64,000 bases of DNA from Liolophura sinensis. Lineage: Eukaryota; Mollusca; Polyplacophora; Chitonida; Chitonidae. The position numbers were made by a program, and so were the translations under genes. Under the pieces are notes generated by a model. It was not told the DNA's origin and ran no database searches. It saw only the letters and a program-made list of their open reading frames with translations. Positions 1 through 64,000 of this stretch are shown piece after piece; position 1 is the stretch's first letter; each line of letters begins with the position of its first letter. The stretch lies in the NCBI RefSeq assembly GCF_032854445.1, contig NC_088302.1, positions 53,288,046-53,352,045 of the forward strand. The letters run 5' to 3'.

Positions 1-919
1 GCAATAAAGTTAGACCAAAAACAACGAATCAAGTGCTACATATAACTAATGAACTTCACGTCCATACAGGTTTGTACAGGCCCAAGGGGATTAAGTTTTC
101 TTAAATAGGGCCTATAAATTGTCCCCGTAAGTGTTCCGTTATACTATTTGTACAATGTTTAAATGCTTCCTTACCATATTTCGAATTTCACATTTCACCT
201 CAAGGACTATGTTATAGGCAATAGCAGATATTTGTATTTTTTAAGGGCGTTGTTTGTCTTGCATTGTGTGGAGATACTGGTTTGAAAGATAGAACAAACT
301 GTCTGAAATACGTTATAGGTCAGCCGGCATGTTCACCCCGGCAGCTTTTATTCCAGCGAAACCCTTCTGCATTCAGTTTATCTTGGCTCTCTCCGAGCGA
401 TTTCTTGATATATAATGTATTAAAGCGTTACACTAACCCCTTCAATATGTCAGTGTGATACAAAAATACCCAGTCTTCCATTCACGTACGAAACACATAA
501 TACTGAATAAATTTTTCACTTCAGTATAAGAACCTCGTGTGCATGCATCTCCGATACGTTTGGAACCCTCGAAAACGCACAATTTGCAGTTATCAAATAA
601 ATTCCATTTTCAGTCTCCGTATATGGAATGGTTATTTTAAGACCTTTGGCCACTGATATAACCCTCGTCAAATTTCTAAAAGACAGAATTGCGGGTCAGT
701 AGTTCTACAACTGCATCCAACTTGGGCAGCAAAAGATGGCTCATGGTGACTCATTTCTTCAAATTTACACCACTTCCAAATTCCATCCGGCCTTTTCGTG
801 TCGACATTTTACGAAATTTTGTATGTACCGGCAAATGAAAAACCGTACATGTACGCCCATATACTATCTAGACTATGTAGGCCTACACAACGAATAGGCC
901 TATTTTAATGCATTAGGCC

Positions 920-955
<36 letters not shown>

Positions 956-2765
956 TGTTTATATAACACTCATATGTGTTGATGCAATTAAAGGTCATTT
1001 GAGAAAACATCATTTAGCAAAGATGCTTAATCTTACCTTCTTTGCTTTCCAAGAAATTGACTGGACTTGAGATTTGATGCGCCGTTGTCCTTTGGCCTTT
1101 GAGATTTGTTTCTTGAACACAGCTCCCCGGCTTTTCTGTCCTTAAAGCTATTCTTTTCTTTAACCTTTCAGGTATTGTTATTATTTTTTTCTTTGGCTTT
1201 GCAGATATTTTTAAAAAGAGCATACATACACCCAAGATGTTTGGTGGTAAACACAGTAGCCTACATAGATGTATATGGTACTCGAGTGAACGGAGCGTTA
1301 TAAATGAATCGGTACGTCACTTTTCACCTTTGACCGCAGTACTAGCTTATTTTTCATTGGCTAGTGGAAATGGATGAATGGTTGTTGAGCACCGGGTTGC
1401 AAAATACTGGATGACCAGCGTTGGCCTCCAGTGACTGCCAGTAGTTTTCCGCTGCGATGTGTAATGAGGCTCTAGAAGGGACCATATATCGGGATGGGCT
1501 TGCCATGCAACACGGGAAATATTATATGTATTTCACAAAACGAATCAAGTGCTTGTAAATAATTCCGTTTTGAGTCCTGTGAAAGTGCCTATTCACTTTG
1601 GGAGACACCAAAGCTGGATGAATGGATAACTCCACGACTGAACGCGTTGTGCGGGAAACGGGAGGGGGGCATTATATGTAGGTCAAACTATTCAATACAC
1701 GCCGTCAGCCCGACCATGTTTCATGCACGTGACAATCCTTTCCGTGATCTCATACATTGTTTAACTCTCCACATTTTACCACATTTCAATATGTAAGTAT
1801 TATTATGAAATCTATTTTTCAAAAAATGTGAACAAGAAAACATAGACCAACACAAGTATATATTTTTTTTTTATATGCATGCAGTATAATACAAAAATCC
1901 AGTCTTTTTAATTAATATTCCATATCAATAGTTAAGATTTTGCATGAGCTGTTCGTGATTTTTTTAATGCTTGAATGTACTGGAAATGCTTTTTTCACAG
2001 TTCGTTTTTATCATGTATATTTTAAGACCTGCCGTGCGACACCCCAAAAAACATTTTGGCCTACCCGTATATATTTGATATAAAGAAAATCATTTTCAGT
2101 TAACACATCCAGGTAACGTAAAGGTGTGTGGTATGGCGTGGGCGGGGTAGTTCTGAGGGAAGAGAATTGAAGGGTCAGCGCACGAGGGTATTTAGTACGT
2201 GTATCAGCTTAATTATTGTATATGTAAAATTTACATGACCTGTCTAATTTCTATAGAATTTCTTTTTTATTCCGACCTGAATAGTGGTGTATTATTTTGT
2301 ATATTTTGTGAACGATTTTATGACGATGACCCTCTTCAAGAACCCCAAACATATTGATTTCACCCAGCATGGCTGCATACGGTACGATCTGCGATGACGT
2401 ATGTAAGACAAATTTAAACATCGACGTAAACATACTCATATGGTTAACATAATGCCACAAAAGAAAGACGTTATCACGTACATATAGGCCATCGTATAAC
2501 GTCACAGTTAACGGTCTCAGCTCTCGGCATTTTGATAAGATTTATTTTCACGCGACATTTTATTCCGTCAGTTTGGAGTTTACTTTAATAGGATCAGTAT
2601 GCTTTCCTGAAGTCTGGGATATTTTGTCAGTTTTGCTATAATACATATATTATTACTACTCACAAATATTGATCAAAGTAACGGTATACCTTTTCACACA
2701 CAGATGCACCATAATTAGTCTATGTCACATAACCTGTCACATATATCATACATATATCCTGTAAT
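1..2765. other. AT-rich non-coding stretch, no gene recognised
   Basis: I see no convincing coding exon, RNA gene or long repeat here apart from a TA microsatellite at 922-951. The open frames present are short and have no recognisable protein family. It may be intergenic DNA upstream of ZCCHC9 or an intron of an unseen gene. Confidence 0.5.
922..951. repeat. (TA)n microsatellite
   Basis: About 15 uninterrupted TA dinucleotides. Confidence 0.95.
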
Positions 2766-2862
2766 GTATATTTATTTATTTATTTGATTGGGGTTTTACG
2801 CCATACTCAAGAATGTTTCACTTAAACGACGGCGACCAGCAGTATGGTGGGAAGCCTACAAT
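2766..2862 (-). mobile_element. SINE 3' fragment (MetaSINE-like core)
   Basis: Read on the minus strand, this is the 3' end of the same SINE family found complete at 61018-61291: a CATACTGCTGGTC-like segment, a degenerate copy of the ATATTCTTGAGTATGGC core, then a TAAA-rich tail (TTTATTTATTTATTTG on plus at 2770). The tRNA-like head is missing, so it is 5'-truncated. It abuts the Penelope-like remnant. Confidence 0.6.
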
Positions 2863-2884
2863 GTATAGGGCTACAAAGTTCATA

Positions 2885-4110
2885 TCATACAGATCGCCTT
2901 AGGTGTCGACAAACAGGAAGAAAACAGCGATTTTCATTGAGAATGTGTTGTCTGTATTCGGTTAGCAGCGATCTTAAATCTGTTGTCTGACCAGTGTATT
3001 GTTTGCCACACCAGTGGCATATAAGTGCGTATAGGGGGCCTACAACGTATTTAGGATCACAGGACATGTTCATTTTAACAGTGTATAAGGAGTCAGTTGT
3101 GGTAAATTTAACACTCGGACCTTCCAGTATGTGGATGCACGTCTCACACCTGGGTTTGTTCCATATAGTTACGTGTGCATTACATTGGTTTTCTGAAAAA
3201 TGGACCCTCGTTAACATTTTCATCAGGTTTGGGCTCTGTCGTTTACTGTTAATAATTGTAGATTTGGAAATGATATCTTTCATTTTAGCACTATCGGTCA
3301 GCATAGGTAACGTATTCAGTATTAGGGGGAATACATCATTATTGTTGGGATTGTAAGTAGATATAAAGGGGATAATATTTTGATTGGCAGTTTTTGGTGA
3401 GATTTGTCTTAACACGATTATAGGGTGAGAAAATGCTTTTCTTATTCCAACCTCTGCGAGTCTCATTAGATATCCCCTACAGAGCAAGACAGACTTTAAT
3501 TCAATAAGTCGCTCATTCCGAATGGTTTTGTTGATGATAATAGTACACACACGTCTAGCAAGTGAATAAGGGATATTTTCCTGTGTGTGGAGCTATAATG
3601 TGGAGTGATTGGGGCTAAAATGAATACAGAGCTGGGTATTGGGTTGTTTCCGAAGTGTAATTATCTTTAGTTCAAACGCGTCCAGATTTAACAAGCATAT
3701 AATATAAGCCAAGAATGGAATACTGATATCATTTGCATCAACTGTATAAGAAATTTGAGGATGCAGTGCATTAAGGATATCAAATTGTGATTTGATTGTA
3801 CCATTTTTTGATGGCCAAAATACAAAACAGTCATCTAAAATTCGCTGCCGCTGTTTTTTAAAGATTTACCAAACTCAGTTTCGTATTTGGAAGAAATAGT
3901 TGCATACAATTTAATTTCAAGGAACAACATCACCAATGTTGGGTATGCCGCATGGGGCTATTTGGGTTCCGTTGACAGTACCTAAAATTTGCATGTATAG
4001 TATTCATCACTAAAGCAAAATGAATTATTGTTAGAAATAAATTTAACACAATCCATGATGACCAAACTTTGTTAGATGTTAAAGAATCTTTTTTTATTAA
4101 TAAGTGTCAA
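2885..4110 (-). pseudogene. Penelope-like retroelement remnant (RT and GIY-YIG regions)
   Basis: A minus-strand frame (3550 to 2885, about 220 codons) matches the C-terminal part of Penelope-like polyproteins as I know them: a cysteine cluster (CETC) and then a GIY-YIG-type endonuclease start (YALICHWCGKQYTGQT). Upstream on the same strand, 4110-3560 decodes in several broken frames to reverse transcriptase pieces: a GTQIAPCGIPNIGD segment near 3950 and an ILDDCFVFW segment, the RT catalytic YxDD-type box, near 3835. The pieces are in different frames with stops between them, so the element is dead. The N-terminal RT part and the terminal repeats are not seen. Family assignment is by motif memory only. 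Confidence 0.72.
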
Positions 4111-4434
4111 CCCAGTCTGAATGGAAGCCATCGGCCATTCGACCATTTGACCATACATGTGTATTAGTTAACCATGACTTGTTATACATTAATTACGAAT
4201 GCTATGTTTAATGTACATAAGGAACTGTATTATATTGTTTGATTTTACACCAAATTTTAAAGATTAGTAGTATTATCCTTTTGATCTCTGTCTGTGTACA
4301 GCGGTTTACATTGCTTTGGCATGTCCTTACTTGATTCCCTGGAAACATGCCGGTATATAAGGCCTGTCGAACTGATATACCACATCCCTTGATAGAAAAT
4401 GTAGTCGGAATACAAAGATGCAGAAAGGTGAGAA

Positions 4435-4436
<2 letters not shown>

Positions 4437-4519
<83 letters not shown>
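4437..4519. repeat. (AT)n microsatellite, first of a pair
   Basis: About 41 AT dinucleotides in a perfect run. A nearly equal run begins 44 bp downstream. Tyr-Ile repeat frames through it are artefacts. Confidence 0.95.
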
Positions 4520-4521
<2 letters not shown>

Positions 4522-4561
4522 TTTTATTCATTTGCCAAAGCAAAGCCAAAGCAATGAACCA

Positions 4562-4563
<2 letters not shown>

Positions 4564-4647
<84 letters not shown>
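4564..4647. repeat. (AT)n microsatellite, second of a pair
   Basis: About 42 AT dinucleotides. The 44-bp spacer from the first run is GC-poor and contains a short internal repeat (caaagccaaagc). Confidence 0.95.
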
Positions 4648-4649
<2 letters not shown>

Positions 4650-6715
4650 TTTTCCTGTCATATCATAACTATTTTCAAAGACAGGCCCCAGTGTAGTATG
4701 AAGCTGTCAGTAAGCAGTAACATAAACAACCCGCATACATACTTGCACCCTATACATACACCTGTTTATTACAAACAAAATGCTTAAAATCATAATAGTG
4801 ACATCCCATACAATTGTGTTAGTTTTGCTGAACACGTGTTTGTTGAGTTTAATACGATCAGCATACATCATCCCATTAAAGGGAACGGTATATTTGAATA
4901 ACATGTATATAGCTATTAACGACGTGCCATGATCGCCCAAACACACCCATGCATGCATATAGCGTTCAGTGCATGCAGCCGTTTTGTGTGACATGCGCGT
5001 GACTGTTTGCACCAGGTTCATTCCCTTGAGCGGATGATCTAGTTCTCGCTGCTCCGACTGCGACTTTAAGTCAGGAAATATAACAGGTGTACTTGAGGAA
5101 GGGCGGAGGTTTCCTTCATCCATAGCTCGCGACGTTATATAAAACTCGGCCCGGTTTTGCAAAACTGTTTAAAGACTTAAATATTTAAGTATAAAATATT
5201 ACTTAATACTAGTATAAGCTAATACATTTTCGAACAACTGGGCCCTAGGGTATATTTACATATATGACGCGCTAATCAATAATTATCCTATTAAATGATT
5301 TTACCAGACAGATTACACATGTTTAAGTACCTATCGACATGTTGTATTTTCACGTTGTGCTATAAAAATTTGCCTTATTTTGAATCATCGCGCTCTGAAA
5401 CTTCATACATGCATGGATATGCATTCACCCGAAATGTGCGCCGAAACAATTGCGGTTATGTTATATGTTATATACCACATTATAAAGGCAGAAGGGTATC
5501 AAGAGACATCAACCTGCTGCTGTGCCTGCATATACAGTGCTTTTTACCTCAAAGAGCTCTGACTATATATACAAAAATTTGGGGAGGCTCTATGAAGTTT
5601 GACTTACCGGTGTTCGGAGTCGTCGGAGGAACATGAAAAAATGATTCTTTCTTTTAACACATTGGCTAAAAAAAAAAGAGATAATTCAAAACAAAATTGT
5701 TACAAGTACGGAAAAAAGAAAATTCTCTTTTGAATGAAAAGAGACAATATTTACTCGTATATAACTGTATCAAAAGTTGATGCACAATTCTATGATACAC
5801 AAGAAAATGCAAAATACGTGTATATTGCAGTAAGGTGCACTGTACATGAATCACAATAAGGTGCACAGTGCTTTGGTAACAAAAAAGTGCACAATACATG
5901 TATTGTCCATGGCAACAAAGCCCTCTTCCATTAAACTATACACGGGTTGCCATCCATGGAATGGCTTGCTATTCACTGAGTTCCTTGGATTTTTTTATGA
6001 GTACGATCTATACGAAACGGGGGTAAACCATTTATCAACATGAAGTGTAAATATAGGTATTCTCAAGGGTACAAACTGTTTCCGCAGACTTTACCTGTGT
6101 GAATCTGGACTTGCACTTGTATGAAGACCACAACAGATACGCCAACTCTGCGACAAAAGGAATATATTAAATCAACCTTGCTTGGACCGTAATATGTCAA
6201 ACGGCCTGTGCATATCTCGTCTTGTAGCCTTTGTTAGATGCTGTGTGCTGTGTGACGATTTCAATGAACGTCACAAGTTGTTACTGCAAAACAAGTGTGT
6301 CAACTACATTCCATCAAACATTAAATTTTACATTAATTTCGGCACATTTCTCTTGTATCGGTACACATCATTCTGCTACATGGTTTTGTCTAATTCCGCG
6401 TATCCCGGGGCAATTGGCAACGTGTTGAATTAGAACACCACCTTGGATACATGAACAGTTGCAGTCAACTGTGATACATATTTCGATCATCGAAAACCTA
6501 TATACTAGTGTGATTCGTCTTTCCATCGCCATTGAAAACTGTTGACTGATTCTCTTTGCATAAATCCGCCGTAATTTCGTAATTTGTATATTTTCCAAGT
6601 TCTTTATGTTGAAGGGTTTTTTATTAGTTCGCTTTGCAAATATTTACTCGGAACGTCCATTTTGATTGACAGATGCATACGAATGGCTCTTTGACGCCTT
6701 GATTTACAAGAATCT
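4648..6715. other. Non-coding stretch, nothing recognised
   Basis: No exon with acceptable splice sites plus family similarity, and no repeat array. A short string of copies of GGTGCACAGTG / GTGCACAATAC at 5830-5900 resembles the unit of the minisatellite that starts at 6716 and may be an outlying relic. Confidence 0.45.
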
Positions 6716-7870
6716 GCACAGTGCATGTATCACAAGAAGGCACACAATATGTGTACCACAAGAATCTGCACAGTGCATGTATCACAAGAAGGCACACAAT
6801 ACGTGTACCACAAGAAGGCACACAATACGTGTACCACAAGAATCTGCACAGTGCATGTATCACAAGAAGGCACACAATACGTGTACCACAAGAAGGCACA
6901 CAATACGTGTACCACAAGAAGGCACACAATACGTGTACCACAAGAAGGCACACAATACGTGTATCACAAGAAGGCGCACAATACGTGTATCACAAGAAGG
7001 CGCACAATACGTGTACCACAAGAAGGCGCACAATACGTGTACCACAAGAAGGCGCACAATACGTGTACCACAAGAAGGCACACAATACGTGTACCACAAG
7101 AAGGCACACAATACGTGTACCACAAGAAGATGCACAACACGAGTATTACAAGAAGGTCAATACGTTATTACAAGGTACAAATATGTGCATCCCATGCACG
7201 GAGGTCACAATACGTGTATCAGAAGAAGGCGCACAATGTGTCTTTTGCAAGAAGGTCCTCAACACATGTATCACAAGAAGGTCACAATACTTGTATCACA
7301 AGAAAACGCACAATAAGTGTGTCACAAGAAGGTGTACAACACATGTATCACAAGACGGTCACAATACTTGTATCACAAGAAGGCACACAATACGTGTACC
7401 ACAAGAAGGTCCTCAACACATGTATCACAAGACGGTCACAATACTTGTATCACAAGAAAACGCACAATAAGTGTGTCACAAGAAGGTGTACAACACACGT
7501 ATCACAAGACGGTCACAATACTTGTATCACAAGAAAACGCACAATAAGTGTGTCACAAGAAGGTGTACAACACATGTATCACAAGACGGTCACAACACAT
7601 GTATCACAAGACGGTCACAATACTTGTATCACAAGAAAACGCACAATAAGTGTGTCACAAGAAGGTGTACAACACATGTATCACAAGACGGTCACAATAT
7701 TTGTATCACAAGAAAACGCACATTAAGTGTGTCACAAGAAGGTGTACAACACATGTATTACAAGAAGGTCACAATACTTGTATCACAAGAAAGCGCACAA
7801 TAAGTCTATCACAAGAAGGTCAAGATAGGTATCACAAGAAAGACACGATATCAGAAGGTATCAGAAGGAG
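6716..7870. repeat. 26-bp minisatellite with 77-bp higher-order structure
   Basis: The unit is close to CACAAGAAGGCACACAATAC plus GTGTAC (26 bp). The first half (6716-7140) is nearly homogeneous. From about 7260 the array changes to a composite of 26+25+26 bp subunits (GGTGTACAACACATGTAT, CGGTCACAATACTTGTAT and AAACGCACAATAAGTGTGT variants) repeated about every 77 bp. There are roughly 43 units. The unit has no stop in any plus frame, so the three frames all stay open for hundreds of codons; these are not genes. Confidence 0.93.
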
Positions 7871-9689
7871 GTGCATACAAATTAAGTTTATCATGCACGA
7901 ATGTGTATGTGTATGCGGCTTAAAACGCACAACATTCGGTGTACTCAAATATTTATGACAAGTGTAAACAAAAACAATTTTGACAAGTACACACAAATAT
8001 GTTTGGCATTTATACATGCAAGCAATAGTCTTGAGCTCTCTTGGCCCGCCCATTATTTTTCTAGCTTGATCCTGTTTTGCATGACTTAGTGTTAATTGGC
8101 AAGCACCGTGTACGCTTAACCCATGCATACAGAAATATACGACTGTTTTCATGGGTATATGTGTAACCAGCTATACATGTATGTACCATAAACTTTATCA
8201 CGACACTCGTGTCACCAACTGTTTTTTTTTTAAATCCACATTGCTATACATGTATGTTTACCGGTATGTATGGTATATATGTATAGAAATTAAACGGAAT
8301 TATAAGGACTCGACTGTTACTACAAGGTTGCTGCACCTCCACTTGGAAAACAAGCGAGTTGTTTACATCAGTGCGAGTGGCTAAACCACGCTTACGTCAT
8401 AAATGTGCAAACAATCTGTACCCGTTTACTATCTCAATGTAGGGCACCTATATAGTTTAGAATACGAGAGAGTGTTTATAGTTGACTTACATATGATTAC
8501 TTATATCATGTTCGTTGCATAAGGTGTGAACCTGTGTCCTAAAACATGCGTTAACGGTACATGAGGCCTTAACCCATGTGAATGCAAGTTATCTCGGACT
8601 GTCTCCAGTTTTAATTGCCTTTAAAAACAAACCAAACAAACAACCACACGAAATGTTGGTATACGTGAGAATTCAGTACATGACATTTCGGCATAAGCTA
8701 CTACTGCAAACGCCAGACTTCAGCCTAGGACAGTTTCCCAAATGCTGATTGGGGACAGAACCTTGTACTATATAGATATCTCACCATTCTAGGTATAATC
8801 CATTTGTGGAAAGTTACCACATCACTCAACATATGTATGTATATGGACATTCATTTGGTTGGGACACTTCAACTCCACATCATATATACTTAGACAAATC
8901 CCGGATTTATATGTCGACCTGCATATAGCAGCTGATTTCTAAGCCTAGATGTTTCTTCTTGTTTTTGTACTTCACATCATATGCAATAGGTTTATTTTAC
9001 ATCACAGGACCGATAACGCATTAATACGTACTTAACTTATAAAATAAATATAAAAGGCTTCGCTTAACGTGTGTTTTGAATACCAAACATATAAAAATTT
9101 CATTTTCAAAATGTGATCAAAATACGTCATGTGCCGAAATGTCGTGTTTCCAGTTTGTACCGAAATGTCGCATGGCGAAATGTCGTGTTTCCAGCTTGTG
9201 CTGATATACCGCGTGCCACAATGTCAACCGAAATGCCGTGGATATTGACATGCTATATGTACTTTATATGGGGGAGTTGGACGACATGCACTGCTGGCTT
9301 CAAAATAAGAGTTATATATAACATATAGTACACTAGCTTTATCTCAGCATTACTTTAGCTTTGCTATCAACACTGTTTCAGTCACATACCATATGTCCTT
9401 GTGTTATGAATAAGGCTTACCGATGACGGCATGTTTACGCCGCAAGGAACGACAAGACACGAGACATGACGCCTCCCGCCCACAATATTTACTGTCACCC
9501 GGTCAACCACAGAACTTGGTCGTCCATGGGCTATGCAGAAGATATAATAATAAAAGGATCGCCAGCTATAAATAAATTAAGCCTAAAATCAGGACCGAAC
9601 CCCGGGATATGAGTTAATCTATTGTATGTGGTGTTTTATCTTGAGCCATGAAAATCACTTGTATCAACCCCAAAACTCCACAGACTCAA
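7871..9689. other. Non-coding stretch with a small imperfect repeat
   Basis: No gene recognised. The word CGAAATGTCG occurs at 9135, 9161 and 9176, forming a short degenerate tandem repeat with TGTTTCCAG spacers. Confidence 0.45.
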
Positions 9690-10400
9690 AGTAAAGGCCA
9701 CGTTTTTGAAACACGTCGACTTTTGTACTTTGCATAGTTGCTTTACGTCCATGCGCCTTGTATACATCAAAAAACACACCAAAAAAATTCATGTCGATTT
9801 TAACAGAAAGTCTGTTGTCTGAGTGATGCTAGAATGCATTGTGTTATTATAACATAATACCGTCATATATTCAACATAATATCCTGTTAGTTTAATAAAA
9901 TCTTTATTTACTTATTTGATTGGTGTATTACGCCGTATTCAAGAATATTTCACTTATTTGACAGCGGCCAGCATTATGGAGGGAGGAAACCGGGCTCTGG
10001 GAAACCCACGGCCATCCGCAGGTTGCTGGAAGACCTTCCCACCTACAGCCGGAGAGGAAGTCAGCATGAGCTGGACTTGAACTCACAGTGACCGCATTGG
10101 TGAGAGGCTTCTGGGCCCCTGCGCGCTAACCAACTGAACCACGAAGGCCCAAATAGAATCTTTATGTTGAATTAATAGAATATACATTTTATATTTAACA
10201 GAACAATCAGTTACAATGACAGAATACATTCTAGTATCACCAAAACAACAGACTTTCTGTTAATACGACAAATTAATTTTTTGAGAACTAGTCACGGAAT
10301 TATGGCATGACGTCGAGTTTCAAAAGTACCCGTGGTGTTTTCGCATCATTCGCATGTTTAAGGCCCATTTAAACCTCGATGCTGAGTTGCATGGAAAAGG
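9690..10400. mobile_element. Foldback (inverted-repeat) element split by a SINE
   Basis: Positions 9793-9847 and 10215-10269 are inverted copies of each other. Both contain TTAACAGAAAGTCTGTTGT (on opposite strands), followed by GTGATGCTAGAATG in one arm and GTGATACTAGAATG in the other. Similarity extends outward more weakly (TTTTGAAAC next to TCGAC in both arms near 9707 and 10315). The centre is occupied by a SINE at 9908-10156. The outer ends and any target duplication of the foldback element itself are not resolved, so the outer limits given are approximate. It resembles a non-autonomous DNA transposon; no transposase is present. Confidence 0.6.
9908..10156 (-). mobile_element. tRNA-derived SINE, MetaSINE-like, full length
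   Basis: On the minus strand it runs from a tRNA-like head (GTGGTTCAGTTGGTTAGCGC, then a B-box-like GAGTTCAAGTCCAG) through CTCCGGCTGTAGGTGG to the core AAATATTCTTGAATACGGCG and a TAAA tail. The 9-bp direct repeat AATCTTTAT at 9899-9907 and 10157-10165 is a plausible target-site duplication. It sits between the two arms of a foldback element. Confidence 0.8.
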
Positions 10401-11619
10401 CGTGTCGCTCACTTTTAAATGGGCGAAATTCTATGTCGAGTTTTATATACTGAAGCGGACTACACATTACACAGGAAATAGCGAAACACCAAAATTTCGG
10501 TATTAATAATCAGTCACAATATATATGCACAACAATCGTACAATCCAATTAACTGCAGGTATATAGTAGTTTTGGGCAGCGTGTGATTCAGACGGGTTGG
10601 TCGTTTTGTCTTGATGTAAATACAAAAATTGTATCAATCTCCTCGCATGGTAGATTTTAATTCTTCAACAGGGAAATCATGATTGATCGCCATCCATTAT
10701 GACTGTATTTCTAATCTTGGTGTACATTTTAATCTTATGTGCATATAGCTTACCAAATAAAAATGAATAAATAAATAAACATGTATCTATATGTATTTTT
10801 AGAACAGCGGATTATTATTGCCACTCCAAACATAATGCCCGTCGGTGGGAACTACAATATCCATGAATACATGCAGGATAGATTGGTATAATATGGCCAT
10901 ATGTGGCACTTTGAATTCAACTTCTTTTTGTACAACACAGCCATTTAATGATATATATGCCTTGGAAACTTGACTTGCACGTCCTAAGTACAGCAGGCAT
11001 GACGTCCCACCCAGTGTAGTCATATTTTGCCGAGGGTCAGGCCAGGGGAGAGCAGTAGACCTGCAAAGATTGGTATGAACCAGAAGGCGCCTGTAAGGCT
11101 ATCTCCCTTCCCAGACCTTGCATACAGTATCACTCAAGTAATTGGTGCAGGTTTAAATTCATTTACAACTGTTTGTATCTCACTTAGCATGATCACCACT
11201 AGACAGAAAGTACTAAAGCTGACTATAACTCAGGCCACTGTTAATACTGTCTTACAATGAAATCAGACTTCACTTCAAAACAGTTTACTGCTCTAAACTT
11301 GTCATTTATGGTAGGAATTTTTATTGTAGTGTATAGAGTTGTCCTAGACTTGTATAATAAATTTGAAAATGAAGTCTGGCTTAAATCTAAGAATCCTCAT
11401 CACTCTGGTGGCATGTGAAATGCCTACTTTAATACATTGGCACATGTGAGCCAACTCAAGAATTCTTCTAACACTCACTCTGCCCATGTGTCTTCCAAAG
11501 AGCATCCATTGAGCTATCTATTCATTTGACTTACACGCCTCCCTCTTCACCACACTATTTAGTAATCATTTCAGCAAATGCGTTGAGGCAAGTATCTTAT
11601 TATAAACTGGTTTTCTGGT
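10401..11619. other. Non-coding stretch, nothing recognised
   Basis: Short open frames only; no family similarity or repeat array seen. Confidence 0.4.
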
Positions 11620-12172
11620 CAAGGCGGCTGGCAAATGAAGTCAGGGTTTCGAACCCAGCTCTGGTTGGTTCGGTTGTCACAGTCAGTCTGGGCCGCTGGC
11701 AAATGAAGTCAGGGTTTCAAACCCAGCTCTGGTTGGTTCGGTTGTCACAGTCAGTCTGGGCCGCTGGCAAATGAAGTCAGGGTTTCGAGCCCAGCTCTGG
11801 TTGGTTCGGTTGTCACAGTCAGTCTGAGCCGCTGGCAAATGAAGTCAGGGTTTCGAGCCCAGCTCTGGTTGGTTCGGTTGTCACAGTCAGTCTGAGCCGC
11901 TGGCAAATGAAGTCAGGGTTTCGAACCCAGCTCTGGTTGGTTCGGTTGTCACAGTCAGTCTGAGCCGCTGGCAAATGAAGTCAGGGTTTCGAGCCCAGCT
12001 CTGGTTGGTTCGGTTGTCACAGTCAGTCTGAGCCGCTGGCAAATGAAGTCAGGGTTTCGAGCCCAGCTCTGGTTGGTTCGGTTGTCACAGTCAGTCTGAG
12101 CCGCTGGCAAATGAAGTCAGGGTTTCAAACCAAGCTCTGGTTGGTTCCGTTGTCGCAGTCAGTCTGACACCG
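11620..12172. repeat. 68-bp minisatellite (about 8 copies)
   Basis: Unit starts are spaced exactly 68 bp (11627, 11695, 11763 and onward). Copies are nearly identical; the main variable site is CGAACCC against CGAGCCC. Each unit carries GGGTTTCGAACCC, whose reverse complement contains GGTTCGAAACC, a full match to the RNA polymerase III B-box consensus. The unit may descend from a fragment of a tRNA-derived SINE (inference). Confidence 0.93.
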
Positions 12173-12628
12173 GAATCACGGGCCTATATTCATCTGAGCA
12201 TGAACTTAGTCTATAACTTAATTGCGGCCATATTCCTGATTTATGTTTTACCTGAAGCTAGTGCTATTTTATATATTTGCCATATCAGTCGATGTTTGAG
12301 TTCAGATTTAAGTTGCTGACAGTTCTGAGATTTATTTATTAATTTATTTATTTTAACGAGATTCAAGTAATTCAACCCTTATGATTTGGGGCAGTTTTAA
12401 TGATTGTTGAAAGAACTTGCACTGAATATTAGCAATATAACCAAATGATCTTAAATGAATGCCTGTCTCTCTGAGTGATAGATTACCTTCTTTGTACTGT
12501 GTTAGGACTTTTTCAGGTAGCTGAGGGGATTAACTTTTAATGAAAGTTAAATTTTCCCATTTAATTTAGTATTAAGCAAAACAACAAGCAGCTGGAAACG
12601 AAAATGAGAGATTGTCGCACTCTCTGCA
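12173..12628. other. Non-coding upstream flank of ZCCHC9
   Basis: AT-rich sequence with no recognised feature. Confidence 0.4.
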
Positions 12629-12725
12629 GGGGGAATCCCTTCGGCCTCGTTTTCATCTAGGCCTGACGTCCTTGCGAAGGGTGATCCCCAGTACAAAATG
12701 GCGATTTCCGTAAACACGTGAAACG
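12629..12725 (+). promoter_or_regulatory. Candidate ZCCHC9 promoter: stem-loop, YY1-like and E-box motifs
   Basis: An imperfect inverted repeat (GGGGAATCCCTTCG at 12630-12643 pairing with CGAAGGGTGATCCCC at 12675-12689) lies just before CAAAATGGCG (12694-12703), which resembles a YY1 site, and CACGTG (12715-12720), an E-box. YY1-type sites often sit at or just downstream of TATA-less start sites. No TATA box is evident. Position about 0.9 kb upstream of the coding start fits a non-coding first exon. This is inference from motifs only. Confidence 0.35.
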
Positions 12726-13552
12726 TTGTGCGATGTGTTTTTAAGCGTGGACTTGTAATCTTGTGTTTATAGAGCGTAAAAACAAGGTATATTGTTAATC
12801 AGAAATTTAGCTACCTCGAGGCTATTGTTTATGCTCTTTTAAATCACCAGCCACAGGCGTTAGTACTTGGTTAGGTAAGAACATGTCGGCCTGCCTGCAT
12901 AACCAAGTGCTGTAATGGCGCATGTAGGCCCTACGTTTGAAAATAATCTGTCTATGTTAATCACAAATGTAATGACATATGATCACGTATGACGTCATGC
13001 ATCTACCTGTGTTGACGGCTGTAGTCTAAGTTGAGAAAAGAACACCATAAACATTGTCAGTCACCGTGGCGACGGAAGATACAGAGCTGTATATTGTCTG
13101 CTATTTCATATGCTAATGGACGGTGAGCTGCGGAGAGTACAAAATTCGGCGGGTAATTTACCTGTTTACACGTGGATCCTAGGCTTAATATTGCAGAAAG
13201 TAAGCTACCCGTCAATGAAAAGGTTTGACATAAAGTTATGTTGCGTGCAGCCTTTCAAGTTATTCACCACTGCTTCAGTACACTGCTAATAAATCGGGTC
13301 CACACGAGATACCCACTTCTCCAATTAAAGTGTGCCAGGTTTTCTTTTAGCCTCGTTTCGGCGTGGACTGGTTCCATTCAATTTTGCTTTGTAGGCCTCC
13401 ATCCATCGGCATTTAAAAAAGTAGAGCTTTCTGCTACAGTTCTTTATCTACCAGCTCGCAAGTTTATTACCAATCCTGGCAGAGGTGGCCATTTGAAGAT
13501 AAATAAATATTTATGTCATATATGATAATCTTATAATATGTTTGTGTTACAG

Positions 13553-13607
13553 GTGTACCCAGGCCTTGCCGCACTTTGCACAGAGGACTGACTGATTTTA
13601 AGTCAAA
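13553..13607 (+). other. ZCCHC9: ZCCHC9 5' UTR segment after a likely 3' splice site
   Basis: TTTGTGTTACAG ends at 13552, a good 3' splice site in front of the ATG at 13608. I therefore place a 5' UTR intron here; its donor upstream (perhaps near 12785, AACAAGGTATAT) is uncertain. Confidence 0.4.
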
Positions 13608-16600
13608 ATGACTCGTTTTGCTCGAGGTGGTTCAGCCAATAAGAAAAAACCTTATGAAGGTAGCACATGGGAAGATTTGAGCATCAAGAAAAAATTTGGG
13701 CAATCGCATGGTGTGTATGAAACTGAAGAAACAAAAGAAGTGAAGAAATCTAAGAAAGACAATGTTACTGAACCATCACAAAAGGCCACATCTGATGCAC
13801 ATAAGACAAGAACACAGGTTGACAAAGTGCCTAAAGAACTGAAGCACATCTCTAAGGTCAAGAAGAGAGATAAACAACGTTTGAAAGACCGTCAGAGAGA
13901 AAGGCGAAGACAGAGAAGGAAGCAGGAAAGGGATATGGCTAAGGTTTGTAGAGATCATGATTCTAAATGTTTGTTTGTTAGCAGTGTGAGTACTTGGGGT
14001 TAACGTGATGCTTAAAGTGCATTTTCAGTCCTAAGAGAAGCTAGGTGGAAATATTAAAACAATATGAAGTATACCCTAGGGAACAGAGCTGACACCACAA
14101 TTCAGAAAGATTCATGACAAATAACACTTTCACCTGTGTAAGTGAAAAGTCCTCAAAAATAATTTTAGTGCTCAAGTGTGACAGAAGAGGAGTGCTCAGG
14201 TGGGACCAAGGTGGAGTGCTCCAGTGTGGATGAGGTGGAGTGCTCAGGTATGACTGAAGTGGAGTGCTCAGGTATGACTGAAGTGGAGTGCTCAGGTTTG
14301 ACTGAAGAGGAGTGCTCAGATGTGACTGATGTGGTGTGCTTAGGTGTGACTGATGTGGAGTGCTCAGGTTTGACTGAAGTGGAGTGCTCAGGTTTGACTG
14401 AAGTGGAGTGCTCAGATGTGACTGATTTGGAGTGCTTAGGTGTGACCGATGTGGAGTGCTTAGGTGTGACTGATGTGGAGTGCTCAGGGGTGACTGAAGT
14501 GGAGTGCTCAGATGTGACTGATGTGGAGTGCTTAGGTGTGACTGATGTGGAGTGCTCAGCTGTGACTGAAGTGGAGGGCTCGTCAGTGCTCAAGTGTGAC
14601 AAGTGGGGTGCTCAAGTATGACTGAAGTGGAGTGCTCAGGGGTGACTGGAGGGCTCTGGTGTGAAGGACTAGGGGTTGTAGATTGTTAGTGTTTAAATAA
14701 AACAGTTTCTCTCGAACAGCCACAAAAAAGTACTTCAAGTACATTTCTAATGTAAGGTGGCTGTGAAGCTGCATTTTACAAAGTTGGTCAATCTTGTCAT
14801 AAAACTTCATTATTACCTATGGGATGGGTGTCTGTGGCAAAAAGCATTCCATGATCTGTAATTTACTTTGCTCTGTTTGAAGGTGTGTTATAACTGCCGT
14901 GAAGCTGGTCACCACCTGGCAGACTGTCCTCAAATCATGAAGGATCAAGAACAAGGCACTGGTATCTGCTTCAAGTGTGGTTCTACAGAGCATAGCTCAG
15001 GAAAATGCCATGTAAAAGTTGCCCTAGGTACATGATCTAAAATTTGTAAATGATACAGAAAGCTCCACAACATATGTGAAGCATGCATGGAAAAAAAATA
15101 AAAACAAATCACTTGAAAATTATCAATGGATTTTTGATACTCCAGAGATTTAAGTGAGTTATGATGTTGTTTTTGAGGTGAAATAAGTACATGTTTATAT
15201 GTCAACTAATTGTACTGTCATATCACATGCTGTCTGTGAAAAAAGCTCTCATCGTTGCTATAGAAACATTCGTATTATGTGTTAAAATGCAGTAGCATTA
15301 TGATATACATTGGTGACCTGAGAGGATACAAATCATTTGAATATTTTAATTGGTTGTTGTTTTACACCATACCATTTGGCTTGAGACATTTGTCAGTGTA
15401 ATAAAATGCTATATTGATGCATACTGTGCTGATTATTTTAACAGGTGTTTACCCATTTGCCAAGTGTTTTATTTGTGGTGAAAAGGGCCACATCTCAAAG
15501 AAGTGCCCTGATAACCCCAGAGGGTTGTATCCTAAAGGTAGGTCGCAAAGGTTGTCACTGATAATGGGAATGCGTCCATAATATTGCCGTTACAGACGTA
15601 CATGTAATTGCATGTATACAGGGAAGGAAAACATCACAGGAAAAGTTTGACCTCAAGCATGCATTCTCTAAAGGACATATACACCTTAACCTGATACTTC
15701 ACATTTTCTTCAGTTTTTCCCATAATACATTAATCAAAATAAAAAGTTGCCCTGATATGTCGATGAATCATTCAGAATGACTTGAACATGTCACTTGAAA
15801 AAGACTAAACTTTTTTCGATAAATAGGGAGGACATTTGTGGAAATAAAGACATCGCTTACAATTGAACTGAAATGTCAGAAGTGACATTAGGGTAATCAG
15901 TCTTCAGATGATGAACACAAAGATCACCAGTGGAAAAAGAGGTGAAATAATTACATGTGGATTTTCAAACTAGTTTTTAGGACATACAGTAATTCTAATT
16001 TTAGGACTTATCAAACTTTGGGGCTGTACTACCCCCATCCCATATGACTCACGGTGTGTCTGAAAGGCTGCTTATTTTCACACCTAAGAGTTTCTCTCAC
16101 AAGACAGTTTTATAGGTTATTGGATTGTATGTCCTGGGCGCCCACTTAGGTGTATAATAATGATGGTTATATTTGACATTTTACAGTTACTGCTAACATC
16201 CACATATATTGTATGATGTTGAAAGCCTATTGGTTGATATTCACACGAACATTGATAATGCTGTATTATGTCATCTAACTCTGTGAATACTGGTCATATT
16301 GAACTAATGGCTCAAGTGAAGGCTGTGACATCAGTGTGTGTTTTCTCATGATCAGGTGGATGCTGTAAACAGTGTGGATCGGTTGAGCATTTCAGGAGAG
16401 ACTGTCCAGAACTGCAGAAACAGCAAGGTATTACCTTCAAACATCCGATTTCATCTATTATTTCATCGCCACGATATGGCTGAAATATTGCCAATGTGCC
16501 ATAATCATTCATTCATTCTATTATTTCATGTAAATATCATGTTTGTGATGATTTTACTTTGTAATAACAATCAGTACCATGAAAATCCAAAAGAAAAAAA

Positions 16601-18107
16601 AATTAAGAAATAGTCATTCCAAAAACTTTTGATGAAGTCTGTGATTCAGCTGCAGACCATGAACGTTTGTGTGATTCAGCTGCAGACCATGAACGTTTGT
16701 GTGATTCAGCTGCACACCATGAACATTTGTGTGATTCAGCTGCACACCATGAACGTTTGTGTGATTCCGCTGTAGACCATGAACGTTTGTGTGATTCATC
16801 TGCAGAAAATGAACGTTTGTGTGATTCAACTGCAGACTATGAATGTTTGTGTGAGTCAGCTGCCGTCCATGTACATTTGTGTGATTCAGCTGCAGTCCAT
16901 GTCCATTTGTGTGATTCAGCTGCAGTCCATGTACATTTGTGTGATTCAGCTGCAGTTCATGTACATTTGTGTGATTCAACTGCAGACTATGAATGTTTGT
17001 GTGAGTCAGCTGCAGACCATGAACGTTTGTGTGATTCAGCTGCTGTCCATGTACATTTGTGTGCTTCAGCGGCAGTCCATGTACATTTGTGTGCTTCAGC
17101 TGCAGACATGTACATTTGTGTGATTCAGCTGCAGTTCATGTACATTTGTGTGATTCAGGGGCAGTCCATGTACATTTGTGTGATTCAGCTGCAGACCATG
17201 TACATTTGTGTGATTCAGGTGCAGTCCATGTACATTTGTGTGATTCAGCTTCAGTTCATGTCCATTTGTGTGATTCAGCTGCAGACCATGTACATTTGTG
17301 TGATTCAGGTGCAGTTCATGTACATTTGTGTGATTCAGCTACAGTTCATGAATAGTTTTTCGATTCAGCAGCAGTTACTGTACATTTGTGTGGTTCAGCT
17401 GCAATTCATGAATATTTGTGTGATTCAGCTGCAGTCCATGTACAGTTGTGTGATTCAGCTGCCGTCCATGTACATTTGTGTGATTCAGCTGCAGTTCCTG
17501 TACAGTTGTGTGATTCAGCTGCCGTCCATGTGCATTTGTGTGATTCAGCTGCAGTCCATGTGCATTTGTGTGATTCAGCTGCAGACCGTGTACATTTGTG
17601 TGATTCAGGTGCAGTTCATGTACATTTGTGTGATTCAGCTACAGTTCATGAACATTTGTGTGATTCAGCTTCAGTTCATGTACATTTGTGTGATTCAGTT
17701 GCAGTTCATGTACATTGGGTGATTCAACTGCAGACTATGAATGTTTGTGTGAGTCAGCTGCCGTCCATGTACATTTGTGTGATTCAGGTGCAGTCCATGA
17801 AAATTTGTGTCATTCAGCTGCAGTTCATGTACATTTGTGTGATTCAGTTGCCGTCCATGTACATTTGTGTCATTCAGCTGCCATCCACATAAAATTGTGT
17901 GATTCAGCTGCAGTTCATGTGCATTTGTGTGATTCAGCTGCAGTCCATGTACATTTGTGTGATTCAGCTGTGGTTGTTGTTGTTGCAGGTATTCAAGACG
18001 TTACCCTGGAGACGATCAGCAGCTGTCAGAGCGCTGACTCACACGCTGAACCAACACAGGAATATTTACCCGTCAGCAAGAAAAAGAAAAAAGTGGTCAA
18101 TTTCTGA
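13608..18107 (+). CDS. ZCCHC9: Zinc finger CCHC domain-containing protein 9 (ZCCHC9), five coding exons
   Basis: Exons: 13608-13943, 14883-15027, 15445-15537, 16356-16427, 17989-18107. Phases join without conflict (765 nt, 254 aa plus stop; human is about 271 aa). The start ATG has context TCAAAATGA and opens MTRFARGG. Residues 1-112 are a Lys/Arg-rich, probably disordered and nuclear region ending in a dense basic stretch. Four CX2CX4HX4C zinc knuckles follow: C114-C127 (CYNCREAGHHLADC), C141-C154, C168-C181 and C195-C208; the fourth has the family's CGSVEH signature. The protein ends KKVVNF, as in vertebrates. The family is nucleolar/nuclear, binds nucleic acid through the knuckles and has been linked to damping of MAPK-dependent transcription in mammals. 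Odd: the last exon is short and lacks the conserved segment between knuckle 4 and the terminus. Introns 1 and 4 contain minisatellites; the intron 4 array runs almost to the last 3' splice site. The exon 1 donor (AAG/gtttgt) is weak. Confidence 0.93.
14168..14640. repeat. 24-bp minisatellite in ZCCHC9 intron 1
   Basis: About 19 copies of a unit near GAAGTGGAGTGCTCAGGT plus TTGACT (24 bp). Because 24 is a multiple of three, both strands have an open frame of about 145 codons with an 8-residue periodicity (VECSGVTE on plus, HSTSVTPE on minus). The array lies between two well-supported coding exons, so it is intronic. Each unit contains GTGCTCAGGTGTG or a variant, an AG/GT word resembling a splice junction. 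Confidence 0.93.
16462..16512 (+). mobile_element. SINE 3' tail fragment, second family
   Basis: CACGATATGGCTGAAATATTG followed by an ATTCATTCATTC tail resembles the 3' end of common molluscan SINEs (from memory). An inverse copy of the same tail lies at 22683-22735. The tRNA-like head is absent. It sits in ZCCHC9 intron 4. Confidence 0.5.
16626..17975. repeat. 30-bp minisatellite in ZCCHC9 intron 4
   Basis: About 45 copies of a 30-bp unit close to CTGCAGTCCATGTACATTTG plus TGTGATTCAG. The array ends 13 bp before the final 3' splice site at 17988. Each copy contains TTTGTGTGATTCAG, a fair imitation of a 3' splice site (T-rich run plus CAG). Copies also carry PvuII/PstI words (CAGCTGCAG). A one-base shift near 17106 changes the frame of the repeats. 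Long open frames up to 351 codons arise because 30 is a multiple of three; the peptide repeats (CVIQLQSMYI) are not taken as protein. Confidence 0.95.
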
Positions 18108-18157
18108 ATTTTTCCTGCACTTATGAATTTAAATTTATCAGATGTAAGAAAGTATCA

Positions 18158-18163
18158 AATAAA
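18158..18163 (+). terminator. Polyadenylation signal of ZCCHC9
   Basis: AATAAA 51 bp after the stop codon, followed by a T/G-rich stretch (TTTTTGTCTTCTGTTGCTTTGG) at 18181-18203. A very short 3' UTR is implied. Confidence 0.7.
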
Positions 18164-18589
18164 TTTTGAAATGTATCTTGATTTTTGTCTTCTGTTGCTT
18201 TGGAGTTAAAGGTGAATTGCAGTTGTTTCAAATTTGTCCACACTGAAGAAAACAAGCTGTATATAGCATTTTGAGCAATTCATACTTTCAAGATTTGTGC
18301 AGTTTTTTTCAGGCCAAACACAATCCATGAATTGTATGCACATCTACAAAAGAACAGAAAAATTTAAGAGAATCATCACCTTGTTTTCGCTCTGCTAACT
18401 TTCAGTTTCAGACCCAAAACCATTGCTGTTCACTGTTAGAATCTTTTTCGACAAGCTAGGGTCAGCTAAAATCTGGTGGCGTGCTGTCTCGTTTCAGTCT
18501 CCATTCATCAGGGTAGCCTCGTGCTGTCAGCTGGGTGGGTTCGTTTTGTCACTGGTGTGAGCTAGGTGGGATCATGTTGTCACAGGTGT

Positions 18590-19410
18590 TATTAGCAGTG
18601 TCAGCATGTTGGGGTGGTGATGTTACAGATGTCAGCAAGGTGGGACTGTGATGTTACAGATGTCAGCAAGGTGGGACTGTGATGTTACAGATGTCAGCAA
18701 GGCAGGACTGTGATGTTACAGATGTCAGCAAGGTGGGACTGTGATGTTACAGATGTCAGCAAGGTGGGACTGTGATGTTACATATGTCAGCAAGGCGGGA
18801 CTGTGATGTTACAGATGTCAGCTACGCAGAACTGTTATGATACAAGTGTCTGCAGTGGAACTACGATGTTACAGGTCTAGCTTGGGTAAGATGGGTCCGT
18901 GATGTTACAGGTATCGGCAATGCGGAACAGCGATGTTACAGCTCTTAGCTGGGTGGGACTGCAGTGTTACAGGTGTCAGGAAGGTGGGACTGTGATGTTA
19001 CAGATGTCAGCAAGGCGGGACTGTGATGTTACAGATGTCAGCTACGCAGAACTGTTATGATACAAGTGTCTGCAGTGGAACTACGATGTTACAGGTCTAG
19101 CTTGGGTAAGATGGGTCCGTGATGTTACAGGTATCAGCAATGCGGAACAGCGATGTTACAGCTCTTAGCTGGGTGGGACTGCAGTGTTACAGGTGTCAGG
19201 AAGGTGGGACTGATGTTACAGGTGTCAGGTGTGACTGCAGTGTTACAGGTGTCAGAAAAGTGTGACTGCAGTATTACAGGTGTCGGCAATGTGGGATTGT
19301 GACGATACAGGTGTCAGCTAAGTGTAGGTGTGACTGTAGTGTTATACAGTTGCCAGCAAGGTGTGACTGCAGTGTTACAAGTGTGAGCAATGTGGGACTT
19401 CGGTGTTATA
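18590..19410. repeat. 31-bp minisatellite with a 220-bp higher-order duplication
   Basis: Basic unit near GATGTTACAGATGTCAGCAA plus GGTGGGACTGT (31 bp). A composite block that starts GCTACGCAGAACTG occurs at 18821 and again at 19041, 220 bp apart and almost unchanged. The array becomes irregular after 19200. It lies just downstream of ZCCHC9, between convergent genes. Confidence 0.9.
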
Positions 19411-19989
19411 GACGTGAAGGAGGTAAGACTGGTGTGGAACATTGTGTTACATATTTGTCGGTGAGGTGTGATGGTTTTTTCCACCCCTGGTTTTCTCCAA
19501 ACAAAAACTGGACTCGGTGGCAAGAAAGATAAATATTCTCAATAATACATAGTAATACACCAATTAAACAAGTAAGACCAAATAGAGACAAGGAACATGT
19601 GACATTAAATAACCAGAAGGTAGGATTCCCTATTTTCTCCGGTTAGTGAACTAGTGGAAATTTACTATAGCAGCGAGATTTGACGAGCCATCAGAAGACA
19701 GCTAATTTCCCCTGGGCTAAGCTCAACAGATGTCATCTGCGGCACACACAGGAGTAAGGCGTGGTACAATACTGTGTACCAACCCAGCAAAAATTGCTAT
19801 GTATGAAAGCATGATGAGGCATGTTAACAAATCTAAGCTAGATCAGCACAGATGGTTTACAGGTATAAACCCAGGCAGCACTGCTCAAAAAGTGTAAACC
19901 TGGGACAGTAGCCTGCATGGTACATGTATGTCAGCTTTCGGAGATCAGCATATACAACAACCATTCAACTAGCTGCAACTTTAATGAGT

Positions 19990-20275
19990 CTCCATTCTAT
20001 GTTTACAAGGCAATATCACAGTTGATCTGATGCAACATTAGCCTATTATTATAGCCATCCACGCACGGATTCGATCATGCCCACAAAATTTCATGAAAAT
20101 CCATTCATAACTGTAGGCCGAGAGTCGCCATCTACGTCCCCATTCTATGTTTAAAAAGCAATTACCCTGCAAATAACTAATACGACACAACCCAAATTGC
20201 AAACACCTAACTTCACACGGCCTCTGTCATGCCTTCATTTTACGAAAATCAAATCCAAACTGTAGGAGATGTGTT
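19990..20275. repeat. Two diverged tandem copies of a ~145-bp sequence
   Basis: CCATTCTATGTTTA occurs at about 19991 and 20139. About 100 bp after each occurrence comes a similar segment (AAAATCCATTCATAACTGTAGG near 20097, and a diverged version near 20245). This looks like a diverged tandem duplication of a transposon fragment; family unknown. An open frame of 115 codons starting at 20229 overlaps the second copy and is not credible as a gene. Confidence 0.55.
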
Positions 20276-21396
20276 GACAAGGAAATTAGTAGTGACAAGT
20301 GAAGAAGTAGTCAATCTCACCTTGAACTTGATTAACTCATTAAGCGAATGGCTCAAGCGAAAGGGCATCGAAAGTCTGAGAGGTCAACCAGCGTTCAGAG
20401 CTCTTATTGTAGCTACAACACACCTGATTGGTAGATACAACAGCTTCCATTTTGCAAAACTGGCTATCGTATATCATCTCTTACATTGTATAACAGCACA
20501 ATTCCAATTAATTGCATCATTTTTTTATTGGGATACATTTATCATTCCATTTGGGATTCAAGTTAACATGGTATAGACGTATGAAAACATTCGTATGCTA
20601 AAAATATGGACATTTATAAACAAATTAAAGCAATTTAATATGGTTAATGTAGATATCATGCTAAATAAAGTTAATACTTGATGGTTGTGAATGGGGTTTG
20701 ACAATGAAATGGAAAGGTGGTATCTGCAGGTCAGAGACCAGTCTCTCTTATGCATTAATCAGTATGATACCTTATTCAGGATTCACATATTAGAAAGCTA
20801 AAGTTTAATCTTTCCTTATTACACATATACCGACACTGTATTGGTAATGGTAGGCTTACCCTTATTCACCAAATATACATGTACAAGCATATGTTCCCAG
20901 GGCTAACTTTAAAATGGCAAAATAAAGACACCAACTCATCAGACAATAAATCCAGGTATGATGATCATCAAAGTGGGTTAGGTGCATTCCACCTCGTCAA
21001 GTACAGTACTAAAATCCTCATTTAGGTCATGAACTTTTAGTCATTACGCAGCTGGTAAAACAATTTGCAGACTTGAAGCACATGGATGTTTTATTGGAGT
21101 TCATGTTCCCCTTCTTGTCTATGTACTCTTTGTAACAAGATAGGGGCTTTGAATTATAGTGGTATGTGACAAAATGAATACATGTACAGGTATAAACTAA
21201 GTGAAGACAAAGTGAAAACAAACAAATGACCCAACATGCATGAAAGACTTGTAGTGTTACTTTAATCTAAAAATTGAGTATATTCCTTTCAAGAAAATTA
21301 AGCAAAAAACAGGTGGTTCAAAGTTGTTGCTTTTTGAGACAGTATTTTCCAGTCTTTTCTATAGTGGTCCACTTTGATAACGAATTACTAATTAAT

Positions 21397-21400
<4 letters not shown>

Positions 21401-21446
<46 letters not shown>
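21401..21446. repeat. (TG)n microsatellite
   Basis: About 22 TG dinucleotides. Confidence 0.95.
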
Positions 21447-21448
<2 letters not shown>

Positions 21449-22618
21449 GTGTAGGTCTACATTATATTTTCTAACAAATAACTCTAAAACTAAGTAACAA
21501 GAACGCCGGTCAACAGCTTAGTGCAGCCTTTCAAAAGACATCCCTTGATTAGTTTGTGTTAAATTATACATTCAATGGTCAGAGAAATAAGGTTGTTAAT
21601 ATCTAAAAAATACACTCTGGACTGAACTACTGTCATAAATTAACCCATAATGGAATGTGATGAAACCCAGTCTTACAGATGACCATAATTTTTGCTTTAT
21701 ATTACTTTTCTCCATCTTTTCCAAATAAAAGTACAGTTTTAAGCCTTACTGAGAAGACTGATAATCATTAATATCTTGACATCAGTTTAACTTTTTGGTC
21801 TCTTTTGTAGCTTTCTCTTCCTATGACTTACATGTACAAAATATCAAAATATTTTACACAAGTGAAAACTTCAATTCAGTTAAACAAAGCACCAAATTTA
21901 ATTTCCTTTTACATTGTGATTATTATTTAAGAAAGACTACAATAACCCCAACGTGTATTCTAAATTTTCAATGTATCATTTGGCAGTATCATTTAGAATT
22001 AAAAGCCAGGTTAAGAAATAAACCTAAAATTCACAACTGGGCTAAAAAAAAACACATCGTCAACATTTTTGTTTTAATATCCAATCAACATTTTGCCTTT
22101 TAAATGAAATAAAAACAGAGGCCTATAAACCAAACCAACAGAGAGATCCTGTTCTGCACACATTTATGCTTATCACATGTACCAGTACTCTATAAACAAG
22201 GGGAAATTACCTTGGGGAGACACCAATGTAACACAGAATTTAGCAAAAGCAAAATGACAACATAACATAGTGTTGCAAAATATATAATGCAATATTTACA
22301 TACAAATTCTATACAGGAGAACAAAAATGGTTATCCTACAAGCACATTGTACATGCAATTATACATGCAGCACTTTCTCTGCTTTCTAGAATAAGAGTTC
22401 AACTCTAAAATGTTTACGATTGTGAAGAACACTTTCTCTTGCCGCCTCTCATGATTCTAATCCAGGCCACGATTTGTTAACATGGGTACTGTGCAGCAGT
22501 ATTTAGTATCAGTGGAGAATAATATATGCAGAGCAGACCACAGTGTCTCCAGCCAATCAGATGTACATTACAACTTCATTAAGTTAGCAGGCGTCTGATA
22601 ATGATGTATAAATACATA

Positions 22619-22650
22619 CCTATATATATATATATATATATATACATATA
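22619..22650. repeat. (TA)n microsatellite
   Basis: Short TA run with one CA interruption. Confidence 0.9.
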
Positions 22651-22682
22651 GAAATATGTCCATTAGTTGGGTTCCAGAATTT

Positions 22683-22735
22683 AAATGAATGATTATGGCT
22701 TAACGCCACATCTGCAATTTTTCATCCATATCATG
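22683..22735 (-). mobile_element. SINE 3' tail fragment, second family
   Basis: Minus-strand reading gives CCATGATATGGATGAAAAATTG, then GATGTGGCGTTAAGCC and an ATCATTCATT tail. This is the inverse of the fragment at 16462-16512. Confidence 0.5.
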
Positions 22736-23334
22736 GACAGTCCAGGGTTCTAATCCAGGCTCCTGACATCTGCCACATATGTATTAGATTGGTTATGCCT
22801 TAGACCGAAAAAGTACAATATTGTATAAATGCCTTCTAGATTTTGCTTTGTCTTGGTAGAAAGTGATAGAATTTCTGCAGGATAAAACTCATGTGCATGT
22901 ATTCATTGCAAAGCCCTGAACATAAATTTTGTACAAAATTACATGACTGACAACTGAGTCCATTTTAATAACATGCAAGTGCGACTTTGTCTTCCATGAA
23001 TTTCATGCCACAGCTGCACATTACTAAACAAAACCGTTGGATGTACATCTTGTGTAAAGAAGTTCACTTTGAGAGAAACAACGAACACATGTACATTCAC
23101 AGCAGGTCCTTGTTTTGGCAAGAAAAATATCATGAGGCAAGAATTTATGTTAAGTAGCCTTCAGATCCGCACAATTGACACCAGACTAATTAAACAATTA
23201 ACAAATTACATAGCAAAGACAAGAGTAAGTTTCAGAGGAGCTCAGGCCTATGCAAAACAAATCCTACATAAATACATGCAACCAGAACATCATGGCACAT
23301 TTTGTCTACTCTGAAGTGAGTGTGTGAATATTGC

Positions 23335-23530
23335 AGAAAGTGTTAAGGTGTTCATTTGGGTTATCGCACACAGCAATTATAAGGTGTTCACTTGGGTTAT
23401 CGCACACAGTAATTATAAGGTGTTCATTTGGGTTAGCGCACACAGTAATTATAAGGTGTTCATTTGGGTTATCGCACACAGTAATTATAAGGTGTTCATT
23501 TGGGTTATCTCACACAGTAATTGCACCCAA
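23335..23530. repeat. 36-bp minisatellite (about 5 copies)
   Basis: Unit near AAGGTGTTCATTTGGGTTAT plus CGCACACAGTAATTAT. Copies are almost identical. A 12-residue periodic frame (KVFIWVIAHSNY) results from 36 being a multiple of three. Confidence 0.93.
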
Positions 23531-25025
23531 ATGTGATGGGAACCAAGTTAAGACAAGACATGGCTGGGAGCTAGTCTACACATATCACTGCTCGTTTCTT
23601 ATTTTTTTTTATATGCAATTTGCATAGTGTGTGATGATTTTAGCTCAGATTGCCGTATAAGTTGAGTGATTATACATGTACATGAAGAATGCCGCTATTT
23701 CAAAATATTAAACCTTCCTTTTACCTCGTGGATCTCAAAGATAACAACTGTTTGTGTCAACAGAAACTTGAATTGTTGGTTTCCACTAAATCTTAATTTT
23801 ATTTGTCATCTTCAGGATACGTGCACACATCGGATCCTAATTCTCAAAATGTGCCAAACTTTTCAACCATGGCTTAACATTTCCTCATAAACAAAACCTT
23901 GTATTAAAATCTGACGTTTGACCAACGAAGATGTAATAGATGTAATAATGTGTGCTATACTATTTAGTATAACTGATTGCAGATGTATAATAAAAAAAAG
24001 CAGTTTTTTACAATTAGTGAAAATAAATATAATAGTCAGAAGTATGGACCTTGAGAATTTGGAGCTATGGTGAGAAAATAGGAACAACTGGAAGCTGCAT
24101 TTTACATATTCCAGTATTACTTTTGTATCTACAAAATTATCTAAATCTTTCATACTTAGTAGATATTAAAGCCTCACAACGGAGCTTTCTCCCTCAATGA
24201 TGAGGAGCTGCAGCGGACTCAAACTATAATGTCTAAAATCTTTCCAGTCCACCAGCTGGCCAAGTCTAACTGGACTCCACCCAAGTTTCACGATAACCAG
24301 ACTTTGATAGTCATTACCTGCTTAAACAAACAAAACGAAAAAAGCAGTGGCAAATGAGATATGCCTACCGTGACATACATGTAGGCCTATAGGATTGGAT
24401 TTGACTAGATATTCACAGCAAATAATGTCATTTCTCTTGCCCACACTGACATTGGTCAACAACATCATGCCTATGCACAATAACAAGATAAACTACTGGT
24501 CAGTGTACAAGCACTTACTGGACTGTGTGACCTCTGATCCAACAGAACTGACCAGCAGATCTTGCCACATGGTCTCTTGTCCAGTTCATGTGACTTCTGC
24601 TCAGGTAGGACTGACCAACAGAATTGTTCACATGACCTTTGACCAGGAAGAAGACACCACCATATTTGGCTTATTTCCAGAACATTTTAACCCTTTTCCT
24701 CTTCATGAAATGTAAAGCACAAACTACATGACATGATGTAACATGAGTGATATACATGAATTTGATGCACACAATTCCCATGGTATTAAACAATATTTAG
24801 AGATTCTATTGGTGCTGTAAAACAGCCGCCTTACACCACATTTATGAGTATAAAATATTGGTATTTGCGTAAAAATAAGTATGTATGAAGATGAAAATGG
24901 CATCCCACCCACAGAAAGCATCCTGCCATGCCGGGCAACAGCCTTCTGCAAGAAGAAATTGTAAGATGTTGGGTTGAGCCACTCAATGTAAAACGGAAAC
25001 TCATTGGTCATTAGTGCCAAATTCA

Positions 25026-28000
25026 TCATGTCTTGGCAGTTTTGATTGGCTGGAGTAAGTAGAGTTCATTATCATGGGACACTATTGGCAAGCTGTTGCT
25101 CCGATGATAGTCAATAAGATGACTGACGCTTTCAAACACTCGGTCTTTAGTTCGTACCTGCAAAAGACAATGCAATGTCTATCAAAGAATGATTATTACA
25201 TTTCCACTATTTGAAATATTTCAATAACATCTTGTCAATGCAACACAGCAGGTTGGGAAAGATCCACCAAATAAGTAGATTACACTATACACCACTTGGA
25301 TGGGTATCTAAGCTCTACTGAAAGCCTCATGTATGCAGTACTGCTATCATGGCACATTGTGTTGGATGTACCTGAAAGATGATAAATTATATAACAATTA
25401 TTAACACGGTGATTGCAGTCAATGGCTCAGTAACTGAAGTGTTCCAGCTGTTACTCCTGGAGGTTTGTCAGCTCCTCACACACCCCACAAAGTTTGTACA
25501 TGTACTGTTTGGTATGTAAAATTATACTTCAGAAGCACAAAAATGCCTTAAAAGGATACTTTTCTATAATGACACTTAAGTTCTTCTAATAAGAAATACA
25601 TCAAATTTAACAAAAAAAAGCTCTTAAGTGGCCCTGTCAGATTGATGATTTGATCAGAATCATGCAAAATGTGTCTCTATGCTGAACTTTAGGTGACATA
25701 CAGTATTTAAAACTAAATTTTTACTTCAAAAAACATGGCTTATCTTCAACATCTTTCTATCTTCTTGCAGTTTACCAGATTTAGTATTTTACAGATTTGT
25801 AGGACTTTACAGAAATGCCTTTATTTCTGTATGTGGAAAGACAGAGCCTGGCAACGTAGAGAACTTCACCTAATAGCAGTGTGCAAACAAGGGGGGATAA
25901 CTCACCACCCCCTCTGGGTCCACGAGAAGCAGATGTCTGGCTGAACCATTCTGACGTCCACTCAGAACAAATTGACCACGACTGTTCGTGCTCTCTCTGA
26001 CCAGAAAGTCCCCATCTTTCTTCAGCAGGTCTTCTGCCTGAAACAGAGAAAAATACAAAAAGCTGATTAAAACTGAATAGTAGACATCAGTACAGGTTGT
26101 TCATTTTATACCCCAAAGAATATTTGGGGCATAAAAAATTAAATGAATCTTCGATGAATGTTTCATGAACTGTTTTATTTTACTGTGACAATTATGCCAT
26201 CCTTGAGTCCACTCTATCCACTGTATTGCTACGTTCTATCTGTGGTTCTGCTACACTCATCTGAACATGAGTCTAGTTTTAATCATAGCATGTTTGATTA
26301 AATGATCTCAATGTAGTATTATCATTTCTAGTAAGGTGGTTGTCTGCCCTTGGTATACTGTCCAAAGAACCTTTTCTGGATGAGACCATTACATCCTACA
26401 TGACACCAGTGTGTGTGCTCTGCTGACATGTCACTGCACTTTGTACAAACTTTTGCTGTCTTCATATTTTTTTCTTCTTGTAACCCAAGATTCAATAACT
26501 TCAATTTTCTCCATACAATCCTGAATCACTAGATATTGATACCTGTATCAGACTGTTAATTCCAAATGTGCCATGCATACGTTTGGGCCTCTATAACATG
26601 GATTCACCTCATTGCTGCTGACAAATGTCAATGATACGAAAATGTGATAAACTCACCATTTTCCTCGCTATAGCACCGTGGAACCATTCCTCATCGGATA
26701 AGCTGGGTACAGCACTTTTCTTGCCTATGTCTATTCTCAGTTTTTTCTCTGGCACCCTTTCTGGGAGTTCTTTAGGACTTCTCTCACTACTACTTGAGGA
26801 AGATTCACCGTCTGCAGGTAAACTAGCTGTGAATGGTTCTGGACCAACACAAAAGAACAATCATGATGGGGACAGTTGGTGATGAATTTGTTATGGAAAA
26901 AAAAGAGGCTTCAGTGGCTAGTGGGATCTAGCACATCAATTAGAGAAGTATTAGGAATCTGCTTCATCCCAAATTAGTCGGCATTAGAAAGCATTAGCTT
27001 AAAGTTCAGGGGCTTTTGTAGCGATCTCAATTTGAACAAAGATAGGTATTCAGAATCTACTCAGCCCAATAGCAGAAAGCCGTGTAAAATGTGCTACACC
27101 CCAAATTAGAGTGAGTGAGTGAGTGAGTGCTTGGGGTTTAACGTCATACTTAACACCCAAATTAGAGATATATTGACAATAACATCAACACACGAAGCTG
27201 TGAGCGATAATGACCAGTTATCCACATTAAACTCCTAAGTTTGCTAACACGCATCAACATACAGACACTAAACACCTAAGTTTGTAAACGTGCAACACTA
27301 TATGGACACTAAACACCTAAATTTGCAAACATGCCATACTCTGCAGGCATTAAACACCTAAGGCTGCAAACACGCTTCACTATAAAGACACTAAACACAT
27401 AAGTTTGCAAACACATAGCACTATACAGACCCTAAACACCTAAATTTTCAATCACATAACTCACCCATATCAAATGCATCCAGCTGTGGATGAGAACTGA
27501 GTTTGCTGTCAAACAACAGACTTGAGTTCCCATTAAAAAGGAGAGGATTTGTTATTGGTGCAGCTGCTGCTCCAGCTGTAAGCAAAGCACAAACACCGGT
27601 CACTTCTACCTAAAAGTGTTTCTCTTTTCCTGAATGTACCGTCAAAGTTAGTCATTCTACATCAACTGATTGCTGAGTTACCAAAATAATACAAAAAAAA
27701 GATTAAAAGTGTTAAGTGTCTTAAGTTGATCACAATGATCTTGGTCAATGAGCAAAGCTGAGTTGTAATTCTTTTCATGCCAATATAGAAACCATATCTG
27801 AATTTTTAAAGGTTGACCTACATACACCTTAGAGGAGCAAACACATCATTTATTTAATTTATTTATACTAAATTGTTTAACAGACGTCTGACAAAGATTT
27901 AATCAGTAAATGTGAACAGATTTCTTGAGTACAGTATTACACTTTCCTAACAAGGCACAACAGATTTATCTCTGCTCATCAAAAATCATGCAGTGGTGAA

Positions 28001-31000
28001 ATTGTTGCGCTTAATATAGTTATCTCCCCTTCTGACACTGGATGATAGTCTTGGCCTATCTGACTCACCCTCAGGGTTATCATAGGCTGTTGTCCCTTCT
28101 GCTGGATCGGACAGGTCTATTAAGGGAGCCACTGTGTCTCTCTCGTGCATAAAGATTCCAGGCGCCTCCTTGTCAGATGCATAGTTCCCATCTCGGACCT
28201 ATAATTGTAATAAACAAAATGTATTAATACCTTGGTTTTAGTTTTTATTCTGTCTGAAAGCCTTTTTTTGTTTCTCTAAATTGGAAACATGCATCCATTA
28301 TACTTTCCAAGGGAACTCATGACTTTTAATATTGCCTACTCATGAGCAACTGTAAATTGGCATGTGCTGAACAAACTTCCCAACAAAGTCACAATCAAAG
28401 GAAAAGACAACTCTTGAAAACAAAAATAAATAAAAAACATGAAAGTATTCATAAACATAGTTTGTCTGTCTGATGCATCTTGCATCATTTTTTAACTTTC
28501 TTTTATTTTAAGATATGTAAGCTTTTTATTGCACTGCTGACATAGATTGTTCTCCAGGCAGATTTGATTACAGGACATTATTAATGAGTGGGCAGGATGA
28601 AAGGTTAAAGACTCACAGGTAAGTTGGACTTGGGAGCAGAGTACTGTGGGAGGGGTGGGACAGGTGGGGGCTGTGACCGCGGGGACGGGGGCCTGGCCCC
28701 CGGTCGATCATTATAATACTCTGGTTCATCCCCCCAGGCCGACGTCTCGTTGTCAAATAACGGGTTTTCTATTCTGAAATGAGAACAGGTGATGCCTTAC
28801 AAGCTGATTCTGCAGAATCAAGAACTCTGATTTGACAACAGTTGTACATACACAGTGTACAAAAGTAATGACCTAAAACATCTAGTATGCATAGATTTTT
28901 CTCTCACTAATTTCGGAGTAGGCACATTCTAAATGCCCATAAAATTTTATAATTTTAGATATTTAGAGTTTGCACAAGTTCTTAATAGTTCACCTGTACT
29001 TGAGGCACAACCCTGTCAGAAATTTTCTAACTCTGGAATCCGTAGGTCACAGGCTCATATCCTTGTGATGTTCTTGCTGGTTCCGCCATAGTTTGAAGTA
29101 AGATAAGATTGTCAGACATCTGTCGAAGAGAGGTAGTTACACCTCCTCCCCACCCCTACCCCCTCCCGACACTGTCCAGTTTCCTCTATGTTTACACAAA
29201 TGCAATCAGTATGTGCCATTCAGCATACACACTCACCTATCTGGTACTGTTAATGCCCTCGGCTGTTGCTTTAAAAACTCCTTAAACCTTAGCTCAAAGG
29301 CCTGTCCTATAGTGGTAATGACATCCTCTGCCAGCCCTCCCCCACACTCAAACACGTGGCATGCCCGGTGGTTGATCGGGTCTTTAGCTACATAGGAGAC
29401 AAAATCTAATGTTTCCTGATGGAGAAAAACAAAGTCTTCTGTAATTCCTCAAAATTATCAGCAATCATTTCAAACCTTTTTGACTTTGCATAAACAACTG
29501 AAGATAATTACAAACATTCTTCTTCATTTAAGGTGAGTACACATATAAATAATCCGCAAGAAGAGACATCAGAGATGTAATTATGTACATTTTTACATAT
29601 TACTGAATTTCAAGGTGACACAATCCGCTTGATTTTGAATGATTATCATCTCATACGGCCACTTTGAAGTATTTTTGTGAAATCTGATCAATTTTTATCA
29701 GAAAAACTTAAATGTCAGCATCAAAAAAATCATTTTAAATCACTTGTGCAGTTCTGAAAGTTCACATTTATGGGTCAAACTTCAGGTGAAATACAAATTT
29801 CAGGTTTTCCATGACTGTCATGTATGTAAAGTGCACATTTATGGATCAAACTTCAGGTGAAATACAAATTTCAGGTTTTCCATGACTGTCATGTATGTGA
29901 AGTGCACATTTATGGATCAAACTTCAGGTGAAATACAAATTTCAGGTTTTCCATGACTGTCATGTATGTAAAGTGCACATTTATGGATCAAACTTCAGGT
30001 GAAATACAAATTTCAGGTTTTCCATGACTGTCATGTATGTAAAGTGCACATTTATGGATCAAACTTCAGGTGAAATACAAATTTCAGGTTTTCCATGACT
30101 GTCATGTATGTAAAGTGCACATTTATGGATCAAACTTCAGGTGAAATACAAATTTCAGGTTTTCCATGACTGTCATATATACAAAGTGCTCGTTTACAGA
30201 TCAAACTTCAGGTTAAATACAGTTTTTCAGGTTTTCCATGACTGTCATGTATACAAAATAAAGGTCAAAAATAATTACAACAGAAACAAGGAACTAAATG
30301 CCTTACCGCATCTCCTCCTGATGCGAAGGATATTCCTGGCATCTCGTGGTTTGCAATTATCTACAACACATGAAGATCAGAATCACGGATCCTTCTTGGA
30401 TGTATAATAAAACTTATTTTCTGTACCAATTTTACACATTAGTGATCTTAAATGTCACAAAATGCAAAATAAAGGAATCCTTACACTAACTTTCACTGTA
30501 CTAGATACATGCCATTCTGATTTTTTTGAAGCATTCTTTACATAAAGAATTGGAACAAGACCTTGAAAGGACTTTGCGTCTTTAACCATACATGTGCATG
30601 TAATTTAGACTTCACTTATGGCAGAAAAATAAAACTATGAAATCACATCCACACCTACAAAGTACATCTCAAAATTCAATAGTGCAGTTTGACTCTTATG
30701 GAAACCTCATGATGAGGAAGCCAGTACACATGTGCCCATGAAGTTAAGACCTACTGACAAGACTTACCTCCCCTGATTCCATTACCATCAAACTGAGGCT
30801 ATCTGTTGTGATGGTCAGGTTAACATTAGATCCAGCATGTTGCATTTTGGGTAAGTCCCCTAACATTTTGCTGATCTTCTTTTCAATCTGGATAAAAGAA
30901 ACCACAGATATTTATTATTTACTAATGTCACAAATATTTCCACATAGGAAAGAAGAAACAGGCAGCGAAAAAATTATGTATAACATGCCTTTTGTTTTGT

Positions 31001-34000
31001 ACTAAGCTCTCACACAAAACATACATTTCCAAGAAAAAAAGTCAAACCTTTCTCTTTCTATTAGTTGTCTTCAGCCCAGCTGCCTCAGTCACTTTGTTTA
31101 TGGCCTCTCTGTAATCAGAAATTGTAGGTGACAATACAATGCTGGTAAAACTGGTGTGACTGCTTCCATTGCAGTCACTGACAGCTCTGAAGCCCAGCAA
31201 CACAGCCTACAATCACATACATGTACTGTACATTCTGCTTAGAATCATATCCCCCACCTGTGGTAATGTACTGCAGCATGACCCGTGTCAATGTACTGCA
31301 GCATGACCCGTGTCAATGTACTGCAGCATGACCCGTGTCAATGCACTGTAGCATGACCCGTGTCAATGTACTGCAGCATGACCCATGGTAATGTACTGCA
31401 GCATGACCCATGTCAATGTACTGCAGCATGACCCATGGTAATGTACTGCAGCATGACCCGTGTCAATGTATTGCAGCATGACCAGTGTTAATGTATTGCA
31501 GCATGACCCGTGTCAATGCACTGTAGCATGACCCGTGTCAATGTACTGCAGCATGACCCGTGTCAATGTATTGCTGCATAACCCATGTCAATGTACTGCA
31601 GCATAACCCGTGTCAATGTACTGCAGCATAACCCGTGTCAATGTACTGCAGCATGACCCATGGTAATGTACTGTAGCATGACCCGTGTCAATATACTGCA
31701 GCATAACCCATGTCATTGTACTGCAGCATAACCCGTGTCAATACACTGCAGCATAACCCATGTCAATGTATTGTAGCATGACCCGTGTCAATGTACTGCT
31801 GCATAACCCGTGTCAATGTACTGCAGCATAACCCGTGTCAATGTACTGCAGCATGACCCGTGTCAATGTACTGCAGCATAACCCGTGTCAATGTACTGCA
31901 GCATGACCCGTGGTAATGTATTGCAGCATGACCCGTGTCAATGTATTGCAGCATGACCCGTGTTAATGTATTGCAGCATGACCCGTGTCAATGCACTGTA
32001 GCATGACCCGTGTCAATGTACTGCAGCATGACCCGGGTCAATGTACTGCTGCATAACCCATGTCAATGTACTGCAGCATAACCCGTGTCAATGTACTGCA
32101 GCATAACCCGTGTCAATGTACTGCAGCATGACCCATGGTAATGTACTGTAGCATGACCCATGGTAATGTACTGCAGCATAACCCATGTCAATATACTGCA
32201 GCATAACCCATGTCAATTTACTGCAACATAACCCGTGTCAATGTACTGCAGCATAACCCATGTGAATGTACTGCAGCATTACCCATGTCAATGTACTACA
32301 GCATAACCCGTGTCAATGTACTGCAGCATAACCCGTGTCAATGTACTGCAGCATAACCCGTGTCAATGTACTGCAGCATGACCCATGGTAATGTACTGCA
32401 GCATAACCCGTGTCAATATACTGCAGCATAACCCGTGTCAATGTACTGCAGCATAACCTGTGTCAATATACTGCAACATAACCCATGTCAATGTATTGCA
32501 GCATGATCCATGGTAATATACTGCAGCTTGACCCGTGTCAATGTACTGCAGCATGACACGTTTCAAAGTACTGCAGCATAACCCGTGGGGTAATGTATTG
32601 CAGCATGACCCGTGTCAATGTACTGCAGCATGACTCATGGTAATGTACTGCAGCATAACCCGTGTCAATGTACTGCAGCATGACCCATGGTAATGTACTG
32701 TAGCATGACCCATGTCAATGTACTGCAACATGACCCATGTGAATGTACTGCAGCATTACCCATGTCAATGTACTACAGCATAACCCATGTCAATATACTG
32801 CAGCATAATCCATGTCAATATACTGCAGCATAACCCATGTCAATATACTGCAGCATAACCCATGTCAATTTACTGTAGCATAACCCATGTCAATGTCCTG
32901 TAGCATAACCCGTGTCAATATACCGCAGCATAACCTGTGTCAATATACTGCAGCATAACCTGTGTCAATGTATTGTAGCATGACCCGTGTCAATGTACTG
33001 CAGCATAATCCATGTCAATATACTGCAGCATAACCCGTGTCAATATACTGCAACATAACCCGTGTCAATGTACTGTAGCATGACCCGTGTCAATGTACTG
33101 CAGCATGACTCATGGTAATGTACTGCAGCATAACTCGTGTCAATGTACTGCAGCATGACCCATGGTAATGTACTGTAGCATAACTCGTGTCAATGTACTG
33201 CAGCATAACCCATGTCAATGTACTGCAGCATGACCCATGGTAATGTACTGTAGCATAACCCGTGTCAATGTACTGCAGCATGACTCATGGTAATGTACTG
33301 CAGCATAACCCGTGTCAATGTACTGCAGCATGACCCATGGTAATGTACTGCAGCATAACCCATGTCAATATACTGCAGCATAACCCATGTCAATTTACTG
33401 TAGCATAACCCATGTCAATATACTAGAGCATAACCCGTGTCAATATACTGCAGCATAACCTGTGTCAATATACTAGAGCATAACCTGTGTCAATATACTG
33501 CAGCATAACCTATGTCAATGTATTGTAGCATGACCCGTGTCAATGTACTGCAGCATAATCCATGTCAATATACTGCAGCATAACCCGTGTCAATATACTG
33601 CAACATAACCCGTGTCAATGTACTGTAGCATGACCCATGTCAATGTACTGCAGCATGACCCATGGTAATGTACTGCAGCATAACCCGTGTCAATGTACTG
33701 CAGCATGACCCATGGTAATGTACTATAGCATAACCTGTGTCAATGTACTGCAGCATGACCCATGGTAATGTACTGCAGCATAACCCGTGTCAGTGTACTG
33801 CAGCATGACCCATGGTGATGTACTGTAGCATGACCCGTGTCAATGTCCTGCAGCATAATCCATGTCAATATACTGCAGCATGACCCATGTCAATATACTG
33901 CAACATAACCCGTGTCAATGTACTGCAGCATGACCCATGTGAATGTACTGCAGCATTACCCATGTCAATGTACTACAGCATAACCCGTGTCAATATACTG

Positions 34001-36423
34001 CAGCATAACCTGTGTCAATATACTGCAACATAACCCGTGTCAATATACTGCAACATAACCCGTGTCAATGTATTGCAGATGCACATACAGGTATGATGTA
34101 CATGTATGGGTGACATTTTTCAATATGAATTTTACACCACAGTTATAGTTAAAATTTAATTCAATCTGTACATATGACCAGAAATTTAATTCACTGGTAA
34201 ACAAATGCTAGTGGAGGTTAACAGGACTCAGAAACTGACTGATGTCTATTTAAGTTTCAATATTGTGCACTTCACATCATCTCATAAAGTGAAAGCTTAA
34301 ACTTTGTAAACTTCTTCCAAAAGTGCACAAGATACTTTTGAAACATAAATGCTGACAACTACATAAGTAAAGAATTAATACTAGATGGTTAACCTTGAGC
34401 AGTGTGTTCTATCTTGGGATTAGCCATTTTTCTCTGATACAAACAGTGAAAGCATGTTAAGACTATTCTCAATGGGCTTCTAAAAAAATCAGCGTAGTCC
34501 TTGGTATACCTGGCCAGAGCCGTCCTGGTTTCAAAATCAAGGTTCCTCATGGACTCCTTCACCTCCAGACAACCAATGTACTGAGCAAGGAAAATCAGTG
34601 AACATGGTCATACATGATAAAGAACAGCTACATAAATTAACAGTTCATCCATTCGGATAAACTTAAAATTCTATTCTATCACCTGAAACTGACAAAAAAC
34701 TTGTTCACTTGTAGAACACCTCTTCTCTTTCAATAATTTAATCTCTTTTAAAGTTTATTTATTTATTATTTATTATTATTTACTTCATTCAATTTAAAAC
34801 CAAACCAAACTTTAATTTCTCTCTTACATACCAGCACTCAGTTTTATGGGTGGAGGAAATTGGGAGTGCTGGGAGTGAAATTAGGACTGGCAAGTAACTG
34901 ATCAACTTTCTCACCTGTGATATACATTCCCCTGTCCATAGCTAGATCCAAGTGTATGCCTGCAGGTAAAGTAAGTGTATGCCTGCAGAGAAAGTAAGTG
35001 TATGCCTGCAGGTAAAGTAAGTGTATGCCTGCAGAGAAAGTAAGTGTATGCCTGCAGGTAAAGTAAGTGTATGCCTGCAGAGAAAGTAAGTGTATGCCTG
35101 CAGAGAAAGTAAGTGTACGCCTGCAGGTAAAGTCAATGTGTGCCTGCAGGTAAAGTAAGTGTACGCCTGCAGGTAAAGTAAGTGTATGCCTGCAGGTGAA
35201 GTAAGTGTACACCTGCAGGTAAAGTAAGTGTACGCCTGCAGGTAAAGTAAGTGTATGCCTGCAGGTGAAGTAAGTGTACGCCTGCAGGTAAAGTAAGTGT
35301 ATGCCTGCAGGTGAAGTAAGTGTACGCCTGCAGGTAAAGTCAATGTGTGCCTGCAGGTAAAGTAAGTGTATGCCTACAGGTAAAGTAAGTGTATACCTGC
35401 AGGTAAAGTAAGTGTATGCCTGCTGGTAAAATAAGTGTATACCTGCAGGTGATGTAAGTGTACGCCTGCAGGTAAAGTAAGTGTATGACTGCAGCTAATG
35501 TAAGTGTATGCCTGCAAGTTTATGCCTGCAGGTAAAGTAAGTGTATGCCTGCAGGTAAAGCAAATATATGACTGCAGGTGAAGTAAGCGTATGCCTGCAG
35601 GTAAAGTAAGTGTACGCCTGCAGGTAAAGCAAATATATGACTGCAGGTGATGTAAGTGTACGCCTGCTGGTAAAGTAAGTGTACGCCTGCAGGTAAAGTA
35701 AGTGTATGCCTGCAGCTAAAGTAACTGTACGAAAAGTAAGTGTACGCCTGCTGGTAAAGTAAGTGTACGTCTGCAGGTAAGGTAAGTGTATGCCTGCAGG
35801 TAAAGTAAGTATACACCTGCAGGTGAAGTAAGGGTACGCCTACAGGTAAAGTAAGTGTATGCCTGCAGGTAAAGTAAGTGTATGCTTGCTGATAAAGTAA
35901 GTGTACGCCGGCAGGTAAAGTAAGTGTATGACTGCAGCTAAAGTAAGTGTATGCCTGCAAGTGTATGCCTGCAGGTAAAGTAAGTGTATGCCTGCAGGTA
36001 AAACAAATATATGACTGCAGGTGAAGTAAGTGTATGCCTGCAGGTAAAGTAAGTGTACGCCTGCAGGTAAAGTAAGTGTGTGCCTGCAGGTAAAGTAAGT
36101 GTACGCCTGCAGGTAAAGTAAGTGTGTGCCTGCAGGTAAAGTAAGTGTAAGCCTGCAGGTAAAGCAAATGTATGACTGCAGGTAAAGTAAGTGTATGCCT
36201 GCAGGTAAAGCTGTCAGACTACCTGAGGTGGACCCACTACTATCAGGTGTGTGAGACTTACCCGTACTCCATAGCAAACGCCCGCATCTGGGAGAAGCTG
36301 TTCATCTGGGTGAATCCACCCCCGATCAGGTTTATGAATAAAGCTGCCCGTTTTTGTCCAATCAGGGCCTGCCCCTGCTCCCTTTGTCTTGTGCTTTTTG
36401 TACTTCTCCTTCACCGCTGCCAT
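25026..36423 (-). CDS. SHC1: SHC-transforming adaptor protein (SHC1-like), twelve coding exons
   Basis: Coding exons (plus coordinates, transcribed right to left): 36423-36262, 34580-34510, 31108-31048, 30887-30768, 30360-30307, 29415-29237, 28773-28617, 28198-28069, 27575-27465, 26838-26657, 26037-25906, 25157-25026. All phases join (1491 nt, 496 aa; human p52 is about 473). Residues 25-206 form the PTB domain ([74 protein letters not shown]). The linker has EYYNDRPG (Y235/Y236, the SHC YYND site), a proline-rich run, TAYDNPE (Y307, a pYxN GRB2-type site) and FDMEPF (344-351), matching the vertebrate adaptin-binding FDMKPF. Residues 400-494 are the SH2 domain: WFHG, then FLVRES with phosphotyrosine-binding R423. 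SHC binds activated receptors and recruits GRB2/SOS to Ras at the membrane. The ATG lies 1 nt inside its exon (TTTCAG/AATG), so an upstream non-coding exon is expected; a p66-type N-terminus was not found. The exon 3 donor (AAG/gtttga) is weak. Confidence 0.95.
27112..27155 (-). mobile_element. Truncated SINE 3' end with target-site duplication
   Basis: Minus-strand GACGTTAAACCCCAAGCACTCACTCACTC equals the 3' end of the SINE at 60532-60895. Direct repeats CCCAAATTAGAG at 27100-27111 and 27156-27167 flank it, supporting insertion of a heavily 5'-truncated copy. It lies in an SHC intron. Confidence 0.7.
29765..30250. repeat. 71-bp minisatellite in an SHC intron (about 7 copies)
   Basis: CAAACTTCAGGTGAA starts at 29776, 29847 and 29918, spaced 71 bp. 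Copies are nearly identical until the last two, which diverge. The array ends about 55 bp before the PTB exon 30307-30360. Each copy has TTCAGGTGAAA and TTTCAGGTTTT. Confidence 0.93.
31259..34078. repeat. 25-bp minisatellite in an SHC intron (about 112 copies)
   Basis: Unit near AATGTACTGCAGCATAACCC plus GTGTC, spaced 25 bp, over 2.8 kb. The main variants are ATAACCC/ATGACCC, CGTGTC/CATGTC/CATGGT and TACTGCAG/TATTGCAG. It fills most of the intron between SHC exons 34510-34580 and 31048-31108. In the gene's direction each unit reads TTATGCTGCAGTACATTGAC, which resembles the 3' splice junction of the adjacent exon (TTGCTCAG/TACATTGG). Confidence 0.96.
34951..36210. repeat. 23-bp minisatellite in SHC intron after the first coding exon (about 55 copies)
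   Basis: Plus-strand unit GCCTGCAGGTAAAGTAAGTG plus TAT (23 bp). In SHC orientation it reads as a pyrimidine-rich stretch ending in CAG (ACTTACTTTACCTGCAG). The array starts 51 bp downstream of the first coding exon's donor at 36261. Common variants are GTAAAG/GTGAAG/GAGAAAG and GTATG/GTACG. Open frames on the minus strand (for example [10 protein letters not shown] repeats) are repeat artefacts. Confidence 0.95.
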
Positions 36424-36580
36424 TCTGAAAGCACAGAGTATCATAACATTAAAAATGCATCATAAATTAATATATCACACAAACACAGGATTGTAGTTAT
36501 AACACTATGTCGGTTTATAAGCATATAGTTGGCTGAAAACTTTTACCAAAGGAACCAACCCAATCTACTGAATCCTGCAT

Positions 36581-36785
36581 TGACAGTTGGGGTCCCATCT
36601 TACGAGCTGTCACTACACTACATCAAGCGCACTGACAGTCGGGGTCCCATCTTACCAGCTGTCACTACACTACATCAAGCGCACTGACAGTCGGGGTCCC
36701 ATCTTACGAGCTGTCACTACACCACATCAAGTGCACTGACAGTCGTGGTCCCATCTTACGAGTTGTTACAACACTACTCCAAGCC
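36581..36785. repeat. 52-bp tandem repeat (4 copies) upstream of the first SHC coding exon
   Basis: TGACAGTYGGGGTCCCATC-type starts at 36581, 36633, 36685 and 36737. The last copy is more diverged. In the SHC model this is in the 5' UTR intron. Confidence 0.9.
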
Positions 36786-36958
36786 TATATCTCAAAATTT
36801 GTAGTGATACATGTACTTGGATTCCATCACAGCCTCTGAAAGAGCTGTTTTGACTGTTGCTGCTTGGATGGTTAAAATTTGACATAATGGAACATCCCCA
36901 TCTGAAATGCTATTACCTGTTTAATCAAGCTGGGGTCAATTTTAGCTGTCAGATACTG

Positions 36959-36960
<2 letters not shown>

Positions 36961-36992
<32 letters not shown>
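36961..36992. repeat. (AT)n microsatellite
   Basis: About 15 AT dinucleotides. Confidence 0.95.
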
Positions 36993-36994
<2 letters not shown>

Positions 36995-38104
36995 ATAAGA
37001 ATACACCTCAACATGTGAGTGTGTGTTGTACATTGCAGACACAGCCTTACTGGATACAAGCATTACAGGTAACCTGCTACTTTACACCTGGCTGAACAAA
37101 ATGTCGTAACTCAGCCCTGATATTATATCGCCTTAAACGCAATGTGAATTACAATGTACACTGTACAATAATGTGAAAGCATACACCTCAACATATACAT
37201 GAATGTACAGGTACACACTTGAACAAGGTTTAGCAAAAACAGTTCACCAGCCAGGAAGCAAACAACGACACTGCCACATTCCAACACCCTCACAATGAAG
37301 CTGTGGCTTGGGAGGTTTACCAAGTAAAGCCAAAAATGTCACTCTGACAAGATACAGCAACCTGCAATAATATTAAAACACAAAAATATGTCAGTCTACA
37401 AGCTTTCAACAGCAATAACTACAAAAGAAGAATTCGCTGGATCTCCATGTCTTCCTGAGTCTCTCCAAAAAACTGACCCACATGTCTTACACTGTTCAAT
37501 GAGTATCTGAATGGAATCAGCAGCCCCATTGCACTGAGCATGTGCAAGCATCAGTTCCTGATTGGCTTAAGTTCATTTAGCCTCAGGTGATTCAGACAAG
37601 GAAGTAGACATCTTTATACCTGTCCCAGAGGTAGAGAGCTTGTCAACATGAGCAGGTCACCCAATGATTTACATTTTCAATTTATTAATACCTGTTACCA
37701 GTAAATAATCATTACAAATTCTTAGTTCTTCAGTTTTTTGCTGATATGCTCCAACAATCCATGGTAAAGACATAAACAAGTCATACATTGCAACAATTAA
37801 TTTAAACATGCACTGTAGGGTTTTTTTGATAACAATATTCTGTGCTGTAAATTTGTCCACCATTAAACTTCTTCATCCACCAATATCTGAATGTATCAAC
37901 CCCAAAAATGGATCAATGGTTAACTAAATAAGCAGTCCATGTCCACTTTATATCACCATACCTTGCTACACTACAGTAACAATCCAATGTTTCAAAGAAA
38001 ATCATTTGGCAAATACCTGTATCCTGCACAGTGACATGAGTTGGGTTGTGTGTATGACAAAAAAATATAAAACCCCCTTGAATGTTCTCACCTGATGTAC
38101 ATGT
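36993..38104. other. Non-coding stretch in predicted SHC 5' intron
   Basis: No exon, array or recognised transposon seen. Confidence 0.4.
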
Positions 38105-39960
38105 ATTCACTATACATAGGGACCACTGGCCACATGGAACACCCTATACCTAGGGTGGTGTGATATAGCGTTACTCTAACAGGGGCCACTGCTCACATGG
38201 AACAACCTACCCCCAAGGTTGTGTGACATGGGGTTACTCTAATAGGGACCACTGGCCACATGGAACACCCTATACCTAGGGTGGTGTGACATAGCGTTAC
38301 TCTAACAGGGGCCACTGCTCACATGGAACAACCTACCCCCAAGGTTGTGTGACATGGGGTTACTCTAATAGGGGCCACTGCCCACATGGATCACCCTACA
38401 CCCACGGTAGTGTGACATGGAGTTACTCTAATAGAGACCACTGGCCACATGGAAGACCTTACACCAATGGTGGTGTGACATGGAGTTACTCTAATAGAGA
38501 CCAATGTCCTCATGAAACACCCAACATCTAAGGTGGTGTGACATGGGGCTACTCTAATTGAGACCACTGGCCAAATAGAAGACCTTACACACAAGGTGGT
38601 GTGACATTACTCTAATAGGAACCAATGTCCTCATGAAACACCCGATATCTAAGGTGGTGTGACATGGGGTTACTCTAATAGGGACCAATGTCCACATGGA
38701 ACATCTTACACCAAAGGTGGTGTGACATGGGGTTACTCTAATAGGATCACTGGCCACATGGAACACCTGACACCCAAGGTGGTGTGACATGGGGTTACTC
38801 TAATAGGGACCATTGGCTATATGGAACACCTGACACCCAAGGTGGTGTGACATGGGGTTACTCTAATAGGGATCACTGGCCACATGGAACACCTGACACC
38901 CAAGGTGGTGTGACATGGGGTTACTCTAATAGGGACCATTGGCTATATGGAACACCTGACACTCAAGGTGGTGTGACATGGGGTTACTCTAATAGGGATC
39001 ACTGGCCACATGGAACACCGACACCCAAGGTGCTGTGACATGGGGTTACTCTAACAGGGATCATTGGCCACATGGAACACCCGACACCCAAGGTGCTGTG
39101 ACATGGGGTTACTCTAATTGGGACCATTGGCCACATGGAACACCATACACCCAAAGTGGTGTGACATGGGGTTACTCTAATAGGGACTACTGGCCACATG
39201 GAACACCTACACCCAAGGTGGCGTGGCATGGGGTTACTCTAATAGGGACCACTGGCCACATGGAACACCCTACACACAACATGGTATGACATGGGGTTAC
39301 TCTAATAGGGACCACTGGCCACATGGAACACCCTACACACAACATGGTATGACATGGGGTTACTCTAATAGGGATCACTGGCCACATGGAACACCGACAC
39401 CCAAGGTGGTGTGACATGGGGTTACTCTAACAGGGATCATTGGCCACATGGAACACCCGACACCCAAGGTGCTGTGACATGGGGTTACTCTAATTGGGAC
39501 CATTGGCCACATGGAACACCATACACCCAAAGTGGTGTGACATGGGGTTACTCTAATAGGGACTACTGGCCACATGGAACACCTACACCCAAGGTGGCGT
39601 GGCATGGGGTTACTCTAATAGGGACGATTGGCTATATGGAACACCTGACACCCAAGGTGGTGTGACATGGGGTTACTCTAATAGGGACCACTGGCCACAT
39701 GGAACACCCTACACACAACATGGTATGACATGGGGTTACTCTAATAGGGACCACTGGCCACATGGAACACCCTACACACAACATGGTATGACATGGGGTT
39801 ACTCTAATAGGGACCACTGGCCACATGGAACACCCTACACACAACATGGTATGACATGGGGTTACTCTAATAGGGACCACTGGCCACATGGAACACCCTA
39901 CACACAAGGTGGTATCACATGTACTTACTCTAAAAGGAACCACTGCCAACGTGGGACAGC
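38105..39960. repeat. 63-bp minisatellite (about 29 copies) with higher-order duplications
   Basis: The unit contains GTGTGACATGGGGTTACTCT, AATAGGGACCACTGG, CCACATGGAACACC and ACACCCAAGGTG; adjacent units are 63 bp apart (GACATGG at 38786 and 38849). Two long-period duplications are visible: a 126-bp block at 38170/38296 and a 376-bp block at 39035/39411 whose copies are almost identical. The array ends in four near-identical units. It lies in the predicted SHC 5' intron. Confidence 0.94.
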
Positions 39961-39964
39961 CTAG

Positions 39965-40160
39965 CTGCCCAGTGACCAAAAAGCCTCTCACCAAAGCTGT
40001 GAGTTCAACTCCAGCTATTGCTGGCGCCCTCTCTGGTCGCATGTGGTAAGGTCTGCCAGAAATGGTTGTGGGTTTCTCCAAGGCTCTGCCCGGTCTCCTT
40101 CCTCTATAATGCTGGCTGTGAAATATTCTTGAGTATGGTGTAAAACTCAAAGAAATAACT
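39965..40160 (+). mobile_element. Diverged SINE, MetaSINE-like
   Basis: It has the order of the 61018-61291 element: CCAGTGACC, GTGAGTTCAACTCCAG (B-box-like), TGGTAAGGTCTGCCAG, CTTCCTCTATAATGCTGGC, then GAAATATTCTTGAGTATGG and an A-rich end. The tRNA-like A-box region is reduced and an internal piece of the 3' core is missing. It abuts the 63-bp array. Confidence 0.7.
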
Positions 40161-43100
40161 GAACTGCATCATGTCACATTTAGCACTTCCCAGCCTCAGC
40201 TGCAAACAGTACCTCCGTATTCTACTTATCTTGGCAAAAATACAGCAATATTACATGTGAATACTTGTTCTAAAATTGTGGTGCATATGTACCAAGCAAT
40301 ACTGATATAATGTACATACGCTGACATCGGCATATAATCGTCAACATTTATAATCACTTACTACACCCGTTAATTCCTTAAATGCATACTTACTACCAAG
40401 CTTACAGCGTACATGTATGTAAATGTACAGAGCTCAGCAGTGATTTGGACAAACAAGAGAGTTTAGCTGAGCTGCCTGACTGGCAATGCCCCGAGAATCA
40501 TCATGTAGCACTGTAATAATCACACAGAGAAATTAGCAGAAGGGTTGCGCCTAGGAAAAGGCCAGGCACAAATAATTATACATGTACAATCAAAGCTGCA
40601 CAAATTCCTACAGCCTATACAGATCTATACAAAGGAGTCACAAGTAAATTTCTTCTATATGTAATCGCATTCATCATCGATGGTTCTTTTAGACATATTA
40701 CATACAGAAAAGGTACATGTTGGTACATAAAGGTATCAGGAATGTACACTACACCATTTTCAATTAAACTCTATCCCAATTAAAGCTATAAGTACACTAT
40801 CTGACCATAGGAAAGCATAGGAAAGCTTTAATAAGAAGAGATATGTGCATTAGTAACTTCAACTTGTTCTAAATGCTGCTGACAGTGAAGTATATACATG
40901 TAGGATACCAAAATCTAATCTACAGAAATCTGTCTAAATGAGATTGAGGTCACAATAAAACATCATAACATATACACCCCAAACACACTGCCCTGTCAAC
41001 TTAGGCGATGAAGAGGTATACCCACCAAGGCTAGCATGTTACAGAAGACTCCAACACACAGGGTACATGTACTTGTATTCCACACCAATGTATTACATAC
41101 AAATATATGTTAACATATGCATTTGGTACAAACTTCATACCCAAAGTCTATGTCAGTGGTTCCTAAAGTTTGACCCCTGGGCCTGGGCCGGCAGCCACAT
41201 CCACAGAGCATAGTGCCAGAAAATACCGCTAGGCTCCTGTATCCTAGGACTAATAATGATGTGGGCTCCCTAATCTGTGTATAACCTAACCGTTAACTGT
41301 ACATCACTAAGCATGAGGGCAGATCAGCCTGGGACGAGGCTTGCTGCTTATACTGGATACTTAATGGCGCCGAGTTAAGACGAGTTTCTGTATCAGATAG
41401 AGCTCTCAGTATGGGTGTCCCAAATCAGCGTTTCTCTGCTAGACTGATGCACACTCTATAGAGTACTTCAAAGTAGCCGCATCAGCTTTACTGAGTGTGG
41501 GATTGGAATATCGTATGTGTTAGGAAATGAGTGGCTCAGTAGAAACATAACTCCTTCACACAGATGGAACTCTCAAGGGTTTCACTACTAACATGAAACT
41601 CCATCATCAATCTCAGCAGACTAGCTTTTTACTACAGACAAGGATAACTTACACAGGACTATTTTTGACTTGAACCAGACATTGGTGGGTCTATAGCCAT
41701 GCAAAGTAAATACATAATATATAACAGGCAAATATAACTGGAACTTTTCCAGGTAGATAACAACTTACAAATAAACTTATCAGTATTTTCATGATAAAAC
41801 ACCCTGTTTCTGGCAAACATTTACCAGCATTCCAAGTGCAGAGACAAACAACCTCAAACACGATCATCAGTTTAAGAAAAACGTTTTCTGTTCACCTGAG
41901 TTGTATTCCACCTGTTGTTATGTTTGTACACATATAGTTTGCACATAGCTAAAGTGCTGTACAGTCAACAATTTAAATGCCAAAACATCTACCTGTGACA
42001 AGTGAACATATATAGACATGTTGTCATTCAAGCAGAAATATACATGTTCTTTATGCAGTGACAAAATTGTCTTCAAACAAATAACATTACATACAGTACT
42101 GTCCAGGCTATCCCATTCTCCACCAGTCAATAAATTGCACTAAAAAGAGTTCAAGTGTGTAACAATTCGAGTTTGTATAAGTGCAAGTACATGTATATAT
42201 GCGGATAAAGACTCATACAGTGTATACACAAAGGGATTTAAAAATACAGTAGCCCAATAACTTGTGAACGCATGCTGCAGTACAGGGGAAAATAGAAGTC
42301 AAGCTTTCATTCAATGCATGTATTCAACTCTCCTTATAACTTATCTCACTTCTATTCAACTGGGCTTATTTCACTGAGGCAGCAAGTTCAGAAGAATTCT
42401 ACAGACTTCCTACTTCTCAATGCCACTGAGTTAACACGAAGACAATATAATTAGCAAGTGATTTTCCTTGGAGAAAATATCATCTTGCCCTATATTAATG
42501 TACAAGCCTTATTTCATCCCATACACTGGAAAGCATTCAAATTCGAGCTACAGAAAACACCTAAAATAATGCTACAAAAAAACTTATAATACTGTACCAA
42601 AGCAGGAAATGTTCTCAGTCTGGAGTAACTACAACTCATGCTTGCCAGCAGCGCATCATGCAAACCTCTGATTGTCTACAGGCAGCGTCCCTTTACATGC
42701 AAAGAGAGGTGAATCTGAATAGGTAGCCTATTAAATATCAATGACAAAAAACCCACAAGATAAAATGTCATCTACACCAGTAATATAGTTACATGTATAT
42801 CCCAGTTAAGACCAGGAGCCTTCTTCCTGAAACGTACACAGTGTTAAGTAGCCCTTAGCCAAGTGCACTTCATATCTCTATAACATATGTGGTCATGGTA
42901 GTTAAGGGCTTACTTCATAATCAAAGTGCCAGTCCCTGTTTCCACCACAAAATCAATCAAACAATAGAATTTTATGCTATAAAGATATATAATCTCGATC
43001 TAATTTAGATAGGAAATTAACTTGCAAAAGAACTCACAAATCAGGGGATCTTCCCTCACTGAACAAGTTTCAGCTGTAGAACATCAGTCTTTTTCCTGCT

Positions 43101-46100
43101 GACCTTGTTTACCAAATGACCAATGTTTTACAACAAGAGGTTCAGACTGCTAGGTTTCTGATTGCCCTCAGCACTCAATACATGTATGTACCTGTCATGG
43201 TCCCACAAGACTCACTGACAAAACTAGTCCTGATTTATCAGAGTGCATTGAACATAAGCCATATTGCAAGTCTATCCAATATCACAGTGGTTGGAAGAGA
43301 TGTCCATAGACTGGATGGAGACAAGACAAATCCAACTCAGTGCACGTCTAACACATATCTCACATATCACCACGAAGTCTGCCAGGCAGCTAGACAGTTT
43401 TGATCAGTAAATTACATGAACATCTACTACGACCTTGTCAGGGAGTCAATAGGCCAGACTAACAGCATATATACACGAAGCCAAACTTAGTTTTAATGCA
43501 TCTCTGCAGCCATATTAGTCCTGTAACATTTCATAAAGTAGCCTGATAGAACATCCAGAACATGTTTTGATGAATTCGTTAAGCATTTTGGCCTGAACAC
43601 TGCTGTTTGATTGAACCAGACAGAATGGCTAAACTGCTGTCCCGAAGGAAGTAAGAAGCCCAAGTTCTACCTCACAGAATTCTTCTCCATCAGACACAGG
43701 TCTAAAGGACAAACCTACCTCACTAGCTCAGAACTGGCCAAGAAGACCCTCCAAAGTCTCCTTTCTCTAAACTGCTGAGTTCACACCAGACATTGTGCTC
43801 CTCTAAGACATGTTTTGCCTACTGCTTTCGAAACGAAGCAGACAGTGCATGTATATCCAACATGCTTTTTGCCCAATGCTCTGCGCTGTAGATGGCCCAG
43901 ACAGTATCCAACACGCTTTCATTGTTATTATTGATTTTCTGGGTATTTTTAGAGGGACTTGAGTCAGATACTATTCTCAGAATATATTGTGCTTATCCAA
44001 TAATGAATCAGCCGGTATTGGATCAACAGACATGATTTAGATACTGGCTACTGGCTGGAAGCTGGCTGTGTCCTCAGTTCTAGCTCCATCTGACCATGTG
44101 GAGGTGTACATCACTGCACCGTCCAGTCAAGTGACCGCCTACTGACCGTTAACCCAGGGACGTCATCAGACATTCCAACGCCATACACAGCTAGGAGTCG
44201 GGATCCTATATTATACGACATCGCCACGCAAGCACGGACACCTCGACACTAACCATATATTGCACAATCCCATGCAACATGTGACTCACAGAAAGGTTCA
44301 TCTGTTCATCTGATAAAGAATCCAAATGTGGAAATTCCTTGCCAACAGTATTTACACAACACATGATCCTTCTTACCCAATCAATCGTGAATTTCCACAG
44401 ATTTCATCATCTCTGAATACAGCCAGATCCTCTCACTACGACTATTTTGTACCATTCTTAGTTCTTTAAAAAAATTATACATCATTTTTCTTTGTTCAAT
44501 TACAAAAAACAACACACAACCATCTTAGGATCTTTCAAACACAAGAAATTCCTGCTTAATGAAAGTTCATCAAATGGTAAGCAAAAAATATACTGCTTAA
44601 AATTCAATTCTTTCGGTTCAAATCATTTGACAGGAATTTGGTTTGTTAGAGATCACAATGAACAGTTTGTTGTAATTCAGTTCTTCTATTTGATACACAA
44701 CTGCTTGGCATGTTATTCTCAATACACTTTCCTTAATTCTGGCTAGTAATGCACCATTGTAACAAGTCAGCTCCTCTTCATCTATTGTCTACTCTTCAGT
44801 GAGAGTAATTCTCAGTCTCTTTCACAGTTCACTAGTTTGAATGAAGTACTTACTGTACTTCTGTCATACACGTTCATATAAATTACCTCATAGGGTCTTA
44901 CACCGTTTCATAGTTGTATATGTTCATAGAGTCCTTGATTTCCACTTGTCTCATAAACTGTAACTGAACTGCTCCCATGTTCTAATCTCTATAGCTGTTA
45001 CATGCATACATTACATTATCATTTTATCATAATACACATGTAATCTGATTGTTTATTTGTATATATACATCTAACTGATCAATCTGACTCATTTAATAAT
45101 CTAGGCATCCAGTTTCAGAACTACTACAATTTTCTGTAAGAATTTTTTAATTAGCTCCATAGAAATTAATTTGTTTTTATACAATGTAGTTACTGACATG
45201 ACAACATAAACACAGTGTTGACAAAACATCTGACCACAACACCAAACAATGCACCAGAACTTATTTACTCCTGATTTTGGCAAATGTCTGACAATTAAAT
45301 ACAATTAAGCAGGGTGACAGCTAGCCAACGGTTTCTTTCATACTTTTGCCTTTCATTTGTGAGGATGTGAAAATCTACGTCCATGTACAAGTAAGACGCA
45401 CCAAGCATGGTCACCTAGCATGTTATAAAATGGGGACTGGCTGTCATGAAGAGCACAAGCACAGAAGTAATAAATCCATTTCAAATTTTCCCTTTTCAAT
45501 ATTTCAGTTTTGAAATGGATAAAATTTTTTATTTATTTTCTGTTTGAGAAACACAAGAAGACAGGTGGAAAAAATTAAGTGTCACAAATCTGAAAAAGCT
45601 AAATGCAAAATCATTATACTTCAAACTTACACAATTGAATTTTTTCATCATCTAGACGTCATTGAGTTACACAAAATCAGCACTGCTTTCCTAGGTGCTG
45701 ACATTCCAATGGAGTAGTCAGTGAATACGCTCTAAATCTTGAACCTAAAATTCGACCTTTCCTATATTATATGCTAATGGACGCAGTATATACAGTAAGT
45801 GCATTAAAGGGTCTAATCATTACATAACTTTAAAATAAATAACACGACATCATCTTGGTTCATTTGGCTTCATATAGATTGTTTCATGGGCCACTCATGG
45901 GGTGCATTGATTGCAATAATGTACATACAGTTTGAATGGAGAAAAAACCTGAAAACACATGACTGCACTAAGTACCTGAACAGGAGTAATTATGAAAATA
46001 ATTAACCGATTAAAACTACACTTCATGAAGCACAAGTTTAGAGGACAGGCAAGATGTATGGTGAGTTTCATTGCAATTGGCACAGTAAATTGGGCAGAGA

Positions 46101-48409
46101 TACATGTACAAAATTGTGTCTACAGATAGACATACAGACACGGTGATATCAGTGTACCCTCCCCCCCCCCCCCCACTCCACCACCACCAACTTTGTTAAA
46201 GGAGGTATAAAAACACCTGTTTTCAATAAAGCTTTGTCTTCCAGCACCTTTCAAGGTACAGTTATTTACAACTGCTGACATGTACGGCTAACACTTGTAC
46301 ATGCCCTGGGTGCGAGTTTCCCCCTACAGTCCCCAAAAAAGTTTTTCCCATAGTAATTCAGTCAAAACTATAGAATTTCCTCCATTATCATTACATGTCT
46401 ATGTTTATGTACGCAGAACTTCATTAAGGATTCTAATCTGAGTTTAGGTCCTACCTGAGTCTTATTCCCGCCTTGTCTCTTCCCATTTTGTCACTCCAGT
46501 TGTGTATACACGCAGAACATTCAACTAAAACTGTCTTCAATAACTCAATACCCTAACACCATGAACACTGAGAAAATTCAGATTAATACGTTGTTCACAG
46601 ATTAGCACATAAACAACCACGCTCTAATCTGAAAGAGTTACGTAGCTTATGGTTAAGAAGTCAGCTGCAAATTCCAAAGTGAGTAAGTACAGTAGACTGA
46701 AATACACAGAGGCTCAAAGTGTATACATACATTAATAGCTGACAATTTATGCCAGTAAACTAGTGCAGGTAGTAGATCAGTCAGCAGTTTAGCAAACAAT
46801 GACTCAAGCCACGCCAGTGACTTTGACCTCAAAAACACAACCTGACGCTAGAAGACATTGCATGGTATCCTTGCTAGCTGACCTCTTCGTGACTTGAGCT
46901 ATTATCTCAAATAGTACTGAATATATTACGTTTCTGAGGACATATTCTGAAAGCCTGGGTAGGATTTCCAGACATCTTCTTCCTTTGAATAGGAAATTAC
47001 AGTCAACTAAAAATGCTTCCAGAACAAATAACTGTCGAAAATGAAAATGAATGTTTCCAAAGGGCAATGTATCAACAACCACTAAAGATTTGAAGCTGTA
47101 ACTTGGCGAACCTTCCTCATATACGCTAAGGTATGCCTAAGAATTGTTTCAAAATATTCCAAGGGGGGTCACTACACCAGACGGCTGAAATGACATGGCA
47201 TGACCCCGCACTGAATGGGCAAGTTGTGCCTCTTTCTATTCTAACTCCATGTCTTCAGTTTCATTGACACTTTAGACAAATGAGCCAGTGAAGGACCCAG
47301 AATGTTACAAAATACCACACAACTAGAGCCCTAAGAAAGAGAAAGGACCACAGATTCAGGGTTTTACTTTTAAAGCCATTGACAATTACTTCTCTAAATT
47401 TACCGTCAAAGGAGAGACAACACTAGACCAAAGGTATATACAGCTGTATGCATCAATAATGTATCCCACAACAATTTTTAACAGCATACCTTTCCATTTT
47501 TGTGTGCATAACTGAGATATCAGAAGTTAAAAACAAGCAAAAAATTGAAAACTATGATGTCTCAAAATTAGCTAATGAGATGCCAGTTATCTCTATAAGC
47601 CAAGAGTGTAACTATGGATGTCAGACGAACACTGTTTTTGCCTTTTAGCCATAGAAGTAAAGGGTACCAGTGATGTGACATTGTGTTTCCTGTTTCTCTG
47701 ACCTAGCCAGATTAACGGTTCATAAGGTTACAAAGCACGTCAAAACAAGATGAGTGTAGATGTTTAGGGCTATTTCTACCTCTCTTCCATAATAATTAAG
47801 GATACATTCATATTTGTTGTCTTTTCTTTTAAACCAAATACAGATGATGGATCTAGTTGCAAATGACTGACGACATTCAATGCAGCATCACATTCCAGCG
47901 CTTTGAATCCTGGTGTTCTCTGTGTGCCTACCGTTGCCTGTGTAAAGTACAGGTGTAGCTTATGAAAGAGATGTTAAACAAAAATGTTGGGGGTGGGATA
48001 TTCCATCACTGACTAGAATCAATGTTAAACAACACTGTTAAGGGTGCTTTCTTAAAAGGCACTGCATGTATTGAGCTCAGGATTTGCACATGTGTAGAGC
48101 AGAATAGCATGAGAGAGATATTCCATCATTTATTCAGTGTGTTCATAATAAGAACCATAAATTACTGATTTCCTGACTTATTGTATTATGTATTAAAATC
48201 AATGTTCAACAAAATGTTAGGGGTGATGTCTCAAAAGTATTGTATGTATTGGCCTGAACTTTTACATGCAAATAAAGCAGTGACATAAGGGACTAAACAA
48301 GCCTGTGTGCATCGCAGGGGGTCAAAAGGTCAGACATCTAGAGATGGCAGTGAACGCATTCAAGCATGGTGGCTGGTGATGGAATTTGTCCGAACTTTTT
48401 AGGCTCACA
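40161..48409. other. Long non-coding stretch, predicted SHC 5' intron
   Basis: About 8 kb without a recognisable exon, array or transposon. A C-run lies at 46161-46174. An open stretch of about 50 codons at 43626-43780 on plus has protein-like composition but no recognisable family and no clear splice context. Confidence 0.4.
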
Positions 48410-48415
48410 TCAATG

Positions 48416-49628
48416 ATCAGACATGGGACACAAAAATGGAATGGACAGCGAAGATGTCTGATGGACACTTTTTAACATCATGAGGCATGGGACACAAAAA
48501 TGGAATGGACAGCTGAGATGTCTGATGGACATTTTTTAACATCATGAGGCATGGGATACAAAAATGGAATGGACAGCTGAGATGTCTGATGGACACTTTT
48601 TAACATCATGAGGCATGGGATACAAAAATGGAATGGACAGCTGAGATGTCTGATGAACAATTTTTAACATCATGAGGCATGGGATAAAAAATGGAATGGA
48701 CAGCGAAGATGTCTGATGGACAATTTTTAACATGATGAGGCATGGGACACAAAAACAGAATGGACGGCTGAGATGTCTGATGGACACTTTTTAACATGAT
48801 CAGACATGGGACACAAAAACGGAATGGACGACTGAGATGTCTTATGGACACTTTTTAACATGATCAGACATGGGACACAAAAATGGAATGTACAGCTGAG
48901 ATGTCTGATGGACACTTTTTAACATGATGAGACATGGGACACAAAAATGGAATGGACAGCAAAGATGTCTGATGGACACTTTTTAACATGATCAGACATG
49001 GGACATAAAAACGGAATGGACGACTGAGATGTCTGATGGACACTTTTTAACACGATGAGACATGGGACACAAAACCTGAATGGACGACAGAGATGTCTGA
49101 TGGACACTTTTTAACATGATGAGACATGGGGCACAAAAACGGAAAGGACAACAGAGATGTCTGATGGACAATTTTTAACACCATGAGGCATGGGACACAA
49201 AAACGGAATAGATGGCTGAGATGTCTGATGGACACTTTTTAACACGATGAGACATGGGACACAAAAACGGAATGGACGGCTGAGATGTCTGATGGACACT
49301 TTTTAACATGATCAGACATGGGACACAAAAATGGAATGGACGACAGAGATGTCTGATGGACACTTTTTAACATCATGAGGCATGGGACACAAAAACGGAA
49401 TGGATGGCTGAGATGTCTGATGGACACTTTTTAACATGATGAGACATGGGACACAAAAACGGAATGGACGACAGAGATGTCTGATGGACACTTTTTAACA
49501 TGATGAGACATGGGACACAAAACCTGAATGGATGGCTGAGATGTCTGATGGACACTTTTTAACACGATGAGACATGGGACACAAAAACGGAATGGACGGC
49601 TGAGATGTCTGATGGACACTTTTTAACA
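48416..49628. repeat. 64-bp minisatellite (about 19 copies)
   Basis: The unit contains ATGGGACACAAAAACGGAATGG, ACGGCTGAGATGTCTGATGG, ACACTTTTTAACA and TGATGAGAC; unit starts are 64 bp apart. Since 64 is not a multiple of three, the minus-strand open frames (60-81 codons) are shifted copies of one another and not genes. It lies in the predicted SHC 5' intron. Confidence 0.94.
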
Positions 49629-49929
49629 GCCCCAGCCATCCATTGGAGACACAAAACAGACATGTTTACTAACATGGCAGGTGAATGAAATGATCCTAGG
49701 GATCTACCAGTTTACTATGTCAGAACAACCAGCCAGAGCTAGACTGGGAGGTGACTCACTGAGACACCATACATTGATGGAAATAAGATGGGAGCGACAG
49801 GCAAAATAGTAGAAAAATTGTGAAAGAGACATCATGATTTCTAAATCACTCTATGGCTATCTCAATCAGCTATAAGCTGTTTTGGCTCTCAATGATTTCC
49901 TGGAGTAGATGGCTATGCTGTTAATGACA

Positions 49930-50295
49930 GCCAGCAGTTGACATCAGCAGGATGCAGCGTGAGGCTGTCCATATTTGTCTGGACGGCCTGGACATCGGCA
50001 GGATGGAGCGCGAGGCTGTCCATATTTGTCTGGACGACCTTGACATCAAAAGTATGTAGCGTGAGGCTGTCCATATTTGTCTGGAAGGCCTTGACATCAG
50101 CAGGATGTAGCGTGAGGCTGTCCATATTAGTCTGGACGGCCTTGACATCAGCAGGATGCAGCGTGAGGCTGTCCATATTTGTCTGGACGACCTTGACGTC
50201 AGCAGGATGCAGCGTGAGGCTGTCCATATTTGTCTGGACGGCGTTGACATCAGAAGGATGCAGCGTGAGGCTGTCCAAATTTGTCCTGACGGCCA
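49930..50295. repeat. 51-bp minisatellite (about 7 copies)
   Basis: The unit contains GACATCAGCAGGATGCAGCG, TGAGGCTGTCCATATTTGTC and TGGACGGCCTT (51 bp). Open frames of 127-140 codons exist on both strands with 17-residue periodicity (for example VQTNMDSLTLHPADVKA on minus); no flanking splice or start signals support translation. Confidence 0.92.
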
Positions 50296-52333
50296 CAATA
50301 TTTGCCTCACTGGATAAGCCTCACAAAACAATGTGTCAGACATAATTTTTATGTTTAGTTTTCTCTTTGCAGAAATAGAACACTATAAAAACAGTTACAT
50401 AATTCAGCTGATAATTGAACTGTGGATATACTTAGTGCGACCACATACATCTGCCTGGCCACAAAGCAGGGGCTACTGTGGGAATTTAACTGTGAGAAGT
50501 CCATTATTTCTTCTTTTTTTCCATTGTCTTCAGACTCTTTCAACAATTTATATGCACATCAATTCATTTAAGTAGACATGAAAAAGCAGTTATGTGCCTA
50601 TGCATGGATTTAAAAACATTATACCTTCACATTTTTCAACTGATAAATAAATAAATATTTGCCATGGTGTCTTCTGCTTTGGATTTGTAATATGCTAGTA
50701 AACAGCTGGTTGGTATATGTGTCAAGCATGACGCGCATGCACGCCAGTTCATGAATCTTTGTGAGCTCCCAAAGGCTAGCCCAAGAGGCTATAAATGGTG
50801 GAATGCCAGGGTAAACGATGGAGTTAATACATTTTGGACATTTCCTTCAAAGGTGGTATTAATACAGAATTTGAGCTGTTTAATGCACCAAGATTAGGAA
50901 AGATATGTGTCTAGTGCCAGCAGCTGTAATAACAACGAGAAACAAAGTTTTTTTTATTTTATTGCCTTTTCGTGATTTCTTGCCAACATTGTTTCGCGCC
51001 TGTCCTTATAAGCAGTGTAAGCCGTACTTGTGCAATCAATGGCAGATACAAGTGAACGGAGAAGAGGTATTCACTGTTGAAGAATTTGTTCATTAAAAAA
51101 AATATTGTTCAAAATAAACTTTCCAGGCAAAAATCTCCTTGTGTACAAGAAGAGAATGACTGTAAGTACTTGGACAAAGGTGAAACAAGAAGATAAAGTG
51201 GGTAAATTAGCATTAGCGAAATTTTTTTTTTTGCCCTTTTAAATAGAGCAACATTCTGACTAGAACTGCAGCATGCTGTGAGGTTGATCACAATATCCGC
51301 TACATGTTCTGACTACGTAGAATTCTGCTAACTATGAGCAGATCAACAACAATTTAACAACGTACTAACATACTGAGCTGCTAGGTCAGCTTCACGCACT
51401 CCTACATGAGCTCACTGTTCTACCTTAGCTGCAGCCTTAAATCTTAAATATTAAACCCTGACCTCGTAGATTTATGCATTAATGAACAGATAAATCATGT
51501 CTGCATACAAATGTAGCTTCAGTTTTATGTTTGTGATCAACGGGAAGAGTAAATCCTTGGTGTTTTGACGAAACATCTTCACTTCTGTACGTACTTCGGC
51601 CCTGTTTGGACCCTAAATTTCACGCAATAATCAATTTCATGTCAAATGACATTGTGAAACCCCATGGTTTTATAGCTTGACAGATTATGACGTTTTTCCA
51701 CCCAGAATCCTGGGTCACATGATGGCTAGTAGTGCAGCGAAAAATGACAACCAACCCACTGGAGTGGAGGCAACTTGTGCGCTGAAATCATCTGATTTTG
51801 TCATACATGTTGGAGTAAGGACTGTGCTTGTTTGTTTTGAAGTATCCCTTTACGTGTTTGTCTTCACAGATATCTGTTAGATATGCTGAGTGATACCAGA
51901 AGTCAGTGTGGCTCTGTCTGCCCGGCTCTGTCTGCCCGGCACATGAGTGCATCACTAGATCAGCTGAGCCACATTCATGCCGCTTCGAGTGGATAAGAAC
52001 TCCTGTGAGGCAATCCAGGGATCTACACCACTCATCAGATGACAGTCAAGGAAAAGGCTCTCCGTGTTTTCATTTATTTAAATCCAACCTTCTTTCGTCC
52101 CGACTACAATGGACTTGCAATCGGACCACTTCACTTTACTATACCCGTCATAATCGTATAACATTCACGAGGCGCTGAACTGGGAATTGAACCTTATCTT
52201 CATTTTCAAACTCAACTTTCAAATTTCACTGTACATGTAAACATTGTTTCTTGCTTTCTGACAGTTACAAGTCAGTTAAAGAAAACGAACCCATAATAAA
52301 GAGTATATGGTGTTAATCTCAACGTTTTCTTAC
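50296..52333. other. Non-coding stretch with one weak exon candidate
   Basis: Mostly featureless. At about 51719-51814 on plus, ATGATGGCTAGTAGTGCAGC opens a frame that runs into GTTGGA/gtaagg, a usable donor. The encoded peptide (MMASSAAKNDNQPTGV and on) is unfamiliar and no second exon was found, so it is reported only as a candidate. Confidence 0.3.
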
Positions 52334-52432
52334 CTAAAAACGTCCCCGATTTGTTATTGCATAGCGCTATCCTTGGACGGTGGGGCTGTACCTTTAAAAT
52401 TCGTGATAACGTTTGACAAGTTCCCGGAAGTG
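52334..52432 (-). promoter_or_regulatory. SHC1: Candidate SHC non-coding first exon and start region
   Basis: On the minus strand CGTTTTTAG/gtaagaaaac is a strong 5' splice site at 52334/52333, and upstream of it lies CACTTCCGG (plus-strand CCGGAAGTG, 52424-52432), an ETS-family site typical of TATA-less promoters. The intervening sequence has only a three-codon reading frame (ATG CAA TAA), compatible with a 5' UTR exon that splices to 36424. The intron would be 15.9 kb. The exon's 5' end is not determined. Basis is signal reading and the conserved head-to-head layout with CKS1. Confidence 0.45.
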
Positions 52433-52856
52433 ATTCATCCATTCGTGTCTGTTACGGTACGCATGCTCTGACATTGCTATCATTGATGACACAAAATAAG
52501 GGACTTAAAATACAAAGGTACAGCAAACTTAGTCATATTTTTCAGAATGTTCCTTTTAGATACTTATGATGATAAGAACCTTGCAAATATTATATTTCCA
52601 TAATTAACTATTATTCTACCATCAAGAGAGGAATACATCTTTATTTCTTACACAATGTCTTTCTTTAGTTTGTTTAGTGCTATATTTAAGTATGCTTACT
52701 TTCTCAACATTTCGGGACTGTTGCCTGACAGTGCTTCAATTTCAATGTCGTTTAGTAAATACCCGAATATGGGAGATGTAAAGTTCTGACTGGTACCTTT
52801 TCTGGCAAATTCGAATGTACGAGTGACAAAAGACGATAAACACAATTTTCTTCAAG

Positions 52857-52886
52857 CCAATCAATGTACGCTATAAATACCACGTG
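52857..52886 (+). promoter_or_regulatory. CKS1: CKS1 core promoter: CCAAT, TATA and E-box
   Basis: CCAAT at 52857-52861, TATAAATA at 52872-52879 and CACGTG at 52881-52886 lie 114-143 bp upstream of the CKS1 ATG. A start site near 52905 would give a 5' UTR of about 95 nt. The sites are closer together than usual for NF-Y/TATA promoters. Confidence 0.6.
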
Positions 52887-52999
52887 ACTGATCTTGCCCA
52901 ATGCACAAATTGCTGGCTGTTTTCAAATCGCACTTCATTCAAAGCCCTCGAACAGGCAAGGCGGTGTTGCAGACTTTGAGTTCACGCTCTGCTTCAACT

Positions 53000-55900
53000 A
53001 TGGCCCATAACAAAATTTATTACTCAGACAAATATTGTGATGATTACTATGAATATAGGTGAGTATGACATATCATCTAATATTAGCTGTTAAAAAGTTA
53101 TCTTCAGTCTAACCACGTAATGTTCTATCTTGTGGTTTGATCCCGCGCGATAGCAAGCAAGTTTTGACTTGTCTACCACTTTATTGATGTCTAGCTATAA
53201 AGTGCCTATATTGTTTTTAATTTTAGCTGACAATTAGGACTTGTAATTAAGGAAAGTTTATTTGATTGTATCGATTTCTGGCAAAGGTTTAAACAAAATA
53301 GACAAAATTTGATCATGCTATCTGAGCTGTTGACGTTCTCACCCATTAAGATTTGACCATACAGTGGTTTTTAATTCTACTCTGCTGTTAGTTTCGGGCC
53401 CGTGTTCAAATGTGCATATTAAATGGAGATGAACCTTCAAACAACATCAAGTGTCTCATGCAAAATACCAGCTGATACGTTTACCTCCCCGAGCAATATG
53501 ATTTCATTTTGTTTTTGCCTACAAATAGGGCCTATGAGAGATACACGAATAGCCCTGGAGGACAAGCTCTAGGGCCTCGCGTAGTAGCTGGGTCCCGTTT
53601 AGCCTGTAAGGCTGAATAATAAGATTTTGGAAAACAATCAGTTACCAATGTACCTCACCCATCCTGCAGCTCCTTTATAATGGTTAGGGTCCCAGGGCAC
53701 CAGACTTAAAATCCATAGATGTTGATCATCCTAAAAGTAAATATCCATCCATAAATAACCATCTTCTACACGGCGCGCATGTGCGGCCAGGCAGCTGGAT
53801 AGGACTAGTTTGCAAGAATTGATTCACGGTGTGCTAAATTTTGCTACAGCTTCGTATACAGAGAACCCTGCAGTTTAAAAATGGATATTTGATACGACAC
53901 TCCCCATGTGTAAAGTGCGCTAATCTCCACAGTTTTCTCCCAAATTCACACTTATCACATAATTACAAATTTACCATAATAAAACAATCAATCTGTTGCG
54001 AAGTGCATGTACTAAAATCATTATGATTAAAACTGAGGAAATCACAGACTGTTGGTGGTAGGAACATAGACTAACTGCTCAGTGAAGGGTGAGCTTGTTT
54101 ATTACATTGAACTGTCGGTATAATCCCAGGGGTTAATAGAAGTCGTCTGGAAGTCTCGATTGAATAAAAATAACTGGATATTTATTCAGTTTGAGGTTTT
54201 TTGAAGAAATATTCAAAATTTTACTCAGCATGAACATATCCAAAGTTCTGAGGAAATCTTCATGACACTCTGTATTGATTAGATTTTTGGAAGGGGAAGG
54301 GCGTATGAAATCAAACATGACACATACTAAGCTTCTTCGGTCTCTACCAAATCTGTCTTCACAAATAATTTGACCTACTTCGGCTTCAGATGGTTCTGTT
54401 TTTGACAATAGCATAGGTCAAGTGACTGCATGTGAGCGCACACCTTTCGACTGGTTTCCTCCCCCTGGTGTCAGATGGTGCCAATATTTTCAGCTCCTTT
54501 GAAGGCAAGCAGGCAGTTTGCCTCCAGGTTTTGTTTTCTGGAGTCTAAAGTTTGATAAAAAGCTTATAGCAGCAAAATTAAAACTTTTTTTGCTATGGAC
54601 ATTTACCAACAACATCGGATCGCTAGACTGAACATGGAGAAATGTGCCACACAGGACTTCTGCCAATCAGAATGTTAAGATCCAGCATTATTCGTCGTGG
54701 AAAAAGTGACAATTCATTGATGCATAAACTAGCAGTGTAGTTTATCTCCCTTAACATGTAGCCTCGTTATTTGATTAGTGTTTTATGCCATACTCAAGAA
54801 TATTTCACTTATATGACAACGGCCAGCATTATGGTGAGAGGAAACCAGGCAGAGCCCAGGAGGAAGCCCACAACCATCTGCAGGTTGCTGACAGACCTTC
54901 CCTCGTAAGTCTTGAGAGGAAGCCAGCATGAGCTGGACTTGCACTCACAGCGACCGCATTGGTGAGAGGCTTCTGGGTCATTACGCTGCGCTAACCGACT
55001 GAGCCACGGAGGTCCCCCTCGTTACTTAAAGATCATTATTGTTAATACTCCATGTTGTAAATCACTGTGTGGGTCTCCTAATTTTCTCATTACTGGTAGC
55101 TGATTATTGCGGTCAATTTCATGTGATCAGTACCCTGTCAAATCAGACTTCGCTTTGAACTGCTTTTGTTGATTGAAATCTTCATTTGTTTTGACAGGTA
55201 AGTATAATGCCTCAAGAGATTTTAGATAATGCGCAGAACATTCGTCTGGATACAGTATTCAGATTTGTTTCTTGTATATATGTTGCATAATTTTTGATTT
55301 TCTCAAAAGTTTTTTTGTTAAGTGTGCCGATTATCAGTTTACAGCATCAACAAGGAGGCCAGCTTGAGTCCATATGTAGGCAGTGATAATTATAGCAATC
55401 TGTGAAGTATTCGTACAAAAATATTCAATTTTTGTCTCTCAAATGGACAGTCAAAACTCAAAAAAAAAAAAAAAAAATTATTTGTAAGAAGAAAAGTGCC
55501 CAAAAAGTGGCAGTGGGTATGTGGAAAAATGACTTCTATGAACCCCTGAATTCAAGACCACCCCTGATGCTATCCCGCAGCGCCCACTCAGTAACAACCA
55601 CGATCAACACAGTGAATCCTGGGATACACTAGTCCAAGGTCATTTACTGTAGGGTCTATTTTTATAGTTGATGAGCAATATGGAAGTGGATAAAATACAA
55701 CAAGCAATCATTTGTGTGACAAATTATGCATCTTTGTGAAGACCTAGGCTCAGTTTGAGGTCATTTTTATTTTGAGCTCTTGAAGTGAGGTGAATGTATG
55801 AACATTTTGACCTAATGCGTATGTGGCTGTTTGATCAGCTATGGCAAACATTTCTTGAATTCATACGGCTTGCCATTTACCTCTGGCACCCGCACTGACA

Positions 55901-58900
55901 GCCATCACACAATTCTTGAGTATGGCACTAGTTAGAAAAAACAAGCAAATAATATTTGTTGGAATTACCGGTACACATAAAAAAATACTTGCTCTTTTGC
56001 TTGCAGACACGTTATGCTACCAAAGGAAATAGCCAAATTGGTTCCAAAAAAGACATTAATGTCAGAGGCCGAATGGCGGAGGATAGGAGTACAACAGAGT
56101 CAGGGCTGGGTGCATTATATGATACATGAACCAGGTACGTTGTAGAGAAGGGTGCCTGGTTTATAAGGCTGGGTGCATTATATGATACATGAACCAGGTA
56201 CGTTGTAGAGAAGGGCGCCTGGTCTGTAAGGCTGGGTGCATTATATGATATATGAACCAGGTACGTTGTAGAGAAGGGTGCCAGGTCTATATGGCTGGGT
56301 GCATTATATGATACATGAACCAGGTACGTTGTAGAGAAGGGTGCATGGTCTGTAAGGATTGGTGTATTATATGATACATGAACCAGGTACGTTGTAGAGA
56401 AGGGTGTCTGGTCTATAAGGCTGGGTGCATTATATGGTACATGAACCAGGTACGTTGTAGAGAAGGGTGCCTGGTCTATAAGGCTGGGTGTATTATATGA
56501 TACATGAACCAGGAACGTTGTAGAGAAGGGTGCCTGGTCTATAAGGCTGGGTGCATTATATGGTACATGAACCAGGTACATTGTAGAGAAGGATGCCTGG
56601 TCTATATGGCTGGGTGCATTATATGATACATGAACCAGGTACGTTGTAGAGAAGGGTGCATGGTCTGTAAGGATTGGTGTATTATATGATACATGAACCA
56701 GGTACGTTGTAGAGAAGGGTGCCTGGTCTATAAGGCTGGGTGCATTATATGATACATGAACCAGGTACGTTGTAGAGAAGGGTGCCTGGTCTATAAGGCT
56801 GGGTGTATTATATGATACATGAACCAGGAACGTTGTAGAGAAGGATGCCTGGTCTATAAGGCTGGGTGCATTATATGGTACATGAACCAGGTACATTGTA
56901 GAGAAGGATGCCTGGTCTATAAGGCTGGGTGCATTATATGATACATGAACCAGGTACCTTGTAGAGAAGGGCGCCTGGTCTGTAAGGCTGGGTGCATTAT
57001 ATGATACATGAACCAGGTACGTTGTAGAGAAGGGTGCCAGGTCTATATGGCTGGGTGCATTATATGATACATGAACCAGGTACGTTGTAGAGAAGGGTGC
57101 CTGGTCTATAAGGCTGGGTGTATTATATGATACATGGGCCAGGTACGTTGTAGAGAAGGGTGCCTGGTCTATAAGGCTGGGTGCATTATATGATACATGG
57201 GCCAGGTAAGTTGTAGAGAAGAGTGCATGGTCTGTAAGGCTGGGTGCATTATATGATACATGGGCCAGGTACGTTGTAGAGAAGAGTGCATGGTCTGTAA
57301 GGCTGGGTGCATTATATGATACATGGGCCAGGTAAGTTGTAGAGAAGAGTGCATGGTCTGTAAGGCTGGGTGCATTATATGATACATGGGCCAGGTAAGT
57401 TGTAGAGAAGGGTGCCTGGTCTGTAAGGCTGGGTGTATTATATGATACATGAACCAGGTACGTTGTAGAGAAGGGTGCCAGGTCTATATGGCTGGGTGCA
57501 TTATATGATACATGAACCAGGTACGTTGTAGAGAAGGGTGCCTGGTCTGTAAGGATTGGTGTATTATATGATACATGAACCAGGTACGTTGTAGAGAAGG
57601 GTGCATGGTCTGTAAGGATTGGTGTATTATATGATACATGAACCAGGAACGTTGTAGAGAAGGGTGCCTGGTCTATAAGGCTGGGTGCATTATATGATAC
57701 ATGGGCCAGGTAAGTTGTAGAGAAGAGTGCATGGTCTATAAGGCTGGGTGTATTATATGATACATGAACCAGGTACGTTGTAGAGAAGGGTGCCAGGTCT
57801 ATATGGCTGGGTGCATTATATGATACATGAACCAGGTACGTTGTAGAGAAGGGTGCCTGGTCTATAAGGCTGGGTGTATTATATGATACATGGGCCAGGT
57901 ACGTTGTAGAGAAGGGTGCCTGGTCTATAAGGCTGGGTGCATTATATGATACATGGGCCAGGTAAGTTGTAGAGAAGAGTGCATGGTCTGTAAGGCTGGG
58001 TGCATTATATGATACATGGGCCAGGTAAGTTGTAGAGAAGGGTGCCTGGTCTATAAGGCTGGGTGTATTATATGATACATGGGCCAGGTACGTTGTAGAG
58101 AAGAGTGCATGGTCTGTAAGGCTGGGTGTATTATATGATACATGGGCCAGGTAAGTTGTAGAGAAGAGTGCCTGGTCTGTAAGGCTGGGTGCATTATATG
58201 ATACATGAACCAGGTACGTTGTAGAGAAGGGTGCCAGGTCTATAAGGCTGGGTGTATTATATGATACATGGGCCAGGTAAGTTGTAGAGAAGGGTGCCTG
58301 GTCTATAAGGCTGGGTGTATTATATGATACATGAACCAGGTAAGTTGTAGAGAAGAGTGCATGGTCTGTAAGGATTGGTGTATTATATGATACATGAACC
58401 AGGAACGTTGTAGAGAAGGGTGCCTGATCTATAAGGCTGGGTGCATTATATGGTACATGAACCAGGTAAGTTGTAGAGAAGAGTGCATGGTCTGTAAGGA
58501 TTGGTGTATTATATGGTACATGGGCCAGGTAAGTTGTAGAGAAAGGGACATGGTCTATAAGGCTGGGTGCATTATATGATACATGGGCCAGGTAAGTTGT
58601 AGAGAAGGGTGCCTGGTCTATAAGGCTGGGTGCATTATATGATACATGGGCCAGGTACGTTGTAGAGAAGGGTGTCTGGTCTATAAGGCTGGGTGCATTA
58701 TATGATACATGAACCAGGTAAGTTGTAGAGAAGAGTGCATGGTCTGTAAGGATTGGTGTATTACTATAAAGTACTTATTATTCGCTGGAATTTATTTTCG
58801 CAGATTTTCTCCAAAAATATGTTTGCAGGATTTACTTTTCGCATGTTTAAGAGAATATTGAAAAAAATCTTCAAATTGTCAAAGATATAATATTGCCGAA

Positions 58901-61900
58901 ATTATTCAAGCACGTCAGACAGGTATCATCTTGGGTAGCTTTAATCCTCCTTTATTTTCTGTGGTGGCACTAATCCTCGTGGTCTGGATCAGAGAGTGAG
59001 ACAATGGGGGATGGATAATCAGTACGTAACAAGATTACTTTCGCAACTACTGTGAGCAGTACTCAGACAGGTGTCACTCCTTTTTGAACCATTCATGAGT
59101 ACTTTTAAACACCTGGCAAAGTGACCTGTCACCTTTGAGCAGTTCAACGGAAAACATGAATTCACCATTATCGGCTCCAGTCACTCACTATTTATCAAGC
59201 AACATGGTAAGTTTTGCATTGTTTTCAGTTTTAATCGTCCTCTGTGGCAGGTCAGAAACCGCAAACATTGCTGTAGCACTCAAATGGCCATTGTGTTGTT
59301 GCACACACTTACACTTACCAGTTGGTTAGAAGCTCATTCTGTAGGGCTGGGTGTATTATACAGGGTTTGCACCGATCAGGGAAAATCTGGAATATCAGGA
59401 AGAACAGAATTGCCTGTTCCAGACACAGGAATGTCAGGGAATTTGAAATTTTAATGGTTTTGTCCTCGAATATCAGGGAAAATTGATGTTGGGTCTGCTG
59501 TAGCAAGTTTCATATGTTAGACGGCTCTAAATTCCTTGGTGTTGGCTGTTATAAAATATCAAATTCAAACATACTGGTACTCAAAATTTTACTGGTACTC
59601 AAAAGTTGTTTCAGAATGCCAATGTACAACACTTGCAGGTAACAGTATAGATTTGAATAGGGTTTCCCAAGGTTACCTAAGGGGGATAACTCCTCACTAT
59701 ACTTGCATGCCATCATTGCCATGTGTTTATATCCGTCAGTTGATCAGCATCAAACCGCGAAGTCATTCCAACTCGCAAAAGCTAGGGACATTGACTCAGT
59801 GTTTCAGAAATGATAGGAAGGAAAACTAAGCCTTTACCTAACAAACTGTAACTGTGAATATTGAAGGTTGACCTTGTTCTGTCGTAGACAGCAGTGACCA
59901 CAACAACATTAGAGGTGGAGATTTGGTGGTGTCTGAAATCAATCCAGTCCCACTGGCCCTACAACTCTTTGGCTGATACAGGTACATACTTGTGGCCAGT
60001 TGTTTCTGTTAGTCACTTTTGTTATCATTGTTAATCTCTCATTTGGGCCAACACGATCATAACACTCGTAAAAGGTCTGGCTCGAGTCTCACCTAAGACT
60101 TTAAAAGAGGAAGTTGTGGCTTCCTCGCTTGGCGTTCAGCATAGAGGGGATAGTGCAACGACTGGTTGACCCGTATCATCAAAAATGCTCGGGTGGGACC
60201 TTCGGTAAGTCATCTCAGTGAAGCAGCACTAGATAAAAGAGCAGCGGAAATCCGTCCTGCAACAAGGCGGTACATTACATACACCCTAAGGATTCCTTCA
60301 TCATCATATGACTGAAAAATTGTTGAGCACGACATTAAACCGCAATCACTCACTCGTAAAAGGTTTACTGTTTTTTTTTTTTTGCTTTTTAACTATGGAG
60401 ATTTGTCTTACCTTTAAAGTTAATATGATAAAAAATAAACTAGTCAGTATTTTCCAGCTATAAAGTGTGCTTTATAGGCCTATGTGTATTACCATATATT
60501 TTTGATATTTAATAGTAAATTATCGATTCAAGGACCAGCCCGGATAGCACAGTTGGTAGAGCGTCCGCTTCGGGACCGGTAGATCCAGGATCAATCCTTG
60601 ATCGAGTCACACCTAAGACTTTAAAAGAGGAAGTTGTAACTTCCTCGCTTGGCGTTCAGCAGGAAGGGGATAGTGCAACGACTGGTTGACCCGTATCAGT
60701 ATAATGGCTCGGGCGGGGCTGCTTACTTGCCTTCGGTAAGTCGTCTCAGTGAAGCAGCACTAAATAAAAGAGCGGTGGAAATCCGTCCTGCAACAAAGAG
60801 GCACATTGCACGTACATGCACCCTAATGATTCCTTCGTCGTCATATGACTGGAAAATTGTTGAGTACAACGTTAAACCCCAAGCACTCACTCACTCGATT
60901 CAATTTTTTGGTTTTTACATTAGTTTTATGTTCCCATATGGTTTCATTGCCTTGTAATTCCAGTGTAGGGAGGGAAACTGTGCATACATCACTACATTTG
61001 GTGACATGCAGCGTTTCGGGGGCCTCAGTGGCTCAGTCGGTTAGCGCGCTAGCGTTGCGTAATGACCCAGGAGCCTCCCACCAATGCAGTCCCTGTGAGT
61101 TCAAGTCCAGCTCATGCTGGCTTCCTCTCCGGTCGTAAGTGGGAAGGTCTGCCAACAACCTGTGGATGGTCGTGGTTTTCCCCCGGCCTGTGCCCGGTTT
61201 CCTCCCACCATAATGCTGGCCGCCGTCGTATAAGTGAAATATTCTTGAGTACGGCATAAAACACCAATCAAATAAATAAATAAATAAATGCCATACAGCA
61301 TTTCAAGAAACATATCACACCACATAATAAGATCATGAAAGTAGTTTTGTTTGATGAAAGCAAAACTATGAAGGCACAAAACAAATAGATGGATGTTCAT
61401 ATTCGTTTTTGGAAAGGCGACATTGTCACCGCTAGATACTTTCTGCATTCTCTGAATTCATGGGATGTGCTACAGCAGAAGAGACCTACATGCATAAGTG
61501 CATGTAACTTATTTTTCCTCTTGTTTGTAGCTGGGATGGATTACTGTGGATTCCCTCCTGTTCGTCTTCAGTGATGAGAATATTAAACAAGTGTTCATGA
61601 ATCCTAGTATATTGTTAGTATTAGTACCACCATGGGGTCTTAGTGACGGTAAGGCTCAGCAGTTTATGATGTTTGTGTGGCCACTTGTCCAGTATAGTGT
61701 TCATTTAAGTGGACTTAAAGTCTGCCACTATATATATTTAGAAAAAATGATATAGGACAGTTATAACAGAAAAATATGTAAAAAAAATTCTGTAAAGTTT
61801 TTAAAGTTGAGAAGATGAAGTTCAGCATGGGGATATGGCACTGACGGACAATTCACTCCAAGCAGCCAAGTTGTAGAAGCCTTTATGAACTTGGCCAGTC

Positions 61901-63860
61901 ACTAGAGCTGAATATGTCATGTGATAATTGGCTGTCACGTCAAAATGTGGTTTCTTACAGTGGATAGACAGATATCAATGCAATAAATTGGATTTTGCGG
62001 TTAGTTTAAGTGTTAAACTTATGCATTTAGGAGCATGGAACTGAGAACGGCTGTGTATACATTAGGCATGATACTGCAGTAACTTGCAGTAAGCTAGCAA
62101 GAAAACCACCTGGGGAGAGTCATTGCTTGAAGACAAATATTTGACTTTGCTTTATTTTTCTTTAGCAAAGTTAGATTTATTACCAGAATATATTTTCCCA
62201 AAATCTGAATGAAAGAGTTTGTTATCAGTGAGAAGGCCCTGCTATGTGGGGTAAAGTCCATGAAGTCCAGCTGGGGGAAATGCTTACACCCATGCAGAAC
62301 GAGGACGAACGGGACCCCTGAAACATTACGCTTGTGTACACCAATAAGCATGTTTAGCATGGCTATTTAAATATAGCAGCTTTGGTAGAACAGACAGGAG
62401 CCATGGGCATATAATTTGTTGAGTATAACATTTAACACTAATCAGTGATACGACTGAAATAATGCTGAAAGCATGGAGAAGCAGTACACAACAATCCAAA
62501 CTTGCTTGTACTTGCACAAACATTCCCACCAAATACCTATTTGAAAGTTTGAATTTAGCCGTTGAGCATCTTCGAATTTTAAAATCTCATTTCTGTGTGA
62601 ACCCTGATTATATGATACATGAGCCAGGTAAGTTGTGGAGATGGGTACATTGTATATAGAGCTGAACCAGGTAAGCTGTAGAGACGGCTACATTGTGTAT
62701 AGAGCTGAACCAGGTAAGCTGTAGAGAAGGGTACAAGATCGGGCTTGGTGTATTATGCAGCGAGAGCTTTCCAGAGAAAAGAACTTTCAAACAAGTATAT
62801 TCGCATTCTGCTGGGCTTGAATTTGGAAAGTGCAAAACAGGCCCATGTCAGTACTGTAATGAGACTGGAATAAGAGGTCATGCAGGATTTCTTCAGTTTT
62901 GTGTCTGGAAGACAGACCCATTCCCTCGGAATAGCTACTTTAAATTCTCCCTCAGGCACACAAAACCCTGGAATAAAGAAAAGTCTTTTCAGTGACCAGT
63001 GGAATATTTGAATCCTTTCACACATTAGTTAAAGCACAAATTAATCTGCACCCTCGTCAAACACTTACTATATCTCCTACATCACCGACAAATTGCGTTT
63101 CGGCATCGTCAAATTTTCTGTTTTAGCATCTATCTGTCAGAGACCGATGACCTAATTGTACGCGGTGATATTCGCATGGAGCACTAATTGCGAAAGCGCT
63201 CCAGCGTAATAGCTAGAATGCATAGGCTTATAGTAGCACGAAAATCTGGTCTACTCGACTACTCTCCGTACGTCAGTAGTTTTGGGTAAGTGCTTTCTAA
63301 AAGTGACGAGAAATCAGCGTTTGATGCGCCCTGGCAGGTCGGATCACGGGTGAGAATGCGTATCGCGCGAAAACAGTCTCTACAAAATGTCATGTATGCG
63401 CCGTGAAGTAAGATGAAAATGTAATCCACGCGACTTTGGCCCACCACACGTAAGTTTTGGCGCATATTTTTGTTCTGCCGACTTGTCCGTCGTAAGGCTC
63501 TGATACAACACAGGAATTTTACTATATACATTGTGAATTACACCTTATCCAAAGACTCTCTCACTCTTCCGACCCCTACCACTGACCCTCAGCCTCAAAC
63601 GGACTCAAAATTTATTTTCTGGCAGAAACCCTGTCATGTCTAGTTGTCAAGTATTCTTGCCAAAACATGTAGCTATGTATTTAGCTATTTTTTAAAACTT
63701 TTTAAGGTTTTCCTGTACATGTGTTAACTTAAAATTCATTTAATGTGCTCAAGCAGTGAACCTAGTAAATGGTAAATTTTACTCTTTTTTTTTTTTTTTT
63801 TCAGAACAACACATCCTGCTATTTAGGCGACCAGTCACAACTCCCCCACCGGAATATTAG
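53000..63860 (+). CDS. CKS1: Cyclin-dependent kinases regulatory subunit (CKS1/CKS2 family), three exons
   Basis: Exons: 53000-53058, 56007-56134, 63805-63860; phases join (243 nt, 80 aa; human CKS1B is 79). The start [12 protein letters not shown] matches the family N-terminus. Exon 2 supplies [17 protein letters not shown] and [16 protein letters not shown]; exon 3 supplies HILLFRRP and a new tail ending PPPEY instead of the basic vertebrate tail. All five phosphate-pocket residues are present: K11, R20, S51, W54, R71. CKS proteins bind CDKs and dock phosphorylated substrates (for example for SCF-Skp2) in nucleus and cytoplasm. Odd: the hinge reads HEPEQH, so the second hinge proline is Gln64. 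Intron 2 is 7.7 kb and begins with a minisatellite made from the exon 2/intron 2 boundary. A 19-nt T-run precedes the exon 3 acceptor. The gene is head to head with SHC. Confidence 0.96.
53059..54761. other. CKS1 intron 1, first part
   Basis: No exon, array or recognised transposon in this part. Confidence 0.45.
54770..55016 (-). mobile_element. tRNA-derived SINE, MetaSINE-like, in CKS1 intron 1
   Basis: Minus-strand order: CCGTGGCTCAGTCGGTTAGCGC (A-box region), GTGAGTGCAAGTCCAGC (B-box region), GGCTTCCTCTCAAGAC, CTGCCTGGTTTCC, then AAATATTCTTGAGTATGGC and a short tail. The 8-bp direct repeat CCTCGTTA at 54762-54769 and 55017-55024 is a likely target-site duplication. Confidence 0.82.
56104..58765 (+). 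repeat. 63-bp minisatellite built from the CKS1 exon 2 / intron 2 junction (about 42 copies)
   Basis: The first copy is genuine: 56104-56134 is the last 31 bp of coding exon 2 (GGCTGGGTGCATTATATGAT plus ACATGAACCAG) and 56135-56166 is intron. The next copies start at 56167 and 56230, exactly 63 bp apart, and so on to about 58765. Every copy repeats the codons for [10 protein letters not shown] followed by a donor-like word: GTACGT in the proximal half, and GTAAGT in at least 13 distal copies (near 57208, 57332, 57394, 57708, 57960, 58022, 58150, 58276, 58340, 58466, 58529, 58591, 58718). A few copies have the dead variant GAACGT. In the exon's frame each copy then meets TAG five codons after the proline (GTACGTTGTAG). 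The long minus-strand frame (294 codons) is an artefact. Confidence 0.97.
59338..59361 (+). repeat. Isolated relic of the CKS1 junction repeat
   Basis: TGTAGGGCTGGGTGTATTATACAGG matches the start of the 63-bp unit (TGTAAGGCTGGGTGTATTATA), about 0.6 kb beyond the main array. Confidence 0.65.
59362..60059. other. CKS1 intron 2, between array relic and SINEs
   Basis: No exon or known transposon recognised. Confidence 0.4.
60060..60358 (+). mobile_element. 5'-truncated SINE, second tRNA-type family
   Basis: About 80-85% similar by eye to the body of the element at 60532-60895: TCACCTAAGACTTTAAAAGA, GGCGTTCAGCA, TAGTGCAACGACTGGTTGAC, CCTTCGGTAAGTC, GTTGAGCACGACATTAAACC and an ACTCACTCG end. The tRNA-like head is mostly missing. 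Confidence 0.75.
60532..60895 (+). mobile_element. tRNA-derived SINE, second family, full length
   Basis: The head AGCCCGGATAGCACAGTTGG followed by TAGAGCGTCCGCTTCGGGAC has tRNA form with an A-box-like segment. The body matches the copy at 60060-60358, and the end is GTTGAGTACAACGTTAAACC plus (ACTC)n. Direct repeats CGATTCAA at 60524-60531 and 60896-60903 look like a target-site duplication. A 102-codon open frame inside is part of the SINE. Confidence 0.82.
61018..61291 (+). mobile_element. tRNA-derived SINE, MetaSINE-like, best copy
   Basis: Head GGGGCCTCAGTGGCTCAGTC then GGTTAGCGCGC (A box), GTGAGTTCAAGTCCAGC (B box), CTTCCTCTCCGGTCGTAAGT, CCCGGTTTCCTCCCACCATA, ATGCTGGCCGCCGTCGTATA, core AGTGAAATATTCTTGAGTAC, and an (AAAT)n tail. 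Imperfect 13-bp repeats CATGCAGCGTTTC (61005) and CATACAGCATTTC (61292) are a likely aged target duplication. Confidence 0.85.
61292..62604. other. CKS1 intron 2, featureless part
   Basis: No exon, array or recognised transposon. Confidence 0.4.
62605..62760 (+). repeat. Degenerate distal relic of the CKS1 junction repeat (3-4 partial copies)
   Basis: TTATATGATACATGAGCCAG/gtaagttgt at 62608, then two shorter copies with GAGCTGAACCAG/gtaagctgtagaga near 62662 and 62704, then GGGCTTGGTGTATTATGCAG near 62740. The relics sit 3.9 kb beyond the main array and 1.0 kb before CKS1 exon 3. Confidence 0.85.
62761..63804. other. CKS1 intron 2, last kilobase
   Basis: No exon recognised. The 63100-63530 part is visibly richer in CpG than its surroundings and may be a separate inserted sequence. 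The T-run at 63785-63801 is the polypyrimidine tract for exon 3. Confidence 0.4.
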
Positions 63861-64000
63861 GCGAAGAAGCAGTGAGTGGGCAGTTAGTGCTTATACCCAG
63901 TTTACCATCAGCCTTTGTGGGAGGTTACCGTGATGGTGTTCTTGGGGGCGTTACTTTTACTGCTGTTGCGCCGCACATTTACACTACTCTGGGTGGAGCC
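63861..64000 (+). other. CKS1: CKS1 3' UTR, continues beyond the window
   Basis: Sequence follows the TAG at 63858-63860; no AATAAA appears before the window ends. Confidence 0.6.

Follow-up and report, generated by a model that had tools for sequence, protein, structure and literature searches.

When the 5' splice site that closes a coding exon is followed by a long series of its own copies, which of them does the spliceosome use, and what becomes of the protein if a later one is chosen? The CKS1 gene of the chiton Liolophura sinensis raises this question, and we addressed it by computational analysis of a 64,000-nucleotide stretch of the genome (the window), in which an initial annotation had described a minisatellite seeded on the end of exon 2.

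The CKS1 gene and the array at its exon 2 boundary

A tblastn search with human CKS1 as the query matched three pieces of the window, which correspond to the following exons:

53000..53058, plus strand: CKS1 exon 1, coding part (tblastn with human CKS1 and spliced frame; donor TAG/GTGAGT)
56007..56134, plus strand: CKS1 exon 2, 128 nt (acceptor ...CTTGCAG/ACACG; donor CAG/GTACGT)
63805..63860, plus strand: CKS1 exon 3, coding part (tblastn and spliced frame; preceded by a T-rich acceptor)

Joining the three coding exons at canonical sites produced an intact CKS1 of 80 residues that matched the Pfam CKS family (PF01111, E 1.9e-38), had human CKS1 as its top PDB match (E 1.7e-38), and was identical over 80/80 residues to one NCBI protein, "cyclin-dependent kinases regulatory subunit 1-like [Liolophura sinensis]". 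These matches bear out the assignment of the gene to CKS1 in the initial annotation, and its placement of the end of exon 2 is upheld by the spliced frame, which across the donor at 56134 gives the full 80-residue protein. Splicing at the first donor predicts precisely this NCBI protein, an agreement at the level of annotation since the record is of a protein and not of RNA reads.

The array begins within exon 2 and lies inside the 7.67-kb intron 2:

56104..58763, plus strand: minisatellite array, 42 complete units of 63 bp and a 14-bp remainder (TRF and gapless cutting)
56104..56166, plus strand: unit 1, in the founder position (exon part identical to the array consensus at 31/31 positions)

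TRF reported 56104-58763 (period 63, 42.2 copies, 92% matches, 0% indels), and gapless cutting every 63 bases left 42 full units and a 14-bp remainder at 58750-58763. The proposed count of about 41 copies beyond the first agrees with both; the array end had been put at 58765 and is in fact 58763. Both results describe one assembled haplotype, in which the length polymorphism put forward in the initial annotation would not be visible. Unit 1 has the proposed anatomy, with 31 bp from the end of exon 2 (56104-56134) followed by 32 bp from the start of intron 2 (56135-56166), and it differs from the array consensus at a single intronic position (position 58, T for C). A scan of lags 1 to 24 had its lowest mean difference at lag 12 (3.70, against 4.59 to 5.96 at the other lags); no lag dominates, and we dropped the idea of a clean higher-order period. 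A 920-codon antisense open reading frame over the array (56012-58774, minus strand) was likewise dismissed, as shuffling a 63-bp unit left one or more of the six frames open in 1834 of 2000 trials.

As tandem repeats are often misassembled, and one lancelet array of similar design was reported to be aberrantly assembled in a genome draft (PMC3087553), the array or its length might be an artefact of assembly. We consider this highly improbable: the units are mostly non-identical (34 of the 42 are distinct, with a mean pairwise difference of 5.2 of 63 positions), relic units also occur outside the array (see below), and the assembly, published under the name L. japonica, is described as built from 14x HiFi reads with a mean length of 8,347 bp (PMC11068029), which exceeds the 2,660 bp of the array. 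The species was later renamed L. sinensis (PMC12441733).

Other tandem arrays in the window

After merging TRF rows by hand we counted 20 tandem arrays in the window with a unit of at least 10 bp, totalling 15,911 bp or 24.9% of the 64 kb, and because arrays are this dense we would expect some of them to land on exon ends by chance. Among the larger ones are 112 copies of a 25-bp unit at 31265-34078, about 42 copies of a 26-bp unit at 6726-7842, and a further array with a 63-bp unit at 38116-39963 (29.5 copies), the sequence of which is different from that of the CKS1 array.

Ten reading frames of the window were compared with Pfam at a threshold of E 0.001; the frame at 25870-26100 matched SH2, and the other nine were without a match. 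We take the minus-strand stretch 25870-36459 to hold exons of an SHC-like adaptor gene, including a PTB-like exon with an end near 36262 by eye, and note that the exon at 13602-13943, which has no Pfam match, resembles the start of ZCCHC9. A 23-bp array at 34950-36210 starts about 50 bp after the donor of the exon ending near 36262 and does not span it, and about 220 bp separate the end of the 13602-13943 exon from the start of a 24-bp array. At three exon ends picked by eye, near 36262 and 26660 (both presumably SHC-like) and near 13943 (presumably ZCCHC9-like), no boundary was spanned by an array in the TRF output.

Donor sites within the array

The first donor of the series is the one that yields the database protein:

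56132..56140, plus strand: authentic 5' splice site CAG/GTACGT (within a predicted 13-bp RNA hairpin that pairs unit positions 23-35 with 49-61)

At the donor position of the 42 units we counted CAG/GTACGT in 22 (the authentic site included), CAG/GTAAGT in 13, GTACAT in two, GTACCT in one and no GT in four, which read GA there. The description of the array as a series of near-identical donors therefore holds for the 38 of 42 units that keep the GT and fails for the other four; in addition, 13 donors are stronger and three weaker than the authentic site. The 13 GTAAGT units have full complementarity to U1 and thus a better match than authentic CAG/GTACGT, with a duplex energy of -11.8 against -7.6 kcal/mol. 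Counting later units alone, 37/41 have a GT and 34/41 equal or exceed the authentic site in score.

When we scanned the window with a splice-site matrix, 35 plus-strand sites within the 2.66-kb array (counting the authentic donor itself) equalled or outscored the authentic donor, against 18 in the other 61 kb, three of which fall in the relic units; on the minus strand there were 15 in the 64 kb, none within the array. Such a concentration could suit a U1 decoy, in which the array would bind many U1 particles and, its donors unused, shield the 7.67-kb intron from premature cleavage and polyadenylation or delay splicing. This we regard as very unlikely: the donors are no more conserved than the other unit positions, with 3/9 donor sites variable against 19/54 others (Fisher p 1.0). 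The same comparison gives no sign of selection on the array donors, and we rejected the idea that selection keeps them. Variable sites made up 7/31 of the exon part and 15/32 of the intron part (p 0.064), and we claim no difference between the two.

Predicted consequences of using a later donor

56143..56145, plus strand: in-frame TAG, encountered by every transcript that uses a later array donor (TAG at this position in 42/42 units)

Read-through past the first donor gives a frame ending ...HEPGTL-stop and a predicted protein of 65 residues, so the spliced frame agrees with the proposal that any extension brings in a TAG after HEPGTL. Since any extension meets this stop, the sequence rules out a longer CKS1 isoform. 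The 65-residue form was absent among the best 120 of 662 protein matches, the shortest of which had 76 residues. In a transcript extended by n units the stop would be 63n-11 nt upstream of the new junction, a distance of 52, 115 and 178 nt for n = 1, 2 and 3. Under the general distance rule for nonsense-mediated decay (NMD), which is not known to hold in chitons, decay of later-donor transcripts is plausible from n = 2 upward and borderline at n = 1. In a transcript, use of the first donor would correspond to a junction sequence running from unique exon 2 (upstream of 56104) through ...GAACCAG into AACAACACATCC, and use of a later donor to a TATAAGGCTGGG-type unit joint ahead of GAACCAG/AACAACAC.

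Predicted hairpin over the first donor

The donor of unit 1 lies within the 13-bp stem of a predicted RNA fold (MFE -22.0 kcal/mol, z -3.5) that none of 200 shuffles equalled in stability, and with the folded segment moved by 6 nt one of 200 did. Three other array units were no more stable than their shuffles (z -0.11 to 0.22), nor was the relic stretch (z -0.53), and the full stem occurs in four of the 42 units (1, 17, 29 and 41). In tau exon 10 a 5' splice site is described as lying within a natural stem-loop, destabilisation of which favours U1 binding (PMC7404189). We do not put forward the CKS1 hairpin as proof of function, as comparably stable folds were found in 21 of 1434 segments of 63 nt drawn at random outside the array, the stem was spotted post hoc, and by the whole 9-mer the authentic donor does not rank among the least open.

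In the context of the array at 37 C, the predicted probability that AGGT is unpaired was 0.010 at the authentic donor against a mean of 0.23 for the 13 GTAAGT copies, all 13 of which had higher values; by this measure the authentic donor ranked 28th of 42 in openness (32nd at 20 C). By the whole 9-mer it ranked 9th at 37 C, where 7/13 of the GTAAGT copies and 1/21 of the other GTACGT copies were more open than it, and 15th at 20 C, where 11/13 and 2/21 were. From these ranks, stronger donors are predicted to tend to be more open, and the authentic donor is predicted not to be unusually closed among donors of its kind.

These predictions bear on an alternative in which the array would act as a rheostat: a weak, hairpin-buried first donor would sometimes lose to a later one, the transcript would gain an extension of 63n nt with its stop, and the length of the allele would tune CKS1. 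The 34 later copies that equal or outscore the authentic site, 13 of them perfect U1 matches, are consistent with this, as are the stable stem over the authentic donor, its low chance of being unpaired at AGGT, and the spacing of the stop from the new junctions. We nevertheless consider it unlikely. The hairpin result depends on the measure, array donors are no more conserved than the array background, and U1 may bind co-transcriptionally, before the hairpin forms; reports on comparable arrays, discussed below, fall on both sides.

Origin of the array and relic units in intron 2

Judged by its coding content, exon 2 is the source of the array, because its 31 bp encode a conserved 10-residue CKS1 peptide that is lost in most copies: outside the exon 11/41 copies keep it and the rest have replacements such as HEP to HGP. 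Protein constraint on the copies was rejected on this count and because two of the seven variable exon-part sites are third codon positions (unit positions 3 and 27, by eye). Divergence from the exon copy increases along the array (Spearman 0.44, p 0.004, treating as independent units that are not).

With the main array masked, a blastn search of the window with the unit led us to relic units further along intron 2:

59338..59360, plus strand: relic array unit (TCTGTAGGGCTGGGTGTATTATA), cut at ATTATA (blastn E 0.032, 87% over 23 bp)
59361..62606, strand not assigned: 3,246-bp insertion splitting the relic unit (ends CAGGGTTTGCAC / GTGTGAACCCTG, flanked by a 6-bp ATTATA repeat)
62607..62735, plus strand: relics after the insertion, one unit of the 63-bp type and 43-bp derivatives (blastn E 5e-12, 83% over 58 bp; TRF 43 bp x 2.7)

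The relic at 59338-59360 is weak by itself and is backed up by the matching half that starts at 62607. ATTATA closes the first relic and opens the second, a 6-bp target duplication, and the ends of the insert, CAGGGTTTGCAC and GTGTGAACCCTG, are inverted with 10/12 positions matching by eye; we take these CAGGG ends to be hAT-like. Within the insert there seem to be nested SINE-like copies around 60080-60330 and 60540-60870, also by eye. The simplest reading is that a DNA transposon inserted itself into one unit of an older array of greater length. The array probably already held several units when the insert arrived, because the relics carry exon-part changes found in array copies (by eye), and a multi-unit array seems to predate the 3,246-bp insert. 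As to whether the ancestral donor read GTAAG or GTACG, all three relic donors are CAG/GTAAG (9-mers from 62625, 62668 and 62711), yet the relics share exon-part changes with the array. The relic units in intron 2, one of them split by the transposon-like insert, and the predicted hairpin over the authentic donor are new in this analysis.

Comparison with known systems

The initial annotation knew of no described minisatellite seeded on a coding exon/donor boundary with such a copy number; that the kind itself is undescribed is contradicted by two systems, the lancelet "mirages" and human IFI6. In a mirage an exon-intron boundary is duplicated in tandem in the manner of a minisatellite (PMC3087553, PMC3902484); such arrays are reported in genes for Adh, troponin C, globin and PGBD5 (PMC3902484). 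The CKS1 array has all three structural features of mirages that could be checked: its unit spans the authentic exon-intron boundary, it forms a tandem minisatellite-like array adjoining that boundary (42 units that start within exon 2), and many but not all copies keep the AG/GT, with the GT retained in 38/42. As described, the amphioxus mirages of Adh3, the globins BflGb6 and BflGb9, troponin C and PGBD5 likewise have splice signals in many copies, and in BflGb9 it is also the 3' boundary of exon 2 that is duplicated. Their units are given as 10-160 bp and the copy number of BflGb6 as varying between haplotypes, with 6 and 3 copies in two of these against 42 in CKS1. Unlike them, the CKS1 array is in a mollusc and in a cell-cycle gene, all its copies have an in-frame stop after the donor, and a hairpin is predicted over the first donor. 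Mirages are reported to be unstable in length, in Adh3 even somatically, and the published data suggest that regular splicing is undisturbed (PMC3087553, PMC3902484), which counts against a rheostat and lowers the odds of array length governing CKS1 output.

The IFI6 gene (6-16, G1P3) raises those odds. Its repeat consists of 26 copies of 12 bp that start close to where exon 2 ends. Turri et al. reportedly described in 1995 that the tandem repeats of this gene supply successive splice donors. Like the CKS1 array, in which units supply potential donors after the authentic one, the IFI6 repeats are described as giving a donor series between exons 2 and 3, and two downstream repeats are reported to serve as donors, giving protein isoforms (PMC4526556). 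This speaks for a rheostat and is also a point against dominance of the first donor; the IFI6 extension leads to protein isoforms, whereas the predicted CKS1 extension leads to a stop after HEPGTL.

Two further systems are partly alike. Human variable internal tandem repeats are described as mostly minisatellites that can alter splicing at exon-intron boundaries, with 27 intron modifications attributed to tandem repeats at such boundaries; these repeats average four units of 30 bp, occur in recently duplicated genes and reach 39 copies in one family (PMC2812944), compared to 42 units of 63 bp in CKS1. Tandem copies of an AGGT-containing segment are also reported to supply splice sites elsewhere (PMC4974935). 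Unlike in that system there is no new intron at CKS1, where the duplicated segment spans an existing donor, the three coding exons cover the whole 80-residue protein and the array is inside intron 2. Our searches of the openly licensed literature, which were not aimed at molluscs and mirages jointly, brought up no mollusc mirage among the papers listed. Three candidates were set aside: the intronic minisatellites near alternative exons in C. elegans (PMC4039745) and the intronic repeats of an earthworm metallothionein gene (PMC12783039) are, as described, of another kind, and the length-variable 27-bp minisatellite of an abalone TSSK1-like gene is inside intron 3 and is described without mention of a copied exon boundary (PMC6905558).

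Interpretation and significance

Overall, the structure is real and striking and its kind is already known. We think it probable that the CKS1 array is a tolerated mirage in which the first donor is dominant. A 63-bp segment over the exon 2/intron 2 boundary would have been duplicated in tandem, and the units would then have expanded and been partly homogenised via slippage or unequal exchange. The spliceosome would mostly pair exon 2 with the first donor, the one nearest the exon 2 acceptor (giving the 128-nt exon), and the entire array would be removed with the intron; use of a later donor would give a stop-containing mRNA that is degraded or yields the 65-residue fragment, which lacks what exon 3 encodes. 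On this view the array is tolerated and not selected. This reading is favoured because the database protein is the first-donor product and because neither selection on the donors nor protein constraint on the copies was found, and we also count in its favour the relics and the insertion, the absence of a 65-residue form among the protein matches listed, and the richness of the window in minisatellites. Against dominance of the first donor we count, besides IFI6, the 13/42 units with full U1 complementarity, all predicted to be more open at AGGT, and the nature of the database protein as an annotation, which NMD-prone forms might escape.

If instead the array were a rheostat, inherited array length would set the amount of a CDK-regulating protein. 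With the tolerated mirage as the preferred reading, the locus presents a mirage-type array of 42 copies in a gene expected to be important whenever a cell divides, in a mollusc. Published L. sinensis HiFi reads (SRX20411988) and RNA data from digestive gland, foot, gill, gonad and heart (SAMN35319765 to SAMN35319769) could reveal if copies in the array serve as donors and if its length is variable, and the CKS1 array offers a natural test of the fidelity of the spliceosome to the first among near-identical donors, some of them stronger.
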